Positions 1 through 64,000 of a stretch of DNA of 64,000 nt are shown here, in pieces. The DNA is taken from positions 2,418,001 to 2,482,000 of the forward strand of contig NC_013517.1 in assembly GCF_000024405.1 (NCBI RefSeq), in the 5' to 3' direction. Source of the DNA: Sebaldella termitidis ATCC 33386 (GTDB lineage Bacteria > Fusobacteriota > Fusobacteriia > Fusobacteriales > Leptotrichiaceae). Within the stretch, counting starts at the first letter, position 1; every line of letters starts with the position of its first letter. The position numbers and the translations under genes are program-made. The notes under the pieces were generated by a model. That model saw only the letters and a list, made by a program, of their open reading frames with translations, was not told where the DNA came from and ran no database searches.

Positions 1-14
1 TCTATTTTAGTTAA

Positions 15-3000
15 TCAAAATACTGCCTTTAATATTACTCCTGCTCTGTAATCATTTTCCTTATCATTTCCTGTTGAGTATTCTCCTGTCAGGAATATTC
101 CGTATCTGTCTTCCGCCTCTACTCCTATTGCCGCTTTTGTTCTGAATGTTCCCTTTTCGTCCTGCGGTTTTGCAAGCTTATGATATCCGTCCTCTATAGC
201 TGTCAGTCTTGCTTTTTCCCTTTCATTCAGATCTGAAAGCTCATATTCATAAGCAAAATCAAGGGTTCCTTTTAGCTGCCACGCTGTTCTGTTTCCTAAA
301 GGCATCATTCCTTTCAATTCTACTCCAGCTCTTGGTTTCGCACTCCATGCATCATTGCCTTCTACCTCAAGAGCTTCCAGTCCGTTTTCATTAAATGCAG
401 GTCTTGTCACATACATTGCCCTGAATGCTCCATACGGCATTATACTCGCATTCTTGCCTAGACCAAATGCCTTTCCAAGTATATTATCACTTGTGATACT
501 GTATGTTTCATATGTTCCGTTCATTTCCGATCTGCCTAGCGGCGACGGCCAGTCTATATTTCTGTCTATATTATGAATACTTGCCCTTCCCGTAAGGTCA
601 TTTCTCAGCTGCCATCCATTTGCTGCATATTTATTATGTACCCCGAGCTGGATTGTATCGACCCATTCTTCACTCTCATTTCCGTCCTTGAATTCAAAGC
701 CTGTGTGTAAATATCCAAGTGAATATCCGAATGTATGTCTATAGGTTCTTTCTACTTCACGTAAAGCCAGTACTCCCGTAGTTGTATAATCATAACCTGT
801 TACTCCGTCTGTTTCCTCTTTATTTTTACCTTTTCCTGCTATTACACTTATTTTTACATTTTCTTTTGTATTATTTGAGGAATCCTGAAGTAAATGCAGC
901 GAGTCTTCAAATGCCTTTGCTATATCATATTCTCTCTGATTTATATTAGCGTATACCTCTCCTGCCAGACTCGACATTATCTGTCGGAATTCTTCCTCAG
1001 TCTTTATGTATGCTGTTTTATTATAAATCTGCATTGCATCTCCGGAAGCTCCCAGAAAATTTTCTTCAAGGGCAGTTCCAAAATCTTCAAACCATAATCC
1101 GTCTGTAAAATCCGTAAATGCTTTTCTTGCCATATATACATTTGCTCCGGTTCCTGTTGCTTCTGGTGTTGCTTCCCATAATAACGAGCCGCTTATAAAT
1201 TCATAATTTCCTCCGGATGCTATAACTGCATTTTCTATCTTATATACATTTGCATTTGTCCCGTCTGCAAATCCCGGAAGTATTATTATCGGCTTATCTG
1301 TTATCAGCGTGTCTGCTACTATTGAAGCTCCGTTTGCCACAAACTGAGGGCCTGAAGATACAGAAGTCTGATAAACCACACTTTCAGGATTTACTTTTAT
1401 TGATAAAGATATCCCGTCTGCTGCCAATACACCGTCTGACTGAATAATTCCGCCGTTTATTAAACTGGGTATTTCGTGGCTTATCCCTATAACACTCGAT
1501 ATTGTTGCATTTGATCCTAGAATCAATGTCCCGTTATTCTCATAAGTCGAACCTGCCCCTAATAAAAATGCAGTGCTTTTATTGCCAGTTGTCCCGCTCA
1601 TATCAATCAGCCCGTTATTTACCGCTTTCGAGCTTATATTGGCAAACATACCGGTTACATTATTTCCAGACATTATTATATTTCCGTTATTTATTATTGT
1701 TCCATTTTTATTGGCAGCCATTCCTATTGAATCATCACCTGATATAGTTATTGTAATTCCTAATGCATTCTCTATTACCCCGTTATCTACAAACAATCCG
1801 GTTGCACCCTTGCCAGTTCCGTTTATATTTCCCTGATTCACTACAGGTATAGTATTATCTCTTGTATATATTCCTATCCCGTTTTCTTTTATGTTTATAG
1901 TTCCTGTATTATTTATCTGAGAACCGTCTCCGTATATTCCCACTGCATATCCGCTGTTATCATAATCTATTGTACCGTCTGAATTATATCTAAGTACTGA
2001 ATCTCCTGTATTTATTATTCCGCTGTTATTTATAATACCATTTTTGGCATATATTCCGATATTCGATTTTCCGGAACTTCCGTTTATATCTGCACTGTTA
2101 GTCACAGTTCCGCCGTTTACAAGGAAATAAGCTATATTATTATCTCCTGTTATGTTTATATCCGCACCGGGAGCACTTATAACTGTATTAGCACCGTCTG
2201 AATATACTCCTGTTCCTTTTCCGTTAAGATTTATTATATTATTATTGTTAAGGGTAGAATTTGTTTCCAGTACAAATCCATATCCGCCGTTGCCTACTGA
2301 TAAATTTGCACTGTTATTATGTATTGCAGTCCCGTTTGTTCCATATACCCCGATTGCTTCATTCTGTCCTACTGATATTGTACTTCCGGCTCCAAGAGTA
2401 ACTATTCCGCCTTTTGTATAAATTCCTGTTCCTGTTTCACCTATTACAAAAGTCCCGGACTGATTCACTGCTGCACCTTCTGCATAAATACCTATCGACT
2501 TGTTTCCGGTATCTATGATGCCGTTGTTCGTTATAATATCACCCGGAGCCGCTGTATAAATACCTATTCCCGGATCATTTACATCAGAAGAGTCCCCGAT
2601 TTTTACCGTTCCGTTATTTATCAATGTTTTGGCCGGCCCTACCGCATAAATACCTATTGACTTATTACCGCTTAAATCTATCAAATTATTATTTACTATC
2701 GGATTTACTACATTATCAGTATAGATACCCACTGCTCTGTTCCCCCTGCTAAGTATCATTCCGCTGTTATCTGCTGTCTGGCCGTCTTTTAGATAAATCC
2801 CCTGAGAGTCTGATCCTATAATTAAAGTTCCGCTATTTAGGGCATTTGATGTACTTCCTGTGGCATATATTGCAGTAGAATCATTTCCTACACTTATTAC
2901 ACCCCCGTTATTATATGCACTGGTCCCCCCTATAGCATATAAGCCGGCTGATGAATTATTTAATGTAATTGTTCCTCTGTTTTCAGCTTCTATTCCTGCT

Positions 3001-6000
3001 GTAAATCCCGGCAGTACAGGAAGTGTATAAATACCATCCACATATATGCCGATATTATTATTGCCTGTAGTACTTACATTTGCACCTCCGTCAAATAATA
3101 CCATGGAATTTTTGGCTGATATCATAGCACCGTTCCCGCTGAGCGCCACAGAATCATTATAATAATATGTACCGTTTGCAATACTTCCAAGTGTATAAGT
3201 TCCGGAACCGCTGGTATTAATCGTCATCAGATTATTAAATATCATTCCGGGATTTGTATTTAAATTAAATATTGTTACTCCCTGTCCTGATACATTTACT
3301 GTTGTCCCTGCTGCTGCACTAAAATCCGTTGAGCCTTTCAGATAAAAGCCAAGTGCATTATCCCCTGTTATATTTATAGTTCCCCCTGTTAATGTTACAT
3401 TACTGTCCTCGGCATATACGGCTATTCCGTTTTTGCCCACAGTGATGTCTCCCGCTGAATTCAGTATGGTATTTTTAGCATATACTCCGACAAGATCTCC
3501 TGCCAAAGCATTTGTTACAGAACTTAAATCAATTATAGAACCTGAATTCAGTGTTATATGCGAGCTTCCGCTGTTGTCATTATCTGCTACTATTCCATAG
3601 GCTTTATTTATACCAGTAGATTTTATACTGTCGAAATTTGTTACTGATATATTTTTTGTTCCGTAAGTTGGTGTCGAGCCCGGAGTTATATTTGTTCCGT
3701 ACACTCCAATTCCGTTATCGCCGAATTCTATTTTTCCGTAGTTTTCTGTTATTGTCCCATTAGTTCCATATAAGCCTACCCCGTTATCGGATACTTTTAT
3801 TATTCCGGCGGCAGCATTATTTAATGATCCGTAGCTGGCGTACATTCCGGTTGAATTTACTCCGTTAAGTACTATTGTCCCGTTATTTGTCATACTCATA
3901 TCTGTGTTTGTTATACCGGCTATACTGTCATTTTCCTGACCAATTCCTATAAGACCTGCTTCTGTCCCGCTTAATGTTTTTCCGCTGCCAAGTGTTATTC
4001 TTGAAGAAGCAACAAGCAAATCCCTGTATTTGACATTAGTTACCGCACCAGAATCAATGCTTGAATCTTCATCAATTTCCAGATGGCCCTTATAGACTTT
4101 TGCTTTATCTGATCCTGACATGACAACATGCGCCGACATTATTGAAGTAAAAGTTCCCAGATCCGAAATATTTATTTTTGCATTTTGAATTACCATTGCA
4201 TATGAATTCGGATTTAGATTAAATGTAAGAGTTCCCCCGGCGGAATTAAACATATTAGTTATATCTGCAGGATTTATAGGAGCATTTAATCCGCTTCCTA
4301 CATATTGAAATCCAATACTGCCCGCCCCGACATTTACTGCTGTATTCCCGGTAATACTATAACCGCCGCCGTTCTTTGAATAAAATGCATATGCATCAGT
4401 TCCGCTTACATTTAAAACCAGTCCCCCGATTTTAAAATTTGAACTTACCACACCATCGGAAAAAAGTGCTATTGAATTATCTCCGCTTACAGTTAATTTA
4501 TTGGAAAGAGTCGTATTCGTTGCAGCTCCTTTAGAATATACCCCGATTCCTTTATCCCCGTAAACCTCTATTTCTCCTGCATTAACAAACGTCCCCTCAT
4601 TATATACCCCTGCTGACAGATTCGTGGAAGTATTTTGGAGCAGGAGCTTTCCAGCGGAAGAGTTCGTTCCCTGACTGGCAGAGCCTAATACTGACATTCC
4701 TACAGCCCCTGCATCATTAGAACCTATGGGTTTTACTCTTTCCGAATTATTAATAATGACTCCGCTGTTAGTTACCCAGCCGCCGTTATATGCCACAAGT
4801 CCTTTTGCATTTTTAGCAGTATTGGTTATAGTTATGTCTGCATTATTCACTATTTTTCCTACCTGAGAGGCGGACTGTCCAGTTCCGTTTGCCATAAATA
4901 ATATATTATCAATACCGTTTGTTATAACTCCGCCCAGTGTTGTTACTCCTGTATCATAAGAACCTATTCTGGCTCCCACGCTTGCATCAATTATAGTTGT
5001 ATATCTGTCACTACGCACAAGAATACTGTCTATTGAGTCATCACCATAAGTTAAGGATTTTATCTGTATACCTGTCAGCTCTATATCATTGGTTTGCAAA
5101 ACAGCAAAAGAAGAATTTCTTAATATTCCCACATTCTGCTCACCATCAACCCGTAAATTCAGATTGCTTATATTGTCAACATAACCCACAGCACCTATTT
5201 TTTTGGATAATGATAATCCTATGTTTTTATTTCCCTTGATATTTATAAGTCCGTCTCCCCCGGCTCCGTATTTCCCGGAATCACTTTTCTCCCCGTGAAT
5301 TCTTACATTATCAAAATAATTTTGTGAAGAGGAAAAAATATCATAAACTCTTACTCCGTAATTTTCTGTTCCGTTTATTTCAATATCTCCCGTATACATA
5401 TCCGAATTCAGGGGTCCGTCATTATAAGCGCCGAAATCTATACCTATACTGTTGGAACTGTTACTGCCCAATATTATTTTCCCGAGATTATAGGTCTGAG
5501 ACGGCGTACCAAAATCACCATATGCAAATTCTTTTTCCAAGGTTATTCCTATCATCTGTGTACCGTTATTCAGATATATATTCCCGCTGTTTATAAGCAT
5601 GGAATAAGTTGTTGAGGGAATAGGCGAAGAAAATCCTGCCAGTATTTGATGTTCCAGACCAATCAGATAACCGCCTCCTGTATTATTAAGTTCCAGATTG
5701 CCGGAAAAATCCAGATACTGTGTCGTACTGATTGCATATGGATTATAACTGACAAATCTTGTCTGTCCGGCTATTGTATGATCTATCTGCCAGTCTCCTT
5801 TTATGGTTACGCTTTGATTTATTACACTGCTGTATAAAGCCGGCGGAACACCTGTTCTGGCTACTGTACTGTTCCATGTCGTCAATGCTCCATTCCCGTA
5901 TCTGATATTTCCTGAAAAACTACCGCCGGGACCTGTTATCAAAGTAGTCAGTGAATCTGCAATTACTTCTTTATAATTATCTATCATAACATCAGAAGTT

Positions 6001-6704
6001 GTTGTCGTCCTGAAAGCAGAAGAAGTTCCCTGTATAAATCCCGTAACCTGAAACGAAAGCTGCGGTACTGAAAAAGGCGGTGTTATGTTTACATCTAATT
6101 CAGCCGGCTGGAATTTACTCATTGATACCAAAGGAGTAAGTGACGGTGATGGAATTATTACTGTATTAAAGCTTCCGGATACAGTCGGACCTGAATTTGG
6201 TTTGACATTAAAATCCGAAAAATTTCTGTTTGTTACATTTATTGGAATATTTACCCCCAGATTTATTTCCTTCGGCTGCTGAAGCTCCTTATATGGCTTT
6301 CCGGCTGTACCGTCTTTGAAGCCGCTTGTTACTATATGGCTGCCTGTTGTGTCATAATATCCTGTTACTTTTGAATGATACAATGCATTTTCCGAACTGT
6401 TATCCCTGCCCTCATTATATTCGTCATAAAATCCCGCAAAGAATACCTGCCATTCGAGATATTCAGGCTTTACTATGTAATCATTCTGTAAATATAAATC
6501 TTTTAATTCTTTATTTTTTTGCTTAAGTATTTTTTCTATTGTTTGGTAAGTTTTTTCATTCGATTTACTGGTTTCCATATTTTTTACTATGCTATTATAC
6601 ATTCTGTCATATTTTGCCGAAGATATCCCTGATGCAGGCGCATAAGACGATGCCATTGCATTTAATGCCAGAAACGATACTAATAATTTTTTATTTTTTT
6701 TCAT
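15..6704 (-). CDS. Giant autotransporter adhesin (type Va secretion), 2229 aa
   Basis: A secreted surface protein that should cross the inner membrane by Sec and insert a C-terminal beta-barrel in the outer membrane to display its passenger. Residues 1-25 are a signal peptide (MKKNKKLLVSFLALNAMASS). Residues about 30-100 form a charged helical region that also occurs in the second autotransporter at 50195-57502 (shared KNKELKDLYLQ and PEYLEWQVFF). The passenger is thousands of bases of degenerate N-x-G / GIY repeats (NNGTI, SIGIYA, GTGIYT), typical of a right-handed beta-helix. The last 280 or so residues are the barrel, ending in a terminal Phe (KAVF). The start has an ideal AGGAGG eight bases upstream. 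The genes expected just upstream are decayed (see the relics at 6713-7111). Ligand is unknown; an adhesin role is inferred from family. Confidence 0.93.
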   Translation of the reverse strand: MKKNKKLLVSFLALNAMASSYAPASGISSAKYDRMYNSIVKNMETSKSNEKTYQTIEKILKQKNKELKDLYLQNDYIVKPEYLEWQVFFAGFYDEYNEGRDNSSENALYHSKVTGYYDTTGSHIVTSGFKDGTAGKPYKELQQPKEINLGVNIPINVTNRNFSDFNVKPNSGPTVSGSFNTVIIPSPSLTPLVSMSKFQPAELDVNITPPFSVPQLSFQVTGFIQGTSSAFRTTTTSDVMIDNYKEVIADSLTTLITGPGGSFSGNIRYGNGALTTWNSTVARTGVPPALYSSVINQSVTIKGDWQIDHTIAGQTRFVSYNPYAISTTQYLDFSGNLELNNTGGGYLIGLEHQILAGFSSPIPSTTYSMLINSGNIYLNNGTQMIGITLEKEFAYGDFGTPSQTYNLGKIILGSNSSNSIGIDFGAYNDGPLNSDMYTGDIEINGTENYGVRVYDIFSSSQNYFDNVRIHGEKSDSGKYGAGGDGLINIKGNKNIGLSLSKKIGAVGYVDNISNLNLRVDGEQNVGILRNSSFAVLQTNDIELTGIQIKSLTYGDDSIDSILVRSDRYTTIIDASVGARIGSYDTGVTTLGGVITNGIDNILFMANGTGQSASQVGKIVNNADITITNTAKNAKGLVAYNGGWVTNSGVIINNSERVKPIGSNDAGAVGMSVLGSASQGTNSSAGKLLLQNTSTNLSAGVYNEGTFVNAGEIEVYGDKGIGVYSKGAATNTTLSNKLTVSGDNSIALFSDGVVSSNFKIGGLVLNVSGTDAYAFYSKNGGGYSITGNTAVNVGAGSIGFQYVGSGLNAPINPADITNMFNSAGGTLTFNLNPNSYAMVIQNAKINISDLGTFTSIMSAHVVMSGSDKAKVYKGHLEIDEDSSIDSGAVTNVKYRDLLVASSRITLGSGKTLSGTEAGLIGIGQENDSIAGITNTDMSMTNNGTIVLNGVNSTGMYASYGSLNNAAAGIIKVSDNGVGLYGTNGTITENYGKIEFGDNGIGVYGTNITPGSTPTYGTKNISVTNFDSIKSTGINKAYGIVADNDNSGSSHITLNSGSIIDLSSVTNALAGDLVGVYAKNTILNSAGDITVGKNGIAVYAEDSNVTLTGGTINITGDNALGFYLKGSTDFSAAAGTTVNVSGQGVTIFNLNTNPGMIFNNLMTINTSGSGTYTLGSIANGTYYYNDSVALSGNGAMISAKNSMVLFDGGANVSTTGNNNIGIYVDGIYTLPVLPGFTAGIEAENRGTITLNNSSAGLYAIGGTSAYNNGGVISVGNDSTAIYATGSTSNALNSGTLIIGSDSQGIYLKDGQTADNSGMILSRGNRAVGIYTDNVVNPIVNNNLIDLSGNKSIGIYAVGPAKTLINNGTVKIGDSSDVNDPGIGIYTAAPGDIITNNGIIDTGNKSIGIYAEGAAVNQSGTFVIGETGTGIYTKGGIVTLGAGSTISVGQNEAIGVYGTNGTAIHNNSANLSVGNGGYGFVLETNSTLNNNNIINLNGKGTGVYSDGANTVISAPGADINITGDNNIAYFLVNGGTVTNSADINGSSGKSNIGIYAKNGIINNSGIINTGDSVLRYNSDGTIDYDNSGYAVGIYGDGSQINNTGTINIKENGIGIYTRDNTIPVVNQGNINGTGKGATGLFVDNGVIENALGITITISGDDSIGMAANKNGTIINNGNIIMSGNNVTGMFANISSKAVNNGLIDMSGTTGNKSTAFLLGAGSTYENNGTLILGSNATISSVIGISHEIPSLINGGIIQSDGVLAADGISLSIKVNPESVVYQTSVSSGPQFVANGASIVADTLITDKPIIILPGFADGTNANVYKIENAVIASGGNYEFISGSLLWEATPEATGTGANVYMARKAFTDFTDGLWFEDFGTALEENFLGASGDAMQIYNKTAYIKTEEEFRQIMSSLAGEVYANINQREYDIAKAFEDSLHLLQDSSNNTKENVKISVIAGKGKNKEETDGVTGYDYTTTGVLALREVERTYRHTFGYSLGYLHTGFEFKDGNESEEWVDTIQLGVHNKYAANGWQLRNDLTGRASIHNIDRNIDWPSPLGRSEMNGTYETYSITSDNILGKAFGLGKNASIMPYGAFRAMYVTRPAFNENGLEALEVEGNDAWSAKPRAGVELKGMMPLGNRTAWQLKGTLDFAYEYELSDLNEREKARLTAIEDGYHKLAKPQDEKGTFRTKAAIGVEAEDRYGIFLTGEYSTGNDKENDYRAGVILKAVF

Positions 6705-6712
6705 TATTCCTC

Positions 6713-6965
6713 CTACGCTATTAATTCCTCTTCATCCTGTTTTTATTCTGTCCGGTTTAGTACATCAGTATTCTCTTTTTTCCAATAGTATACATACTGA
6801 ACCCTGAAATTTTTGTAAGAATTTTTCATATGACTAATATCCGCTGCCCTGTGTTCTGATCATAATCCTTTGTTATGCTTTCTTCCAATGATCTTTCTAT
6901 TCTTGTTTTATTACAGTGAATAGTAAACAACAATACCAGCAATAAAAAATCAATATTTTTTTATT
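6713..6965 (-). pseudogene. Decayed copy of the 95-aa exported protein gene (parent at 12665-12952)
   Basis: Read on the - strand, this stretch keeps clear traces of the 95-aa gene. A KKIL-type signal start is followed by a segment reading EESITKDYDQ, against EDSITKDYDQ in the intact gene. After a frame change come YVYYWKK, then LNRTE, a stop, and DEEEL, matching the parent's RGYWY, LDRIK and EEEEL. The start codon position reads AAT, and there is at least one frameshift and one in-frame stop. The terminal TAG lies inside the SD sequence of the downstream autotransporter. An SD (GGAGG) survives in front of the lost start, overlapping the end of the preceding relic as in an operon. Confidence 0.72.
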
Positions 6966-7111
6966 TTACCTCCTGTTTTGAGAATTTATTAAGATATTTC
7001 AAAACCTTGTTCTGTTTTAAATCTTTTTTAGCTTTACAATCCGATTTTATCAGCTTCCTCCATTTTGTCTTCACAGCTTACCATAGTTGTTATTACAAAT
7101 ATAAGCTTACT
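6961..7111 (-). pseudogene. Decayed copy of the 69-aa exported protein gene (parent at 12964-13173)
   Basis: The - strand reads KLIFVITT..., then MEEADKI, and after a 2-base frame shift CKAKKD...NKVLKYLNK, then a stop. The intact gene at 12964-13173 reads KKLIIAV, MEKADKI, YRAKKD and NKVLKYLNK at the same spacing. The start position reads AGT instead of ATG, although a strong SD (AAGGAGGAAGGAG) remains upstream. Order and orientation relative to the next relic are the same as in the intact operon. It is therefore a fossil of a duplicated operon, not a random match. Confidence 0.75.
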
Positions 7112-7159
7112 TCTCCTTCCTCCTTTCAGAAAATAACGATACTTAAGCAGGTTACTATT

Positions 7160-7318
7160 CGTATTTGTTAAATTTTACGAATAAAAAACTATTCTTTTAT
7201 ATGTCAAATATTAATCTGATAAATAGTTACTGAAAAATTTTTTCTATTAAAATTGACTTTAAAGATTAAATTTAGTAAAATATTCATAATTGTTTATTTG
7301 TAAAATTTAACAAATACG
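7160..7318. repeat. MITE-like element with 25-bp terminal inverted repeats
   Basis: The arms 7160-7184 (CGTATTTGTTAAATTTTAC...) and 7294-7318 are inverted copies matching at 24 of 25 positions. Pairing continues imperfectly inward. The interior of about 110 bp is very AT-rich and has no ORF. No convincing target duplication is seen, so it could also be a large hairpin or paired operator sites. Confidence 0.5.
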
Positions 7319-7642
7319 TCTTTTTTTTTAATATTTTATATAATTATACCACTTTTTTATAATTATTTTCTCTGCCTTATAAAATTTTAATATTTATTTC
7401 TATAATCAGATATTAATAATGAAGTTTTTTTATTAATAAGATTGAATCTTTTTTATAAAAGTTATTATTAAAATCTTTTTTTTATAAAAAAACAGTATAT
7501 TTTTATATTCAAAATTAATCATTATTTCCATTTTTATTGCATGAACATTTGTTAATACATCTAAATTTTTCAAAATTTCTATATTATTCATATCTAATTT
7601 CTTTTTATATTAAGAAAAAGTAATATATAAATCCATAAAAAA

Positions 7643-7672
7643 ATAAAGACTAACAGTTAATAACTGAAAGTC
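7643..7672 (-). terminator. Intrinsic terminator after tag
   Basis: On the - strand, AGACT...AGTT / AACT...AGTCT forms a hairpin followed by TTATTTTTTT, 66 bases beyond the tag stop codon. The remaining spacer from 7319 to 7642 is AT-rich with nothing recognisable in it. Confidence 0.65.
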
Positions 7673-7737
7673 TCCATTTCATCAGCAAAATATCTATTTA
7701 ATAATAATTTTTCAAAAAATATATCTTCCATTAGAAG

Positions 7738-8298
7738 TTATTTTTTCTTAAAACTGCATGTCACTATATGATCGTCTATTATGCCCACAGCCTGTAAATA
7801 TGAATAAATAATAGTAGAACCTACAAACTTAAAACCACGTTTTTTCATATCCTTGCTTATCTTATCCGACAGTTCGGTTTTCGCTGGGAGTTCTTTCATG
7901 TCTTTCCATTTGTTTACTATCTGCTTATTATTTACAAATCCCCATATATATTTGTCAAATGATCCGAATTCTTCCTGTACTTTTATAAAGGCCTTTGCAT
8001 TCTCTACTGTAGAATTCACTTTTAGTTTATTCTTGACAATTCCGTCGTTCTTTAGCAGCTCATCTATTTTATCCTGTTTATAATCCTTTATTTTGTTATA
8101 ATCAAAATTATCAAAAGCTTTTCTAAAATTTTCCCTTTTGTTTAAAATAGTTATCCAGCTTAATCCTGCCTGAAATCCTTCCAGAATAAGCATTTCGAAC
8201 ATATATGAATCATCATGGGACGGTACTCCCCATTCATTATCATGATACTCTCTTTCGGAATCTTTATTTGCCCATCCGCATCTTACTGTTTCTTCCAT
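7738..8298 (-). CDS. tag: DNA-3-methyladenine glycosylase I
   Basis: Removes 3-methyladenine from alkylated DNA to start base-excision repair in the cytoplasm. The 186-aa product has the normal family length. It carries RCGWANKDSEREYHDNEWG at the N terminus (first zinc-ligand Cys and substrate-pocket residues), then FQAGLSWITIL and the later GFKFVGSTIIYSYLQAVGIIDDH segment with the C-terminal His and Cys expected for the zinc snap. SD GAAAGGAG precedes the ATG. It is the last gene of a three-gene operon with a radical SAM repair-type protein and a GyrI-like protein, ending at a terminator at 7643-7672. Confidence 0.95.
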   Translation of the reverse strand: MEETVRCGWANKDSEREYHDNEWGVPSHDDSYMFEMLILEGFQAGLSWITILNKRENFRKAFDNFDYNKIKDYKQDKIDELLKNDGIVKNKLKVNSTVENAKAFIKVQEEFGSFDKYIWGFVNNKQIVNKWKDMKELPAKTELSDKISKDMKKRGFKFVGSTIIYSYLQAVGIIDDHIVTCSFKKK

Positions 8299-8340
8299 GT
8301 AAATCTCCTTTCATCTGCCGTTTTTCTTGTAATATATATC

Positions 8341-9237
8341 TTAAAATAACGTTCCTTTTATTCCGTTGCTTTTATATTCTCTTATTATATCATGCATTTC
8401 ATAAAGAAGTCCGTATTTTTTACACTCTGCCTTAAAAAAGCTATACATATCTCTCATATTTAATATATTACAAAAATATTTATTCCCGTATATGCGTATG
8501 TACTTACTTTTTAATCCGGGAAAATGCTCATCCAGCTTTTTGAAATAATATGTTCTCTGATTCTGACGCAGAGTCACTCCTCCGCCAAAAAACACAAATT
8601 TTGCCCCGCTTTCATAAGAAAGCCTGATAACATCGGAAATATTCTGCATACTGTCTGTTATGAAAGGAAGAACGGGCATCAGCAGAATACCCGTAAATAT
8701 TCCTATATCCGAAAGCTTTTTCAATGCTTCAAATCGCTTTGAACTTACTGCAACATTAGGCTCTATTTTTCTTGCTGTTTCATCATCTGCAGCAGTTACT
8801 GTCATCTTTATACATATAGGTGAAAATATCGAAATTTTCCCTAAAATATCATAATCACGTGCAATAAGATCACTTTTTGTGGTAAGATCCACACCCCAGC
8901 CGTACTTATAAATCAGCTCCAGACTTTCTCTTGTCAAATTCAGCCTGGCTTCAAGGGGATTATACGGATCGCTCATAGCCCCTGTTGATATAACACCTTT
9001 CAGTCTTTTGCTTTTTATTTCCTTCTCCAGAATATGAAGTGAATTCTTTTTTACTGTTACCTTATCAAAATTCTCTATTCTGTAACAGTCGCTTCTTGAA
9101 TCACAATAGATGCAGCCGTGACTGCATCCTCTGTATATATTCAGGTTATAATCCGCGCCAAACCATCTCTCCTTGTGTTTATTCTTGGTAAGGAGCGTTT
9201 TTGCTTCTATATATTCTATATCATCAATTATATTCAT
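8341..9237 (-). CDS. SPL-family radical SAM protein (SplB/Rv2578c-like)
   Basis: A 298-aa radical SAM enzyme. The [4Fe-4S] ligand motif is at about residues 38-45, CSHGCIYC (CX3CX2C), preceded by NIYRGC. The downstream STGAMSDPYNPLE and DLTTKSDLI segments are typical of the COG1533 group related to spore photoproduct lyase. That group is usually annotated as DNA repair photolyase, but the substrate of non-spore members is not established. It lies between the GyrI-like gene (15 bases upstream) and tag (42 bases downstream). Co-transcription with tag supports a DNA-lesion role by inference only. An SD GGGG precedes the ATG. Confidence 0.85.
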   Translation of the reverse strand: MNIIDDIEYIEAKTLLTKNKHKERWFGADYNLNIYRGCSHGCIYCDSRSDCYRIENFDKVTVKKNSLHILEKEIKSKRLKGVISTGAMSDPYNPLEARLNLTRESLELIYKYGWGVDLTTKSDLIARDYDILGKISIFSPICIKMTVTAADDETARKIEPNVAVSSKRFEALKKLSDIGIFTGILLMPVLPFITDSMQNISDVIRLSYESGAKFVFFGGGVTLRQNQRTYYFKKLDEHFPGLKSKYIRIYGNKYFCNILNMRDMYSFFKAECKKYGLLYEMHDIIREYKSNGIKGTLF

Positions 9238-9252
9238 ACTACCCCTGTTTAT

Positions 9253-9720
9253 CTATTTTATAGGTACATATATATCTAATTCCGACTCATCCGAATCATC
9301 TATCCATCTCTCATCATAATATTCAAAGCTGTATTCCGGTATACATTCCAGCTTTTCCTCAGGCATCCATTTCATATATATATCCCCTATAAACTTACTT
9401 ATATTATCTCCTTCTATTTTTCCTTTAAATGTATAAACAGCATATTTATTTGCCGGAAGTTTTATCTCTTCGAATCCTTCCGGAATTTCTGTATATGATT
9501 CCTTTTCCATCCCGATAGTATAATCAAATAATTCTTCAGTCATTCTCATATTATCCGAAAGTCCGTAGCTGTTCATATGCTCAGGATTAAATTTTCCTTT
9601 GGCAGCCTCGAAGAATTCACCCCACGCTTTTGGAAGATCTCCTACTGTTTTCGGGCCTACATCTTTTGTTTTTTTTCCGTATATTGTTATTTCCGGAAGT
9701 TCTTTTATTACAGCTTTCAT
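9253..9720 (-). CDS. GyrI-like / effector-binding domain protein
   Basis: A stand-alone effector-binding domain of about 155 aa, the fold found in GyrI (SbmC) and at the C terminus of AraC/MerR regulators such as BmrR. Recognisable features are the opening strand with IKELPEITIYGKK, KLPANKYAVYTFKG in the middle, and a C-terminal YDERWIDDSDESELDIYVPIK acidic strand typical of the family. No DNA-binding domain is present. The frame is open from a GTG at 9729, but the ATG at 9720 is preferred because AGGAG sits at the right distance from it and touches the GTG. It is first in the operon with the radical SAM gene and tag. Small-molecule binding or gyrase protection is possible but not shown. Confidence 0.8.
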   Translation of the reverse strand: MKAVIKELPEITIYGKKTKDVGPKTVGDLPKAWGEFFEAAKGKFNPEHMNSYGLSDNMRMTEELFDYTIGMEKESYTEIPEGFEEIKLPANKYAVYTFKGKIEGDNISKFIGDIYMKWMPEEKLECIPEYSFEYYDERWIDDSDESELDIYVPIK

Positions 9721-9750
9721 AAATATCACTCTCCTGTTTTATTTTCTTTA

Positions 9751-9786
9751 ATTATACTGTCTTTACTATGACAATAGTATGTCATA
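9751..9786 (-). promoter_or_regulatory. Promoter with overlapping 20-bp palindrome
   Basis: A TATAAT -10 box (9751-9756, - strand) faces the GyrI-like operon. The perfect palindrome TATGACA-N6-TGTCATA at 9767-9786 covers the -35 position, where no good -35 hexamer is seen. The arrangement fits a repressor or activator operator; the regulator is unknown. Confidence 0.5.
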
Positions 9787-9820
9787 TTGCCTAAATAAGT
9801 TTTTATTTTATAATTTTTAT

Positions 9821-9852
9821 AAAAAAAATTCCCCGTTTTAATGAGGAATTTT
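9821..9852 (-). terminator. Intrinsic terminator after the MORN-like gene
   Basis: On the - strand AAAATTCC...GGAATTTT forms a hairpin followed by a run of T, directly after the stop codon at 9858. Confidence 0.7.
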
Positions 9853-9857
9853 ATGAA

Positions 9858-10289
9858 TTATCTTACTAATTCTCCGTTTTCATATTTATCTACCTGTTCG
9901 ATATTTCCATTTTCATCATAATATGTAATATCTCCGTCAGGTTTTCCGTTCTTGTAGTTACCTTTTGAAGCTATATTTCCGTTTTCATGAAATTTTACAA
10001 ATAATCCCTGTACCACATTATTTTTATCTGTTTGATAAATTAATGCCGGTGTATTCGTAGCTACAAAGAAGTCAGCCACTACTTTAACTCCGCCTTTTTG
10101 CTTATATGCTCTTTTATATGAAACAGCAAGTGTTCTGTCATTTATAGGTGCACCTGTTTCATCTACATACGTTATAAAAGTTCCTTTTTTATAATTCAAT
10201 TCATCATAGACTTTAAGGCCTGTACTTTCATATGAAAAACCTATTATTGTTACAAAAAGAAATAAGCAAAGGAGCAGTATTTTTTTCAT
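9858..10289 (-). CDS. Exported MORN-like repeat protein (YwqK-type), 143 aa
   Basis: Residues 1-19 are a signal peptide (MKKILLLCLFLFVTIIGFSY). The C-terminal half carries toxin-antitoxin YwqK/MORN_2-like repeats: GLFVKFHENGNIASKGNYKNGKPDGD and ITYYDENGNIEQVDKYENGE, with the xYYxNGxxxxxxxYxNGxxxG pattern. The middle (residues 25-85) is not recognised. The protein is probably periplasmic or outer-membrane associated. Proteins with these repeats are common in Fusobacteria, often without known function, and the antitoxin name carried by the family should not be taken as a role. It is a single gene with its own terminator. Confidence 0.75.
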   Translation of the reverse strand: MKKILLLCLFLFVTIIGFSYESTGLKVYDELNYKKGTFITYVDETGAPINDRTLAVSYKRAYKQKGGVKVVADFFVATNTPALIYQTDKNNVVQGLFVKFHENGNIASKGNYKNGKPDGDITYYDENGNIEQVDKYENGELVR

Positions 10290-10390
10290 AAAATCACCTC
10301 ATCATTATTTTTGTTGTACTACTATAGTATAATATAACATAGTTTGATTTTCCATATTTTTAAATTAAAATAAAATTATTTTTTTATTTT

Positions 10391-10864
10391 TTATTTAAAA
10401 TTATTTTTTTCATGCTTTTCTACAAGGTCTTTTGCGTCTTTCAAACCTAATCCTGTTAATTCTCTTACTCTTTTTATCTTTTCAATTTTGGAAATATCAG
10501 AATCAAGCAGCTCTTTTAAAGATAATTCATTATTTCCGGGTATTTGGTCAGTTAAGCTTTCTTCACTCGGAAATATTCCTCTTTCACTTCTCTCTACTAA
10601 TTCCTTTGAACTTTTTAAGTCCAAATTTGTAAGTGAATGAATCTGCTTTATCTTCTCCAGCTTATTATAATTTCCTCTGAGTATTTCATCTATTTTTGTT
10701 TGATTATTTATATTTCTATCTGAAAACACTGTATTTTCATTATTGCTCTTTATTTCGACATAACCGCTGAATTCACTCTGCTTCATATTTTTCTTTTCTT
10801 TTTCTCTTTTTTCATAATATTCTTCTACATCTGTCTTTTTTTTGAAAAAATCAAATATCCCCAT
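10391..10864 (-). CDS. Protein with two L7/L12 C-terminal-like segments, 157 aa
   Basis: The product has a charged, lysine-rich N terminus (MGIFDFFKKKTD) and two copies of a helical unit. Copy one is around residues 60-97 (KLEKIKQIHSLTNLDLKSS, then KELVE). Copy two is around residues 118-153 (KIEKIKRVRELTGLGLKDA, then KDLVE). The second closely resembles the helix-turn of ribosomal protein L7/L12 C-terminal domains (VREITGLGLKEAKxLVE), the surface that contacts translation factors. No signal peptide or membrane segment is present. The ATG overlaps the stop of the WYL regulator gene by one base (TAATG), so translation is probably coupled. Function is unknown; a ribosome or factor contact is inferred only from the motif. 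Confidence 0.7.
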   Translation of the reverse strand: MGIFDFFKKKTDVEEYYEKREKEKKNMKQSEFSGYVEIKSNNENTVFSDRNINNQTKIDEILRGNYNKLEKIKQIHSLTNLDLKSSKELVERSERGIFPSEESLTDQIPGNNELSLKELLDSDISKIEKIKRVRELTGLGLKDAKDLVEKHEKNNFK

Positions 10865-11832
10865 TATTCATCCTTTCCATTATACATGTTATACATGTTT
10901 TTTATTCTCTGTATTATTTCATTCCTTAATTCTTCCGGTTCCAGCACTTCCACATTATCACCAAGGCTCAGTATGAACTCAAGAAACCATTTATCTATTC
11001 TCCAGTTCAGCTTTATTATAACATAGTTTTCTATAGATGTAATATTGTACTTTTCCCTGCTTTTCTTTATATCCAATACTTCATAATTATCCAGAAAAAA
11101 TTTAGCTATCTCAAAAAAATTTTTCTTATACTTTAATATTATTTCATTATGTATATAATCACTGAAAAATCCTTTTTGCGAATATATTTTTTCTGAAATA
11201 TCCGGATCTTCTGTAAACTTTTCATTTGTAATTTTTATTTCAAGTATTCTTGATACCCTGAATATCCTCAGTTCCTTCCTGAGAAGACAATTGGCAAAAA
11301 GATAAACCGAATTACCTTTTATAGAAATAATATACGGCTCGAGCTGTCTCTCGCTTATCACATTATCACTGTTTATATACTTTACCTCTATAATATTTTT
11401 GCTTTCAATCGCTTTTTTTATTGAGGATATATTTTCCTTTTCTCTTTTATGCATAAGATAGCCTTCTTCTATCTTAAAATAGTCAAGTTTTCTCTGTTCT
11501 TCCATCTCTTTGTCAGAAATTATGTTTTTGAATTTTTCTATAAGCAGCTTTGTTTTACTGTCCTTATAATAGTAATTATTTAATATAGATATTATTCTTG
11601 TCAGTTCAGACTTTGAAAAATTTATATTTTCCAGCTTAAAATTTTCTATTATACTTATACCGCCTTCAAATCCCATTTTTCTCTCTATAGGTATCCCCAT
11701 ATTTTCCAAAATATCAAGATCACGGTATATTGTTCTCTGCGATACTTCAAATTCCTCGGCCAGTCTTTTGGCGCTTACTTTTTTATATCTATTCAGATAG
11801 TATAGTATATTTAAGATCCTGTCTGTTTTCAT
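10864..11832 (-). CDS. HTH-WYL transcriptional regulator
   Basis: A 322-aa regulator. Residues 1-60 form an HTH_11/DeoR-type winged helix (RILNILYYLNRYKKVSAKRL, then SQRTIYRDLDIL). The middle helical linker is followed by a WYL domain at about residues 135-215 (KKAIESKNIIEVKYI...RQLEPYIISIKGNSVYLFAN). In place of W-Y-L it has S-V-Y-L. WYL domains sense nucleic acids or small ligands and regulate, among others, DNA damage responses and phage defence. Here the only co-transcribed gene is the L7/L12-like protein. The upstream spacer (11833-12371) has only a short possible gene remnant and a terminator. Confidence 0.85.
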   Translation of the reverse strand: MKTDRILNILYYLNRYKKVSAKRLAEEFEVSQRTIYRDLDILENMGIPIERKMGFEGGISIIENFKLENINFSKSELTRIISILNNYYYKDSKTKLLIEKFKNIISDKEMEEQRKLDYFKIEEGYLMHKREKENISSIKKAIESKNIIEVKYINSDNVISERQLEPYIISIKGNSVYLFANCLLRKELRIFRVSRILEIKITNEKFTEDPDISEKIYSQKGFFSDYIHNEIILKYKKNFFEIAKFFLDNYEVLDIKKSREKYNITSIENYVIIKLNWRIDKWFLEFILSLGDNVEVLEPEELRNEIIQRIKNMYNMYNGKDE

Positions 11833-12055
11833 ATATCCCCCTGTCCCGGTTATTTTATAAAGAAAATTAATTTATTTAAATATTTATCTGAAATTCTGAC
11901 CCGTTTATAATATGTTATTTAAGGAAAAAATACAAAGATTTTTATATTGATATTCCAGATCATTTTAGCCATAAATTTGGTTCAGTATCTGTTTTATTTA
12001 TATTCTGAGTATAACAAAAATTCATTATTATTACAATTGAAATGAACATACTTTA

Positions 12056-12163
12056 TTAAAATTCCCAATAAGTTAATAAATCAGTTTTGGCAGCAAATAC
12101 AGCAGCCTGTCTGCTTCCTGCTAAACAGGCTCTTATAGTATCATTAGTTCTATAATCATATCT
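12056..12163 (-). pseudogene. Possible C-terminal remnant of a lost gene (35 codons)
   Basis: In an otherwise AT-rich spacer, one - strand frame reads as a protein-like C terminus (RTNDTIRACLAGSRQAAVF, continuing to YWEF, stop). It has no start codon, no SD, and an upstream in-frame stop. The locally higher GC and the alanine-rich composition differ from the surrounding spacer. The parent family is not recognised. A 7-bp inverted repeat (AGCCTGT / ACAGGCT) lies inside it and offers a noncoding alternative reading. Confidence 0.3.
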
Positions 12164-12321
12164 TTATATAATTAATTTTTTTTATTCTTTTTTATGATCT
12201 TTCTGGTGATATTTTCTTTTTTTAGAAACCTTACATTATTATCCTGCTTATTATCCTATTATTTTTTCTCATCACTAATAAAGCAAGTCAATTCATAAAA
12301 TCACCAAATTTTTCACAAAAT

Positions 12322-12347
12322 AAAAAACAGCACTTATGCTGTTTTTT
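12322..12347 (-). terminator. Intrinsic terminator after the small exported-protein trio
   Basis: AAAAAACAGC / GCTGTTTTTT hairpin with six-base loop, 25 bases beyond the stop at 12372. It is symmetrical and would act in both directions. It shows that the trio has no autotransporter gene in its transcript. Confidence 0.8.
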
Positions 12348-12371
12348 ATGTAATTAACTAAATATATAAGT

Positions 12372-12641
12372 TTATCTGATATTGTTTTCTGCCTTGTACT
12401 GCTCGATTCTAAATAGAAGATCTTCTATTTCCTGTATTTCAGCTACTTTTTTATCTATTTGCTTATCCACCTTAGTCAGCTCTTTTTCCAGTCTTGTTCC
12501 ACTGTTTAAATGCTGTCTAAGATTTGTCCACTTTCCTCTTGCTCCTTCTCTTAATTCTCTTCTATACTCATAAGTAGGAGCTGCACTTGCCATCATTCCT
12601 GCAAATACACATAAAGTCATTATAATCCCAAATTTTTTCAT
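12372..12641 (-). CDS. Small exported coiled-coil protein, FadA-like, 89 aa
   Basis: Residues 1-20 are a signal peptide (MKKFGIIMTLCVFAGMMASA). The mature part of about 69 residues is highly charged, with a heptad-like helix from about residue 45 (SGTRLEKELTKVDKQIDKK, then AEIQEIEDLLFRIEQY). Its size, export signal and single long helix resemble the FadA/Fad-I group of fusobacterial small adhesins, but the similarity is compositional and the length is shorter than FadA. It is third in an operon of three small exported proteins, 23 bases after the second gene. SD AGAGGAG. Orthologous small genes often precede autotransporter genes in this phylum (for example the rad locus). Confidence 0.7.
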   Translation of the reverse strand: MKKFGIIMTLCVFAGMMASAAPTYEYRRELREGARGKWTNLRQHLNSGTRLEKELTKVDKQIDKKVAEIQEIEDLLFRIEQYKAENNIR

Positions 12642-12664
12642 AAATTTTCTCCTCTTTGTCTTTC

Positions 12665-12952
12665 TTATCTTTTTCTTCTCATTCTTGCCTGTTCATCTGG
12701 CATTAATTCTTCCTCTTCAGCTTTTATTCTATCAAGCATAGTATACCAGTAACCTCTTTTTTCAGGTAGTGTTACATATACTGATTCCTGAGCTCTTCTT
12801 AAAGCTTTTTCATATGATGAGTATACACCGTCCTGATCATAATCTTTTGTTATACTATCTTCAACAGATTTACTCACCTGAACATCACCCTCTGCACCAT
12901 ACGCTGCAAAAGCCATTGTTCCCACTAAAAAAACCAATAGTATTTTTTTCAT
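12665..12952 (-). CDS. Small exported protein of the autotransporter-associated trio, 95 aa
   Basis: Signal peptide at residues 1-19 (MKKILLVFLVGTMAFAAYG), then an acidic-helical mature chain containing SITKDYDQDGVYSSYEKALR and a basic C terminus (QARMRRKR). No recognised domain; DQDG resembles a short acidic turn only. It is second in the operon, with SD AAGGAG 11 bases after the preceding stop. A decayed paralogue lies at 6713-6965, directly before an autotransporter gene, which ties this family to autotransporter expression or surface assembly by context. Confidence 0.7.
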   Translation of the reverse strand: MKKILLVFLVGTMAFAAYGAEGDVQVSKSVEDSITKDYDQDGVYSSYEKALRRAQESVYVTLPEKRGYWYTMLDRIKAEEEELMPDEQARMRRKR

Positions 12953-12963
12953 AAAAATTCTCC

Positions 12964-13173
12964 TTACTTTCTTGTTTTATTTAAGTACTTAAGTACTTTG
13001 TTATATTCAGTTTTATGCCATGCCACATCTTTTTTAGCTCTATAATTTTCGATTTTATCGGCTTTCTCCATTTGTGCTTGCATATCAGGCATTTCTGGTA
13101 TAGCTTTTTCTTTCTTAGCTCCCAGAGACATTATACTTAATGCCATTAATACAGCAATGATTAACTTTTTCAT
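12964..13173 (-). CDS. Small exported protein of the autotransporter-associated trio, 69 aa
   Basis: Signal peptide MKKLIIAVLMALSIMSLGA, then a short basic chain of about 50 residues with MEKADKIENYRAKKD and NKVLKYLNKTRK. No domain recognised. It is first in the operon, preceded by a strong SD (AGGAGGAG) and by a near-consensus promoter at 13246-13273. A frameshifted paralogue without a start codon is at 6961-7111. Confidence 0.7.
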   Translation of the reverse strand: MKKLIIAVLMALSIMSLGAKKEKAIPEMPDMQAQMEKADKIENYRAKKDVAWHKTEYNKVLKYLNKTRK

Positions 13174-13245
13174 AATTCTCCTCCTGCGTCCTTCTGTTTA
13201 ATTTTATTTTATAAAACTTCATTATTTTATAAATTCCTCTACTAA

Positions 13246-13273
13246 ATTTTAGCATTTTTTTGGATTTTGTCAA
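13246..13273 (-). promoter_or_regulatory. Sigma70 promoter of the small exported-protein operon
   Basis: TTGACA (13268-13273), 16-bp spacer, extended -10 TGCTAAAAT (-10 hexamer 13246-13251). Transcription should start about 65 bases before the first ATG. Confidence 0.75.
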
Positions 13274-13368
13274 CCATTTTTTATTTCCCAAATTTTTATT
13301 TCTTTAAATACTTAACTTTCAAAGGATTTGTTTTTTAAAAATTAATCATAAAAATTCATAAATAAACA

Positions 13369-13806
13369 CTATTTTATTATATTTTTAATTTCATCTCTTA
13401 GTTTTTTTGAATTCTTACAATTTTTACCATGACTTGATACCAGTATTTGATAATCTTCATCTTCCAATATTGCTCCAAAACGTACATTCATTTTATTTTT
13501 GGATGTCACATTATTTACCAGAATATTATTCTTTATACAAAATTCTGCTATTTCTTCATTCAGCTCTTTATCGTCTGTTGCTGCTACTACCAGCATATAT
13601 TCCCGTAAATTCTCATCGGAAAATCTCTTTTCTCTTATATCGATATTCCCTATTTCCCTTATCTTTTCTTCTTTTATTTCCTCAGCTATTACTGTAATGT
13701 CAGAATTATATCTGGACAGTGTTTTTATCTTTTTATAAGCAATCTTTCCTCCGCCTATTACAAGACACTTTTTATTCTCAATATCTATACATACAGGAAA
13801 AAACAT
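13369..13806 (-). CDS. Precorrin-2 dehydrogenase / sirohydrochlorin synthase (SirC/CysG-N type)
   Basis: NAD-dependent oxidation of precorrin-2 to sirohydrochlorin in the siroheme and cobalamin branch. The product (145 aa from the ATG) starts MFFPVCIDIENKKCLVIGGG, the typical Rossmann entry with GGGKIAYKK. It continues with SDITVIAEE, LVVAATDDKELN and ILVNN..., all family landmarks. The frame is open from a TTG at 13821, but the ATG at 13806 has a suitable SD. Only the N-terminal dehydrogenase part of CysG is present, and the chain is shorter than Met8/SirC proteins, lacking most of the helical dimerisation tail. No other tetrapyrrole gene is in the window. Confidence 0.85.
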   Translation of the reverse strand: MFFPVCIDIENKKCLVIGGGKIAYKKIKTLSRYNSDITVIAEEIKEEKIREIGNIDIREKRFSDENLREYMLVVAATDDKELNEEIAEFCIKNNILVNNVTSKNKMNVRFGAILEDEDYQILVSSHGKNCKNSKKLRDEIKNIIK

Positions 13807-13832
13807 CCTTCCGCCTCCCAAAGTTCAGAATT

Positions 13833-15863
13833 TTACCAGCTTCCGCCGCCTCCGCCGCCATGTCCTCCGCCAGAGGAATGACCTCCTGAGGAGTAGCTGC
13901 CTCCGCTTCCGGAAGAGGATTCATGAGAGCTTACAGCACTTGAATATGACCTTATTACATGGGTTCTTATTGTATCAGCCCTGTATCTTCTTCTAAAATT
14001 ATTATTTATTTCATCATGTGAAATATAACTGTTTAATGATATACTTTCCATCAGCTTTTCCATACCATATGTCAGATCTAATGCTGCTATATAAGGATAA
14101 ATTTTATCTATATAGCCTGTCATTTCCTCTGAGCTCAGAATATTTCTTACATCAGATTTATAATTATTCACGGAAGCTTCTATATTCTCCAGCTCATAAT
14201 TAATGCAGACACCGTATTCCGTATAACGTTTTTTCAAATTTGTATATTTGCTGTATGCATATCCAAATAAACACCACACACCCAGTAAAAAAACATTTTG
14301 AGTAGCAGCAAAAAGCAGTATTCCTATAGCTGCTCCCCATACCCATGATCTTTTTGAAGGATTTCCAAAAACAAACATTGAAAGTCCGATCATTGTCCAA
14401 ATACCGAAATTTACTGCAATTACAATACCGCCTGTATGATCCTTGGTTATCATATATCCTATTTTATATTCGGCAAACACTATAAGACCGGTTATAAGTA
14501 TTGCAAAAAAATAAACAAAATTATCCTTTACCATCATTTCCATTTTTTTATTTATGAGTCTTTTGTTCAGATTATTTTGAAAAGTATAAAAATAATCCTC
14601 CGGGATATTTGAAAATTTGTTTATTTTTCTGCTTTCTCCCTTTTCCGCTGCTTTTTTTAATTTATTCAGCTTTTCCTCGTCCAGATCAAGTCCGCTTTCT
14701 CTCAAAAGGTCATTTATCTTATTTTCAAATATAGTTTCTACTTCTCTCTGACTAAATTTTTGCCTTTCCAGAGTAGTTTTCAAAAGACGCTCTTCTTCTG
14801 TGAGTGCTTCTTCGGAATTCAGCAGTTCAAATGCATCGTCACTTATATCAGGATGCAGCTTTAAATGTTTCTTTGATATTAATGACAATACCCCTATACT
14901 AATTATATTTTCCATTTTTTTTTCATTTTTCAAAAATGCTGTAAACATAGGAGAAAGTTTATTAGGTATCTTCCCATACGAAGCTTTGTCTATCTCCGGA
15001 TCTTTTTTCAGAGTCAAAAGTCTCAACAGCATAAATATCAGGAATGATAATAGAAATATTACTGAAAGAGCCAATAATTCATTCTTATAGATAAGGCCTT
15101 CTAATTTTTTTAAAGTACTGATATGAATTTCATCTGTCTCAAAATTTAAAAAAATCGAAAGACCATTATTTTTCTCCAATATTTTTGCTGCTGATATTCT
15201 TATAATATCAGGCTCCATAATATAGGTGTAATCTTTTCCTTTTTCATTAAAGGCACCGGTATATATTTCTAGTTTTGTTCCTTTTGAAAATATTTTTTTA
15301 TTGCCTTCAAAGGATATATTTACTTCACTGTCTAATATGTCACATGTCCAGCTTTGTCCTACAGCATTCCAGTCTATTTCATATCTGTTCCCACCTTTTT
15401 CGGTTACTGCACCAAATACAGTATAATTCAATACATATTTGTTCATACCTGTAACATATGCTTTTGCATTGCCTATTCTGAAGTTTACCGTTCCATCTTC
15501 ATATACTGCCTTATATTTTTCCTGTTTACCGTTTCTTGTTATATAGTTCATCTTTACCGAAATATCACTTTTAGCTCCGCCGGGATAAGAAAGCGGAATA
15601 ATTCTATATATTCCATGCTTCATACCTGAAGAAAAAAAGTAATCTATTTCTTCATTTATTGTAATTGTTCCGTCTTTATTAATCTCTGCATTCACAGTCA
15701 TATTTTTTATATGTTCCCTGTAACTGTAGATTCTTTTATATTCTTCCTCAGTATAGTTATGTTCTTTTTCTACTGCCTTGCCGCTTTCTGCTCCTTCAGA
15801 TGCTGCTGCTGCAAATATAAGAAGAAATACACACGCTAATAGTAAAAGTAATCTCCTCTTCAT
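13833..15863 (-). CDS. DUF2207 family membrane protein
   Basis: A 676-aa membrane protein with the classic DUF2207 order: signal peptide (residues 1-24), an extracytoplasmic beta-rich domain with HGIYRIIPL and DWNAVGQSW, and a transmembrane helix at about 270-290 (LLALSVIFLLSFLIFMLLRL). A cytoplasmic region and a cluster of further helices near 455-530 follow, then a C-terminal Ser/Gly tail ending GGHGGGGGGSW. The glycine-rich end with terminal SW is a family hallmark. Function is not established. The ATG at 15863 (SD GGAGAG) is chosen over an in-frame TTG 18 bases upstream. It sits 26 bases before the sirC-like gene. Confidence 0.87.
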   Translation of the reverse strand: MKRRLLLLLACVFLLIFAAAASEGAESGKAVEKEHNYTEEEYKRIYSYREHIKNMTVNAEINKDGTITINEEIDYFFSSGMKHGIYRIIPLSYPGGAKSDISVKMNYITRNGKQEKYKAVYEDGTVNFRIGNAKAYVTGMNKYVLNYTVFGAVTEKGGNRYEIDWNAVGQSWTCDILDSEVNISFEGNKKIFSKGTKLEIYTGAFNEKGKDYTYIMEPDIIRISAAKILEKNNGLSIFLNFETDEIHISTLKKLEGLIYKNELLALSVIFLLSFLIFMLLRLLTLKKDPEIDKASYGKIPNKLSPMFTAFLKNEKKMENIISIGVLSLISKKHLKLHPDISDDAFELLNSEEALTEEERLLKTTLERQKFSQREVETIFENKINDLLRESGLDLDEEKLNKLKKAAEKGESRKINKFSNIPEDYFYTFQNNLNKRLINKKMEMMVKDNFVYFFAILITGLIVFAEYKIGYMITKDHTGGIVIAVNFGIWTMIGLSMFVFGNPSKRSWVWGAAIGILLFAATQNVFLLGVWCLFGYAYSKYTNLKKRYTEYGVCINYELENIEASVNNYKSDVRNILSSEEMTGYIDKIYPYIAALDLTYGMEKLMESISLNSYISHDEINNNFRRRYRADTIRTHVIRSYSSAVSSHESSSGSGGSYSSGGHSSGGGHGGGGGGSW

Positions 15864-15915
15864 TATCTCTCCTGTTTCCAATTATGCTTCATTTATCCGC
15901 AAATAAAACATAAAG

Positions 15916-16530
15916 CTAGTCTAAAGTTCTTTTCAAGCCTGTTTTTCCTGCTTTTTCCCTCTCATCAAAAATAAATTCTTCCAGTTCTTCACGCCCTGTA
16001 TTTTTTAAGGCTGAATAGAAGAAAACATCCTTATTATCAAATTCCAGTTTCTTTTTTATTTCCTTAAGCTGTTTAAATTTTTGATTATTTGAGAGCTTAT
16101 CTGTTTTGGTAAATATTATATAGTAATTAATGCTGTAATGCTCCAGCCACTTAAGCATTTCTATGTCTTCAGCCGAAGGCACTCTTCTTATATCAAGGAG
16201 CAGAAATACTATTTTTTCTCTGTCACTGTTCAGATAGTCAGCTATTATTTTCCCCCAGTTTTTCTTCACAGCTTCCGGAACCTTGGCAAATCCATATCCC
16301 GGAAGATCTACAAAGTAAAAATCTTCATTTACGTCAAAAAAATTTATAAGCTGTGTACGTCCGGGAGTTTTACTTGTTCTTGCAAGGTTTCTTCTGTTAG
16401 TAAGTGAATTTATCAAAGATGATTTCCCCACATTTGACCTTCCTATAAATGCAAATTCTATTTCTGTCGTTTCCGGATAATCATTTATTACGACTGCTGA
16501 TTTTATAAAATCTGTCTTCTTTATTCTCAT
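15916..16530 (-). CDS. engB: Ribosome biogenesis GTPase YihA/YsxC (EngB)
   Basis: Essential GTPase of 50S subunit assembly. The 204-aa chain has the G1 loop GRSNVGKSSLINSL at about residue 31, G2 around TSKTPGRTQ, G3 DLPGYGFAKV and G4 TKTD, with G5 SALK. Length is normal for the family. SD AAGGAG precedes the ATG. It is the first gene of a probable engB-DUF2207-sirC transcript, with 52 bases before the next start. In many Firmicutes engB follows lon; here lon is 9 kb away on the same strand. Confidence 0.95.
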   Translation of the reverse strand: MRIKKTDFIKSAVVINDYPETTEIEFAFIGRSNVGKSSLINSLTNRRNLARTSKTPGRTQLINFFDVNEDFYFVDLPGYGFAKVPEAVKKNWGKIIADYLNSDREKIVFLLLDIRRVPSAEDIEMLKWLEHYSINYYIIFTKTDKLSNNQKFKQLKEIKKKLEFDNKDVFFYSALKNTGREELEEFIFDEREKAGKTGLKRTLD

Positions 16531-16696
16531 TTGTTCTCCTTATCTAAACTTATATTACAAAATAAATGTTTATTTTTTATAAAATATTCTGTTATATTAT
16601 ATCATACACTGAAATTAAAATCACATAGTTTATATATTGTTTTTTTGGCTGTCAGTCACATAAACAGATCATTATGCCGAATACTGGCTGTTATAT

Positions 16697-16731
16697 AAAA
16701 AAGACAGGAGCTTTTATACTTCCCGTCTTTT
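16697..16731 (-). terminator. Intrinsic terminator of the lysine transporter operon
   Basis: On the - strand AAAAGACGGGA...TCCTGTCTTTT pairs and runs into TTTTTATAT, 12 bases beyond the ATPase stop codon. Confidence 0.75.
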
Positions 16732-16742
16732 GATTATTATAT

Positions 16743-17483
16743 TTATTTATTTAGCATACGTGATAAAAACTCCTGAGTTCTTTTATGCTGCGGATTATTA
16801 AATATTACCTCCGGTTTGTCATCTTCCACTATTACTCCCTGATCCATAAATACCACACGATCGGAAACTTCCTGAGCGAATCCCATTTCATGTGTTACTA
16901 CCAGCATTGTCAACCCGCTTTGTGCCAGATCCTTCATTACCTTTAGTACCTCACCCACCATTTCAGGATCAAGAGCCGATGTAGGCTCATCAAATAAAAG
17001 AACCTCCGGCTCCATAGCCAATGCTCTTGCTATAGCTACCCTCTGCTTTTGTCCGCCAGATATCTGACTTGGTTTTGCATTTATGAATTTTTCCATTCCT
17101 ACCTTGGTAAGGAATTTCATTGCCATGTCCTCACTGTTTTTTTTGCTTCTTTTTAATACTTTCATTTGTCCAATCACGCAGTTTTCCAGTACTGTAAGAT
17201 TATTAAAAAGATTAAACTGCTGAAATACCATTCCTACTTTTGATCTTAGCTTGGCAAGAGACATTTTTCCTGTTGTTATATCTTTATCGTGATAAAATAT
17301 CTCACCGCTTGTCGGTCTCTCCAGAAGATTTATGCAGCGAAGCAGTGTAGACTTACCGCTTCCCGAAGAGCCTATTATACATACTACTTCTTTTGGTTTT
17401 ACAGTAAAATTAATATCTTTCAGGACACAACGGCTTCCGAAATCTTTTCTCAGATGTTCTATTTTTATAATTTCATTACCCAC
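16743..17483 (-). CDS. Polar amino acid ABC transporter ATPase, probably lysine
   Basis: ATP-binding subunit of a PAAT-family importer (GlnQ/HisP/ArtM type), 246 aa. Walker A is GSSGSGKST at about residue 37, followed by the Q-loop VFQQFNLF, the signature [15 protein letters not shown], Walker [15 protein letters not shown] and switch His VVTHEMGFA. The start is GTG, four bases after the permease stop, with SD GAGAGG. Lysine is assigned as the substrate because the operon is preceded by a lysine riboswitch, not from the ATPase sequence. Confidence 0.93.
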
Positions 17484-17487
17484 ACTA

Positions 17488-18285
17488 TTACCTCTCTTTC
17501 AACAAATTACTGTCAATCTCTTTCTCAATTGTCTCTGCAATTTCAAAATTTTTCGGACCGTCGATTTTCTTTTCTACAAATCTCAGAATCAGACTGATTG
17601 TAAATGTAAGAAAGAAATATATTGCACTTGTTATTATAAATACTTCATAATAACGAGTATACGTTCCTGCCAGTGATTTTGAAGTGAAAAAGAGTTCGGT
17701 AACACTGATAACGTTAAGAACCGATGTATCTTTTATATTTATAATAAACTCATTTCCTACAGAAGGTAATACATTACGTATTGCCTGCGGAAATATAATG
17801 GATTTCATGGTTTGAAAATGACTCATTCCTATTGCCTGGGCTCCTTCAAGCTGTCCCTTATCCACAGAATCAATTCCGCCTCTGATTATCTCAGCCATGT
17901 AAGATCCGGTATTTATTGATACTATGAATAATGCTGCCGGTATAGGATCAAGATTAAAATCAAATCTTTGTAGAAGTACTGGAAGCCCGTAATAAATAAC
18001 CATTGCCTGTACTATCATAGGTGTTCCCCTGAAAACAGCTATATATATTTTTATTATTATCTGAGATAGCTTAATAAAAAACTTTTTTATTACCGGTGTT
18101 TTTTCATCTATATACGCTTCCCTTACTAATGCAACACATAATCCGATAAAAAATCCCACAATAGTTCCTGTTAGCGAAATATAAAGAGTCGTAATGGTAC
18201 CGCTTAAGAACTGGTTTCCGTTTTTTTCTATGAAAAAAGCTACCCAGCCTAAAAAAGTCCTCGTACCATCTGCTGCTAAAAACAT
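17488..18285 (-). CDS. Polar amino acid ABC transporter permease, probably lysine
   Basis: HisM/GlnP-type membrane subunit, 265 aa. It begins with a helix near residue 28 ([20 protein letters not shown]) and has about five membrane segments. The EAA loop contains [22 protein letters not shown], the contact site for the ATPase. [16 protein letters not shown] and the C-terminal [13 protein letters not shown] are family landmarks. A single permease gene suggests a homodimer. It lies between the binding lipoprotein (81 bases upstream) and the ATPase (4 bases downstream). Confidence 0.93.
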
Positions 18286-18366
18286 AATTTCCCTCTTTCC
18301 AGTATCCTGGCTTCTCTTTGGTTCTGCTCAGAATACATCTTGACTTGTTTAATTTTATAATAAAAT

Positions 18367-19206
18367 CTAATTTTCTAACGGCTGATTCTTAATAGCATCT
18401 TCCATTATTTTTTGACGCTCTTCTTCTGTAATTCCGGCAAGAATTTTATCTATCTGGTCTTTAAGATCTGTATTTCCTTTTTTCAGTCCCACAGCCACAT
18501 CGACTTCCTCATTGGAATATTCAAAACCCTTTCCTTTTTCAAAAGTAATATATTTCAAATTTGGGTTTGCAGTTTCTGCTGCCATTGCTCCCGGTCTTTC
18601 AGAAACATAACCGTCTATTTTCCCGGAATTAAGTGCTACTATCATAGCAGGAAAATTTTCCATTGCTGTCTGCTTGTTCGCTCCTGTAAGCTGATCTATT
18701 ACAGTATAGTGAAGTGTATTCAGCTGTCCAGTTATTTTAGCTCCCTGAAAGTCTTCAAGTGTTTTTGCATTTGCATATTTTCCGTCTTTTGCTACTACTA
18801 CTACAAGATCCGACTTATAATAAGGCGATGTGAAATCCAGACTTTCTTTACGTTCTGTAGTTGGTGACATACCTGCTATTACTGCATCTATCTTACCAGA
18901 CTGCAGTGCCGGTCCAAGAAGTCCGTCCCAGTCTGTCTGTACTATTACAAGTTCTTTTCCAAGACCTTTTGCTACAAGCTTTGCTATTTCCACGTCATAA
19001 CCGCCGCAGTATCCGTTGCTCGAATTCTTTACGGCACCGTTGCTGTCATCACTTTGGAACCAGTTAAAAGGGGCATATCCGCATTCCATTCCCACTCTGA
19101 ACTCATTGCTTTCTTTTTTTCCTTCTCCCCCGCTTCCGCCTTTTCCACAGGCTGTTAATACCACAAGCATCAATATTAAAGCAAATAAATTAATTTTTTT
19201 TATCAT
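18367..19206 (-). CDS. Amino acid ABC transporter substrate-binding lipoprotein, probably lysine
   Basis: Periplasmic-face solute-binding protein family 3, 279 aa. The lipobox LTAC ends at Cys20, followed by a Gly/Ser linker. The SBP_bac_3 domain begins FRVGMECGYAPFNW and includes the signature GYDVEIAKLVAKGLGKEL. DWDGLLGPALQSGKIDAVIAGMSPTTERK and the ligand-contact region SERPGA follow. Expression is controlled by the lysine riboswitch immediately upstream, whose terminator ends only a few bases before the SD (TAGGAGG). Specificity for lysine is therefore a well-supported inference. Confidence 0.93.
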   Translation of the reverse strand: MIKKINLFALILMLVVLTACGKGGSGGEGKKESNEFRVGMECGYAPFNWFQSDDSNGAVKNSSNGYCGGYDVEIAKLVAKGLGKELVIVQTDWDGLLGPALQSGKIDAVIAGMSPTTERKESLDFTSPYYKSDLVVVVAKDGKYANAKTLEDFQGAKITGQLNTLHYTVIDQLTGANKQTAMENFPAMIVALNSGKIDGYVSERPGAMAAETANPNLKYITFEKGKGFEYSNEEVDVAVGLKKGNTDLKDQIDKILAGITEEERQKIMEDAIKNQPLEN

Positions 19207-19223
19207 ATTTTCCTCCTAATTTA

Positions 19224-19255
19224 TAAAAAAAGGTTGTTCACTATTATGACAACCT
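19224..19255 (-). terminator. Riboswitch-controlled terminator
   Basis: AGGTTGT / ACAACCT hairpin followed by seven T, ending 18 bases before the lipoprotein start codon. Its loop contains AATAGTG, which can instead pair with CACTATT at the 3' edge of the aptamer; GTTGT can pair with ACAAC. That alternative would be the antiterminator. Confidence 0.85.
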
Positions 19256-19269
19256 GTTTATATATAGTT

Positions 19270-19429
19270 GTTTAATAGTGCCATCCAATGGATGAGTGAC
19301 AAAGATGTTATCTCTGCCCCCACATTATACTCATGCCTTCATATAATGTTCGGCGATGGTTACCTTTCATATGCTTCCCAGCCTGCCAGCTCTGCATATT
19401 ACTAATTCTCACCGCTACCTCTATAAAAC
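19270..19429 (-). promoter_or_regulatory. Lysine riboswitch (L box) aptamer
   Basis: On the - strand the conserved blocks appear in order: ATAGAGGT-GCG, AATTAGTAATATGC, GAAAGGTAACCATCGCCGAA, a stem ACATTATA/TATAATGT, and a GGGGCAGAGAT/ATCTTTGTC stem. P1 is GTTTTATAG (19421-19429) with CTATTAAAC (19270-19278), one mismatch. Lysine binding should stabilise P1 and free the downstream strand for the terminator at 19224-19255, turning the transporter off. This is the established off-switch logic of the class. Confidence 0.92.
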
Positions 19430-19456
19430 CTAATTTTATTCTATTGTTATTAAATA

Positions 19457-19485
19457 ATGATAGCTGATATTTCCAGAAATGTCAA
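19457..19485 (-). promoter_or_regulatory. Sigma70 promoter of the lysine transporter leader
   Basis: TTGACA (19480-19485), 17-bp spacer, TATCAT (19457-19462) on the - strand. The start would be about 20 bases before the riboswitch P1 helix. Confidence 0.8.
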
Positions 19486-19511
19486 GTATTAATGAATATA
19501 TAATATATAAT

Positions 19512-19540
19512 TTGCTATTTTATACTTTATGTAGTAATAT
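19512..19540 (+). promoter_or_regulatory. Promoter of the PTS IIC gene
   Basis: TTGCTA (19512-19517), 17-bp spacer, TAATAT (19535-19540) on the + strand, 33 bases before the ATG. It is back to back with the lysine leader promoter. Confidence 0.55.
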
Positions 19541-19573
19541 TAGAATGAATTTAATTTTTAGAGAGGAGAAAAA

Positions 19574-20887
19574 ATGGGAAATAATTTTTTTAGTTTTATG
19601 GAAAAAACTCTTATGGGGCCTATGTCAAAGCTTGCTAACCAAAAGCATCTGCTGGCTGTAAGAAATGGAATGATATCTACTATTCCTCTTACTATAGTAG
19701 GAAGTTTCTTTTTGATACTTGCTTCTCCGCCACTTAGCCCCACATTTTTAAAATCGATTGACTACGCTAATAAATATGGAATGAATTTCGCACTGGTGTT
19801 CAGACTTAGTATGGGGATTATCGCCGTTTTTGCCACTTATAATATTGCTTACTATCTGGCAAAATCTTATAATCTGGATGGTGTATCGGCAGGAACACTT
19901 GCTCTTGTCGCGTTTATGATGACACAGGTTCCTTTATTTCTGGAATTTACATTGAAAAATGCCGCAGAGCCTACAAAGGGATGGGTAGTTCCTATGAATA
20001 ATCTTGGTTCGGCCGGATTATTCGGAGGTATTATAATAGCCTTTTTCGCTGTGGAAACTCTCCGGTTCTTTAAGGAACACAGGCTAGTAATAAGAATGCC
20101 TGACGGAGTGCCCGAAGCAGTGGGAAGATCTTTTGAATCACTATTCCCCACTATTTTTGTGGTAGTAGTTGTCTATCTTGTTTCTATACACTTCGGATTT
20201 GATATTCATAAATTTTTATACGGATTTTTTAAACCGCTTATCAGCCTTGTTAATCATCCTGCCGGAGTTATAGTTATTGTTTTTCTTATTACTTTTTTAT
20301 GGGCATGCGGTATTCACGGAGTTGCAATAATTGGTTCTGTTGCAAGACCAATATGGCTTATCCTTCTGGATCAAAATGGTGCAGCTCTTGAAGCAGGTGC
20401 AAAGGTGCTCCCTAATATTGGTGCCGAACCTTTTTATCAGTGGTTTATCTGGATAGGCGGTTCAGGATGTACTATAGGACTTCTTATTCTTATGGTTTTT
20501 TCGAAGTCAAAGCAGTTAAAAAGTCTGGGCAGAATTGCTCTGCTTCCCGGAATTTTTAATATAAACGAGCCTATTATATTCGGAACACCAATTATGTTAA
20601 ATCCGTTTTTGATTATACCATTTATGCTTGCACCAATAACTACAGCTCTTTTAAGCTATTTTGCCATGGCTGCCAATATGGTATCAAGAGTTTCTACTCT
20701 TGCCCCTTGGACATTTCCGGGACCTATAGGTGCTTATCTGGCTACAAACGGTGATTTCAGGGCAGTAATACTGGTATTTATAAATATAGCAATTTCTACA
20801 ATTATTTATTTTCCTTTTTTCAAACTTTATGAGAAAAAATTAGTTGCCGAAGAAAAACTAAACTCTGAAAAGAAAGCAGCAAACTAA
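19574..20887 (+). CDS. PTS lactose/cellobiose-family IIC permease (CelB type), orphan
   Basis: Integral membrane subunit of a phosphotransferase system for beta-disaccharides or related sugars, 437 aa, full length. It begins MGNNFFSFMEKTLMGPMSKL and has about ten hydrophobic segments. The GIFNINEPIIFGTPIMLNP motif (about residue 325) is the substrate-site signature of this family. SD GAGAGGAG precedes the ATG. No IIA, IIB, regulator or glycosidase gene is adjacent, so it must borrow energy-coupling proteins encoded elsewhere. It is one of only two + strand genes in the window and is followed by a strong terminator. Confidence 0.92.
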   Translation: MGNNFFSFMEKTLMGPMSKLANQKHLLAVRNGMISTIPLTIVGSFFLILASPPLSPTFLKSIDYANKYGMNFALVFRLSMGIIAVFATYNIAYYLAKSYNLDGVSAGTLALVAFMMTQVPLFLEFTLKNAAEPTKGWVVPMNNLGSAGLFGGIIIAFFAVETLRFFKEHRLVIRMPDGVPEAVGRSFESLFPTIFVVVVVYLVSIHFGFDIHKFLYGFFKPLISLVNHPAGVIVIVFLITFLWACGIHGVAIIGSVARPIWLILLDQNGAALEAGAKVLPNIGAEPFYQWFIWIGGSGCTIGLLILMVFSKSKQLKSLGRIALLPGIFNINEPIIFGTPIMLNPFLIIPFMLAPITTALLSYFAMAANMVSRVSTLAPWTFPGPIGAYLATNGDFRAVILVFINIAISTIIYFPFFKLYEKKLVAEEKLNSEKKAAN

Positions 20888-20888
20888 A

Positions 20889-20918
20889 AGCAGACCGGAA
20901 ATCCGGTCTGCTCATTTT
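20889..20918 (+). terminator. Intrinsic terminator after the PTS IIC gene
   Basis: Perfect 9-bp stem GCAGACCGG / CCGGTCTGC followed by TCATTTTTATTTT, directly after the stop codon. Confidence 0.88.
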
Positions 20919-20955
20919 TATTTTAATAAATACAATTATTATATTTTATTTTCTT

Positions 20956-21450
20956 TCAGCCAAATAAATCAATATTATGAAAAAGCTTTAATGAAATTCG
21001 TTCCAGACACTTTAACTCTTCATCTGTAAATTCTGAAAAGATTTTTTTATATCTGGAATGATATTCAGGAATTAAACCATTCAGGAAACGGTATCCTTCT
21101 TCAGTCATTGTTATTTTATAAACTCTTTTGTCACTTTTATCTTTTACTTTTTTTATAAATTTCTTTTGACATAATGTCTTAATAACATTACTAATAGTGG
21201 GAGCAGACAAACCAAATTTTTTTGAAATATTTCCGGCAGTTTCCGGCTTATTGTGATTTAAATACAAAGTTAACAGTATTGACAGCTGTGTACTCGTAGT
21301 ACCAAAGTGGCTTAAATGACTCTCCACTCTCCCGTTGGCTTTTTGTGCGGTCATCATAAAACTAAAATATGCTCTTATTACATCTAAATCATTTATTCCA
21401 TACTCTTCAGATAAAATGTTAAATTTTTCCATACCGGGAAATTTATTCAT
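20956..21450 (-). CDS. MarR-family transcriptional regulator
   Basis: A 164-aa winged-helix repressor or activator. The DNA-binding part is KPETAGNISKKFGLSAPTISNVIKTLCQKKFIKK, followed by the wing DKSDKRVYKITMTEEG at about residues 100-120, the DxRxxxxxLTxxG signature of MarR. The N- and C-terminal helices would form the dimer interface. SD GGAG. It is convergent with the PTS IIC gene and 220 bases downstream of the alkylsulfatase, so its target cannot be read from position alone. Confidence 0.9.
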   Translation of the reverse strand: MNKFPGMEKFNILSEEYGINDLDVIRAYFSFMMTAQKANGRVESHLSHFGTTSTQLSILLTLYLNHNKPETAGNISKKFGLSAPTISNVIKTLCQKKFIKKVKDKSDKRVYKITMTEEGYRFLNGLIPEYHSRYKKIFSEFTDEELKCLERISLKLFHNIDLFG

Positions 21451-21630
21451 AAAAGAGGCTCCATTCCTATTATAAAATCAAAATTAAACATTCTGTTTAT
21501 TATTTAATGCAATAAATTATATAATTTCATAGTTCATTTTGTCAATAAGAATTATTTTATTTCCGGATCAAAATAGCTTTTCTGCACTGTTTTCCGCTAA
21601 GAACACTTAATGCTTATTTTTTTACAATCA

Positions 21631-21661
21631 AAAGGGAATCTGCCGTTAGACAAATTCCCCC
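21631..21661 (-). terminator. Probable terminator after the alkylsulfatase gene
   Basis: GGGAATT...ATTCCC hairpin on the - strand followed by TTTTGATTGT, a weak U tract, ten bases after the stop. Confidence 0.5.
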
Positions 21662-21671
21662 AAAATATTTA

Positions 21672-23639
21672 TTACGGTGTTACTATATTAAAGTCCGGAG
21701 TAAATGAATCAAAAGTTTCCAGCAGTTCATTAAATTTAGATGTATCTCCTGTAACTTTGGCTCTGCCTGCCTGAACTTCCTTATCCAGTGTTGTAGCATT
21801 TCCAGCTATTCCAAGTAATGATTCTTTCGGAATAGTCATGCTTAAATCTGCATTTCCGAAGCTGTTTACTTTTCTATAAACTAATACACTATTCTCGAGT
21901 GTAATTACATATTTTTCCTTTAGATTAGGTTCTTCCCAGTTTATTACCATTTTTTTGCCGTTTGCCTTATCTCCTATGATATGTATTCCAAAATAATCCA
22001 GTATCATATCAGGAGTCATAGCATTAAGAGTATCAGGACTGGCAGTAGTTGCCGTAATTTTTGGCGTACCGTTTCTAAGCTCATAAGCACCCATTAGATA
22101 TTCGTTTCTCCATGTACCGTTTTCTGATTGGTAACCCAGCTGCTCGAGTATATCTGCCTGAAGATTTTTAGCGGCTGTGTTATTTGGTTCCGCAAATACT
22201 ACCTTATTCATTACTTCAGCAGCCCATCTGTAATCACCTTTATTATATGCTTCTCTGGCTTTTTTCATTACAGCTGCTGATCCTCCCATATACTCCACAT
22301 ATTTTTTAGCTGATTCTTCCGGCGGCAGCGGATTCAAATTCGCTGGATTACTGTCGTACCATCCCAGATATCTTTGGTATATAGCTTTTATGTCATGACT
22401 CACACTTCCGTAATATCCTCGTAATGCCCAATCCTGATCCAGATTCTGAGGTAATTTAAGATTTTCTGCTATTTCATTCATTGTATATCCCTTATTTATC
22501 AGTCTTAAAGTCTGGTCATTCAGATATTTATATGCATCTCTCTGATTAGACAAGTAAGATACTATTTCTTTATTACCCCATTTAGGCCAATGATGCTGTG
22601 CTATTACTACATCAGTTTTGTCTCCGTAACGGGCAACTGCTTCATCAAGAACTTTCCACCAATTTTCAGCGTCTCTTACCTGTGCTCCTCTCAAAGTATA
22701 GAGATTATGTAATGTATGTGTCGCATCTTCCGCTGTGTTCAGAAGCTTGAACTGCGGAAAATACATAAGCATTTCAGCCGGAGCTTCTGTATTCGGAGCC
22801 ATCAAAAATTCTATCTGTACTCCGTCAATTGTTCTTTTTTCCCCGGTAGTTTTTATTATATCAGTAGGCGGTATAAGCGTAACATTCCCCCCTGATGAAA
22901 CAGTTTTTCCAAGTCCGGTATCCACATGCCCTTTAGGGTTTCTTGGTAGCATAGAGCCATATTGGTAAAAAGAACGTCTGCTCATGGCATTTCCTGCATA
23001 AACATTTTCCTTAACGGCTTCTTCCAGAAAACCACTCGGAGCCAGTACTTTTACTTTACCGCTTTTTACATCTTTTTCATCAACTATTCCCTTTACACCG
23101 CCATAGTGGTCAACATGGCTGTGACTGTATATTACCGCTGATATAGGCTTTTGCGGTCTATTTTTATAATAAAGGTCTAAGCCGGCTTTTGCTGTTTCTG
23201 CTGAAATCATAGGATCAATAATGATAAGTCCTTTAGTTCCCTCTATTATTGTCATATTTGAGATATCAAATCCTCTGATCTGATAAACTTTATCAGTTAC
23301 CTGAAACAGTCCATTCAGCGAATTTATCTGTGCTACTCTCCATAAACTGGGATTTACAGTAACAGGAACTCCTGTTCCCATTTGATATTCATAGCTTTTC
23401 ATATCCCACACTACTTCACCTTTATCATTTTTTATTATTAATTCCGGAGTAGTTGCTATAAATCCTTTTTTTGCATCCGTAAAATCCTGAGTATCACTAA
23501 AAGGCAGATCTTTTAACACCTGTGCATTTTTTTCCTTTGTGAATGATGAGGCATCTTTAGGTTCTTCTGCTGCATATAAACTAATTGACAGCACTAAAGA
23601 CATAACTATCAGTTTCATAATACTTTTCTTACTTTTCAT
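21672..23639 (-). CDS. Exported alkylsulfatase, BDS1/SdsA1-like metallo-beta-lactamase fold
   Basis: Hydrolyses linear alkyl sulfates to alcohol and sulfate in characterised relatives. The 655-aa chain has a signal peptide (residues 1-23, ending SLYAAEE). The MBL domain has the zinc motif HSHVDHYGG near residue 173, the NTEAPAEM and TAEDATHTLHN acidic ligand segments near 284-308, and AQHHWPKWG near 350. A helical dimerisation domain (YLGWYDSNPANLNPLPPE, near 420) and a C-terminal SCP2-like domain follow. Full length for the family. SD TAGGAGG. The gene has a consensus promoter at 23938-23966 with an overlapping palindrome and a leader of about 290 bases. A TetR gene is the next gene upstream and a MarR gene the next downstream. 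Confidence 0.92.
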   Translation of the reverse strand: MKSKKSIMKLIVMSLVLSISLYAAEEPKDASSFTKEKNAQVLKDLPFSDTQDFTDAKKGFIATTPELIIKNDKGEVVWDMKSYEYQMGTGVPVTVNPSLWRVAQINSLNGLFQVTDKVYQIRGFDISNMTIIEGTKGLIIIDPMISAETAKAGLDLYYKNRPQKPISAVIYSHSHVDHYGGVKGIVDEKDVKSGKVKVLAPSGFLEEAVKENVYAGNAMSRRSFYQYGSMLPRNPKGHVDTGLGKTVSSGGNVTLIPPTDIIKTTGEKRTIDGVQIEFLMAPNTEAPAEMLMYFPQFKLLNTAEDATHTLHNLYTLRGAQVRDAENWWKVLDEAVARYGDKTDVVIAQHHWPKWGNKEIVSYLSNQRDAYKYLNDQTLRLINKGYTMNEIAENLKLPQNLDQDWALRGYYGSVSHDIKAIYQRYLGWYDSNPANLNPLPPEESAKKYVEYMGGSAAVMKKAREAYNKGDYRWAAEVMNKVVFAEPNNTAAKNLQADILEQLGYQSENGTWRNEYLMGAYELRNGTPKITATTASPDTLNAMTPDMILDYFGIHIIGDKANGKKMVINWEEPNLKEKYVITLENSVLVYRKVNSFGNADLSMTIPKESLLGIAGNATTLDKEVQAGRAKVTGDTSKFNELLETFDSFTPDFNIVTP

Positions 23640-23927
23640 CGTTACCTCCTAAAATCTGTTTTATTATATAATTTCTTATTAAAAACAGGAACTTATGCAT
23701 TTTCAATATAAATATTATCTTATAATGAAAAATCAAATGCATATAAAACCTTATCCTGATTCAGTAATCTAAAAAAGAGAATCTGACCTTGAGTATATCT
23801 CAATTTTTTCTAATTCTTCTTTTCTTTATTTCTTTTATTTAAAAACTTTCAGCTTACACTTATATATAATTATTCTGCTGAATAATATGACTGTTAAGGT
23901 ATAAAAAAACAATAAATGTAGCTCGCT

Positions 23928-23966
23928 AACTAAGTTTATTATATATTTTATAATTTAGTTTGTCAA
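23928..23966 (-). promoter_or_regulatory. Consensus promoter with overlapping operator-like palindrome
   Basis: TTGACA (23961-23966), 17-bp spacer, TATAAT (23938-23943), a full consensus sigma70 promoter facing the alkylsulfatase. The inverted repeat AACTAAATT / AACTTAGTT (arms 23952-23960 and 23928-23936, 8 of 9 paired) brackets the spacer and -10. A repressor bound there would block polymerase. The rest of the 23640-24277 spacer is AT-rich with no ORF or further structure that I can support. Confidence 0.72.
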
Positions 23967-24277
23967 TCATTTAATTAAATTAATAATTTCACAATATTAA
24001 TAAATATTGAATATGATTTTTTATCTGAACTAAAATATCTTTTTACTTTATATGAATTGATTTGAGATACTTGTAAGGGATTCATGAAACTTTTGGATAT
24101 GTAAAATATTGTTAAAAGTGACTTTTTTTACAAACAAGGGAATTTTCTAAAATATTAATAAAATAATTCATTCACTTAATTTTTTTAATATTTTTATTTT
24201 TGTTTATTTATTATATGTTAAATAAAAATTCTGACAAACATAACTGAAATAAAACTTCATATTACATTGCAGAATTT

Positions 24278-24871
24278 TCATTCTGACGACAAACCGGACC
24301 ATATTAAATTAAATAATGCATCTATTTTTTTGTCATCTAAAGTTAAATTATTTAATACTACATCCTGAACTACCATATCATGCATAACTGATGTAATAAA
24401 TGATATCAGGATACTCGTAGAAACATCTTTTATTGCTTTGTTTTCTTTTAATTTTTCCAAAAATTTCCAGTATATATCTTTTTCAAGTCTTATTTTTTTC
24501 TTCATTTCCTGTTTTATGTATGAAGAACCGTTGATTACTGTAATATAATTAATTATATGAGGATTATTTTTATAAAAAATTATCATTTTTGTTATAAAAG
24601 ATTTAAATTCTCTTTCCAAAATCTCTATGCTGCAGTTATCATAAAATGCCTCGTATTCTTTAGGCTTTATTGCACTGCTAAGCAGATCTGAACAGTAAAA
24701 GCAAAGTGAATTAATAATTTCTTCCTTGCCTCTAAAATAATAATAGATATTTCCCGGACTTATCTTTATTTTCTGTGATAATAATGCTATTGAGGATTTT
24801 TCCAAGCCTACTTCCCATATTAATCTTAACATTCCAGTTAAAATCTTTTCTTTTGTATGTAAAAACTCCAT
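24278..24871 (-). CDS. TetR-family transcriptional regulator
   Basis: A 197-aa regulator. The N-terminal HTH reads KEKILTGMLRLIWEVGLEKSS, then KIKISPGNIYYYFRGKEEII, the TetR signature with the recognition helix and the YYYF turn. The C-terminal ligand domain is helical and hydrophobic and not assignable to a subfamily. The frame is open from a TTG at 24892; the ATG at 24871 with AAGGGG upstream is preferred. It lies upstream of, and in the same direction as, the alkylsulfatase, with the palindrome-bearing promoter between them, so regulation of that gene is a plausible inference. Confidence 0.88.
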   Translation of the reverse strand: MEFLHTKEKILTGMLRLIWEVGLEKSSIALLSQKIKISPGNIYYYFRGKEEIINSLCFYCSDLLSSAIKPKEYEAFYDNCSIEILEREFKSFITKMIIFYKNNPHIINYITVINGSSYIKQEMKKKIRLEKDIYWKFLEKLKENKAIKDVSTSILISFITSVMHDMVVQDVVLNNLTLDDKKIDALFNLIWSGLSSE

Positions 24872-25071
24872 TATTATTTGACACCCCTTCAATAAAACAT
24901 TGATACTCCTATCATATCATACTATTAATAAAAAACAAATATAATTTTTCTTTTTTAGTATATTTTTTTAAACTTAAACAACTGTTATGATTAAAAATAA
25001 AGTTACCGTATCATTATCTTTTCTTCATAGAAAGTAATATTATATGATATTTAAAATAAAGTTTTCATAAG

Positions 25072-25101
25072 AAAAAAAGGAGTTATAAAAACTCCTTTTT
25101 C
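25072..25101 (-). terminator. Terminator of the rimP-lon array
   Basis: AAAAAGGAGTT / AACTCCTTTTT hairpin immediately after the lon stop codon, with T run on the - strand. It is the first convincing terminator seen downstream of the rimP leader, 13 kb away. Confidence 0.8.
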
Positions 25102-27411
25102 TTATTTTTTGAAAGCTATTTTTTTTACATCATCATAAACTTTTGCAAAATAAAATTTCATATCATCTTTTATTTCCTGTGGAAGTTCTTCTGTGTCTAT
25201 TTTATTATCAAACGGCAGAATTACTTCTCTTATTCCCACTCTGTGTGCACCTATTACTTTTTCCTTAATACCGCCTACTGCGAGTACTTCGCCGGTTATA
25301 GTTATCTCACCGGTCATTGCTATATCCTGTCTTACTTCTTTATTAGTCAGAACAGATATAATTGCAGTTGTAATAGTTACCCCTGCTGAAGGTCCGTCTT
25401 TCGGAACAGCACCTTCTGGAAAGTGTAAATGCACATCATCCATTTCATAAAATTTGTCTTTTATTTTCAGTTTATTTTTTATTGATCTCACATAAGAGTA
25501 AGCTACTTTTGCAGATTCCTGCATAACACTTCCCAGCTTACCTGTAAGCAACAGATTACCCTTTCCTTCCATTTTTACAGCCTGAACCTCAAGAGTTGTC
25601 CCACCTACAGATGTCCATGCAAGACCGTTAACTACCCCGATCTTACTTTCTTTTTCTCTTATTTTATCAGGTCTGAATTTGGCATTTCCAAGATAATTTT
25701 TTATTTTATTTTTATTTATTACTATCTTGGCTTTTCTTTTATCCACTACTTCTTTAGCCACTTTTCTGAAAACCTTGCTTATTTCACGGCGAAGGTTTCT
25801 TACTCCGGCTTCTCTTGTATATTCATTTATTATCTTAAATATTGCCTCATCATCGAAATCTACCTTATAATCTTTAAGTCCGTTTTCTTCCTGAGTCTGA
25901 GGTATAAGATATTTTTTCGCTATATTAAGTTTTTCAAATTCAGTATAAGATTCAATGTAGATTATTTCCATTCTGTCTCTGAGAGGGCCTGGAATTCCGC
26001 CAAGATCATTTGCCGTAGTTATGAAAAACACTTTTGACAAATCAAAAGGCGCATCTACATAATGATCTTCAAATGTATTATTTTGTGCAGGATCCAAAAC
26101 TTCCAGCATTGCTGATGAAGGATCCCCTCTAAAGTCAGAAGCCATTTTATCTATTTCATCAAACAGCATTACAGGATTATTAACGCCTATTTGCTTCAGG
26201 GCACTTATAATTCTCCCCGGCATTGATCCTATATATGTTCTTCTGTGTCCTCTTATTTCCGCTTCATCTCTTACACCGCCAAGGGAAATTCTTACGAATT
26301 TTCTGTCCATGGCTCTTGCTACAGAATGTGCAAGAGAGGTTTTTCCCACTCCCGGAGGTCCAACCAGACAAATAATTGAGCCTTTGAGGTTATTATTTAA
26401 TTTTTTTACTGCAAGAAATTCAAGAATTCTTTCTTTTACTTCTTCAAGACCATAATGATCCTCGTTTAATATTTTTTCTGCCTTTTCTATTTCGATGCTG
26501 TCTTCTGTTGATGTTGTCCATGGTATATCCAGTATTGTTTCTACATAAGATCTTATAACAGATGCTTCTGCAGAATAGTCAGGCATTTTTTTCATTCTAG
26601 AAATTTCTTTTCTGAGCTTCTCTTTTAGTTCAATAGGAATTCCTGATTCCTCCATACGCTCTGCAAGCTCTTCCACTTCATCCTCAGAATCAGTATCATC
26701 TCCCATTTCCTCTTTCATGGCCTTAATTTTTTCTCTCAGGTAGTAATTTTTCTGTACTTCGGCCATTTGTTCCCTAACTTTATTCTCTATATCTTTTTCC
26801 AGCGAGAAAATTTCTATTTCCTTTTCAAGAATACTTAGAATTTTATACGCTCTTTGTTCTATATCAAGAATTTCAAGCAATTCCTGTTTTATTTTTGTTT
26901 CTATCAGCAGATTTGTGCATATCAGATCAAAAGCTTTGTCTATATTCTTGATCTCTTTCAGGTTATAAATAAGATCCGGAAGAATTCTTCCTGTAATTTT
27001 TGCGTAATTTTCGAATTCTTCTATTACTTTTCTTTTCAATGCTTCTGCTTTTGTTTCTTCTATTGGTTTCGAGAAAATATCTTCATAATCGGAATAAAAA
27101 ATTCCGTCTTCTTCCATTACCTCTTTAATCAATACTCTGTGTTTAGCTTCTACAAGTACTTTTACATTTCCATTAGGCATTTTTACAGTCTGAAATATAT
27201 GAACCAACACTCCTATACTGTATATATCTTCCGGAAAATTTGGTTCTTCCATATTGGGATCTTTCTGTGTCGACAAGATAAGCTTGTTATTATATTTGGA
27301 AATTGCTTTTTCCAAACTTGCCAGACTTGCCTCACGCCCCACAAATATCGGAGTTACTACCCCGGGAAAAACTACTAAGTCTCTAGTTGCAATAAATGGT
27401 TTTTTTATCAT
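25102..27411 (-). CDS. lon: ATP-dependent protease Lon (LonA)
   Basis: Cytoplasmic AAA+ serine protease for misfolded and regulatory proteins, 769 aa. The N-terminal substrate domain begins KPFIATRDLVVFPGVVTPIFVG. Coiled helices follow at 180-260. The AAA+ module has Walker A GPPGVGKTSLAHSVARAM near 345 and Walker B PVMLFDEIDK. The protease domain has the Ser in PKDGPSAGVT and the Lys in GGIKEKVIGAHRVG. The ATG at 27411 with SD GGGAGG is chosen over a TTG 12 bases upstream. It starts 15 bases after clpX and is last in the array. No CIRCE-like operator is visible in front of it. Confidence 0.96.
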   Translation of the reverse strand: MIKKPFIATRDLVVFPGVVTPIFVGREASLASLEKAISKYNNKLILSTQKDPNMEEPNFPEDIYSIGVLVHIFQTVKMPNGNVKVLVEAKHRVLIKEVMEEDGIFYSDYEDIFSKPIEETKAEALKRKVIEEFENYAKITGRILPDLIYNLKEIKNIDKAFDLICTNLLIETKIKQELLEILDIEQRAYKILSILEKEIEIFSLEKDIENKVREQMAEVQKNYYLREKIKAMKEEMGDDTDSEDEVEELAERMEESGIPIELKEKLRKEISRMKKMPDYSAEASVIRSYVETILDIPWTTSTEDSIEIEKAEKILNEDHYGLEEVKERILEFLAVKKLNNNLKGSIICLVGPPGVGKTSLAHSVARAMDRKFVRISLGGVRDEAEIRGHRRTYIGSMPGRIISALKQIGVNNPVMLFDEIDKMASDFRGDPSSAMLEVLDPAQNNTFEDHYVDAPFDLSKVFFITTANDLGGIPGPLRDRMEIIYIESYTEFEKLNIAKKYLIPQTQEENGLKDYKVDFDDEAIFKIINEYTREAGVRNLRREISKVFRKVAKEVVDKRKAKIVINKNKIKNYLGNAKFRPDKIREKESKIGVVNGLAWTSVGGTTLEVQAVKMEGKGNLLLTGKLGSVMQESAKVAYSYVRSIKNKLKIKDKFYEMDDVHLHFPEGAVPKDGPSAGVTITTAIISVLTNKEVRQDIAMTGEITITGEVLAVGGIKEKVIGAHRVGIREVILPFDNKIDTEELPQEIKDDMKFYFAKVYDDVKKIAFKK

Positions 27412-27426
27412 ATTGCCTCCCAACCT

Positions 27427-28653
27427 TTACTCAATAATTATTTCATCTTTATTTTTTACTGCTTCTTTAGTTATTATAACTTTTTTGATGTTTTTCTTAG
27501 AAGGAATATCATACATTACATCTATCATAATCCCTTCCATAATTGATCTAAGACCTCTGGCTCCTATTTTTCTTTCAAATGCCATTTTTGCTATTTCTTC
27601 TATTGCATCCTTCTTAAATTCGAGACTTACATTCTCAAGCTCGAGATACTTCTTATACTGTTTTACCAGCGAATTTTTCGGTTCTGTTAATATTTTTACC
27701 AAAGCTTCCTCATCCAGTCCGCTGAGAGCTGTTATTATCGGTACTCTGCCTACCAGCTCAGGTATAAGACCAAACTTGATGAGATCTTCCGGAAGTACAT
27801 TTTTGAAGATAGTAAGCGAATCAAGTTTTTCTCTGGTATGATCCACACCAAAACCTACTCTTTTTATATTCAGTCTGTTTTCTATTTTTTCTTCAAGTCC
27901 TTCAAAAGCACCGCCTACTATGAATAGAATATCCTTAGTGTCTATTTCTATCATTTCCTGATTAGGATGCTTTCTTCCTCCCTGCGGAGGAACAGAAGAT
28001 ACTGTTCCTTCTACTATTTTCAGCAGTGCCTGCTGAACTCCTTCACCCGAAACATCTCTTGTTATAGACATATTTTCAGATTTTCTTGCTATTTTATCTA
28101 TTTCGTCTATATAGATTATTCCGTGCTGTGCTGCATTTATATCATAATCAGCAGCTTTTATGAGTTTTAACAGTACATTTTCCACATCATCGCCGACATA
28201 TCCTGCTTCAGTCAGTGTAGTAGCATCGGCTATAGCAAAAGGTACGTTTAATATTCTTGCCAGTGTCTGCGCCAGTAACGTTTTACCGCTTCCTGTAGGT
28301 CCCATCAGAAGTACATTTGACTTTTGCAGCTCTATATCATCCACATTCTGAAGTTTGTGGGTTATTCTTTTATAATGGTTATATACCGAAACTGCCAGTA
28401 CTTTTTTGGCTTCATCCTGACCTATAATGTAATCATCCAGCTTCTTTTTTATCTCACTAGGCTTATACAGCTTTAATCCGTGATCTTCTTCCAGATAATT
28501 ATTATCATACTTCATCTCATCTTCAATCAAATCATAGCATGATTCTATACATTCATCACATATAAATACCGTATTATCGGGATTTGCAATTAATCTGTAT
28601 ACTTCATCCTCATACTTATCGCAAAATGAGCATTTATGTACTTTTTTATTCAC
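27427..28653 (-). CDS. clpX: ClpXP unfoldase subunit ClpX
   Basis: AAA+ unfoldase that feeds substrates to ClpP. The 408-aa chain has the N-terminal zinc-binding domain (CSFCDKYE...[10 protein letters not shown], four Cys), Walker [17 protein letters not shown] near 117, the pore-loop [11 protein letters not shown], Walker [11 protein letters not shown], and a ClpP-binding loop near KRVGFGVDH. The start is GTG, with SD AGAGGTG. It lies 13 bases after clpP and 15 bases before lon. Confidence 0.97.
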
Positions 28654-28666
28654 TTCTTCACCTCTA

Positions 28667-29239
28667 TTATTTTATCACTTTGTCTATCAGCCCATATTCC
28701 AACGCTTCATCTGCATTCATAAAGTTGTCTCTTTCAGTATCTGAATATATTTCCTTGATGTCTTTCCCGGTAGCTTCACTTAATATTTCATTAACCAGTG
28801 TTTTTATTCTTTCCATTTCTCTTGCCTGTATCAATACATCTGTTGCCTGTCCCTGAGCACCGCCCAAAGGCTGGTGGATCATAATTCTGGAATTAGGAAG
28901 GGAATATCTTTTTCCTTTTGTTCCCGCTGCCAGAAGTAAAGCACCCATGCTTGCCGCCTGCCCAACACATACTGTAGATACATCTGCATTTATATGCCGC
29001 ATGGTATCGTATATTGCGAGACCTGATGTTATTACTCCGCCGGGACTGTTAATATAAATCGTAATATCTTTCTCACTGTCCTGTGCATCCAGAAACAGAA
29101 GCTGTGCTATTATTGAATTAGCCATATTATCTTCTACTTCCCCGCCCAGAAATATTATTCTGTCTTTCAGCAGTCTTGAATAGATATCATAACTTCTTTC
29201 TCCCCGGCCGTCGTTTTCTATTACTATCGGATTATACAT
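28667..29239 (-). CDS. clpP: ClpP protease subunit
   Basis: Serine protease of the ClpXP tetradecamer, 190 aa. Catalytic Ser is in [14 protein letters not shown], His in [11 protein letters not shown] and Asp in [30 protein letters not shown] is the strongly conserved handle region. It starts 53 bases after tig, the widest gap in this part of the array, which could hold an internal promoter. SD AAGGAGG. Confidence 0.97.
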
Positions 29240-29292
29240 ATGATGTCTAGCCTCCTTAATTTATAAAGTATCATACTATCCTTATAATTTCC

Positions 29293-30585
29293 TTATTTTT
29301 CCTTTGCTTCTTTCATTAAAAACTCTATAGTCTTTCTTGCAATCAGGTCATACTTTATACTGTTTACAAAATTATTATAATTTCCTGCTCTTTTTGCTTC
29401 ATTTACAAGCTGAGCTTTTTCCATTCCATACATAGCTGCCACTTCTTCTATTTTTTTCTCTACTTCGTCAGCTTCTGCAGCTATACTTTCTTTCTTTGAT
29501 ATTTCACTTATTACAAGGTCAGCTCTTACTGCTTTTGCTGCATCTTCTTTTAACGGTGCTCTCATACTTTCGATGCTCTGACCAGTCATTTCTACATATT
29601 TACCTAAGTCCATCCCCTGCATTCTTAACTGAGAATCAAACTGTCTTAATCTTTGGTCTATTTCTCTTTCTATCAATACTTCAGGTATATCTAATTCAGC
29701 ATTTGCTACTATCTGCTCAAGAACTTTACTTTGAAATTCATTATCAGCTTTTGCTTTTTCAGAATTTTCAAGTCTTTCTTTTGTTTTTGCTTTTAATTCA
29801 TCAACATTTTCAAAATTCTGATCTTTAGCAAATTCATCATTTAATTCAGGCTTTTCAAGTCTTTTTATGCTGTTTACCTTTACTTTGAACATAGCCGGTT
29901 TACCTGCAAGATCAGCTGAATGATATTCTTCAGGGAAAGTAACATTTACTTCTATATCTTCACCTTTTTTGTGTCCAGTTATCTGATCTTCGAAGTTATC
30001 TATGAATGACTTTGAACCTAATTTAAGGTCAAATCCTTCTGCTTTTCCTCCTGCGAATGCTTCTCCGTCTACAAAACCTTCAAAATCGATGTTTACTACA
30101 TCATCAAATGCTGCCGGTTCGGCATCTTCTATTTCTTTAAGCTTCCCGTTTGTTTCTCTTAATCTTTCAAGCTCTTTTTCCAGAATCTCATCAGTGATTT
30201 CAGGAGCTGTTTTTTCAGCTTCTATTCCTTTGTATTCCCCAAGCTTGATTTCAGGCATTACCTGTATTTCACCTATTAATTCAAGCTTGTCGTCATCAAC
30301 GTTGAAATCTTTTATCTTTAAATAATCTATAGGCTTTATTCCTTCTTTTTCAAGAATTCCCGGATATTCCGCTTCGATTACTTTATTTGCTATTTCTTCT
30401 TTTATATTACCCTCATAATTTTTTTCAATAACACTGTCAGGTACATGCCCTTGTCTGAAACCATCCATTTTCACATTTTTTTTCAGAGTTTTTATTGCTT
30501 CTTTTCTCATTTCTCCGATTTCTTCTTTTTCTCTAGTGATTTTCACCTCATATTTTGATCCTTCTAATTTTTTGATCTCGTACAT
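29293..30585 (-). CDS. tig: Trigger factor
   Basis: Ribosome-associated chaperone and peptidyl-prolyl isomerase, 430 aa. The N-terminal ribosome-binding domain contains MDGFRQGHVP at residues 40-50 (the GFRxGxxP signature). The PPIase (FKBP) domain runs from about 155 (DDVVNIDFEGFVDGEAFAGG). The helical C-terminal arms follow and end KTIEFLMKEAKEK. SD AGGAGG. It starts 8 bases after recJ, linking nascent-chain folding to the downstream clpPX-lon proteases. Confidence 0.96.
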   Translation of the reverse strand: MYEIKKLEGSKYEVKITREKEEIGEMRKEAIKTLKKNVKMDGFRQGHVPDSVIEKNYEGNIKEEIANKVIEAEYPGILEKEGIKPIDYLKIKDFNVDDDKLELIGEIQVMPEIKLGEYKGIEAEKTAPEITDEILEKELERLRETNGKLKEIEDAEPAAFDDVVNIDFEGFVDGEAFAGGKAEGFDLKLGSKSFIDNFEDQITGHKKGEDIEVNVTFPEEYHSADLAGKPAMFKVKVNSIKRLEKPELNDEFAKDQNFENVDELKAKTKERLENSEKAKADNEFQSKVLEQIVANAELDIPEVLIEREIDQRLRQFDSQLRMQGMDLGKYVEMTGQSIESMRAPLKEDAAKAVRADLVISEISKKESIAAEADEVEKKIEEVAAMYGMEKAQLVNEAKRAGNYNNFVNSIKYDLIARKTIEFLMKEAKEK

Positions 30586-30593
30586 CTTTCCTC

Positions 30594-32276
30594 CTAATTA
30601 TATTTAAAATCTTTTAGTTTTAATTCTATAAAAAAATCATTTTTACCATATTTCAGAACCGGAGTATAAAGAATTTCTATCTTTTTACCGGAATTTTTTG
30701 TGTCTATCTTATCTCCGAGGTTGTAGCCAATTACAGGTAATTTTTTATTTCCTTTGACTACCATTCCTTTAAAATGTCTGGAGTCTACACCAAATTTAGT
30801 GTAATTTAACAGTGTTACATTATTGTCTGTAAAGTTCGGTTCCTGATTGTCAAGACCAAACGGAGACAGTTTATTTATTTCCTTCACGAGAGTTTTATTT
30901 ATATTTTCTATTGATAAATATGAGTCTATAAGAAATTTTTTCTCTATATCTGATTTATTCAGTCTGTAGAGTTTGTTTTTCAGATACTTTTCTATCTGAA
31001 ACAGCACTTTTTCCGTTACCAGAAATCCTGCTGCCAGATCATGCCCGCCGAATCTCTCGAATTTATGAGATATCTCTTTCAGAATATCAAATATATTCAA
31101 CCCTTCCACGCTTCTGCACGAAGCCTTTCCATAACCGTTTTTTATCGATATGATTATAACAGGTATGTTATACTTTAGTGATAATCTCGAAGAAACTACA
31201 CCTGTTACTCCGGAGTGCCATTTCTTGCTTTTCATAAATATATATTTAGGCTTTTCTCTCATTTTAGCTATTTTTTCTTCAATCTCGTTATAAATGTTTA
31301 TCTCGAGATATCTTCTTATTTTATTCGCTCTTTTCATTTCTTCAATGATATTAAAAATTCTAAAGTCATCTTTTTCTATGTAAAAATCTACTACCATTTT
31401 TGAACTGTCTATTCTTCCCAGTGCATTCAGCATTGGAGCAATGTAAAAGCCGATGTCGCTTGTATTTATACTGTAAGCATTTAGCTTTAGGTATACTATC
31501 AGATATTCCAGCCCTTTTACCTTGGTTTTTCTGAGGTTTGCCAGTCCCTGCTTTATAATAAACCTGTTTTCATCAGTCATCGGCACTACATCTGCCACAG
31601 TTCCTATCATGACTATATCCATATAATCATGAAGTATTTTCTTACTTACTCCCAGCCTTTCATAGACAGCATCAGCCAGCTTATATGCCATGCCCGATCC
31701 TGACAGATGCTTGAAAGGATAAGTTTTACTTATTTTGGGATTTATTGTTTTTACATCCAGTTTTAGTTTGTTTGTCTGCCTGTGGTGGTCGGTTATTATT
31801 AAATCTATTCCGTTTTTAGTCAGAAGTTCTATCTCTTCAGTACTTCCAAAACTTGTATCCACTGTTATTACCAGTTTTGCATTTCTCTTTTTTATGTAAT
31901 TTACAAAATGTTTGTTGATTTTTGACCCTTCATGCACCCTGTTTTGGATAAAGTAATCTATATTAATACCCAGATTTCTTAATACTATGATTAAATAAGC
32001 TGTTCCGGAAATTCCGTCCACATCATAATCACCGTAAATAAAGATTTTTTCTTTATTTTTTCTGGCAATAATGATCCTTTCGACTATTCTTTCCATATCT
32101 TCAAATAAAAATGGATCATTAATATTTTCCATTGACGGATTCAAAAACTTATCTACGTCTTCTTTATTTGTAATTCCCCTGTTCAGTAATAACTCAGTTA
32201 TTAACTTATCAGTATGAAACTCCTTACTTTTACTCTGAATGTATTCGTCGTTATAATTTAATAACTCCCACCTCAT
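30594..32276 (-). CDS. recJ: Single-stranded-DNA exonuclease RecJ
   Basis: 5'-3' ssDNA exonuclease of recombination and mismatch repair, 560 aa. DHH-family motifs are in order: FIYGDYDVDGISGTAYLI near 78, VDTSFG near 137, ITDHHRQ near 158, and the DHHA1 GGHDLAAGF near 428. A C-terminal OB-like domain is present. The SD is weak (GAGTGA) and the ATG lies 4 bases after the rbfA stop, so translation probably depends on coupling. Its place in a translation-factor operon is unusual but tight. Confidence 0.95.
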   Translation of the reverse strand: MRWELLNYNDEYIQSKSKEFHTDKLITELLLNRGITNKEDVDKFLNPSMENINDPFLFEDMERIVERIIIARKNKEKIFIYGDYDVDGISGTAYLIIVLRNLGINIDYFIQNRVHEGSKINKHFVNYIKKRNAKLVITVDTSFGSTEEIELLTKNGIDLIITDHHRQTNKLKLDVKTINPKISKTYPFKHLSGSGMAYKLADAVYERLGVSKKILHDYMDIVMIGTVADVVPMTDENRFIIKQGLANLRKTKVKGLEYLIVYLKLNAYSINTSDIGFYIAPMLNALGRIDSSKMVVDFYIEKDDFRIFNIIEEMKRANKIRRYLEINIYNEIEEKIAKMREKPKYIFMKSKKWHSGVTGVVSSRLSLKYNIPVIIISIKNGYGKASCRSVEGLNIFDILKEISHKFERFGGHDLAAGFLVTEKVLFQIEKYLKNKLYRLNKSDIEKKFLIDSYLSIENINKTLVKEINKLSPFGLDNQEPNFTDNNVTLLNYTKFGVDSRHFKGMVVKGNKKLPVIGYNLGDKIDTKNSGKKIEILYTPVLKYGKNDFFIELKLKDFKYN

Positions 32277-32280
32277 AGAA

Positions 32281-32643
32281 TCACTCGCTATCTTTTTTAG
32301 ATATCTGATTAAGAATCGAAGATATTTTTACTCCGTATTCCGCAGTATTATCTATGTGTATTCTTACTTCCGGAGTATGTCTTATTGTCAGTTCCGAACC
32401 AATTGCCTTTCTAAAAAAGCCTTTTAGCTTATTCAGATCTTCTATGAGTTTTTCCTTATTTAGGTTTTCATCTATGTCTAAAATGGAAAAAAACAAATCT
32501 ACATACTTTCCGTCTTTACTGAGAGTTGTCTCTTTTATGCTTACCAGTCTTCTTATTTTATCATTTTTTACCTCTGTAAGAAGTGTTGTCCCAACTATTC
32601 TTGATATTTCCTTTTCCAGTCCCTGTCTTCTTCTATCATTCAT
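32281..32643 (-). CDS. rbfA: Ribosome-binding factor A
   Basis: 30S maturation factor, 120 aa, single KH-like domain. MNDRRRQGLEKEISRIVGTTLLTEVKND starts the fold; VSIKETTLSKDGKYVDLFFSI and LTIRHTPEVRIHIDNTAEYG with the family's ELxxRxxPELxFxxD-like segment follow. It is placed 10 bases after infB, the common bacterial order infB-rbfA, and 4 bases before recJ. Confidence 0.95.
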   Translation of the reverse strand: MNDRRRQGLEKEISRIVGTTLLTEVKNDKIRRLVSIKETTLSKDGKYVDLFFSILDIDENLNKEKLIEDLNKLKGFFRKAIGSELTIRHTPEVRIHIDNTAEYGVKISSILNQISKKDSE

Positions 32644-32653
32644 ATAATCACCT

Positions 32654-35600
32654 TTATCTAGGAATCTCTTCCGATATGTAAGCTTCTATAAGATCTCCTT
32701 CTTTTATGTCGTTAAAATCTTTAATTCCTATTCCGCATTCCTGTCCGTTAATTACCTCTTTTGCATCATCTTTGTATCTCTTTAACGAACCGATCTCACC
32801 TTCATATAGAATTATTCCGTCTCTTAGTACTCTTATCTTAGAATCTCTTGTTACTTTCCCGTCTACAACCATAGCTCCGGCAATATTTCCTGCTCCTGTT
32901 ACCTTAAAGACTTTCTGTACTTCTATTCTTCCATGGTAAATCTCTCTGAATTCAGGATCAAGAAGTCCTTTCATGGCTTTCTCTATTTCTTCTGTAATAT
33001 GATAGATTACATTATAAGTTCTTATTTCTACACCAAGTTTTTCTGCTTCATTTCTTGCAGGTGTAGTAGGTCTTACATTAAATCCTATTATTATCGCATT
33101 AGAAGCCTCCGCAAGCATTACATCGCCTTCAGTGACAGCTCCTGCACTTGCCTGTATAATATTTATCATTACTTTTTCATTTGATAATTTTTCAAGAGAT
33201 TCTTTTAATGCTTCTACAGAACCTTTAGAATCTGCTCTTATTATACATTTCAATTCTTTAAGCTGCTGGTCTTCCAGCTCTTTTGACAGACTTTCCAGTG
33301 ATATATGCTTCTTCTTGTTTTGTTCATTCTGTTTTCTTTCTTTCAGGAAGTCTTCCACTATTTTTTTAGCCTGCTTGTCATTATTAACTACATATAAAAC
33401 ATCTCCGGCCTCAGGTATATTATTAAACCCGGTAATTTCCACCGGTTCAGAAAGACTTGCTTTTGTAATTCTTGCTCCTCTGTCATCCACCATTGATCTT
33501 ACTCTTCCGTAAGACTCTCCGGCTACGAAGATATCACTTATTTTCAGGTTTCCTTCCTGAATCAGAATATCTGCTACAGCTCCCATTTTAGGATCAAGTC
33601 TTGATTCTATTACTACTGCTTTTGCTCTTTTCTTAGGATTTGCCTTTAATTCCAGAAGTTCTGAAGTTATAGTTATAGTTTCCAAAAGCTCATCAAGATT
33701 TGTTCTGCTCTTAGCAGAAATTTCCACAAATTCTGTCTGCCCGCCCCATTCAGGAGATACTAATCCGTATTCCAGAAGCTCCTGTTTTACCTTCATAGGA
33801 TTTGCTTCAGGCTTGTCTATTTTGTTTATAGCTACTATTATAGGAACTCCGGCTTCTTTAGCATGTGATATTGCTTCTACTGTCTGTGGTTTTACACCAT
33901 CATCGGCAGCTACTATCAGTATTGCTATATCCGTTACTTTTGCTCCTCTTGATCTCATTTCTGTGAACGCCTCATGACCCGGTGTATCTATAAAGGTTAT
34001 TTTCTGGTTCTTCCACTTTATCTGGTAAGCTCCTATTTTCTGTGTAATTCCTCCTGCTTCGTCGTCCATTATATGTGTCTTTCTCAAAGCATCCAGAAGT
34101 GATGTTTTCCCGTGATCTACGTGTCCCATTATTGTAATTACCGGCGGTCTTACTTCAAGATCGTCTGTTTTATCTGTTATTTCAAGTTCATATTTATCCC
34201 CGTAGCTTACTTCTTCTGTTTCTTCTTTTTCTACAAGAACTTCATATTCCATAGCAACTTCTTCAGCTTCTTCGAAACTCAGTATAGCATTTGCAGTAAG
34301 AATTTTTCCCATCATGAAGAATTTTTTTATGATATCTGAAAGATTTAATCCCATTTTTTCGGCAAGTTCTTTTATAGATATCTCATCCCCAATGGTAATC
34401 ATTCCGACTTTTTCTATTTCAGCTCTTACAAGATCATTTCTTTCAGCAGTTCTGTCTTTTTTCTTGAATTTTTTCTTTTTATCTTCTTTTCTGAAATCTG
34501 ATCTGATATCACTAAGTTTTCTTTCTTCATCTTTTTTTCTTTTTTCTTCCTCGTATTTCTTTTTATCAAATTTTTTCTTAACAGACGGCTTTATTGTTTT
34601 TGCTTTTTTATCATCAGCTGCTGCTGGTGCTGCTGTGCTTTTTGCATTATCTTTGTTTCCTCTGTAATCATTACTTCTATTTTGTCCGTCTCTGTTCTGA
34701 TTATCTCTGTTCTGCCCATAATTTCTGTTCTGTCCGTCTCTGTTTTGATTATCTCTGTTTTGTCCATAACTTCTGTTTTGTCCGTCTCTGTTTTGGTTGT
34801 AATTTCTGTTCTGCCCGTCTCTGTTTTGATTATCTCTGTTTTGTCCATAATTTCTGTTTTGTCCGTCTCTGTTTTGATTATCTCTGTTTTGTCCATAATT
34901 TCTGTTCTGTCCGTCTCTGTTTTGATTATCCCTGTTCTGCCCGTAATTTCTGTTCTGTCCGTCTCTGTTTTGATTATCTCTGTTCTGTCCGTAATTTCTG
35001 TTCTGCCCGTCTCTATTTTGATTGTAATTTCTATTTTGTCCGTCTCTGTTCTGATTATCTCTGTTCTGTCCATAATTTCTGTTTTGTCCGTCTCTGTTCT
35101 GATTATCTCTGTTCTGGTTGTAATTTCTGTTTTGCCCGTCTCTATTTTGATTATCTCTGTTCTGGTTGTAGTTTCTGTTTTGTCCGTCTCTGTTTTGATT
35201 ATCTCTGTTTTGGTTGTAATTTCTGTTCTGTCCGTCTCTGTTTTGATTATCTCTATTTTGGTTGTAATTTCTGTTTTGTCCGTCTCTGTTCTGATTATCT
35301 CTATTTTGGTTGTAATTTCTGTTTTGTCCGTCTCTGTTTTGATTATCTCTGTTCTGGTTGTAATTTCTGTTTTGTCCGTCTCTGTTTTGATTATCTCTGT
35401 TCTGGTTGTAATTTCTGTTTTGTCCGTCTCTGTTTTGATTATCTCTGTTCTGGTTGTAATTTCTGTTTTGTCCGTCTCTGTTCTGATTATCTCTGTTTTG
35501 GTTGTAATTTCTGTTTTGTCCGTCTCTGTTCTGATTATCTCTGTTCTGGTTGTAATTTCTATTTTGTCCGTCTCTGTTTTGATTTAGTTTATTTTCATCA

Positions 35601-36004
35601 TCTCTGTCATGACTGAAATTCTTATTTGGGTTATTTACTGTATTCTCCATATTTTTATTCTCAGATTTCACTGCCTTTTCTATATTATTTTTTACAGTTT
35701 TGATTTCTGTATGTTTTTCCGTTCTAGCATCTCTCGGATTTTTATTAGCTTCCACACTGTTAAAGACTATTTTTTCCTTAACTATATGATTTTCGCTTTT
35801 CGCCTTATCTTTTCCGGCGTTTATTTCTTTTTTGGAATCTATACCTGTGGTTTGAGCTTTCTTCATTTTATTTCTTATCGATTTCTCTTGTTCATCACTT
35901 AATCCTGATAAATGAGATTTCACCTCAACTCCGACTTTTTTTAGTTTATCTATAAATTCCTTATTTTCAAATCCAAGTTCTTTAGCTAACTCATGTACTC
36001 TCAT
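32654..36004 (-). CDS. infB: Translation initiation factor IF-2 with giant N/R/D/Q repeat insert
   Basis: GTPase that places initiator tRNA on the 30S subunit, 1116 aa, far longer than the usual 700-900. Residues 1-50 are an IF2-N domain (MRVHELAKELGFENKEFIDK). Residues about 140-443 are roughly 20 copies of a 16-residue unit NRDNQNRDGQNRNYNQ. A lysine-rich linker and a second IF2-N-like domain (ITIGDEISIKELAEKMGLN) follow. The G domain has G1 GHVDHGKTSLLDALR, G3 DTPGHEAF and G4 NKID near 625-735, then domains II-IV. The start overlaps the ylxRQ gene by 14 bases, with SD GAGGTG. The enzyme core is intact, so the insert should be a disordered tail. Confidence 0.96.
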   Translation of the reverse strand: MRVHELAKELGFENKEFIDKLKKVGVEVKSHLSGLSDEQEKSIRNKMKKAQTTGIDSKKEINAGKDKAKSENHIVKEKIVFNSVEANKNPRDARTEKHTEIKTVKNNIEKAVKSENKNMENTVNNPNKNFSHDRDDENKLNQNRDGQNRNYNQNRDNQNRDGQNRNYNQNRDNQNRDGQNRNYNQNRDNQNRDGQNRNYNQNRDNQNRDGQNRNYNQNRDNQNRDGQNRNYNQNRDNQNRDGQNRNYNQNRDNQNRDGQNRNYNQNRDNQNRDGQNRNYNQNRDNQNRDGQNRNYNQNRDNQNRDGQNRNYGQNRDNQNRDGQNRNYNQNRDGQNRNYGQNRDNQNRDGQNRNYGQNRDNQNRDGQNRNYGQNRDNQNRDGQNRNYGQNRDNQNRDGQNRNYNQNRDGQNRSYGQNRDNQNRDGQNRNYGQNRDNQNRDGQNRSNDYRGNKDNAKSTAAPAAADDKKAKTIKPSVKKKFDKKKYEEEKRKKDEERKLSDIRSDFRKEDKKKKFKKKDRTAERNDLVRAEIEKVGMITIGDEISIKELAEKMGLNLSDIIKKFFMMGKILTANAILSFEEAEEVAMEYEVLVEKEETEEVSYGDKYELEITDKTDDLEVRPPVITIMGHVDHGKTSLLDALRKTHIMDDEAGGITQKIGAYQIKWKNQKITFIDTPGHEAFTEMRSRGAKVTDIAILIVAADDGVKPQTVEAISHAKEAGVPIIVAINKIDKPEANPMKVKQELLEYGLVSPEWGGQTEFVEISAKSRTNLDELLETITITSELLELKANPKKRAKAVVIESRLDPKMGAVADILIQEGNLKISDIFVAGESYGRVRSMVDDRGARITKASLSEPVEITGFNNIPEAGDVLYVVNNDKQAKKIVEDFLKERKQNEQNKKKHISLESLSKELEDQQLKELKCIIRADSKGSVEALKESLEKLSNEKVMINIIQASAGAVTEGDVMLAEASNAIIIGFNVRPTTPARNEAEKLGVEIRTYNVIYHITEEIEKAMKGLLDPEFREIYHGRIEVQKVFKVTGAGNIAGAMVVDGKVTRDSKIRVLRDGIILYEGEIGSLKRYKDDAKEVINGQECGIGIKDFNDIKEGDLIEAYISEEIPR
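34676..35588 (-). repeat. 48-bp tandem repeat array inside infB
   Basis: About 20 near-identical 48-bp units, each encoding 16 residues, with two shortened 11-residue units and N/G or N/S alternation at one position (NYNQ, NYGQ, SYGQ). Identity between neighbouring units is high at the DNA level, with mostly silent T/C changes, which points to recent expansion by slippage or unequal exchange. It also produces long open but meaningless frames on the opposite strand. Confidence 0.95.
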
Positions 36005-36530
36005 CTGTCACCTCCAACTTTTTCATTATTCCTTCTATGGCTCTTTTATTCATAATCCCTACGATATTGAGATTTCTTTCAAATATTTTCTCCAGATCCT
36101 CTCTTTTTCCCGTAACTATCTTTTTCACCTTGTGCCTTTCACAAAGAGTTTCCAATTCTATCATATGATTTTTCTTTATATCTGCCGGAACTACTATTAA
36201 TTTTACTCTGCCTTTTTTCATGGCTTCCATATTTTCTTCCATTCCATAAACCAGATTTTCCGAGCCTCTCATAGTTTTTAAAATATCTAAAATATCTTTA
36301 TTCTTCTTTTTTAGTACATTCAGAATTTTTATCAGTTCGTCTGCTTCCACTTTTACTTTTTTATGCTTTGATAATGCATTCAGACATGCCGGATTATCAC
36401 ATAAGTAAAAGCCTCTGCTCTGAATCTTCTGTTTTTTGTCATAAAGATATCTGCCATCTACAGATGAAAACCTAAATAAATTTTGTTTTTCACTTCTTTT
36501 TTTGCAGATCATACACATTCTTTCGGGCAT
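35991..36530 (-). CDS. YlxR-YlxQ fusion, RNA-binding protein of the nusA operon
   Basis: 179 aa with two modules. Residues 1-85 are YlxR (DUF448): PERMCMICKKRSEKQNLFRF and GRGFYLCD-like SRGFYLCDNPACL with conserved Cys pairs. Residues about 88-172 are an L7Ae/L30e-like domain (RGSENLVYGMEENMEAMKKGRVKLIVV, then a KIVTGKREDL segment), the family of YlxQ. In Bacillus these are two adjacent genes; here they are one ORF, as also seen in alphaproteobacteria. It lies between nusA (5 bases) and infB (14-base overlap). A regulatory RNA-binding role is inferred. Confidence 0.9.
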   Translation of the reverse strand: MPERMCMICKKRSEKQNLFRFSSVDGRYLYDKKQKIQSRGFYLCDNPACLNALSKHKKVKVEADELIKILNVLKKKNKDILDILKTMRGSENLVYGMEENMEAMKKGRVKLIVVPADIKKNHMIELETLCERHKVKKIVTGKREDLEKIFERNLNIVGIMNKRAIEGIMKKLEVTDEST

Positions 36531-36535
36531 AGCAC

Positions 36536-37612
36536 CTACTCTTCTTCCGGCTCAGAGTCATCTGGAAGTTCTGAAGTAAAGATGTCTATTTTTATGCCGC
36601 AAAGCTTTGCTGCCAATCTGGAATTCTGTCCTTTTTTCCCTATAGCCAGCGATAACTGATCACTTGCCACTTCTACTTTAGCCACCTCTTCCCCGTTATC
36701 TTCAATAATTTCCACAGAAATTACCTCTGCCGGATTTAAAGCATTTTTTACAAAATATCTTATGTCCTCATTCCACAAAACAATATCTATTTTTTCACCT
36801 TTTAGTTCATCAATTATACTTTGTATTCTCATTCCGCCTTTTCCTATACAGGCACCTTTTACATCAAGATTGGGATCATCAGAATAGATTGCTACTTTTG
36901 TTCTGCTTCCTGCTTCCCTTGCCACAGACTTTATCACTATTACACCGTCTTCTATTTCGGGAATTTCCAGATCAAAAAGCTTTCTTATCATTTCTTCCGA
37001 CTTTCTTGAAATAAATGTTTTTGTGAACTTTGTTCCCTCTTCTACTTTACCGATGTATACTTTTACCCTGTCACCCTGTTTAAAAACATCGGTATCAGAA
37101 AGTTCTTTTTCGGGAATTATTGCCTCAAGACCGTTAATATCTATATAAAGGCTTCCTTTTTCATCCACTTTTCTTACTATACCTGTTACTATAGAATTTT
37201 CTTTTTCTTTAAAGTTATTATAAATATTTTGTTTTTCACATTCTCTTACTTTTTGTATTACTATCTGTTTTGCATTTTGTATTGCATTTCTCTTGAAGTC
37301 CTCGGCGTTTATCTCAAGCTCTACTACGCCTCCTACTTTTGCCCTTTTTTTAAAATTCTTCGCATCGTCAAGACTTATTTCATACTCGGGATTTTCTACC
37401 TCATCCACTATTTCTTTTCTGGAAAAGACTTTTACTTCACCTGTATCGTGATTAATCTTTACCTCTGCGTTTTCTTTTTCTCCGTAATTTTTTTTATATG
37501 CTGCAAGTAGGGCTGTTTCTACTGCTTCCAGTAATTCTTCTTTTTTTATTCCCTTTTCTTTTTCCAGTTCATCTAAAGCCTCTAAAAAGATTCTCTGATC
37601 TTTCGCTTTCAT
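36536..37612 (-). CDS. nusA: Transcription termination/antitermination factor NusA
   Basis: RNA polymerase-associated factor for pausing, termination and antitermination, 358 aa. The N-terminal domain begins FLEALDELEKEKGIKKEELLEAVETAL. An S1 domain runs around 130-200 (NSIVTGIVRKVDEKGSLYIDI). Two KH domains follow (CIGKGGMRIQSIIDEL and LAIGKKGQNSRLAAKLCG). It has the short form without C-terminal acidic repeats, usual outside Proteobacteria, and ends in an acidic tail DDSEPEEE. It overlaps rimP by 4 bases (ATGA). SD AAGGAGG. Confidence 0.97.
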   Translation of the reverse strand: MKAKDQRIFLEALDELEKEKGIKKEELLEAVETALLAAYKKNYGEKENAEVKINHDTGEVKVFSRKEIVDEVENPEYEISLDDAKNFKKRAKVGGVVELEINAEDFKRNAIQNAKQIVIQKVRECEKQNIYNNFKEKENSIVTGIVRKVDEKGSLYIDINGLEAIIPEKELSDTDVFKQGDRVKVYIGKVEEGTKFTKTFISRKSEEMIRKLFDLEIPEIEDGVIVIKSVAREAGSRTKVAIYSDDPNLDVKGACIGKGGMRIQSIIDELKGEKIDIVLWNEDIRYFVKNALNPAEVISVEIIEDNGEEVAKVEVASDQLSLAIGKKGQNSRLAAKLCGIKIDIFTSELPDDSEPEEE

Positions 37613-38082
37613 ACTTCCTCCTTAAAATCCGGCATTTCATATATGAGATTTGCCTTTTTTACTTTTTCCAATGGAATATTTATAAGTGTTCCCTCTACGT
37701 CTACTACTACTTCATTGCTGATAAAGTCTACCAAATCTCCCGTCAGAACTTTTTTATCATTAACCTTACTTTTTAGAGCCAGTCGTATCTTTTTACCTTT
37801 GAATCTCAAAAAATCCTTTTCCTTTCTTAATCTTCGTTCTATCCCTGGCGTAGAAACCTCTAAAAAAAACTTGTCTTTTATAAAATCCTCTATAAGTGGA
37901 TCTATTTTTTCGCTGAAACTCACACAATCCTCTATGCTTGTTACCCCGTCTACTCTCTCAATATATATTCTCAAGTAGTTATATCCTCCTTCTGGCACAT
38001 ATTCAAGATCGGCTAATTCCAGATTCATTTCGTCCAAATAAGAAGCTATGGTTTTTTCTATTTCTAAAAGAATCTGCTCCAT
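37609..38082 (-). CDS. rimP: Ribosome maturation factor RimP
   Basis: 30S assembly factor, 157 aa. Family landmarks are DLEYVPEGGYNYLRIYIERVDGVTSIEDC in the N-terminal domain, FLEVSTPGIERRLRKEKDF in the centre and the C-terminal Sm-like barrel (KKIRLALKSKVNDKKVLTGDL). It is the first gene of the nusA array. SD AGAGGTG. Its leader has a terminator-like hairpin at 38105-38137 and a promoter at 38162-38190. Confidence 0.95.
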   Translation of the reverse strand: MEQILLEIEKTIASYLDEMNLELADLEYVPEGGYNYLRIYIERVDGVTSIEDCVSFSEKIDPLIEDFIKDKFFLEVSTPGIERRLRKEKDFLRFKGKKIRLALKSKVNDKKVLTGDLVDFISNEVVVDVEGTLINIPLEKVKKANLIYEMPDFKEEV

Positions 38083-38104
38083 TTTTTACTATCACCTCTT
38101 TATT

Positions 38105-38137
38105 TAAAAAGCAAAGAGTGGAATGAACCACTCTTGC
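38105..38137 (-). promoter_or_regulatory. Leader attenuator hairpin before rimP-nusA
   Basis: On the - strand GCAAGAGTGG-TTCATT-CCACTCTTTGC is followed by TTTTT, an intrinsic terminator placed about 20 bases after the predicted start of the operon mRNA. A similar AGAGTGG/CCACTCT hairpin before ylxS/rimP is familiar from Firmicutes. NusA feedback is a natural hypothesis but is not shown here. Confidence 0.75.
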
Positions 38138-38161
38138 ATCTAAGATTATTTTTCAATAACT

Positions 38162-38190
38162 ATAATATCATATTTTCCCTAATATTTCAA
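38162..38190 (-). promoter_or_regulatory. Sigma70 promoter of the rimP-nusA-infB array
   Basis: TTGAAA (38185-38190), 17-bp spacer, TATTAT (38162-38167) on the - strand. The rest of the 38191-38395 spacer shows nothing recognisable. Confidence 0.7.
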
Positions 38191-38395
38191 GGGTTTTATA
38201 TAAAAAATATATGAGAGTATTTAAAAAAGTTATTGCTTTCTATAATAACTATCCTCACTATACTAAAAACAAAGGGTTTCAAAGTATCTTACATTGACAA
38301 GTCAGAAAACAGACAGCAGAAATATTTTTATATGATTATGAATAAAATCTGCCATTTATGTTTAGACTCTAAAAAGAAAGCCGTAACTTTTAGAT

Positions 38396-38794
38396 TTATT
38401 CAAAAAGCTTTGATATTCTGTATCTTTCAATAAGCATAATCAGAGGTAATCCCGCCAGCACAGCTGCCATTACGAATAACCCTGATTTTATATCATCGGT
38501 AAGTGCCCGAAGTACAATAATAACTGCTAAAAATATTCCCAGAATGTCAATTATTTCATTTCCTGACACGTCATACTCTACTGTCACCCCCACCGGCTCT
38601 TTATAAATTCTGACTTCTCCTCTGTTAACAGATCTTAAAGGATTGGCTTTACTTGTCCACATTGGTTTTTTGAAGGTAAAGCTGTTCTCCTCTTCATTTA
38701 TTATGCGTCCGTTATAATAAGTTATATTATTTATAATTCTATTTTTTACTTCTTCTACACTTTTTAAATCTGTTATTACTTTTTTCCCTTTCAA
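38396..38794 (-). CDS. Hypothetical two-helix membrane protein, 132 aa
   Basis: Not recognised. Residues 1-80 are soluble, with VEEVKNRIINNITYYNGRI and a strand-rich segment (EVRIYKEPVGVTVEYDVSG) that could fold as a small alpha-beta domain. Residues 81-125 hold two hydrophobic helices (IIDILGIFLAVIIVLRAL and SGLFVMAAVLAGLPLIMLI). The start is a TTG with GGGGTGA upstream; a stop codon just before it and the absence of another early start support this choice. It follows truB by 31 bases and is probably co-transcribed. Confidence 0.65.
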   Translation of the reverse strand: MKGKKVITDLKSVEEVKNRIINNITYYNGRIINEEENSFTFKKPMWTSKANPLRSVNRGEVRIYKEPVGVTVEYDVSGNEIIDILGIFLAVIIVLRALTDDIKSGLFVMAAVLAGLPLIMLIERYRISKLFE

Positions 38795-38825
38795 GCTTTT
38801 TATTCACCCCGATTATTAAATATTA

Positions 38826-39668
38826 TCAGTTAAAATATCTGAATCTTTTCAGTATCCCGTCGGCTGATATACCTATCCCCTTATATTCCCCGTTATTATA
38901 AATGCTGTAGTATCCCACCGGAATTTCTTTATTCAGTTTTATCCCGTTTTTCATCTTAAAACATTCTTCATCTGTAACATCAAGTGCAGGATAATCGAAT
39001 ATCTTTTCTACGCTTAATAATACAGAATCATCTGATATTTCTTTTTCCCTGTATGCATTTTCAAGTGAAAATTTACCTATCTTTGTTCTTATCAGCTTAG
39101 TCATTGTCGCATAAGTCCCGAGCCGTCTTCCGAAATCCTGAATTACAGACCGTATATAAGTCCCGCTTCCCGCATGTATATAAAACCCTATTTTATTCCC
39201 ATTTATACTTATTCTGTTTATATATTCTATATTTACAGTTTTGCTTTTACGCTCTACTTCTATTCCCTTTCTCGCAAGGTCATAGAGCTTTTTTCCGTTT
39301 ATCTTGATAGCCGAGTACATCGGAGGTGTCTGTTCGTATTCTCCCTGAAAATCTTCAAGAATGTCTGTTATTTTTTCTTTATCAACCGAAATTTCACCAT
39401 CATAAACCTGAGTTTTTTCTCCCGTGCAGTCATATGTATCTGTTTCATAACCCAGTTCACACTCAGCATAATATTCCTTGCTTTGTTTCAAAAGCATATC
39501 CGAAAGCTTCGTAGCATTATTGACAAGCACTATCATAAGTCCTTCCGCCAGAGGATCAAGCGTTCCAGCATGTCCTACCTTTTTCAGCTTCAGTTTATAC
39601 TTAAGATTATTTATAGCTTTGAATGAGCTTATATCTTTTTCTTTGTTTAACAAAATTATTCCGTCCAT
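38826..39668 (-). CDS. truB: tRNA pseudouridine-55 synthase
   Basis: Makes psi-55 in the T-loop of tRNAs, 280 aa. MDGIILLNKEKDISSF starts the catalytic domain; GHAGTLDPLAEGLMIV contains the catalytic Asp. YDGEISVDKEKITDIL... and QTPPMYSAIKINGKKLYDLAR are family signatures, and HAGSGTYIRSVIQDFGRRLG binds RNA. A short C-terminal PUA-like region ends the protein. The ATG at 39668 with SD AAGGGAG is preferred to an earlier in-frame start at 39695. It is not part of the infB-rbfA cluster here, although that is its common place. Confidence 0.95.
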   Translation of the reverse strand: MDGIILLNKEKDISSFKAINNLKYKLKLKKVGHAGTLDPLAEGLMIVLVNNATKLSDMLLKQSKEYYAECELGYETDTYDCTGEKTQVYDGEISVDKEKITDILEDFQGEYEQTPPMYSAIKINGKKLYDLARKGIEVERKSKTVNIEYINRISINGNKIGFYIHAGSGTYIRSVIQDFGRRLGTYATMTKLIRTKIGKFSLENAYREKEISDDSVLLSVEKIFDYPALDVTDEECFKMKNGIKLNKEIPVGYYSIYNNGEYKGIGISADGILKRFRYFN

Positions 39669-39722
39669 TTTTCCGGCTCCCTTTTCACTTTTCATATTTT
39701 TAAATTTACCCTAAAAAATAAA

Positions 39723-39762
39723 ATCTCTCCGAAATTCAGCTTTTATTTATTCCGGAGAGAAT
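39723..39762 (-). terminator. Terminator after cardiolipin synthase
   Basis: CTCTCCGGAAT...ATTTCGGAGAG stem on the - strand followed by ATTTTATTTTT, just past the stop codon. Confidence 0.75.
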
Positions 39763-39768
39763 CATTTT

Positions 39769-41262
39769 TTATAATATCGGCGATAAAACTCTGAAAACAG
39801 AATCTCTCAGCCTCAAAAGAAATCCTTTTCTGTCAAGATCTTCATTTTTTATTTCTGTACAGTATTTCAAATCCTCAAAAAACTGTTCCCTTAATTTTCC
39901 TGCCATTTCTTTATTATAGTATACAGTATTTATCTCATAATTAAGTTCAAAGCTTCTGAAATCAAAGTTACAGGTTCCCATTGTTGCCAGCTTTCCATCA
40001 ATTATTATATTTTTACAGTGTAAAAATCCTTTTTGATATCTGTAGATTTCCATTCCTGAATCTATTATTTCCTCAAAATAAGTTTCAGCAACCCAGAAAG
40101 GTATTTTTTTATCAGGCTTTCCTGCCATAATGATTTTTACTTTTATCCCTGAAAGTGCGGCTATTTTGAGCTGCTCGAATATACTGTCATCCGGTACAAA
40201 ATAAGGACTTTCTATTAGAATTTCCTCTTTTGCCTCGGTAATCATTTTGGTATAAAGCATCTGCAATGACGACCAGATAGTATCAGGCCCGCTTGCACAC
40301 AGCTGCATCAGATAATCCCCCGATGAGCTGTCCTCGATTTCCGGGATAATAAAATCAAATTTTCCGCTGCTGTTCAGCCAGTCAGAGATAAATACAGCCA
40401 GATAATGTACACACATTTCGCCGGTAATCCGTATATTTGTATCTCTCCATGATTCGAACTGTTTTCCGCCGTCTATATATTCCTGACCCAGATTCATCCC
40501 GCCGGTATGCAGTACATTCCCGTCCACTATTACCATTTTTCTGTGATTTCTATAGTTAAGTTTCAGGATATTATATCTTACATCAAGAAAATATCTATAT
40601 TTTATCCCTGCTTTTTCAAGGGCTTTTTTATACTTTCTTGAAATACGGCCGAACGAACCCAGACCGTCAAATATAAGCTTTATATCTATACCTTCACTTG
40701 CTTTTTTTATCAATACATCTTTTACTCTCTCTCCGAGCTCGTCAGAACGCCATATGAAAAATTCTATATATATGCTTTCTTTGGCATTTTCCAAATCTTT
40801 TATTATACTGTCAAATGCCTCCCCGCCGTCAAAATAAAAATCGTAAGAAGTATTTAGTGTGAGATATGTGCTTCCGGTATTATAAAGAAGCTTTGCCACA
40901 TCACTGTGATCCTCCATATCTCTCATATATTTATCTGTTCTCTCGACATTATCCTTGTACGAACTGAATATATCCCTCGTGTCATATTTGCTGAGCTCGT
41001 TTTTAGCCAGTTCATTTGACAGACTTACAAACATTTTATGCGGACTGTTTTCAAGCTTATTTTTCAAAATTCTTCTTCTGCGCCAGTTTACTCCTAATAC
41101 CATATAAAGAATTATTCCTATTATGGGTATGAATAACACTGTAAAAATCCATGCCATTATAGAACCGGATTTTTTCCCCGAAGCCAGAATTCCTATTACA
41201 AATATCAGTACTACCACTATATAAAGGTGTTCAAACCAGCTAAATATCTCCAATGAATTCAT
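39769..41262 (-). CDS. cls: Cardiolipin synthase (phospholipase D family)
   Basis: Condenses two phosphatidylglycerols to cardiolipin at the inner membrane. The chain is about 497 aa. Two N-terminal membrane helices span residues 12-60 (LYIVVVLIFVIGILA and SIMAWIFTVLFIPIIGIIL). Two PLD motifs follow: HRKMVIVDGNVLHTGGMN near 240 and HCKNIIIDGKLATMGTCN near 418. Three ATGs stand in a row; the third (41262) fits the GAGGGG SD spacing best. The start lies inside the histidine kinase gene (overlap about 23 bases), so synthesis is coupled to the two-component system upstream. Confidence 0.94.
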   Translation of the reverse strand: MNSLEIFSWFEHLYIVVVLIFVIGILASGKKSGSIMAWIFTVLFIPIIGIILYMVLGVNWRRRRILKNKLENSPHKMFVSLSNELAKNELSKYDTRDIFSSYKDNVERTDKYMRDMEDHSDVAKLLYNTGSTYLTLNTSYDFYFDGGEAFDSIIKDLENAKESIYIEFFIWRSDELGERVKDVLIKKASEGIDIKLIFDGLGSFGRISRKYKKALEKAGIKYRYFLDVRYNILKLNYRNHRKMVIVDGNVLHTGGMNLGQEYIDGGKQFESWRDTNIRITGEMCVHYLAVFISDWLNSSGKFDFIIPEIEDSSSGDYLMQLCASGPDTIWSSLQMLYTKMITEAKEEILIESPYFVPDDSIFEQLKIAALSGIKVKIIMAGKPDKKIPFWVAETYFEEIIDSGMEIYRYQKGFLHCKNIIIDGKLATMGTCNFDFRSFELNYEINTVYYNKEMAGKLREQFFEDLKYCTEIKNEDLDRKGFLLRLRDSVFRVLSPIL

Positions 41263-42733
41263 CATCATTCCCCTCGCTATATTCTGTAAATAACAGAGTT
41301 ATTTTAGTTCCTTTATTAATTTCACTTTCTACGGTAATTTCAGAATTATGTGCATCTGCTATTTTCTTTACTATTGCAAGACCAAGTCCTGTTCCCCCGG
41401 TATCTTTGGAGCGGGATTCATCCACTCTGTAAAATCTCTCAAAGATTTTGGCATGTTCCGATTTATCTATTCCTATTCCCATATCTGAAACAGATATACG
41501 GGCTTTTCCATCCTCTATATACGAATCTATTGTTATTGTAGTATTCGCAGGAGAATACTTTATTGCATTTTCTATTAGCGCCCTTATTGCCTGTTTTAAC
41601 AGCGACCTGTCAATTTCAAGAATGTAATCGTCATTTTTGCCAAGTACTATATCATGATCCACAGAAAGAAGCTTACTGTCAAATGCTATCTCTTTTATGA
41701 ATTTTTTCATAGGCGTTTTGGCAAGTGAAATATTCAGTCTCTCTTCTTCTCCTTTGGCAAGCATCAGTAATTTCTGCACAAGATTTTTCATATTCTCTGT
41801 TTCGTTGATTATTGCCTCTATTGATTCATCAAAGACTTCTTCGTCCGAAAGTCTTCTTTTCTTTATTATCTCAGCATAACCTTTTATTATGGCAAGAGGA
41901 GTTCTTAATTCATGCGAAGCATCAGATACGAACTTTGACTGGCTTTCAAATGACTTTTGTATTCTGTCAAGCATCTGGTTCAGTATTTTAGTAAGTTCTT
42001 CCAGTTCATCCCCAGAATTTATCACTTCTATTCTTTTGCTGAGGTCATCTGTAGATATCAGCTTTCCTGTCTGCATTACGTTATTAATGGGTCTTAATAT
42101 GACTTTACTTATTTTTATACTTATAAATACAGTAATTAATATCCCCAAAACAGTAAAAAACAGGATCAGAACCCTCAGTCTGTCGAAGATTTTGTTTTCC
42201 TGACTTATATTTTTCAGAATATATATATCGAATTTTATTCCTTTTATATCCTGTGATATATTTTTATATCTGTAAATTTCATTTCTTCCGAGACTTATTG
42301 TGCTTACTTTATTTGATACCATTCCCTGAGAATGCGTTTCTATGCTTTTCATGACAGAATCTGCCGTAAGGTTTGAATTTGAATTTGCAAAATCAATATT
42401 ATAAAAACTGTTTATTGCTACTTCATTATTTATACTCACAATATACAGAAGATTTTCATTTCCTGGATCAAACGGCTTCGGATATACCAGCTTTTTTCCG
42501 TCTATCTGTGTATTAAAATTCAGGGAAAGCGAGTCATATCTTTCCGAATATGATGAAATTCTGTCCAGAAATGTATGTATCTCTGTCTCCTTTTGTATCA
42601 GCTGCCGGTCTACGACGCTCAGACTCTGCTTTTTCAAAAAATAAATTGTTAATAAGTTTGATAACAAAATTAAGATAAGAAACAGCCCTGCAAAACTGAC
42701 TGTTATCCTATCTTCTAATTTTATTTTTAACAT
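41240..42733 (-). CDS. Membrane sensor histidine kinase
   Basis: HK of the OmpR-partner class, 497 aa. A first membrane helix is at residues 14-35 (FAGLFLILILLSNLLTIYFL). An extracytoplasmic sensor of about 150 residues follows, with a second helix near 188-210 (VLILFFTVLGILITVFIS). Next are HAMP (ILRPINNVMQTGKLIS), the H-box SDASHELRTPLAIIKGYAE, N-box ALIENAIKYSPANT, and G boxes SDMGIGID and GGTGLGLAIVKKI. SD GAGG. It lies 48 bases after the response regulator and overlaps cls. The stimulus is unknown; the cls link suggests an envelope signal. Confidence 0.93.
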   Translation of the reverse strand: MLKIKLEDRITVSFAGLFLILILLSNLLTIYFLKKQSLSVVDRQLIQKETEIHTFLDRISSYSERYDSLSLNFNTQIDGKKLVYPKPFDPGNENLLYIVSINNEVAINSFYNIDFANSNSNLTADSVMKSIETHSQGMVSNKVSTISLGRNEIYRYKNISQDIKGIKFDIYILKNISQENKIFDRLRVLILFFTVLGILITVFISIKISKVILRPINNVMQTGKLISTDDLSKRIEVINSGDELEELTKILNQMLDRIQKSFESQSKFVSDASHELRTPLAIIKGYAEIIKKRRLSDEEVFDESIEAIINETENMKNLVQKLLMLAKGEEERLNISLAKTPMKKFIKEIAFDSKLLSVDHDIVLGKNDDYILEIDRSLLKQAIRALIENAIKYSPANTTITIDSYIEDGKARISVSDMGIGIDKSEHAKIFERFYRVDESRSKDTGGTGLGLAIVKKIADAHNSEITVESEINKGTKITLLFTEYSEGNDDEFIGDI

Positions 42734-42781
42734 GTGTACCTCGCTTAAATATAATCTACACCAATATTTACACTGTTATTT

Positions 42782-43453
42782 TTATTTAAAAATAAATCCC
42801 AGACCTCTTACTGTCTGTATAAATTTTCTTTCATAAGGCTTGTCTATTTTATCTCTCAGATATTTTATGTACAGATCAAGAATGTTATCATTACCTATAT
42901 ATTCAAATCCCCATACATTCTCAAGAATTTTATCCCTTGACAGAACTATCCCTTTATTCAGCACAAGATAATCCAAAAGCTCGAATTCTCTTTTTGATAA
43001 GCTTATTAATGTTTCTCCTCTAAATACTTCATATGTAGAGTAGTTAATTTTCAAATCCTCATATACAAATTCTTCCTGATTATTTCTTTTTTTAGTACGT
43101 CTTATCAGTGCTTTTATACGGGCTATCAATTCCTCATTTGAAAAAGGCTTTGTCATATAATCATCAGCACCGTAATCCAGTCCTACTACTTTATCACTTA
43201 TTTCATCTTTTGCAGTTAACATTATGATAGGTACCTCTGAAAATTCTCTGATTCTTTTACATACTTCAATCCCGTTCATTTTAGGCAGCATAAGATCCAG
43301 AATTATTAAATCATAAGAATTATATTTTGCACTGTTCAGCCCTTCCTTCCCGTCATAGGCAAAGCTTACTTCAAATCCCTCGAACTTTAGTTCAATTTCT
43401 ATAAGTCTTGATATTTTCGGATCATCTTCTATAATCAATATTTTCTCTTTCAT
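42782..43453 (-). CDS. OmpR-family response regulator
   Basis: A 223-aa two-domain regulator. The receiver starts KEKILIIEDDPKISRLIEIEL, with the phospho-acceptor Asp in LIILDLMLPKMNG and the conserved KPF Lys in DDYMTKPFSNEEL. The C-terminal winged helix carries SLSKREFELLDYLVLNKG and ends TVRGLGFIFK. The ATG at 43453 is chosen over a GTG 9 bases upstream because AAAGGTG is then correctly spaced. It is first in the operon with the kinase and cls, behind an extended -10 promoter. Confidence 0.94.
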   Translation of the reverse strand: MKEKILIIEDDPKISRLIEIELKFEGFEVSFAYDGKEGLNSAKYNSYDLIILDLMLPKMNGIEVCKRIREFSEVPIIMLTAKDEISDKVVGLDYGADDYMTKPFSNEELIARIKALIRRTKKRNNQEEFVYEDLKINYSTYEVFRGETLISLSKREFELLDYLVLNKGIVLSRDKILENVWGFEYIGNDNILDLYIKYLRDKIDKPYERKFIQTVRGLGFIFK

Positions 43454-43480
43454 TCCTATCACCTTTCTGTTTTTTTGTTC

Positions 43481-43489
43481 ATTATACCA
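43481..43489 (-). promoter_or_regulatory. Extended -10 promoter of the two-component/cls operon
   Basis: TGGTATAAT on the - strand (hexamer 43481-43486) about 30 bases before the response regulator start; no good -35 is seen. A weak -35 often indicates a need for an activator, so autoregulation is possible. Confidence 0.55.
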
Positions 43490-43548
43490 TATTTTTAAAA
43501 AATATATAATAAAATGATTTCATTTTCTTTTATCGTATGATTATTTTT

Positions 43549-44253
43549 TTATAAATTTTTGGAGCAGAGCGGTATAATCCCCCTGTAAAAAATCTTTCCG
43601 TCTGTAAATTCCAGCTGTATCGGATAAACTCCTACACCTTTTTGGCTTATTTCAATAAGCTTTTCGCTGAATTCCGGATCTGTTTCGAAATTCGGCATAA
43701 AATATTCCGACTTTCTGAAAATGAGTATCAGTATGGCAGCTTTATTTTCTCTGCTTAATTCCTCAAGCTCCCTCAGATGCTTTAATCCTCTTTTGGTAGG
43801 TGCATCTGGAAACATTGCTGCTTTTCCTATTGTAAGCGTGCAACCTTTTACTTCCAGCCAGATTTTCTCTTCTCCCTTTTCCATATAAAAATCCAGTCTG
43901 CTGTCTTTGTATTTAGCTTCCGGCTTGATATAATCATAGACTCCGAACTCTGATACAGCAAAATTTTTCAGATAAGCTTCTGCTATATATCTGTGATATG
44001 CAGAATTCAGCAATACTGTTTCTCCATTATTTTCTACTGCTATAAGATCCCATCTGGTTTTTCTTGCAGGATTTACAGCCCTTTTTATATACACCTCTGC
44101 TCCCGGGATAAGAAGCTCCTTAAGCCTCCCAGGATCATGAACATGTACTAATTCTATATTTCCGTCAATCTCCACTTCTGCAAGATATCTGTTTGGTCTG
44201 CTTATAAATTTTCCCGTTTTATCATGTTTTATTTCCAGTAAAATTTCTTTCAT
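43549..44253 (-). CDS. sfsA: SfsA family protein
   Basis: Named for a sugar fermentation stimulation phenotype in E. coli. The fold is an OB-like N-terminal domain plus a restriction-endonuclease-like core, and its biochemical role is uncertain. The 234-aa product contains HVHDPGRLKELLIPGAEVYI, SRLDFYMEKGEEKIWLEVKGCTL (the nuclease-like D...EVK) and MFPDAPTKRGLKHLREL, all family signatures. The frame is open from 44313, but the ATG at 44253 with AAGGAAG is the likely start. A terminator between rph and this gene suggests its own promoter. Confidence 0.93.
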   Translation of the reverse strand: MKEILLEIKHDKTGKFISRPNRYLAEVEIDGNIELVHVHDPGRLKELLIPGAEVYIKRAVNPARKTRWDLIAVENNGETVLLNSAYHRYIAEAYLKNFAVSEFGVYDYIKPEAKYKDSRLDFYMEKGEEKIWLEVKGCTLTIGKAAMFPDAPTKRGLKHLRELEELSRENKAAILILIFRKSEYFMPNFETDPEFSEKLIEISQKGVGVYPIQLEFTDGKIFYRGIIPLCSKNL

Positions 44254-44286
44254 TTTCTTCTTCCTTTGATTAACAAATTTTTGTCT

Positions 44287-44331
44287 AAAAAAATTTCCCT
44301 TTTTTAAGCACATCTATACCTAAAAAAGGGA
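44287..44331 (-). terminator. Intrinsic terminator after rph
   Basis: TCCCTTTTTTA / TAAAAAAGGGA 11-bp perfect stem, then AATTTTTTTAG on the - strand, between rph and sfsA. Confidence 0.8.
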
Positions 44332-44367
44332 GTCTTTTCCCGAATCACTGTGGTATTACTAACGGAT

Positions 44368-45066
44368 TCAGCCTATTTCAAATAATTTTTCGAATCCTTT
44401 TTTGGCCGCTTCTATAAATTTAATAAGTTCATCGTAGCTGAAAGTAGCCTCTTCACCTGTTCCCTGAATTTCTATAAATTCATTTTTACTGTTCATTACT
44501 ATATTCATATCTACTTCTGCCAAAGAATCTTCTGAATATTCAAGATCAAGAAGTATTTCACCCTTAACTTTCCCTACACTTATTGCCGCCACCTTAGCTA
44601 TAACAGGATTTTGGGAAAGCAGACCGCTGTTTATAAGCTGTTCTACAGCTGTTTCAAGAGCAAGATAACCGCCTGTTATAGAAGCTGTTCTTGTCCCTCC
44701 GTCAGCCTGGATAACATCACAGTCTACTATGATAGTTCTCTCTCCGAGCTTTTTCAGATCGACTGCTGATCTCAGAGATCTCCCTATCAGTCTCTGTATT
44801 TCCATTGTTCTTCCTGTAGGCTTTCCTTTGTTTACTTCTCTTTGTGTTCTTACATTTGTCGCTCGCGGAATCATACTGTATTCAGCAGTTACCCATCCGC
44901 TTCCGCTTCCTTTCAAAAATGGCGGAACCTTTTCTTCCACAGTTGCATTACATATTACTTTTGTATTGCCGAACTCTATTAATACAGATCCTTCCGGATG
45001 CATTATAAAATTTTTTGTTATTTTTATTTCTCTTAGTTCGTCATTTTTTCTGTTGTTATTTCTCAA
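44368..45066 (-). CDS. rph: Ribonuclease PH
   Basis: Phosphorolytic 3' exoribonuclease for tRNA 3' trimming, 232 aa. Typical motifs: [44 protein letters not shown] (phosphate-binding Arg), [13 protein letters not shown], and [20 protein letters not shown]. The start is TTG, with AAGGAG at seven bases and no ATG in a suitable place. This is one of several non-ATG starts in the window. It follows glyA by 16 bases. Confidence 0.95.
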
Positions 45067-45082
45067 AATACTTCTCCTTAAA

Positions 45083-46324
45083 TTAGTCTTTATATAACGG
45101 AAATTTTCCGGTAAGCTCCGTTACATCATTTTTTACTTCTTTTATTATATTTTCATCATTTATATTATTAAGCACTCTTAATATCAGATTCCCTATTATC
45201 TCCATTTCAGGTTCTTTCATGCCTCTTGTGGTAACAGCCGGAGTCCCCAGTCTTATTCCGCTTGTTACAAACGGCTTTTCAGGATCATTTGGTATTGCAT
45301 TTTTATTACATGTTATACCGGCTTTCTCCAGTATTTCCTCTGCCAGCTTTCCTGTTACTTTTTTACTCTGAAGGTCTACCAGCATCAGATGATTGTCAGT
45401 TCCTCCGCTTACTATTCTAAGACCGCCGTCTTCAAGCGTTTTTGCCAGTTTTTTAGCATTTTTTACTACCTGTGCCTGATATTCGGCAAAAGACGGATCA
45501 AGTGCTTCCTTGAATGCCACTGCTTTTGCGGCGATTACATGCATCAAAGGGCCGCCCTGAATTCCCGGAAATATATTTTTATCTATTTTGGAAGCTATTT
45601 TTTCATCATTTGTCATTATTATCCCGCCGCGCGGTCCACGCAGTGTTTTATGTGTAGTGGAAGTTACGATGTGTGCATCTTCCATTGGGCTTGGATGCTG
45701 CCCTCCGGCTATAAGTCCAGCTATATGGGCTATATCTACCATTAAATATGCACCGATTTCGTCTGCTATCTCCCTGAATTTTTTAAAATCTATTATTCTT
45801 GAATATGCACTTGCACCTGCTACTATCATTTTTGGCTTATGCTCATGTGCAAGAGTTCTTACCTGCTCGTAATCTATAAGCTCTGTGTCTGATTCCAGAC
45901 CATAGTTTACTGATTTATAATTTTTCCCCGAAAAGTTCACCTTATATCCGTGGGTCAGATGTCCGCCTGCATCCAGTCCCATACCAAGTATAGTATCTCC
46001 CGGATTCAGCAGTGCCACATACACTCCCATATTTGCTTGTGATCCTGAATGCGCCTGTACATTCACATATTTTGCATTAAACAGTTTCTTTAATCTTTCT
46101 ATAGCCAGATCTTCTACTACATCGACATTTGAACATCCTCCGTAGTATCTTCTGTGCGGATAACCCTCCGCATACTTATTCGTCATAACAGAACCGGCAG
46201 CTTCCATCACAGCCTTTGAAACAAAATTTTCCGATGCAATAAGCTCTATTCCTTCTTCCTGTCTTTTCTCTTCTTCCATTATTGCATTATAAACTTCCAA
46301 ATCCTCTTCTTTTATAAATGACAT
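45083..46324 (-). CDS. glyA: Serine hydroxymethyltransferase
   Basis: PLP enzyme that converts serine and tetrahydrofolate to glycine and methylene-THF, 413 aa. It starts with the IELIASENF tetrahydrofolate/PLP region. [15 protein letters not shown] and [20 protein letters not shown] follow, then the PLP-lysine site [15 protein letters not shown] and the C-terminal [22 protein letters not shown]. It leads the glyA-rph transcript. A 15-bp palindrome (AAGGCATGATGCCTT, around 46414-46429) lies about 90 bases upstream of the start and could be an operator. Confidence 0.96.
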
Positions 46325-46572
46325 TTAGTCCTCCTAGTGTTTGTCTGATTTATACTTAAATACTACCTCTTGATGCTGATACTTTACACCTTTTTCTTTA
46401 TGTAAACATAAGAACAAGGCATGATGCCTTATCGTTTTTTTGAATATAAAACGGATAAAATTCCCGTTTATTCAGAAATTAAGACTATTATATCATTTTT
46501 CCCTTTATTTTTAAACTTGATTTTCTATATAAAAGCTTTAATTATATATATAATTGCTGCAAAGCTTCTTTT

Positions 46573-46887
46573 TTATTTTACCCCGGGAAAGCTGTCTGTC
46601 ATTCTTATGGTAAAATCAGGGAAACTATCTACATATTTAATTGTAAAATCTGGAAAGCTTTCCACGAACTGCCATTCTCCGCAGTCATCAGGGAAACTTT
46701 TCACTTTTTTTACTTCAATATCCGGAAAACTGCTGACTATTTTTACCTCAAAATCTGCAAAGCTTTTTACCACTTTTACTTTTCCGGCGAGCTTGATTCC
46801 ATTTATACTGCAGCTCTTTTTATCAATGGGATTAGCGGCTGACAATACAGCGGCTGACAGCAAAAATACAGTCAATACTTTTTTCAT
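46573..46887 (-). CDS. Exported tandem-repeat protein with KV..V.SFPD units, 104 aa
   Basis: Signal peptide at residues 1-18 (MKKVLTVFLLSAAVLSAA). The mature chain is almost entirely an 11-residue repeat, about six copies: KVKVVKSFADF, EVKIVSSFPDI, EVKKVKSFPDD, EWQFVESFPDF, TIKYVDSFPDF, TIRMTDSFPG, with a small CGEW insert in the middle. Alternating hydrophobic residues suggest short beta strands stacked as a solenoid or closed knot. The pattern recalls the small exported DUF6150/septoil-knot type proteins, but I cannot confirm this. The ATG at 46887 has SD AGGAG. Its promoter (TTGAAA, 17 bp, TATAAA; 46915-46943) is just after the neighbouring terminator. Confidence 0.8.
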   Translation of the reverse strand: MKKVLTVFLLSAAVLSAANPIDKKSCSINGIKLAGKVKVVKSFADFEVKIVSSFPDIEVKKVKSFPDDCGEWQFVESFPDFTIKYVDSFPDFTIRMTDSFPGVK

Positions 46888-46914
46888 AATTATCACTCCT
46901 GTTTTATTTTTTAG

Positions 46915-46943
46915 TTTATATTATAAATATACCATAATTTCAA
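46915..46943 (-). promoter_or_regulatory. Promoter of the tandem-repeat exported protein
   Basis: TTGAAA (46938-46943), 17-bp spacer, TATAAA (46915-46920) on the - strand, starting right at the T tract of the upstream terminator. Confidence 0.6.
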
Positions 46944-46947
46944 AAAT

Positions 46948-46998
46948 AAAAAAGGTTCTTTATTTGTCTGTGTTTTCACAGGAATAGAGAACCTTTTG
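46948..46998 (-). terminator. Terminator of the 21-codon gene
   Basis: Long stem AAAAGGTTCTCTATT / AATAAAGAACCTTTT, with an inner CTGTG/CACAG helix and T-rich tail on the - strand. It separates the 21-codon gene from the tandem-repeat protein gene. Confidence 0.8.
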
Positions 46999-47038
46999 TT
47001 TGTATTTCAAACTTATTTAATATTACAATTGCAATAAA

Positions 47039-47104
47039 TCATTTTTTTACGCCTAGTACCATGAAAAATAATAGAAACAGGACTAAAAATATCAAAAAAA
47101 ACAT
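47039..47104 (-). CDS. Very small membrane peptide gene, 21 aa
   Basis: ATG at 47104 with a perfect SD (AAAGGAGG, seven bases upstream) and stop at 47039. The peptide is MFFLIFLVLFLL..., all Phe/Leu/Ile/Val for 17 residues, then GVKK: one transmembrane helix with a positive end. It has its own consensus promoter and terminator, so it is a discrete unit and not a fragment. Candidates are a small regulatory membrane peptide (KdpF- or SafA-like in form) or the toxin of a type I system; I see no obvious antisense promoter to decide. Confidence 0.6.
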   Translation of the reverse strand: MFFLIFLVLFLLFFMVLGVKK

Positions 47105-47167
47105 TTTTACCTCCTTTAATCTAATTAAGATTGCCAGATACTTATAATAATATGTCTTACTAATTAT

Positions 47168-47196
47168 ATAATATATTTTTCGTTTCAATTTGTCAA
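47168..47196 (-). promoter_or_regulatory. Sigma70 promoter of the 21-codon gene
   Basis: TTGACA (47191-47196), 17-bp spacer, TATTAT (47168-47173) on the - strand, beginning two bases after the cinA stop codon. Confidence 0.75.
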
Positions 47197-47198
47197 GT

Positions 47199-48425
47199 TT
47201 ATTTTATGAGCTTCCAAAGCTCAAGAAGCGCAGCTCTGACAGCCCTTTCCCTTATTGCATTTCTCATTCCTGAATAATCGTATTTTCTTATACTTTTTTC
47301 TCCTTTTATGCTCAATCCTATAAAGACTGTTCCCACTTCATTTCCTTTTTCATCTTTATCAGGCCCTGCCACTCCTGTTGACACTATGTAAATATCTGCC
47401 GGGATTTTTCTTTCCGTTCCCAAAAGCATCTCCATGCATATTTCACTGCTTACGGCACCGTATTTATCAATTTTCTCTTTATCTATCCCGAGAAGATTTT
47501 CTTTTTCTTCATTTGAATATGTAATAAAACCGCCCTTATATACTTTTGACGCTCCGGAAACCCCTACTATATAATCAGCTATCTTTCCGCCGGTAACAGA
47601 TTCTGCCGTGGCAAGCGTAAGACCTTTTTCACGCAGTGTCCTTACTACCACATCGTTAAAACTTTCGTCACCAGTTGTATAAATATTATCAGGATAAATT
47701 TCCCGTATTTCTTTTTCTATTCTGTCTATTTCCCTGATGAGCTCTTCTTCATTTTCACCCTTTGCCCCTATTCTCACATGTACTTCTCCGGTTTTGGCAT
47801 ATGGTGCTACAGTGGGATTAGACATTACGAAATATTCAGCCAGATCCTCATCTACCTTACCCTCGGGAACACCCATTATTTTCAGTGTTCTGAATCTTAT
47901 CAGGTCGTTTGAATACTTCAGCAGCTCCGGCATTACTTCCTTATCGAGCATTACTGTCATCTCTCGCGGAGGTCCCGGCATAACTATTGTTATTTTATTG
48001 TCTTTCTCATATAAAAATCCGGGTGCTATTCCGACTTCATTCTCAAGAAGTCTTGAATTTTCTAATATTGATACTTCTTTTATCCCGCCTGCCGGAACTT
48101 CCGCATTCATCTGCTTATATCTCTTAGCCAGTATATCATAGTATTTATCGACTTTTACCAGTTTTTCATTATGATATTCCGCTACCACCTCTTTAGTTAT
48201 ATCATCTATTGTAGGTCCGAGACCGCCTGTAAGTATTACCAGATCGGCTCTTTTATATGCAGCTTCCAGTACTTCCTTCAGCCTCTTATGATTATCTCCT
48301 ACCACTGTCTGATAATAAAGATTTATTCCGATAGCTGCCAGTTTTTCAGAAATATATTTTACATTTGTATTTAATATATCCCCTACCAGCAATTCAGTTC
48401 CTACACATATTATTTCACTATTCAT
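47199..48425 (-). CDS. cinA: CinA family protein (NMN amidohydrolase / competence-damage protein)
   Basis: Full two-domain CinA, 408 aa. The N-terminal MoCF-like/COG1058 domain begins NSEIICVGTELLVGDILNTN and has LVILTGGLGPTIDDITKEVVAE and VMPGPPREMTVML. The C-terminal PncC-type domain (about 255-408) has TLATAESVTGGKIADYIVGVSGASKVYKGGFITYSNEEK and STGVAGPD, the nicotinamide-mononucleotide deamidase signature. SD AAGGAGAG. Single gene. The adjoining 48426-48557 spacer is AT-rich without features. Confidence 0.94.
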   Translation of the reverse strand: MNSEIICVGTELLVGDILNTNVKYISEKLAAIGINLYYQTVVGDNHKRLKEVLEAAYKRADLVILTGGLGPTIDDITKEVVAEYHNEKLVKVDKYYDILAKRYKQMNAEVPAGGIKEVSILENSRLLENEVGIAPGFLYEKDNKITIVMPGPPREMTVMLDKEVMPELLKYSNDLIRFRTLKIMGVPEGKVDEDLAEYFVMSNPTVAPYAKTGEVHVRIGAKGENEEELIREIDRIEKEIREIYPDNIYTTGDESFNDVVVRTLREKGLTLATAESVTGGKIADYIVGVSGASKVYKGGFITYSNEEKENLLGIDKEKIDKYGAVSSEICMEMLLGTERKIPADIYIVSTGVAGPDKDEKGNEVGTVFIGLSIKGEKSIRKYDYSGMRNAIRERAVRAALLELWKLIK

Positions 48426-48557
48426 CCATCTCTCCTTATTGCTCTCTTTTTTTATATTATAGTTTATTTTAAGAAGAAAATGAATTTTTTTATTGAATTT
48501 TAATAAGTAAAATAATATCCAAAATAACCGTAAACCATCATACTATGTCTAATATTA

Positions 48558-49331
48558 CTATATATTAAGTGATTTTTTTAATATTTTTCCTGATATCTCT
48601 GCTGTTTTCTTTCTTGTTAGAAATCTTGACAGCAAAGTTACCCCATAATTTTTCACACCGTCCACTACATACAGCTTGTTTTTCCCTGCTGCTTTTACTG
48701 CCGTTTTGACTACTTCCTCAGCTTTCCTGTGCATGCCCATTCCCACAGGACCGGCTGTATCAAAAAAACTTGTTTCAGTAGCACCGGGACATACTGCCGT
48801 GACTTTTATCCCATAGTTTTTATATTCCTGATGAAGAGCTTCCGAAAACGATAATACAAAAGCCTTTGTCGCTCCATATACTGCCATATAAGGTACAGGC
48901 TGAAAAGCCGCTGTAGATGCTATATTTATTATATTTCCGCTGTTCTTTTCTGCCATATCTTTTATAATAAAATATGTAAGATCTGCCAATGAAAGGCAGT
49001 TTAATATAATCTGATCATGCTGGCCGGCAAACTCCTTTTTATGAAATTCTCCGCTTGTGCCGAATCCGGCATTATTAACTAATATATCCACATGCAGGTC
49101 ATTTTGTTTTAATTCCCTATATAATTCCGCAGCCGAATTTTCTTTTGCCAGATCTTTTATCAGCACTTTTACGTCTACTGAAAACTTTTTTTCTATTTCT
49201 TTCTTTATTTTATCAAGTTTATCCTTTGATCTTGCAGTAAGTATGAGATTTTTTCCCTGACCGGCATACTCAAAAGCAAATGTTTTTCCTATTCCTGATG
49301 AAGCTCCTGTGATCAATACTGTTTCGCGCAT
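48558..49331 (-). CDS. Short-chain dehydrogenase/reductase (classical SDR)
   Basis: NAD(P)-dependent oxidoreductase of unknown substrate, 257 aa. The Rossmann cofactor motif is TGASSGIGKTFA at residues 7-18. NNAG is in VDILVNNAGFGTSGEF, the catalytic Ser in INIASTAAFQPVPY, and the YxxxK pair in YGATKAF. Arg in ILTARSKDKLDK suggests NADP(H). Similar to YqjQ/DltE-like SDRs of Firmicutes. It is translated directly after merR (stop and start are separated by one base, SD AAGGAG inside the merR 3' end). Confidence 0.9.
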   Translation of the reverse strand: MRETVLITGASSGIGKTFAFEYAGQGKNLILTARSKDKLDKIKKEIEKKFSVDVKVLIKDLAKENSAAELYRELKQNDLHVDILVNNAGFGTSGEFHKKEFAGQHDQIILNCLSLADLTYFIIKDMAEKNSGNIINIASTAAFQPVPYMAVYGATKAFVLSFSEALHQEYKNYGIKVTAVCPGATETSFFDTAGPVGMGMHRKAEEVVKTAVKAAGKNKLYVVDGVKNYGVTLLSRFLTRKKTAEISGKILKKSLNI

Positions 49332-49332
49332 A

Positions 49333-49758
49333 TTATTCTCCTTCTTTCTTAATATATGTATTATAAATTTTTTCTATTAATTTATCTGCTTCTTTTTCCT
49401 CACCGTCTTTTGGCTTTTCAAATAACAGAATCAGCTTGAATAAATTAATCAGATTTGTATATTCCTCCTTTTTTCTTTCCAGCTCACTGATTTGCTCTTC
49501 AAACATTTCACCTGCCAGAGTTCTGCTCTCACTGCTTGAGTCGCATGTTTCATACAAAGTAACCAGTTCTCTTATCTTAGCTATGCTAAAATTAAAACTT
49601 TTCAATATCAGAATACATTTTATCTTCATTATGTCTTCTTTAGCAAAAATCCTGTAGTTATTTTTATCTCTTTTCGGATTTATCAGCTTTTCATTTTCAT
49701 AATAGTGCAGACTTGAAACCGGAATTTTTAATATTTTACTTACTTCTTTTACTGTCAT
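49333..49758 (-). CDS. MerR-family transcriptional regulator
   Basis: A 141-aa regulator. The N-terminal winged helix reads TVKEVSKILKIPVSSLHYYENEKLINPKRDKNNYRIFAKEDIMKI, with the MerR S-LHYYE signature. A long dimerisation coil follows at about 75-115 (SEISELERKKEEY-like). The single Cys at about residue 72 and the absence of paired metal Cys argue against a metal sensor. It leads the operon with the SDR gene. Its promoter has the 19-bp spacer and dyad expected for MerR control. Confidence 0.9.
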   Translation of the reverse strand: MTVKEVSKILKIPVSSLHYYENEKLINPKRDKNNYRIFAKEDIMKIKCILILKSFNFSIAKIRELVTLYETCDSSSESRTLAGEMFEEQISELERKKEEYTNLINLFKLILLFEKPKDGEEKEADKLIEKIYNTYIKKEGE

Positions 49759-49787
49759 TTTATTTACCTGCCTCTAAAGTTTTTTCT

Positions 49788-49819
49788 ATCTTAACACTCA
49801 ACCTTACTTTAGTGTCAAG
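49788..49819 (-). promoter_or_regulatory. MerR-type promoter with 19-bp spacer and dyad operator
   Basis: TTGACA (49813-49818) and TAAGAT (49788-49793) are 19 bases apart. The dyad CTTGACACT-N12-AGTGTTAAG (8 of 9 paired) fills the spacer. MerR proteins twist exactly such over-long promoters into an active form. The rest of 49820-50026 is AT-rich with nothing identified. Confidence 0.8.
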
Positions 49820-50029
49820 AAAAACTTTAAAATTATTTTTTGTTTCATTACTATTATTTCAAACTAACTCATATTTTCAGGTAAATTATAACTAATCAAA
49901 TTTAATAATTAAACAATGCTCTTTACTGTACTGCCAAAATTCTACCTGTTTCTATCCAATTGCTGCTGTCTTTGATATTCTGCAGTAATCTGTTACTGTA
50001 TTTTCAGTTTTACATATTCTTTTTAAAAC

Positions 50030-50056
50030 AAAAAAGACCAGTATCAACTGATCTTT
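50030..50056 (-). terminator. Terminator of the second autotransporter
   Basis: AAAAGATCAGT...ACTGGTCTTTTTTG stem and T tract on the - strand, about 140 bases beyond the autotransporter stop at 50195. Confidence 0.65.
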
Positions 50057-50194
50057 TAAGTATCTTTTATTTAAATAATTGAGGAATTTATTTTAAATAA
50101 AAAGTTTTATATATATTTTATCTGCCTGAAAAATTTTTCACTTCAAATATGAACATACCATTTATTTTTATTTGAATTCCGCTTTTTTAAAACC

Positions 50195-53100
50195 CTAAAA
50201 TACTGCCTTAAGTGTTACTCCCACTCTGTAATCATCCTGTTTGTCATTTCCGGCTCTGTAGTCTCCTGTTACAAAAATTCCATATCTGTCTTCTACTTCC
50301 ACACCTAATGAAGCTCCTGTTCTTATCTGGCCTTTATCCTTCTCCGGCTTTGCCAGCTTATGATAATCTGTCTCTACATTTACAAGCTTTGCATATTCTC
50401 TCTCATTCAGGTCACCAAGCTCATATTCATAAGCCACATCTACTGCTCCTTTTAGTTTCCAGCTTTCACTGCTTCCTAGCGGCATTTCTCCTTTTAGCTC
50501 TACCCCGACTCTTGGTTTTACACTCCATGCATCATTTCCTTCTACTTCCAGTGCTTCCAAACCATTCTCGCTGAATGTCGGTCTTGTTGTGTACATAGCT
50601 TTTAATCCTCCGTAAGGTGTTACACTTGCTCTTTTTCCCAGTGATATTTCCTTTCCTAATTTATTATCACTTGTTATACTGTAAGTTTCATAATTCCCGC
50701 TCATATTTGAACTTCCTGCATTTGTCCAATCCAGATTTCTGTCCACATTATGCAGATTCATTCTTCCTGTCAGGTCATTTCTTAATATCCAGTCATTCGA
50801 CTTATATTTGCTGTGTAATCCTAACTGAACAGTATCTACATCTTCCTCACTGTTATTACCGTCTTTGAATTCAAAGTTCGTATGTGAATATCCAGCTGAA
50901 TAACCGAATGTATGCTTGTAAGTTCTCTCTACTTCCCTTAGTGCCAAGGCTCCTACAGTTTCATAATCATATCCGACTACTCCTTCTGTATCTTCTTTTA
51001 CGCTTCCTTTTCCTGCCAGTACATTTATTTTTACATTTTCTTTTGTATTATTCTTTGAATTTTGCAGAAGATTCAGAGAACTCTCAAATACATCTGCTAT
51101 TGTTTCTTCTCTCTGGTTCATATTTGCATATATGTCACCTGCAAGGTTTGACATCGTTCTTCTGAAATCATATTCTGTTTCTATTGTATCTATCTTATCA
51201 AATATCAGTCCGGCATTTCCTGCTGAGCCTGCATATTTTGTATCCAGAGCCAGCCCGAAGTCTTCAAACCATAAACCGCTTGTAAACTCGTCATACGGTA
51301 TCTTCTGCATCCAGATATCTACATTTCCTCTGCTGTTTATTACCGGTGTTGCTGACCATGTCAGTGATTTACTCTTTACCTTTACAAGTCCTGAATTTGG
51401 TCCTCCCTCTTCTGTTGTGGGATTAAATACATCTTTTAGTTTATATGTTTCCGCATGAGTACCTGCTGCAAATCCTGACATTATATTTATAGGATCTGTT
51501 GTACTAAAGCTTGGCGCATAAAATTTTACTGCATCTGATACAAAGGCTGCTCCCATATCCTCCATTATTTCTGCTGTTCTCATTGAATCGGGATCTGCTT
51601 TTATTGATATATCCAGACCGTTTGTTTCAAAATTCTCGCTTACATTTATTACACCTGCATTTATTATACTTGGCACCGGATAACTGCTTGCTGTTCCGTA
51701 AGATACCGTTTCCGAATTTACCAGTCCTGATGCTAAGTTTATTGTTCCGGAGTTTACTAATTTACCTTCTCCTTTTAGAAGTACTCCCTGACTGTTATTT
51801 CCGTTTATATTTATCGTACCCTGATTATCAAGTGTTGAAGCAAGATTTAAGTATACACCCTGTGAGGAATCCCCGTTTACCGTTACTATTCCGTAGTTTG
51901 TTACTGTTGCTCCTTTATTTGCATAAATTCCCATTGAGCTGTTTCCGCTTAATGTTACATTTCCATAATTATCAAGTGTACCGTTCTCTATGAAAAGCCC
52001 TATTGCTCCCTCTGCATCTGATATTATATTACCGTGATTTTCTACATTACTTTCCGAACCAAAAATTCCTACTCCGTAATATCCTACTTTTATATCTCCG
52101 CTGTTATATATCTGTGAATTCTTTCCGTATATCCCTACGGCATATCTGTTATTTTCAGTATTCATCGTATCCAGTATTACAGAATCTCCTACTGTTATAT
52201 TTCCTGTATTGTATATACTTCCATCTTTATTGTAAATTGCTATATTAGATACTCCTGTATCACCTGTTATATTTCCGCTGTTTGCTATAGCTCCGCCGTT
52301 TACCGTATAAAATCCGAATGAATCTGAGCCTGTTAATATTACATCTCCGCTGCTGCTTATAGTTCCGGCACCGTCTCCATATACAAATGTTCCGTTATCC
52401 GCTACAGCTGCCTGTGAATTATTTGTCAGATTTGATCCCGATTTCAAAGCATAACCATAGCTTCCGTTTCCTACTGCTGCAGTTCCTGAATTTACAACAT
52501 TACTTCCATTTATTGCGTATACTCCTACTGCACCATTATCTCCTGTTATCAGGTTAGAACCTGTATTCAGATTTACTGCTGCCGAATCTGCATATACTCC
52601 TATTCCTCCTGTTGTTATCACAGAATCTTGATTTACTGTTCCTCCTAAGCTGTATACACCTATGCTGTTTATTCCAACTGCTATTGTCCCTGTATTAGTT
52701 ATAACATCTCCGGCTGTTTTACTGTATATTCCTATTCCGGGATTTGACGAATTTAATGAATCACCTATTCTTATTGTTCCAATATTATTTATTGATTTTA
52801 TTCCCGTACCTTCTGCATGTATTCCTCTTGCCTTATCACCGCTTAAGTCTATCAGTCCGGCATTTGTCACAGTTCCTGCATTGGAAGTATTCAGATACAT
52901 TCCTACTGTTTCCGGAGAACTTCCGTTTATCACTCCGCTCATCGTGTTAGTTACTTTATCTGTTTCTTTTCCGTATATTCCCACAGAATTTGCTCCTGCT
53001 GTTACTGCTCCTGAATTGGTCAATGATGATCCCGTTCCGTTTGTTTTCATTCCCAGTGAGCTGTTTCCTACAGTTATATTTCCTGAATTCAGCAGTCTTG

Positions 53101-56100
53101 TTCCATTTTTCCCGTATAATCCTGCTGAGTTATCTCCAAGTGTTATATTTCCTCTGTTTTCTCCATCTGTATCCGGTATAAATCCTGCCGGCAGTGTTCC
53201 TATATACTGACCGTCCAGTGAGACAGCCACCACATTATTGCCTGTTGCTGATACATTAGAATTACTATCCAGCAATACTGCCGAATTATTTCCCATTATC
53301 AAACTTCCATTTTCAGATAATGATGATGTACCGTCATATATAAATGTAGTATTCGATATTTTACCTACTGTATATGTAGACCCTGCTGTGGAACTTACTG
53401 TAAAATTATTATTAAATATCCCGTTTGAAGTTACATTAAATAATGCTATATTCTGCCCGTCTATATTTATATTCCCGTTTCCATTAAAAGTTGTTGTTCC
53501 GTCAAGGTAAAATCCCAGTGAATTATTTCCTTTTATATTTAATGTCATACCGCTCAGGTTCACATTACTGTCCTTTGCATACATTCCAAGCGAGTCTGAA
53601 CCTACTGTAAGTGTTCCTCCTCCTGTTACTGTTGTATTTACTGCATATACTCCTGTTCCGCCTTTTGAACTTGATATATCTATTGTACCGTTCCCAAGAT
53701 TTATTTTGGAATCTGCTGTAGGAACGGCATTATTGGCTGCATATATTCCATATACTTTCCCAGTTCCTTCAGATACTATTTTACCATTATTAGTTATATC
53801 TATTTTATTATTTCCATATCCTAATACTGATGAATCTGTTACTCCGTCAAGATAATTGACCCCGTATATTCCTGCACTGCTGGTTCCTCCAGTTATTATA
53901 TCCCCGTTATTTTCGGTTACCGTTCCGTTTGCTGAATACACTCCTACCGACTTATCTCCTGTTGTTCTTACCTTATTATTATTTATTATATGTCCGTAAT
54001 CTGTAGCTAAGCCTATTGCACCGGAACCGCTTAAATCTACTGTTCCTATGTTTGTTATTTTTACTGTATCTACTCCTGATGAGCCGGCATAATTTCTCTG
54101 AGCTATACCTGTCTGATTATTCTGTGTTCCTGTTATTATTTTTCCGCTCTCAAGGCTTACAGAAGCTGATGAAAATTCTGATCTTTTATATAGCTCACTG
54201 CTGTTATCCATATTTATATTTCTGTCTAATACCAGTGTTCCTTTATTCATAGATACCGGTATATAATCCGAGGCACTTGCTGCATTTATTGTTACATTAT
54301 TCCCTATTGCCCCTCCTGCATTTGTTACACTGTCAAGAGCGGTCAGATTAAATGTTCCGCCTTCACCGTCAAGAATATACAGCTTTGATCCGGATTTTAA
54401 CATTAAGTCAAGATTTCCCGTTCCGATAAATGAATTATTCAGATAATTTGTCAGTGTAGTACCTGATTTTATGTAAAAGGCATTTCCGCCGTTTTCTACT
54501 GTTGCGCCCACTGTTCCTGTAACATTATATTTCCCTGTCAGTGCAGAGCCGTCATAGTTATAGAATAAAAGTCCTTTGTTTCCTGCTGTAAGATTCACTC
54601 CCTGATTAAGATTCATTACAGATCCTGTTCCTGCATACAGCCCTATTCCTCCGTTTTCAGATTTTATTGTTCCGCTGTTAAGAGCAGCCCCTGCATTTCC
54701 TGCTTCACTGTATACACCTACAGAAGCCAGACCGTCAACATTTATCGTCCCGCCATTCATAGTAAATGTGCTGTCATTATATACACCAAGGTTTCCGGCT
54801 GATACATTTATTGTTCCTGTATCGCTTAATTCACCTGTTCCGCCTGTTTTTACCGCAATTCCTGTATTATTGGTTCCATTTACTTTTATATTTCCGTTTT
54901 TATGATAAAAATATCCGTAATCTTCTATCTGGACTCCGACCTGTTTATTTCCGTCTATATTCATTATCAGACCGTCAGTTGTTACTCTTGCACCTAAGAA
55001 TCCTAATAAATCAACTGTTTCTGTATAGCCCGGATTCCATACCGGATCCGGCTCATATGTTACTGTTGATGAATTAGAGCCGCGTAAATATATCCCGGCA
55101 TTTCCTTCACTCCCAGCCAATAGATTTATTTCATGATTTGTTGTAGTATCCGAGGAACTTCCTAAAATAACGTCTCCGTAATCTTCTACTCTTAGGCCTA
55201 CCCCTCCTCTTGAATATTCGCCTACATTAAGAAGATAGTCTGATAATGTAAACTGTGGATTCTCTGCCATATATCCGCTTATATTCACATTATTTGCAGG
55301 ATTATTCTGATCATATACATATTTTGAATAATACATTACATTGTTTCCCATATTTACATATATGCCCGCAGCACTATCTGTGTATGCCGAACTCCCTCCG
55401 GCAATATTACCGCTGTTTTCAAGACCATTCACTCCTGCCGAGCTTGCTGCTGTCTGTCTTGGATCTTCTGTTCCTATATCCACCTTTATCTTGGAATTGG
55501 CAAAGTTAAGCTCTCTCTCTATATCTACTCCTATACTTTGATCTCCAAGTAATGTTATAGGATTATAAAGTCTGATTTCTGTTCTTTGAAGACCATTGTA
55601 TATTGATTTTGATTCATTCCATGTTCCATTTGAATAATAATATGCATACTCATTTTTACTCATCATCGGGGCATTATGTGTGTATACACCTATATTATTA
55701 TTTCCGTACAGCTTCATATCACCATTGTTCATTAATATATGTTTTCCCGGATTATCACTTATATTATTATTTCCATAACTATCATTTGATTCATTGTAAC
55801 TATATGAATATGCGTTATTTGTCATAAGAAATAAAACGCTTTCAGGTGCTCTCATTTCTATTAATCCTGTATTATCAAAACCTTCCTGCTTTCTCTGGCT
55901 TCCGCCTTCAGTAAACATAAAAGCAACGTGCTTCCCTACAAGGTTATTAGTACTGCTTGCCTCGTTAAGTCCTATTATTTCTCCCCTGTTCATAAATATA
56001 CTGTTGGCATCCTGATATCCGCTGTGTGCCTGGAGATTTACCGCTACGACATTTGAGCCTTTCAGATTCCATGAACTGTTATTTTCCACATACTGAAACC

Positions 56101-57502
56101 ATCTATTATCTGTAGTATGCCCCAGTGTAGTATCCAGAAATTTATTCCCTAATTCTGTTTTTTCAGCAGCTGTAATCCAGTTTCTTTCCTCCAGCTCATC
56201 AAGTGCATAATTTTTCCATTCTCCTGTAACAGGATCCTGCATACCGCTGTAATGTTCATCATAGTGAAGGATCTGTACCAAATAATCTGCATTTACTACA
56301 TCCCCTTCAAGTGTTACTTTCAAATCATTAACATTCCCGCCTGCAGTCCCAAATCTTGTTATTGGATTATCTATTACTTTAAATAATCCCTGCACCTGAC
56401 CACCCTGCGGATTATTATTAATAGAGTTTGTATATATTCCTGTTGGTAGCAGTGCCTCTTCATAGGTCCATGTTCCTAATACAGGGTCATAAGTCCCTCT
56501 TTGATTATATTCAAGACCGGCAGATGGTGTTCCTATTACATTATCCAATGTATAGTCATAAAATCCCGGATTTGTAGTTGACCAGGTCAACACTGGGTTA
56601 ATATTCGTTCTCACATTTATAGTTCCGCTCGTAATATCCATCTGTGATATTATTGAGTTTGATCCATTATCATCTCCATAAGGGAAGAAACCTGTTATTC
56701 CTCCGTTTCCTCCTCCTGTACCATTCAGACTTAATACTGGTATCGAATTAAAGTTTATTGTTGTTATATTTGGTATTGTCGGATTAAATGATGTTATATT
56801 CAGATTCGGTATATCCAGTGCATCCGGCATTGTGAATTCAAGAGTTCCGCTCTCTAAATCCGATACTGCTACATCAGTTATCAGAAGATCAGTTATCCCT
56901 CTGTCCACACCTTTCATATTAATGCTAATTCCTAAATCCACTACTTTAACATCATTATCATTTCTATATGGCTTAAATTTTCCTAATGTACTGTAAGTCA
57001 TTCCCTGAAATAATTTGTCAACTAATTCTTTTTGGTTTGTCGACAATTTTTCATAATCTGCTTTGTTTCCTTTTAGTATACTTTGCAGCATATCGTTACT
57101 TACTCCGCTTTGCAGTATACTGTTATATATTTCTCCACTTATTGTATTTAAACTTCCCGCTGTTTCCGGAAATGCATAGTACTTTGCATTATCCAGCGTA
57201 TTATCTCCTCTTTCTTTTTCACTGTAAAAACCGCTGAAAAATACCTGCCATTCGAGATATTCCGGCTTTACTACATAGTCTCCCTGTAAATACAAATCTT
57301 TTAATTCTTTATTCTTTTTATTAAGTATATTTTCAAGCAGTTCATAATTTGATTTATTTGACTTTCCTGTTTCGGCATTTTTTATCATTTTATTATATAG
57401 CTGATCGTACTTTACCTGATTTACTCCGGATTGAGCACTGCCCGCTGCGACTGCAAGCGAGTTTAATGCTAAAACAGTTAATAATTTTTTATTTCTTTTC
57501 AT
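50195..57502 (-). CDS. Giant autotransporter adhesin (type Va secretion), about 2435 aa
   Basis: Same architecture as the protein at 15-6704. A signal peptide (MKRNKKLLTVLALNSLAVAA) is followed by a conserved helical region (NKKNKELKDLYLQGDYVVKPE, then YLEWQVFF). A unique segment to about residue 300 is followed by a beta-helix passenger of N-x-G / GIY repeats. The final 280 or so residues are a barrel ending KAVF that is close to the first protein's (shared SITSDN, NGLEALEVEGNDAWS, LNERE). The ATG at 57502 with SD AAGGAGACG is preferred; the frame opens 36 bases earlier. Unlike many autotransporters in this phylum, no small exported genes precede it; the upstream region has a promoter, AT-rich DNA and a repeat. 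Confidence 0.93.
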   Translation of the reverse strand: MKRNKKLLTVLALNSLAVAAGSAQSGVNQVKYDQLYNKMIKNAETGKSNKSNYELLENILNKKNKELKDLYLQGDYVVKPEYLEWQVFFSGFYSEKERGDNTLDNAKYYAFPETAGSLNTISGEIYNSILQSGVSNDMLQSILKGNKADYEKLSTNQKELVDKLFQGMTYSTLGKFKPYRNDNDVKVVDLGISINMKGVDRGITDLLITDVAVSDLESGTLEFTMPDALDIPNLNITSFNPTIPNITTINFNSIPVLSLNGTGGGNGGITGFFPYGDDNGSNSIISQMDITSGTINVRTNINPVLTWSTTNPGFYDYTLDNVIGTPSAGLEYNQRGTYDPVLGTWTYEEALLPTGIYTNSINNNPQGGQVQGLFKVIDNPITRFGTAGGNVNDLKVTLEGDVVNADYLVQILHYDEHYSGMQDPVTGEWKNYALDELEERNWITAAEKTELGNKFLDTTLGHTTDNRWFQYVENNSSWNLKGSNVVAVNLQAHSGYQDANSIFMNRGEIIGLNEASSTNNLVGKHVAFMFTEGGSQRKQEGFDNTGLIEMRAPESVLFLMTNNAYSYSYNESNDSYGNNNISDNPGKHILMNNGDMKLYGNNNIGVYTHNAPMMSKNEYAYYYSNGTWNESKSIYNGLQRTEIRLYNPITLLGDQSIGVDIERELNFANSKIKVDIGTEDPRQTAASSAGVNGLENSGNIAGGSSAYTDSAAGIYVNMGNNVMYYSKYVYDQNNPANNVNISGYMAENPQFTLSDYLLNVGEYSRGGVGLRVEDYGDVILGSSSDTTTNHEINLLAGSEGNAGIYLRGSNSSTVTYEPDPVWNPGYTETVDLLGFLGARVTTDGLIMNIDGNKQVGVQIEDYGYFYHKNGNIKVNGTNNTGIAVKTGGTGELSDTGTINVSAGNLGVYNDSTFTMNGGTINVDGLASVGVYSEAGNAGAALNSGTIKSENGGIGLYAGTGSVMNLNQGVNLTAGNKGLLFYNYDGSALTGKYNVTGTVGATVENGGNAFYIKSGTTLTNYLNNSFIGTGNLDLMLKSGSKLYILDGEGGTFNLTALDSVTNAGGAIGNNVTINAASASDYIPVSMNKGTLVLDRNINMDNSSELYKRSEFSSASVSLESGKIITGTQNNQTGIAQRNYAGSSGVDTVKITNIGTVDLSGSGAIGLATDYGHIINNNKVRTTGDKSVGVYSANGTVTENNGDIITGGTSSAGIYGVNYLDGVTDSSVLGYGNNKIDITNNGKIVSEGTGKVYGIYAANNAVPTADSKINLGNGTIDISSSKGGTGVYAVNTTVTGGGTLTVGSDSLGMYAKDSNVNLSGMTLNIKGNNSLGFYLDGTTTFNGNGNINIDGQNIALFNVTSNGIFNNNFTVSSTAGSTYTVGKISNTTFIYDGTSSLSENGSLIMGNNSAVLLDSNSNVSATGNNVVAVSLDGQYIGTLPAGFIPDTDGENRGNITLGDNSAGLYGKNGTRLLNSGNITVGNSSLGMKTNGTGSSLTNSGAVTAGANSVGIYGKETDKVTNTMSGVINGSSPETVGMYLNTSNAGTVTNAGLIDLSGDKARGIHAEGTGIKSINNIGTIRIGDSLNSSNPGIGIYSKTAGDVITNTGTIAVGINSIGVYSLGGTVNQDSVITTGGIGVYADSAAVNLNTGSNLITGDNGAVGVYAINGSNVVNSGTAAVGNGSYGYALKSGSNLTNNSQAAVADNGTFVYGDGAGTISSSGDVILTGSDSFGFYTVNGGAIANSGNITGDTGVSNIAIYNKDGSIYNTGNITVGDSVILDTMNTENNRYAVGIYGKNSQIYNSGDIKVGYYGVGIFGSESNVENHGNIISDAEGAIGLFIENGTLDNYGNVTLSGNSSMGIYANKGATVTNYGIVTVNGDSSQGVYLNLASTLDNQGTININGNNSQGVLLKGEGKLVNSGTINLASGLVNSETVSYGTASSYPVPSIINAGVINVSENFETNGLDISIKADPDSMRTAEIMEDMGAAFVSDAVKFYAPSFSTTDPINIMSGFAAGTHAETYKLKDVFNPTTEEGGPNSGLVKVKSKSLTWSATPVINSRGNVDIWMQKIPYDEFTSGLWFEDFGLALDTKYAGSAGNAGLIFDKIDTIETEYDFRRTMSNLAGDIYANMNQREETIADVFESSLNLLQNSKNNTKENVKINVLAGKGSVKEDTEGVVGYDYETVGALALREVERTYKHTFGYSAGYSHTNFEFKDGNNSEEDVDTVQLGLHSKYKSNDWILRNDLTGRMNLHNVDRNLDWTNAGSSNMSGNYETYSITSDNKLGKEISLGKRASVTPYGGLKAMYTTRPTFSENGLEALEVEGNDAWSVKPRVGVELKGEMPLGSSESWKLKGAVDVAYEYELGDLNEREYAKLVNVETDYHKLAKPEKDKGQIRTGASLGVEVEDRYGIFVTGDYRAGNDKQDDYRVGVTLKAVF

Positions 57503-57626
57503 TTCGTCTCCTTCATTTACATTACTAAGCAAAAACAAATCCCAGCATTTTATATCAATAATTAAAAAACTGACTCTCCCTTCTTTTGAAGCTTCTGCAT
57601 ATTTTTGATATAATCATTTTGAGATT

Positions 57627-57655
57627 ATTAAATAACTTTTGTTTTAATTTGGCAA
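57627..57655 (-). promoter_or_regulatory. Probable promoter of the second autotransporter
   Basis: TTGCCA (57650-57655), 17-bp spacer, TTTAAT (57627-57632) on the - strand; leader of about 115 bases. The DNA from 57660 to 58065 is extremely AT-rich, with no other feature that I can support. Confidence 0.45.
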
Positions 57656-58067
57656 GTAAAAAGATTATATACATTTTAAATTTGTAAGTCAACTAATTTT
57701 TAAAGTAAACTCTAGTACAAAATTTTCAGACATTTCTTTATTTTTTAAATTTTTTCATTAAATTCTTTTTTATATTTCCCCAATTATACTAATCGTTTAT
57801 TTTATTAACTGTAAGTAAAAACATTTCATTTCTCCATATTTAATATTAATATTTTTATTATTTTTTTTATATTTTAAAACAATTATTATTTATATAAAAA
57901 ACATTTTATAAATAATCTTTTTAAAAAAATTGTTATTTTATATTTTAATAGCAAATAATTTTATGCTTATATTTTACATTTTATATCTCTTTTACCATTT
58001 TTCATTATATAAATGCTATTTACATAATACTTCACCTGATTCCAATATTTTACGTGCCTTTCCTCCT

Positions 58068-58290
58068 TCATAAAATTTCTCTTTAGTAAGTAAAAATATA
58101 TTTCATAATATCAGTGTTCTAGATATTAATCTCCTAAATTTTCTATTCTTTTTTGATTTCATTCCACAGTCTTTATTTTAAGCTCTACGCCTTCTTTCTT
58201 TATATTTATATAATAGTACTTTTAATTTTTTTATTGCTTATACAATCATTAGAATTTCATTTTAATTTCGAAAGTAATTTCAAAGAAATA
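58068..58290 (-). repeat. Dispersed repeat, copy A (family with 62216-62595 and 63199-63600)
   Basis: The core at about 58175-58290 matches the other two copies: CTTTATAT...ATAATA, then TTTATTGCTTATACAAT.ATTAG, a T/A block, and AATTTCAAAGA (as written on +). A second shared block is ATTTCATAATATC followed by CTCCTAAATTTTCT at 58100-58150. No ORF is conserved among copies. Unlike copies B and C, no clear terminator follows it on the - strand. It lies in the long spacer between the autotransporter and the divergent amidotransferase. Confidence 0.55.
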
Positions 58291-58306
58291 ACAAATATAA
58301 TTAAAT

Positions 58307-58330
58307 ATTCTTATTCTTATTCTTATTCTT
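58307..58330. repeat. Hexanucleotide tandem repeat (ATTCTT)x4
   Basis: Four perfect copies of ATTCTT in the divergent spacer between the second autotransporter and the amidotransferase. Such tracts can change length by slippage. It is about 90 bases upstream of the amidotransferase -10 box. Confidence 0.8.
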
Positions 58331-58418
58331 GAGTTTAAAAATATTCTGCCAAAAATCATTTTCAACTGTTAAAATTCAATATTTATATTTTTATTTACTT
58401 TATATTCTATACTTTTTC

Positions 58419-58427
58419 TGTTATAAT
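58419..58427 (+). promoter_or_regulatory. Extended -10 promoter of the amidotransferase gene
   Basis: TGTTATAAT on the + strand (hexamer 58422-58427), 43 bases before the ATG, with only a weak -35 match upstream. Confidence 0.5.
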
Positions 58428-58469
58428 TTTATAGAAAATAATTAAACATAATTTATAAAGGAGGAAAAA

Positions 58470-59165
58470 ATGAATATTCATATCCTTCAGCATGTTCCTT
58501 TTGAAGATATAGGAGCAATCGACCGCTGGATAAATAAAGGAAATCACAAAAAATTTTATACCAAATTATATGCAGATAATCCTTTTCCGGCTATAGACAG
58601 CTTTGACTTTTTGATTATACTCGGCGGTCCCATGGGAACTTATGAAGAAGATAAGTATGTCTGGCTGATTAAAGAGAAAGAGTTTATTCATCAGGCAATA
58701 AAAGCCGGCAAAAAAATTCTGGGGATTTGTCTGGGCTCTCAGCTCCTTGCAGATGTTTTAGGTGCCAAAGTATATAAAAATAATAAAAAGGAAATCGGAT
58801 GGTTTCCCGTGACGCTGACTCCTGACGGCAGAGATCATGCTTTATTTGCCGGCATTGAAAATAGTATAAATGTACTTCACTGGCATGGTGATACTTTTTC
58901 TCTTCCAGAAAAAAGCATCCATCTGCTGGAATCAAAGGCATGTACCAATCAGGCCTTTCTTTATGAAACACATGTTTTAGGTCTGCAGTTTCATTTTGAA
59001 GCAGCACCTGACAGTGTGACTTCTATGCTGGAAAATGACAGCAAGGATCTTAGTATTTCTTTAGATTCCATACAAACTTCAGAAGAAATTCTGAATAATC
59101 TTCATTATTCCGGCAAGTCTAATGAAATTTTATTTACTTTACTGGATAGATTTTTAGCTTTATAA
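58470..59165 (+). CDS. Class-I glutamine amidotransferase-like protein
   Basis: A 231-aa stand-alone GATase1 domain of the GMP-synthase-like group. The oxyanion strand is LIILGGPMGTYEED, the nucleophile elbow ILGICLGSQLLADVLGA (Cys near 90), and the His-Glu pair is in GLQFHFEAAPDS. LHWHGDTFSLPE is the conserved segment following the core. These proteins may deglutaminate gamma-glutamyl compounds or act with an unknown synthetase; no partner gene is adjacent. SD AAAGGAGG. It is one of two + strand genes. Confidence 0.88.
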   Translation: MNIHILQHVPFEDIGAIDRWINKGNHKKFYTKLYADNPFPAIDSFDFLIILGGPMGTYEEDKYVWLIKEKEFIHQAIKAGKKILGICLGSQLLADVLGAKVYKNNKKEIGWFPVTLTPDGRDHALFAGIENSINVLHWHGDTFSLPEKSIHLLESKACTNQAFLYETHVLGLQFHFEAAPDSVTSMLENDSKDLSISLDSIQTSEEILNNLHYSGKSNEILFTLLDRFLAL

Positions 59166-59175
59166 TTTTTTAAAT

Positions 59176-59278
59176 AAAAAGAGCTGTACCCAAACAGATT
59201 TATAATAATCTAAATATATAAAGGTAAATCCTTTTCTATATTTTATAATTAGATCTCCGTTTTAATACAACTCTTTTT
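59176..59278. terminator. 103-bp inverted-repeat element / bidirectional terminator between convergent genes
   Basis: AAAAAGAGCTGTA (59176-59188) pairs with TACAACTCTTTTT (59266-59278), 12 of 13. The interior contains AGATT...AATCT and AAAGG...CCTTT helices. It fills the convergent gap and has T tracts on both strands, so it should terminate both genes. The loop of about 77 bases is unusually long for a simple terminator. Confidence 0.55.
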
Positions 59279-59290
59279 TATGGCAGAAAT

Positions 59291-60157
59291 TTATTTTCTG
59301 TATTCTATATTTTCAATATTAAATATGTAATTGCTGTCTAAATTACCATTCTTCTCATACCATGAATATTCAAGATGTGTCGGCACCATAAATCCGTTTA
59401 TTTCTTTATACTCGGATTTTTCACCTACTTCTCTTAATATTGCCTCATTTCCGTGAAGCATATAATCTTCTGTTTCCATCTTGGTTATTTGATTTTTTTC
59501 ATTAAATGTTACCAGATATCTTCCTTTCAGATCTCCGTATGTTATTTCCAGATAAGCATGCTTTTCATCTTTCGGAAGCCATTTTATATACTTGCTCGGC
59601 AGAAGTGCCCACGGAAAGTCAACTGCTGTTCCGTAATAACGAAGCATAAGATAAGTATATAATGATTTTCTCTGCTCCTCTGAGTAGTCTGTAGACATTA
59701 CAGTTTTCTGACCAAAAGCCTTTGCTCTCATATTATGCTTGTCCACAGAAAATGCATCTCTGCTTTCAAGTATCGGAAATTTTAGTATTTTATGCATATA
59801 CAAACCTTCCCACATATATTTCGGCTCTGTAGTTATACTGGTTTGGGCACTTTTTACCGCAAAGTAATTTTTGGATACAGGAAGCTTGAATATTCCTTTT
59901 TCTTTCCAGAATACATAGCTTACAGTTACTGATTTCTGACCGTTAAATGTATATTCAAAATACTTTCTTACCGGCTCCGGCAGATCTGTATATCTGTTTA
60001 AGTCGAGATTTATTTCCTGCACTTTTTCGTTTGCTGTTAATTCTTTTCTAAGCTTTTTATTTTCAGAACCAGATCTCATAAAACCCGATATATAAAAGCC
60101 CAGCAGTATTATTGCTAATGCCAGCAGCATTATAACTGCTCTTTTTAATATTTTCAT
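59291..60157 (-). CDS. DUF6544/DUF6920-type membrane-anchored protein, 288 aa
   Basis: One N-terminal membrane helix (residues 8-27, VIMLLALAIILLGFYISGFM) and a large extracytoplasmic domain. Recognisable segments are DLPEPVRKYFEYTF near 58, a MWEGLYMHKILKFPILESRDAF centre and AVDFPWALLPS near 180. These are the pattern of proteins annotated DUF6544/DUF6920, whose function is unknown. It is last in the GntR-ABC operon, 19 bases after the permease. It could be an accessory or lipid-related protein of that exporter, which is inference only. Confidence 0.7.
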   Translation of the reverse strand: MKILKRAVIMLLALAIILLGFYISGFMRSGSENKKLRKELTANEKVQEINLDLNRYTDLPEPVRKYFEYTFNGQKSVTVSYVFWKEKGIFKLPVSKNYFAVKSAQTSITTEPKYMWEGLYMHKILKFPILESRDAFSVDKHNMRAKAFGQKTVMSTDYSEEQRKSLYTYLMLRYYGTAVDFPWALLPSKYIKWLPKDEKHAYLEITYGDLKGRYLVTFNEKNQITKMETEDYMLHGNEAILREVGEKSEYKEINGFMVPTHLEYSWYEKNGNLDSNYIFNIENIEYRK

Positions 60158-60176
60158 TTTTACTCCTTATGTATTA

Positions 60177-60863
60177 TTATATTTGATCTATTTTCTTTCT
60201 CTGAAGATATACTGTTATTAAAAAAAAGATTATACAGAATGATAAATGCCATATTATTGACCATAATCCCAGTCTGTCGCCGCCGAAATGTCTTCCACTG
60301 CGAACAGTATCCGTAGAAAAAATAAGTACATTATGTCTTATCATTCCGTTTATAACAAACCATCCTATTACTGCTCCGGCTGTTATTACCTTTCTCCAGA
60401 TCCTGCTTATCGAAAAAGATTTTATCCATATCATAAAATATGAAATATAACTTACAGCGAGTGTTGTAAAAAACAGAATTTTTACCGGAAACATGAGCAT
60501 AGACTCCCATGAAAAGGCAAAATGATTGACTACAGTCATTTTATACACTAAAAAAAATACATATTCTGCAATAACTACTATTAGTACAAGTATATAACTG
60601 ACTATCAGTTTTGACAGTAAGATCTTTTCCGGTGTACTGTCTGTCATGGACACAAGCGTAAATGTTTCTTTTCCTGTATCATATAAATTGAATTTTATTA
60701 TAAAAATAACCAATATTATTGATAATATCATTACCCCTATTGCTGGTAAACCATGTGCTCTTCTTGAAATAACAGACATTATATTAAATAATATATAGAA
60801 TCCTGTAAGCAATATTATAAATCCTTTTGTTTCCCTAAAGTAAAACTGTACTAATCTGTTCAT
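60177..60863 (-). CDS. ABC-2 type exporter permease subunit
   Basis: A 228-aa protein with about six membrane helices (for example GFIILLTGFYILFNIM and GVMILSIILVIFIIKF). It has the FTLVSMTDSTPEKILLSKLI loop typical of small ABC-2 permeases such as YtrC/YtrD neighbours. It is placed between an ABC ATPase (83 bases upstream) and the DUF6544 gene. SD AAAGGAGAG. Confidence 0.75.
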   Translation of the reverse strand: MNRLVQFYFRETKGFIILLTGFYILFNIMSVISRRAHGLPAIGVMILSIILVIFIIKFNLYDTGKETFTLVSMTDSTPEKILLSKLIVSYILVLIVVIAEYVFFLVYKMTVVNHFAFSWESMLMFPVKILFFTTLAVSYISYFMIWIKSFSISRIWRKVITAGAVIGWFVINGMIRHNVLIFSTDTVRSGRHFGGDRLGLWSIIWHLSFCIIFFLITVYLQRKKIDQI

Positions 60864-60946
60864 TTTTCTCTCCTTTCGTTACTTTTGATAATTTTATATC
60901 TGATAATTCTTTTTTCATTTCTAACTGCTCCTTTTAATATGATTTT

Positions 60947-61657
60947 TCATGATACTTCAGTTTTCATTATTTCTCTGTAGAATTCTACTATTGATTTATC
61001 ATTTTTTTCTTTATATTCTTCTACATTAATATCTGCGGTTATTCTGCCTTCCTTCATTAACATTACTCTGTCTAGAAGCATTTCTATCTCATTTATAAAA
61101 TGAGTTGATAAAATTATTGTTGTTTCCGGATTAAACTCTCTCAAAATAAGGGAGTATATCTCTTCTCTTGCCACAAGATCAATATTGGCAAATGGTTCAT
61201 CCAGAAGATACAGCTTTACATTTCTTGATAAAGTAAATGCAAGCTTGGCTTTTGCCAGTGTTCCCGACGACATTGACCTGAATTCCGTATTTTCGCTTAT
61301 ATTCAAAATTTTCAGCATATCTGCATTCTTTTTTATATCAAAATCCGGGAAAAGTCCGGAAAAACTTTCTACAGCATTTTTTATTGTCCATTTTGGATTA
61401 AAGAGGTTAACTACAGGCATATATGCTAATTCTCTTTTTACTTTGTAATCCTGAACAGAAACACCATTTATACTTACTTCTCCTGAGCTGAGATGTGAAA
61501 GTCCGGCTATACAATTCAGCAGACTTGTTTTCCCGCTTCCGTTTTCTCCCAGCAGTCCGACTATCTGTCCTTTTTTTATTTCAAAACTTACATTCTTCAA
61601 TGCTTTTTCTCTCCCAAAATTTTTTACGGCATTTTTGCAGCTAACCAGTAATTCCAC
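60947..61657 (-). CDS. ABC exporter ATPase, YtrB-like
   Basis: A cytoplasmic ATPase of about 236 aa. Walker A is GLLGENGSGKTSLLNCIAG near residue 33. The signature is degenerate (MSSGTLAKAKLAFTLS), as usual for the YtrB/EcsA-like group. Walker B is LYLLDEPFANIDL, and the switch His is LSTHFINEIE. Start is ambiguous because there is no ATG: GTG at 61657 is two bases after the gntR stop and has AAGGAAG at good spacing, while GTG at 61666 overlaps gntR. It probably powers the adjacent permease. Confidence 0.88.
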   Translation of the reverse strand: MELLVSCKNAVKNFGREKALKNVSFEIKKGQIVGLLGENGSGKTSLLNCIAGLSHLSSGEVSINGVSVQDYKVKRELAYMPVVNLFNPKWTIKNAVESFSGLFPDFDIKKNADMLKILNISENTEFRSMSSGTLAKAKLAFTLSRNVKLYLLDEPFANIDLVAREEIYSLILREFNPETTIILSTHFINEIEMLLDRVMLMKEGRITADINVEEYKEKNDKSIVEFYREIMKTEVS

Positions 61658-61658
61658 T

Positions 61659-62018
61659 CTAATCACTTCCTTCTTTCTCTTTTATAAGACTTATAATATC
61701 TTCTGTATTAAATCCCATTTTCTTCATTTCCCTGATAAAATCGTTCACTATTTTTTCCGCTGCTTTCTCAGACAGGCTTTCTATTTTTTTGTTATCTCCT
61801 GTAACAAAGTTTCCCATTCCTCTTTTGGAATATATATACTCTTCCCTTTCCAGTTCCATATATGCCCTCTGTATTGTATTAGGATTCACGCCCAGCTGTA
61901 CTGCCATATCTCTTACTGAAGGCAGCTTCTGTTCTGCTTCCCACTCTTTTGTTATGAGCTTTAATTTTATAAATGCTATTATCTGTTGATATATAGGTAT
62001 ATTATCTTCAAATTTCAC
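61659..62018 (-). CDS. GntR-family regulator, YtrA subfamily
   Basis: A 119-aa repressor with winged helix: IPIYQQIIAFIKLKLITKEW, KLPSVRDMAVQLGVNPNTIQRAYMELEREEYIYSKRGMGNFV, then a short helical tail, which defines the YtrA type. GTG start with an excellent SD (AAGGAGGAGG). It is first in the operon with the ABC exporter it very likely represses. YtrA systems respond to cell-wall active antibiotics in Bacillus and Staphylococcus. That response is family knowledge, not shown here. Confidence 0.92.
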   Translation of the reverse strand: MKFEDNIPIYQQIIAFIKLKLITKEWEAEQKLPSVRDMAVQLGVNPNTIQRAYMELEREEYIYSKRGMGNFVTGDNKKIESLSEKAAEKIVNDFIREMKKMGFNTEDIISLIKEKEGSD

Positions 62019-62183
62019 TGCTCCTCCTCCTTACCAAAGACTTTTTTGATTAAACACCGGTTATTTAAGATTTTTAATTTAATTTCATTCTTTGTTTCTG
62101 TGTACTAGTTAAATAATACACTAATATTTTATAAATGTCAACTATTTTTATTTTTTGTGACTATTACAAAAATAAACTGTAAT

Positions 62184-62223
62184 AAAAAAAGAACTATCTC
62201 TACTCCTTCTAAGAGATAATTCC
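62184..62223 (-). terminator. Intrinsic terminator at the 3' end of repeat copy B
   Basis: GGAATTATCTCT...AGAGATAGTTC stem followed by seven T on the - strand. No ORF of useful size ends here. The unit it closes is repeat copy B. Confidence 0.72.
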
Positions 62224-62595
62224 TTGGTAGATGAAATATTATTTCATAATATCTGCCTTCTCAAATATTACTCACCTAAAATTTCTTTTTTAATAAAATA
62301 TAACTTCTACTGCACACACTGTATTTTTTGCAGAAACAGCTAATTTATATTCTGCTTTTATATGTTATATTTTATTCCGCTTGTGATATATAAATTTTTA
62401 TATATCAGCCTATTAGAAAATAATTTTTTTATTCTTTTTTATTTCATAAAACTCTTCATTGTACAGTTGTTTCTTATAAAAGCCCTTTGCCTTCCTGCTT
62501 TATATATATATAATAATACAATCATATTTATTTTTGCTTATACAAATATTAGTTTTATCTTTTAAATATCAAATATATTTCAAAGACTGAAAATA
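62216..62595 (-). repeat. Dispersed repeat copy B, candidate noncoding transcript of about 400 nt
   Basis: The core 62472-62592 is shared with copies A and C: CTTTATATATATATAATA, TTTTTGCTTATACAAATATTAG and ATATTTCAAAGA on the + strand. The 3' block ATTTCATAATATC...CCTAAAATTTC is also shared. On the - strand it lies between the terminator of the 118-aa gene (62611-62633) and its own terminator (62184-62223). No ORF is conserved with the other copies. Candidate small RNA gene or decayed gene family. Confidence 0.5.
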
Positions 62596-62610
62596 TAATT
62601 TCAAAAATAG

Positions 62611-62633
62611 AAAAAGCCTGCCGGCACAGACTT
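62611..62633 (-). terminator. Terminator after the 118-aa membrane protein
   Basis: AAGTCTG-TGCCGG-CAGGCTT followed by TTTC and T-rich DNA on the - strand; one G-U pair. It lies about 70 bases after the stop codon. Confidence 0.6.
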
Positions 62634-62703
62634 ATTAATACTGCTAATACTGTTTATTTACTTTCAGCGAAAAGCTGGTAAGCAGTTATAAAAAAAATTT
62701 ATA

Positions 62704-63060
62704 TTATTTTCTGGAAAAATACTTTTGTATATCAGGAATAACGAAATAAAACATAGCTATTAATGTCAAAAGCGCAATATTTCCCGGTCTTTTAAAATAT
62801 AACAAATTCACTGCAAGACATATTACAATTCCGGCTACCAGTATAAGTCTGCCGGCACTTTTTCCGTAAAATGAAAATACTCCTGCCCAAATCACAAGCA
62901 AACCAACAAGAAAATTTATAACAATAATATACGGTATCTGCCCTGACTGTGACAGATAATCCCATTTTTTAGAAAGAATGGATATTCCAGAATATACTCT
63001 GAGACACCCTACAAAAGTTGTAATTATACTTAATATTTTTAATGTCATAGGTTTTTCCAT
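62704..63060 (-). CDS. Hypothetical four-helix membrane protein, 118 aa
   Basis: Not recognised. Four hydrophobic segments: residues 8-28 (LSIITTFVGCLRVYSGI), 44-63 (IVINFLVGLLVIWAGVFSF), 70-86 (RLILVAGIVICLAVNLL) and 94-110 (IALLTLIAMFYFVIPDI), with a basic C terminus (KYFSRK). SD AAAGGAGG. Single gene between two noncoding repeat units, with its own terminator. A DoxX-like or small integral-membrane role is possible but unsupported. Confidence 0.7.
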   Translation of the reverse strand: MEKPMTLKILSIITTFVGCLRVYSGISILSKKWDYLSQSGQIPYIIVINFLVGLLVIWAGVFSFYGKSAGRLILVAGIVICLAVNLLYFKRPGNIALLTLIAMFYFVIPDIQKYFSRK

Positions 63061-63173
63061 AATTTATTCCTCCTTTTGATGACTAACACGTTTTACTAAA
63101 AAAACAAGCTGCTACACTAGATAATATCAAAAGAAAGAGAATAAAACAAGTATATTTTCTTTTTCATATTATA

Positions 63174-63201
63174 TAAAAAATCCCTGCCGGGGCAGAGATA
63201 A
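63174..63201 (-). terminator. Intrinsic terminator at the 3' end of repeat copy C
   Basis: ATCTCTGCC-CC-GGCAGGGAT stem followed by TTTTT on the - strand, GC-rich and strong. It shares AAATTATCTCT with the copy B terminator. Confidence 0.78.
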
Positions 63202-63600
63202 TTTCTTTGCAATTAATTCCTTTCAAAATATCATCTTTCTTTCTGATATTTATTCCACAAGAATTATATTATTTTCTTAGGTAAAATATGGATTAGTATC
63301 ATGTCCCGCATGGCGAATACGGCATAATACCCACAGTAAAGTATGCATTTATTGTGGCGATTTCAACAAAAGCACAGGATTTTTATCCATATTTTACTGA
63401 TTGATTTACCTTCACAGATAACATATTATATATCTGAGAAAATAAACGAATCTTTTTCAAACTTAACTCATCTGCATCTTTACTGCTCCTCTTCCCTTGT
63501 CTACATATATATAATAACTCTGCAAGTTTTTTATTTGCTTATACAATAATTAGTTTTTCATTTATATTATCTAATTATTTTCAAAGATAATATATTTACA
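63199..63600 (-). repeat. Dispersed repeat copy C, candidate noncoding transcript of about 420 nt
   Basis: The core 63478-63596 has ACATATATATAATA, TTATTTGCTTATACAATAATTAG and TTTTCAAAGA on +, as in copies A and B, and a TTTCAAAATATC block near 63220. The unit lies between the gltD terminator (63657-63696) and its own terminator (63174-63201), both acting on the - strand. It contains the inverted-repeat element at 63281-63397. Confidence 0.5.
63281..63397. repeat. 117-bp structured element with 13-bp perfect inverted ends
   Basis: GTAAAATATGGAT (63281-63293) and ATCCATATTTTAC (63385-63397) are exact inverted copies. The interior is richer in GC than the flanks and includes CCACA/TGTGG and ATGCCG/CGGCAT complements. 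It could be a small insertion (MITE or REP-like) in copy C or a folded RNA domain. No target duplication is obvious. Confidence 0.5.
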
Positions 63601-63656
63601 TCCTTTAATAATCTATCTGAATATCAAGTTATGTATAAATCTTTTGGCTGTTTATG

Positions 63657-63696
63657 AAAAAGAGCCGGATTCAAAATACAAAATGAATCCGGCTCT
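63657..63696 (-). terminator. Intrinsic terminator after gltD
   Basis: AGAGCCGGATTCA / TGAATCCGGCTCT 13-bp perfect stem followed by TTTTTCA on the - strand, 20 bases after the stop codon. Confidence 0.88.
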
Positions 63697-63716
63697 AATA
63701 TATTAAATTATAAAAT

Positions 63717-64000
63717 TCAGGAATTTGCTGATAGATATTTGTCCACTGCCTTAGCTGCTTCGCGCCCTTCTCTTATTGCCCAGACTACCAGTGACTGTCC
63801 TCTTCTCACATCTCCGGCTGCAAAATACTTATCCGTGCTTGTTTTGTAGTCTGCTTCGTCAGCTTGCACATTCCCGCGCTGATCCAGCTGTATTCCAAGA
63901 TTTTTTATTAAACCCTCATGTACAGGATGTGTAAATCCAATTGCCAAAAAAATTATATCTGCTTCAATAATAAATTCAGTTCCTTTTATTTCTCTGAAGC
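63717..64000 (-). CDS. gltD: Glutamate synthase small subunit / related NADPH flavoprotein, 3' part only
   Basis: The window holds the last 94 codons; the frame runs off the right edge. The end of the FAD/NAD(P)H domain is visible: ADIIFLAIGFTHP, then LGIQLDQRGNVQADEADYKTS, and the FAD-binding YFAAGDVRRGQSLVVWAIREGREAAKAVDKYL, characteristic of GltD. In glutamate synthase this subunit passes electrons from NADPH to GltB. The neighbouring genes that would confirm GltD over a GltD-like dehydrogenase subunit lie outside the window. Confidence 0.88.
   Translation of the reverse strand, partial: FREIKGTEFIIEADIIFLAIGFTHPVHEGLIKNLGIQLDQRGNVQADEADYKTSTDKYFAAGDVRRGQSLVVWAIREGREAAKAVDKYLSANS

What the first reader, a model, noticed from the sequence alone, without database searches (positions are those of the whole stretch)
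6713..7111. Fossil of a small exported-protein operon in front of an autotransporter, with the intact version 5.5 kb away
Two gene relics with the order, orientation and motifs of the intact genes at 12665-13173 sit directly before the autotransporter. Both lack a start codon (AAT and AGT in place of ATG) yet keep strong SD sequences; both are frameshifted. The third gene of the trio is missing here. In Fusobacteria small exported genes commonly precede autotransporters, so this autotransporter seems to have lost its private accessory genes while an orphan set survives nearby and could act in trans.
Basis: partly seen in the sequence, partly recalled or inferred. Interest (0 to 1): 0.68.

Follow-up and report, generated by a model that had tools for sequence, protein, structure and literature searches.

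The report
Eroded accessory genes behind promoter switch
In the termite-gut bacterium Sebaldella termitidis, a large surface protein has lost its three private helper genes to mutation, one of at least five or six such losses in this protein family, while keeping what looks like a promoter that flips on and off; the loss itself is ordinary gene decay, but the flip-switch and the repeated pattern are worth testing.

Summary
The relic is real. Window 6713-7111 (minus strand) holds decayed copies of two small exported genes (here g1, g2). The third, g3, is deleted, and the deletion stops at the autotransporter's own ribosome-binding site. The relic matches the trio profile at E 9.5e-40, and its alignment to the window's intact trio lies 17 SD above shuffles.

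The genome is the S. termitidis type strain. It carries about ten trio copies, most directly before autotransporters. The relic's nearest kin is such a linked trio 2 Mb away, not the orphan trio 5.5 kb away, which is an independent insertion also present in two relatives. Relics or partial trios recur before other autotransporters (at least 5-6 independent losses), while intact copies stay under purifying selection. This fits shared, trans-acting helpers, but trans action is not shown.

Homologous switches precede five intact trio operons; copies without repeats always point toward the gene (Fisher p=2e-4). In a sister metagenome the whole operon was deleted through this repeat, leaving the autotransporter's last codons as a scar. 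Inversion itself is not demonstrated.

The parts
6973..7111 (-). g1 relic: start lost, 51-bp and 15-bp deletions, 2-bp frameshift, stop lost; SD retained (7112-7124)
6713..6967 (-). g2 relic: start lost, 5-bp deletion, 7-bp insertion in the DxDxDG motif, further 1-bp shift, in-frame stops; 3' end truncated
6711..6718 (-). junction of the ~310-bp deletion that removed g3, fusing truncated g2 to the autotransporter's ribosome-binding site
   Evidence: alignment to the L024, L022, L020 and L023 operons
15..6704 (-). intact 2229-aa autotransporter (PF03797 barrel, sub-threshold match to the Fusobacteria autotransporter N-terminal domain, distant RadD relative)
7160..7192 (.). proximal arm of a 33-nt inverted repeat (91% complementary), putative recombination site
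7286..7318 (.). distal arm of the inverted repeat
7253..7281 (+). promoter TTGACT-N17-TAAAAT inside the repeats, pointing away from the autotransporter (putative OFF state)
12964..13173 (-). g1 of the orphan trio, 69 aa, signal-peptide-like start, sub-threshold FadA similarity
12665..12952 (-). g2 of the orphan trio, 95 aa, EF-hand-like loop DYDQDGVYSSYE
12372..12641 (-). g3 of the orphan trio, 89 aa, predicted long helix, most conserved of the three

Best explanation
SHOWN: 6713-7111 is the pseudogenised remnant of an autotransporter-linked trio that once formed a four-gene operon g1-g2-g3-autotransporter; g3 was removed by a deletion that spared the autotransporter's ribosome-binding site. 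SHOWN: the same erosion happened repeatedly before related autotransporters, while intact trios, linked and orphan, remain under purifying selection. SUPPORTED, NOT PROVEN: the operon is driven by a promoter between inverted repeats that a site-specific recombinase flips; in this assembly it faces away (OFF). When it flips to ON, the autotransporter mRNA would carry the roughly 450-nt relic as an untranslated leader. INFERRED: trio proteins are exported, interchangeable helpers (or periplasmic/surface partners) of this autotransporter subfamily, shared in trans between loci. Each linked copy is therefore individually dispensable and drifts away, while orphan trios, which are not behind such switches, are kept and supply the protein whichever autotransporter is on.
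For: Homology and decay. Operon context: trio directly before the autotransporter in L019, L020 (plasmid), L022, L023, L024, L026 and L044. Recurrent erosion: relics before autotransporters in L027, L092 (same genome), L123, L124 (G001) and L046 (G002); among 29 related autotransporters (clade support 0.92), 10 keep at least g2-g3, 6 have relics and 13 have none; 9 Dollo losses, 6 when weak nodes are collapsed, 5 independent relic lineages. Selection: dN/dS 0.02-0.28 for intact copies. Orphan trios conserved between species, e.g. g3 98% identical in G001 at the syntenic place. Switch: inverted repeats in 9 of 77 autotransporter upstream regions versus 0 of 385 shuffles; the shared promoter module faces away in 9 of 11 repeat-flanked copies and toward the gene in 10 of 10 copies without repeats, p=2.2e-4; no such repeats upstream of the orphan trios tested.
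Against: No read-level or same-locus evidence of inversion: orthologous switches in G000 and G001 lie in the same orientation, and no recombinase gene was found beside a switch. The two toward-facing switches look like one orthologous pair, so the counts are not fully independent. Nothing tests whether trio proteins act on autotransporters at all, or in trans. Most autotransporters of the genome (about 35 of this family) have no trio, so many family members may never need one. The loss count assumes the trio was ancestral in the clade; repeated gain could lower it, although the relics themselves cannot be gains.
Confidence: 0.72

Rival explanations
1. Plain relaxed selection: the autotransporter itself became redundant among about 67 relatives, its operon is dying, and the trio simply went first; no trans supply is involved.
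For: 67 PF03797 autotransporters in the genome; the whole operon was deleted in the sister metagenome G002.
Against: The autotransporter frame is open over 2229 codons, its ribosome-binding site and promoter repeats are preserved, and the deletion of g3 stops just before the ribosome-binding site. Other autotransporters with eroded trios are also open.
Confidence: 0.3
2. The inverted repeats are not recombination sites but operators: a repressor or looping factor binds both arms, and the inner promoter drives something else.
For: Each arm is itself a quasi-palindrome (TTCGTA-N12-TACGAA), as operators often are; orthologous segments are not seen in opposite orientation.
Against: The same promoter module without repeats always faces the autotransporter (10/10), and two repeat-flanked copies carry it facing the gene; an operator model does not explain a promoter reversed as a block. 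At this locus the away-facing promoter points at the 3' end of a convergent gene.
Confidence: 0.18
3. The relic DNA has been kept as a functional leader, for example for RNA regulation or translational coupling of the autotransporter.
For: Shine-Dalgarno sequences and the autotransporter's ribosome-binding site persist.
Against: No Rfam family, no terminator-like structure; other autotransporters of the family have the promoter module at -250 to -170 and hence short leaders (L105, L139, L100, L134).
Confidence: 0.07
4. The orphan trio 5.5 kb away is this autotransporter's own trio, moved or duplicated locally.
For: Proximity only.
Against: The relic shares the 6-bp g2 gap and sequence of the linked class and scores best against L024. 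The orphan is syntenic in G001, which has no autotransporter here.
Confidence: 0.02

Closest known systems
Fusobacterium nucleatum radD operon (rapA/fadA2-rapB-fad-I-radD; PMC7023056)
   Same: Three small exported-protein genes directly before a large type Va autotransporter in one four-gene operon. In F. nucleatum the first two are individually dispensable for RadD-mediated coaggregation and loss of the third raises radD expression (PMC7023056), so the small genes need not be secretion factors.
   Different: Sebaldella g1-g3 are shorter (69, 95, 89 aa against 127, 123, 129 aa); no significant family match; g2 and g3 were not found outside the genus among 98 class genomes; no clear lipoprotein signature. 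No invertible promoter was found described for radD in the papers searched.
Invertible promoters (invertons), e.g. fimS, the C. difficile cwpV and flagellar switches, Bacteroides surface-molecule promoters
   Same: Short inverted repeats (10-40 nt range, PMC11892184) around a sigma-70-type promoter upstream of surface-protein genes; many copies in one genome.
   Different: Found here by anatomy only, in Fusobacteriota, before autotransporter operons; inversion and recombinase not shown.
FadA adhesin family (PF09403)
   Same: Small exported helical proteins of Fusobacteria, several encoded next to autotransporters in this genome.
   Different: g1 stays below the family cut-off (15.9 against 28.5 bits); true FadA genes are present elsewhere in the genome.

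Membership tests
Pseudogenised operon (gene relic) | Sequence homology above chance to intact genes in the same order and strand | tested here: met
Pseudogenised operon (gene relic) | Disrupted start, frame and stop, and loss of codon-position constraint | tested here: met
Invertible promoter (inverton) | Inverted repeats flanking a short segment, more than chance | tested here: met
   33 nt, 91% complementary; 9/77 upstream regions versus 0/385 shuffles
Invertible promoter (inverton) | Promoter inside the repeats, found in both orientations relative to the gene | tested here: inconclusive
   Both orientations seen among homologous loci, not at one and the same locus
Invertible promoter (inverton) | Reversible inversion in a population | not testable with these tools
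   no reads available
Invertible promoter (inverton) | Dedicated site-specific recombinase | tested here: inconclusive
   A 190-aa tyrosine recombinase conserved in G000 and G001 (432 kb) is a candidate by size only; serine recombinases also present
RadD operon / RadD adhesin | RadD equivalog (NF049908 cut-off 3500 bits) | tested here: not met
   231.5 bits over the C-terminal part only
RadD operon / RadD adhesin | First small gene in the FadA family (PF09403 cut-off 28.5 bits) | tested here: not met
   g1 15.9 bits; 6 of 15 members give weak hits, best E 0.012; profile comparison aligns mostly the N-terminal, signal-peptide half
RadD operon / RadD adhesin | Second and third small genes are lipoproteins | tested here: not met
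   g2 and g3 carry ordinary signal-peptide-like starts (read by eye); of the Pfam scans only one g2 member gives a weak lipoprotein-motif hit, E 0.95; no dedicated signal-peptide predictor was available

The most novel reading that the evidence does not exclude
Sebaldella runs a shared-accessory phase-variation system: many autotransporters behind separate invertible promoters, each operon ancestrally carrying the same three small exported helper genes. Because orphan trios outside the switches supply the helpers in trans, linked trios erode while the autotransporters and their switches persist.
Probability: 0.4. Interest if true: 0.7.

Novelty: new member of a known kind. Interest (0 to 1): 0.5.

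Why it matters
Small exported genes in front of fusobacterial autotransporters are poorly understood. Sebaldella gives a natural experiment: one autotransporter subfamily with intact, partial, fossil and absent trios in one genome, plus conserved orphan trios. That makes the question 'does each adhesin need its own helpers, or are they shared?' directly testable. If the switches invert, it would also add multi-locus phase variation of surface autotransporters to Fusobacteriota, for which the papers searched here gave no report.

Tried and rejected
Local origin of the relic from the orphan trio 5.5 kb away: rejected by class-specific sequence and by synteny in relatives. Intact orthologue of this relic next to the same autotransporter: sought in G001-G003; G002 has a deletion scar, G001 and G003 show no autotransporter at the site. 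FadA membership of g1: sub-threshold, profile comparison carried mainly by the N-terminal half. Known family for g2 or g3: none significant in Pfam or NCBIfam. Trio in other Fusobacteriia: none in 94 non-Sebaldella genomes; none in viral contigs; no plasmid record. Same-locus inversion between species: not seen. Recombinase next to a switch: not found; no inverted repeat was found beside the 190-aa recombinase gene. RNA family in the leader: none. Structure models: g3 a single long helix (pLDDT 83, pTM 0.44), g2 low confidence (pLDDT 67); judged too uninformative for a fold search.

Full report
IDENTITY. The window lies at 2418001-2482000 of a 4,418,842-bp chromosome with a 54,160-bp plasmid. 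These sizes are those of the Sebaldella termitidis type strain (PMC3035275), a termite-gut fusobacterium.

THE RELIC IS REAL. Window 6713-7111, minus strand, aligns with a three-gene set (g1, 69 aa; g2, 95 aa; g3, 89 aa, all with signal-peptide-like starts) that occurs about a dozen times in the genome. A profile of 18 intact trios finds it at E 9.5e-40; the best hit in shuffled upstream sequence is 0.13. Pairwise against the window's own intact g1-g2 it stands 17 standard deviations above dinucleotide shuffles, and 30 above for the best copy, L024 at C1:374 kb. The alignment shows lost starts, frameshifts in both genes, a lost g1 stop, a 7-bp insertion in the most conserved motif of g2, and a deletion of about 310 bp that removes g3 and the end of g2 but leaves the autotransporter's TAGGAGGAATAATG start region. 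Substitutions no longer avoid codon positions 1 and 2, whereas intact copies have dN/dS of 0.02-0.28.

WHAT IT BELONGED TO. In this genome the trio sits directly before autotransporters at C1 342, 374, 606, 3560 and 3944 kb and on the plasmid; two more operons keep g2-g3 with a damaged g1 (1014 and 3642 kb). Three trios are orphans (window, 304 kb, 683 kb). The relic shares the linked class's 6-bp gap in g2 and scores best against linked copies, so it is this autotransporter's former trio, not a copy of the orphan 5.5 kb away. The orphan is an independent insertion between a CysG-like gene and a WYL regulator. G001 has it in the same place with 91-98% protein identity, G002 has it next to the same CysG-like gene, and G003 lacks it. 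G001 has no autotransporter between the flanking genes.

THE SITE IN RELATIVES. In G002 the region continues from the promoter repeat straight into the last roughly nine codons of the autotransporter and then the shared downstream genes. So the autotransporter was there in the common ancestor and the whole operon was deleted in that lineage. A metagenome assembly error cannot be fully excluded, but the flanks differ from the type strain throughout, as expected of natural sequence.

RECURRENT EROSION. Scanning upstream of about 75 autotransporters in G000 and G001 shows further relics or damaged trios: L027 (1044 kb, g2 frameshifted), L092 (2620 kb), L123 and L124 in G001, plus L046 in G002. 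On a tree of N-terminal domains, one clade of 29 (support 0.92) mixes 10 autotransporters that keep at least g2-g3, 6 with relics and 13 with none, needing 9 losses, or 6 when weak nodes are collapsed, if the trio was ancestral; 5 relic lineages are independent. The tree rests on about 100 residues, so exact counts are approximate.

A PROBABLE PROMOTER SWITCH. Upstream of the relic are 33-nt inverted repeats (7160-7192 and 7286-7318, 91% complementary, 93 nt apart). Each contains a quasi-palindrome of the type TTCGTA-N12-TACGAA. The same arrangement precedes the trio operons L019, L020, L022, L023 and L024 and autotransporters L125, L142 and L027/1055854. Nine of 77 autotransporter upstream regions have such repeats against 0 of 385 shuffles, and the pattern is several-fold enriched genome-wide over its reversed control (14 against 2). 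Between the repeats lies a conserved module with TTGACT-N17-TAAAAT. In the window it points away from the autotransporter (7253-7281, plus strand). Across loci it points away in 9 of 11 repeat-flanked copies but toward the gene in all 10 copies without repeats (Fisher p=2.2e-4). The simplest reading is an invertible promoter caught mostly OFF, with copies that lost their repeats locked ON. This is inference from anatomy: orthologous switches in G000 and G001 lie the same way, the two ON copies look like orthologues, and no reads were available. A 190-aa tyrosine recombinase conserved in G000 and G001 is a candidate enzyme by size only.

FUNCTION. g2 has an EF-hand-like loop (DYDQDGVYSSYE, positions 1, 3, 5, 6 and 12 invariant or nearly so) and a low-confidence helix-loop-helix model. 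g3 is predicted as one long helix. g1 has sub-threshold FadA similarity. The set is confined to Sebaldella among 98 class genomes (g2 and g3). The best functional parallel is the radD operon of F. nucleatum, where rapA and rapB are individually dispensable for coaggregation and loss of fad-I raises radD expression (PMC7023056); that shows accessory genes before an autotransporter can be lost without killing the adhesin, but it is not homology. I infer that trio proteins are interchangeable helpers shared in trans. The evidence is the contrast between repeated erosion of linked copies and conservation of others. It is not a demonstration.

VERDICT. The fossil interpretation is supported; the special role of the nearby orphan is not. 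A pseudogene operon is ordinary; the recurrent pattern plus the probable promoter switch raise the interest to moderate.

Noticed in passing
window 7157-7321: Probable invertible promoter upstream of the relic, in the orientation facing away from the autotransporter; homologous switches at C1 341.4, 374.0, 605.2, 1054.8 and 3945 kb and on the plasmid.
   Followed up: partly
L147 (G002 contig C150), about window 7173 to 34: Deletion scar: the operon is lost in a sister lineage, leaving the promoter repeat fused to the last codons of the autotransporter.
   Followed up: yes
L173:3395-3561, L174:3989-4153, L175:3806-3982, L176:3580-3768: Similar repeat-flanked segments that do not precede autotransporters (beside lipoprotein and small exported-protein genes).
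   Followed up: partly
L185:3482-4054 (G000:C1:432482-433054, -): 190-aa tyrosine recombinase of FimB-like size, with a counterpart in the same gene order in G001; candidate invertase.
   Followed up: partly
L017:1888-4639 (G000:C1:680.9-683.6 kb): An orphan trio lies just downstream of two true FadA genes, an OmpA-like gene and a 282-aa gene; in G001 the trio and two FadA genes are likewise adjacent.
   Followed up: no
G000:C1 790 kb, 1082 kb, 4279 kb: FadA-family genes lie next to autotransporters of about 3700-3900 residues.
   Followed up: no
L019 and L022 trios, plasmid copy L020: g2-g3 are nearly identical in protein sequence between distant chromosomal loci and the plasmid, suggesting recent duplication or gene conversion.
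   Followed up: no
window 12665-12952: g2 carries a single EF-hand-like calcium-loop motif; in the relic a 7-bp insertion breaks it.
   Followed up: partly
window 57098-57502: A second autotransporter of the family starts in the window without trio, relic or repeats upstream.
   Followed up: yes

What the first reader, a model, noticed from the sequence alone, without database searches (positions are those of the whole stretch)
62184..63600. Candidate noncoding RNA family in two terminator-bounded units, with a third diverged copy
Copies B (62216-62595) and C (63199-63600) share a 110-bp 5' block with GCTTATACAA..ATTAG and TTTCAAAGA, and a 3' region ending in terminators that both contain AATTATCTCT. 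Each lies between same-direction intrinsic terminators, so each needs its own promoter, yet no ORF is conserved. Copy A (58068-58290) repeats the same blocks near the autotransporter. This is the best candidate here for an undescribed element.
Basis: partly seen in the sequence, partly recalled or inferred. Interest (0 to 1): 0.62.

Follow-up and report, generated by a model that had tools for sequence, protein, structure and literature searches.

The report
Candidate small RNA genes in Sebaldella
Two stretches of gut-bacterium DNA between genes look like a pair of genes for structured, non-protein-coding RNA sharing one start region; one is kept in a related species, but nobody has shown that they are transcribed or what they do.

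Summary
The window lies in a genome whose size equals that of Sebaldella termitidis. Three minus-strand copies (A, B, C) share an approximately 110-bp 5' block far beyond chance. B and C each sit behind one terminator and end in their own. The block splits in two: an upstream 38-bp part, CTTTGAAA-(25)-CTAAT with fixed spacing, and a TTGTATAAGC part. In 98 Fusobacteriota genomes the 38-bp part matches exactly only at A, B, C and a fourth locus D (upstream of a secretion operon) with its counterpart in a second Sebaldella genome. The body of B, from TTGTATAAGC through its terminator, is about 90% identical in a third Sebaldella genome, before a different gene (cinA), with no conserved reading frame. 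B and C fold better than shuffled DNA; C's middle is the most stable of 62 intergenic windows, ahead of a lysine riboswitch. Best reading: B and C are lineage-specific ncRNA genes, perhaps trans-acting sRNAs, sharing a promoter module; A is a degenerate copy before an autotransporter. Against: only A/B similarity extends 3' of the block, compensatory changes are almost absent, one independent structure test failed, no common sigma-70 promoter was found, and there is no RNA evidence.

The parts
62548..62585 (-). Copy B, upstream 38-bp module CTTTGAAA...CTAAT (proposed promoter or regulator module)
   Evidence: Exact pattern match in only 5 places in 2 of 98 Fusobacteriota genomes; coordinates; absent at the G002 counterpart
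62536..62545 (-). Copy B TTGTATAAGC; here conservation with G002 begins; possible -10 region (inference)
62184..62545 (-). Copy B proposed ncRNA gene body including terminator
   Evidence: Counterpart G002:C210:3467-3796, 299 of 333 ungapped positions identical; MFE z -3.29
62384..62407 (-). Copy B hairpin TGATATATAAA/TATATATCA, stem unchanged in G002
62294..62374 (-). Copy B long closing stem (arms 62374-62364 and 62304-62294)
   Evidence: one A-U to G-U change keeps pairing in G002
62184..62223 (-). Copy B intrinsic terminator (stem GGAATTATCTCT/AGAGATAGTTCT, U-run)
   Evidence: Fold; G002 93% identical over 57 columns
62614..62633 (-). Terminator of the upstream gene, 28 nt before CTTTGAAA of copy B
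63549..63586 (-). Copy C 38-bp module
63537..63546 (-). Copy C TTGTATAAGC
63174..63546 (-). Copy C proposed ncRNA gene body including terminator
   Evidence: MFE z -3.22; body without terminator z -4.81
63281..63397 (-). Copy C stem-closed, three-way-junction-like middle
   Evidence: Inverted repeat I17; z -5.20; most stable of 62 intergenic windows; no counterpart in 97 other Fusobacteriota genomes
63180..63199 (-). Copy C intrinsic terminator
63661..63696 (-). Palindrome followed by T-run on minus strand, upstream of copy C
   Evidence: Read; not in the scan
58248..58285 (-). Copy A 38-bp module
58236..58245 (-). Copy A TTGTATAAGC
58058..58151 (-). Copy A stretch similar to the 3' part of B (75% over 100 columns); not structured, no terminator seen

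Best explanation
B and C are two stand-alone non-coding RNA genes on the minus strand, each about 330-370 nt, each with its own intrinsic terminator. They share a promoter region made of a 38-bp module (CTTTGAAA...CTAAT, fixed spacing) followed by TTGTATAAGC. Shown: the shared block, the terminators, absence of a conserved ORF, better-than-shuffled folding of both, and conservation of the B body in another Sebaldella genome before a different downstream gene. Inferred: that they are transcribed, that initiation lies within the block (TATAAG as -10, weak -35 17 nt upstream), and that they act in trans like fusobacterial sRNAs, perhaps on surface-protein mRNAs, since two other copies of the module lie upstream of an autotransporter gene (A) and a ShlB-type secretion operon (D). 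Copy A is probably a degenerate paralogue whose block remains.
For: Shared block beyond all shuffles; exact 38-bp module in only 2 of 98 genomes. In B the upstream terminator stem ends 28 nt before the block, so a promoter upstream of the block has almost no room. B counterpart in G002: 88.6% over 290 columns plus 93% over 57 through the terminator, found in a search of 98 genomes. Downstream gene differs: gntR in own, cinA in G002, which argues for an independent unit. Frames in B/G002: synonymous/non-synonymous changed codons 3/22, 5/22, 8/18, with 5-10 stops per frame and sequence. Consensus fold of B/G002 z -4.42, 0 of 200 column shuffles as stable; without terminator z -2.25, 5 of 200; middle z -4.00, 0 of 200. 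Single-sequence z: B -3.29, C -3.22, G002 -4.12. C middle ranks 1 of 62 intergenic windows. Minus-strand purine fraction B 0.603, C 0.581 against 0.605 (sd 0.052) for coding strands of 48 window ORFs.
Against: No RNA data. Independent pairing test mixed: B's own MFE structure broke 6 pairs in G002 against 10.5 expected (P 0.02), its centroid 4 against 6.6 (P 0.14), the structures from G002 no better than chance (P 0.54 and 0.63); substitutions were not rarer in paired positions. In the consensus all 7 changed pairs are one-sided. A hairpin seen in A, B and C is deleted in G002. B and C bodies are not alignable beyond chance. The 38-bp module is missing before the G002 copy. The scan shows no promoter at a common position in the three blocks. 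B's plus strand folds about as well as its minus strand. A cytosine stretch as in FoxI/FoxJ is not seen in B.
Confidence: 0.5

Rival explanations
1. The conserved thing is a DNA control module (regulator site plus promoter) that was copied several times; what lies downstream is incidental. A and D drive surface-protein genes; B and C are promoter copies whose original genes were lost, ending in a terminator.
For: Only the block is common to A, B and C beyond chance; the 38-bp module keeps its exact length and is shared with D, whose downstream part shows no significant similarity; the block itself is not structured (z 0.15 in B, -0.25 in C).
Against: In G002 the body and terminator of B are kept while the 38-bp module is absent; the bodies of B and C are structured. 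The eleven other small secreted-protein loci of this genome showed no such module in the upstream sequence read.
Confidence: 0.25
2. B and C are cis-acting 5' leaders with attenuator terminators that control the gene downstream (gntR-ABC operon for B, a 118-aa membrane protein for C).
For: Each copy in the window lies upstream of a same-strand gene; terminators stand about 120-170 nt before the start codons; D is directly upstream of an operon.
Against: The gene downstream of B differs between species; gntR has its own promoter-like site TTGACA-17-TATTAT at 62141-62113; no Rfam match there at E 5.
Confidence: 0.12
3. Remnants of a small non-autonomous mobile element.
For: Several copies in one genome; B lies in different neighbourhoods in two genomes; C's middle is a closed inverted repeat.
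Against: Three of four genomic copies are within 5.4 kb and in one direction, which suits local duplication; no consistent terminal repeat or target duplication seen by eye; no plasmid or phage relatives beyond 35-36-nt matches; C middle occurs once in the genome.
Confidence: 0.08
4. Decayed protein-coding gene family.
For: Short frames of A, B and C look alike by eye over some 40 codons, with stops in A and B (frames).
Against: Ten translated fragments gave no convincing Pfam match (best E 0.03 and 0.076, below cut-off); B/G002 changes show no purifying selection in any whole frame; no start codon is shared.
Confidence: 0.04

Closest known systems
FoxI and FoxJ, sigma-E-dependent sRNAs of Fusobacterium nucleatum (PMC11005410; section 7 and passages read)
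   Same: Fusobacterial regulatory RNAs; the two share promoter motifs; they repress outer-membrane proteins and operons with type 5 autotransporters and fadA3 genes; FoxJ was first annotated as a 5' UTR.
   Different: FoxJ is about 156 nt with a conserved cytosine stretch; B/C would be 330-370 nt, B has no C stretch, and no sequence of FoxI or FoxJ was compared here. Sigma-E promoter motifs were not tested.
Lysine riboswitch RF00168 (window 19268-19431)
   Same: Structured RNA in the same window; served as yardstick for fold stability.
   Different: B and C match no Rfam model.
Bacterial sRNA genes in general
   Same: Own terminator, no ORF, intergenic, lineage-restricted.
   Different: Transcription and targets unproven.

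Membership tests
Stand-alone bacterial sRNA gene | Own intrinsic terminator | tested here: met
   C; B; kept in G002
Stand-alone bacterial sRNA gene | No conserved ORF | tested here: met
Stand-alone bacterial sRNA gene | Own promoter | tested here: inconclusive
   Room only within the block, but no common sigma-70 match
Stand-alone bacterial sRNA gene | Discrete transcript | not testable with these tools
   No RNA data for Sebaldella at hand; literature searches showed none (86: 0 papers)
Stand-alone bacterial sRNA gene | Base-pairing targets | not tested
   No target prediction run
Conserved structured RNA family | More stable than shuffled sequence | tested here: met
   for B, C and G002; not for A or D
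Conserved structured RNA family | Compensatory base changes | tested here: inconclusive
   Consensus: 7 one-sided, 0 double changes; on B's own MFE or centroid one double change, P 0.02 and 0.14; on G002's structures none, P 0.54 and 0.63
Rfam family (any of 4227) | Score above gathering or E at most 5 | tested here: not met
FoxI/FoxJ-like sRNA | Sequence homology or sigma-E promoter | not tested
   Only text of PMC11005410 was read
cis-acting leader (attenuator) | Same downstream gene across species | tested here: not met
   gntR in own, cinA in G002

The most novel reading that the evidence does not exclude
A Sebaldella-specific class of 330-370-nt structured RNAs with a stem-closed, three-way-junction-like core, made under a 38-bp control module that also stands before an autotransporter gene and a ShlB-type secretion operon, so that surface proteins and their RNA regulators are switched together outside the sigma-E circuit known from Fusobacterium.
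Probability: 0.13. Interest if true: 0.62.

Novelty: new member of a known kind. Interest (0 to 1): 0.4.

Why it matters
Regulatory RNA in Fusobacteriota is known from few cases, and the paper read here says F. nucleatum lacks common chaperones such as Hfq and ProQ (PMC11005410). A lineage-specific pair of candidate RNA genes sharing a control module with adhesin and secretion loci would give a testable second system, in a cultivated termite-gut species.

Tried and rejected
Sequence-only model R1 of the block found only A, B and C in 4 Sebaldella genomes (E 5.8e-24 to 3.4e-22; next hit 0.0198). I looked at ten weaker matches from that search and saw none with the block architecture.

TTGTATAAGCAA as a genome-wide operator: near matches were hardly above the reversed-pattern control (38 against 25); dropped.

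The block as a general leader of small secreted-protein loci: the module was found upstream only at D (own and G001), of 30 sequences examined (some too short to reach far upstream, some without a recognised first ORF); dropped. I first thought of these proteins as FadA-like from memory; no Pfam or NCBIfam model supports that.

B as a gntR leader: the G003 gntR-ABC counterpart has no such block before it.

Decayed protein. Plasmid, phage and viral relatives: searches gave nothing beyond chance-like matches; the four loci were not examined. Similarity of the 3' part of D with B looked striking by eye but scored no better than shuffles.

One search is the corrected search of the 98 Fusobacteriota genomes.

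Full report
Setting. The window is G000:C1:2418001-2482000 of a genome of 4,486,650 bases in 3 contigs. The published S. termitidis genome has the same total, chromosome and plasmid lengths (PMC3035275, passages; contig lengths), so I take the organism to be that strain.

Observation. Three minus-strand copies share a 5' block. Alignment scores exceed every one of 200 shuffles for each pair. The block has two parts. The first is CTTTGAAA-(25 nt)-CTAAT, with identical spacing in all copies. The second is TTGTATAAGC, followed by an AT-rich TATTATATA stretch. In B the preceding terminator stem ends 28 nt before CTTTGAAA. If B is transcribed on its own, its promoter therefore has to lie mostly in or after the block. 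No promoter match is common to the three copies, so reading TATAAG as -10 is inference.

Distribution. In 98 Fusobacteriota genomes the 38-bp part matches without mismatch at five places in two genomes: A, B, C, G000:C1:303486 (D) and G001:C16:45500. Matches with one or two mismatches are no more frequent than those of the reversed control pattern. D in both genomes lies some 350 nt upstream of small secreted-protein ORFs, in own followed by a ShlB/FhaC-type transporter. Own D lacks TTGTATAAGC, and D shows no significant similarity beyond the block. Copy A lies upstream of a 2447-aa autotransporter ORF (PF03797; partial match to the RadD model, far below its cut-off). A separate promoter-like site at 57692-57664 lies nearer that gene.

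Conservation of B. A search of the 98 genomes with the B body found G002:C210:3531-3747 at E 1.9e-78. The full counterpart runs from AATATTTGTATAAGC through the terminator, with a 28-nt deletion, 299 of 333 ungapped positions identical. Upstream of it the 38-bp module is absent. Downstream comes cinA, whose own-genome counterpart is window 47199-48425, in a match 92% identical. Between B and cinA the window has a further 13.7 kb (48508-62185), so either that stretch was inserted here or lost in G002. The body is thus kept with a different downstream gene. In no frame do changes or stops suggest coding.

Structure. Fold z-scores: B -3.29, C -3.22, G002 -4.12, A +1.07, D +0.80. Without terminator B is -2.52 and C -4.81; the blocks are at 0.15 and -0.25. 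Among 62 intergenic windows of up to 200 nt on both strands, C's middle is first (-5.87); the lysine riboswitch window is at -3.88; B's minus-strand window at 62219-62418 is at -2.63 and its plus strand at -3.15. Consensus fold of B with G002: z -4.42, 0 of 200 column shuffles; without terminator -2.25, 5 of 200; middle -4.00, 0 of 200. Consensus folds of B/C, A/B and A/B/C: z -2.38, -3.44, -2.22, with 2, 0 and 4 of 100 column shuffles as stable. By eye B and C both have a long AT-rich stem closing a middle part with two hairpins, at not quite aligned positions. Against structure: the test with structures from one sequence only was significant once in four versions (P 0.02, 0.14, 0.54, 0.63), and paired positions did not change less. 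I therefore rate structure as likely and covariation as unproven.

Known families. No Rfam match at gathering score in the window except a lysine riboswitch, and none at E 5 in 57450-64000. The closest kind in the same phylum is the sRNA pair FoxI/FoxJ of F. nucleatum, which repress outer-membrane proteins and operons with autotransporters and fadA3 genes (PMC11005410, section 7 and passages). I did not compare sequences with them. In the library searched, no paper held Fusobacterium, transcriptome, small RNA and Sebaldella together; of 68 papers naming Sebaldella 30 were listed, and none had a title on its small RNAs.

Verdict. B and C are good candidates for lineage-specific ncRNA genes, B the better supported by conservation and C by stability. 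The shared block is best seen as a control module. Copy A is likely degenerate. Function is open; a trans-acting role in surface-protein control is a guess from the company the module keeps.

Noticed in passing
G000 loci L185, L188, L189, L190, L191 (oriented positions about 1609-1838 and equivalents): Five small secreted-protein loci of this genome share a leader with a long near-perfect inverted repeat (about 20-26 bp, core TTTTACGAAT...ATTCGTAAAA, some 110 nt between arms); arm differences between copies look compensatory by eye. Possibly a more strongly supported structured element than the one given.
   Followed up: partly
window 48508-62185: 13.7 kb holding autotransporter, MerR, SDR, GATase, ABC and GntR genes and copy A is absent between the B counterpart and cinA in G002: variable region.
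   Followed up: partly
window 19268-19431 (-): Lysine riboswitch RF00168, 64 bits.
   Followed up: no
window 12372-12952 (-): One of 12 small secreted-protein loci in this genome; no Pfam or NCBIfam match above cut-off for its relatives.
   Followed up: no
window 62704-63060 (-): 118-aa membrane protein between B and C without Pfam or NCBIfam match; weak relatives in all four Sebaldella genomes.
   Followed up: no
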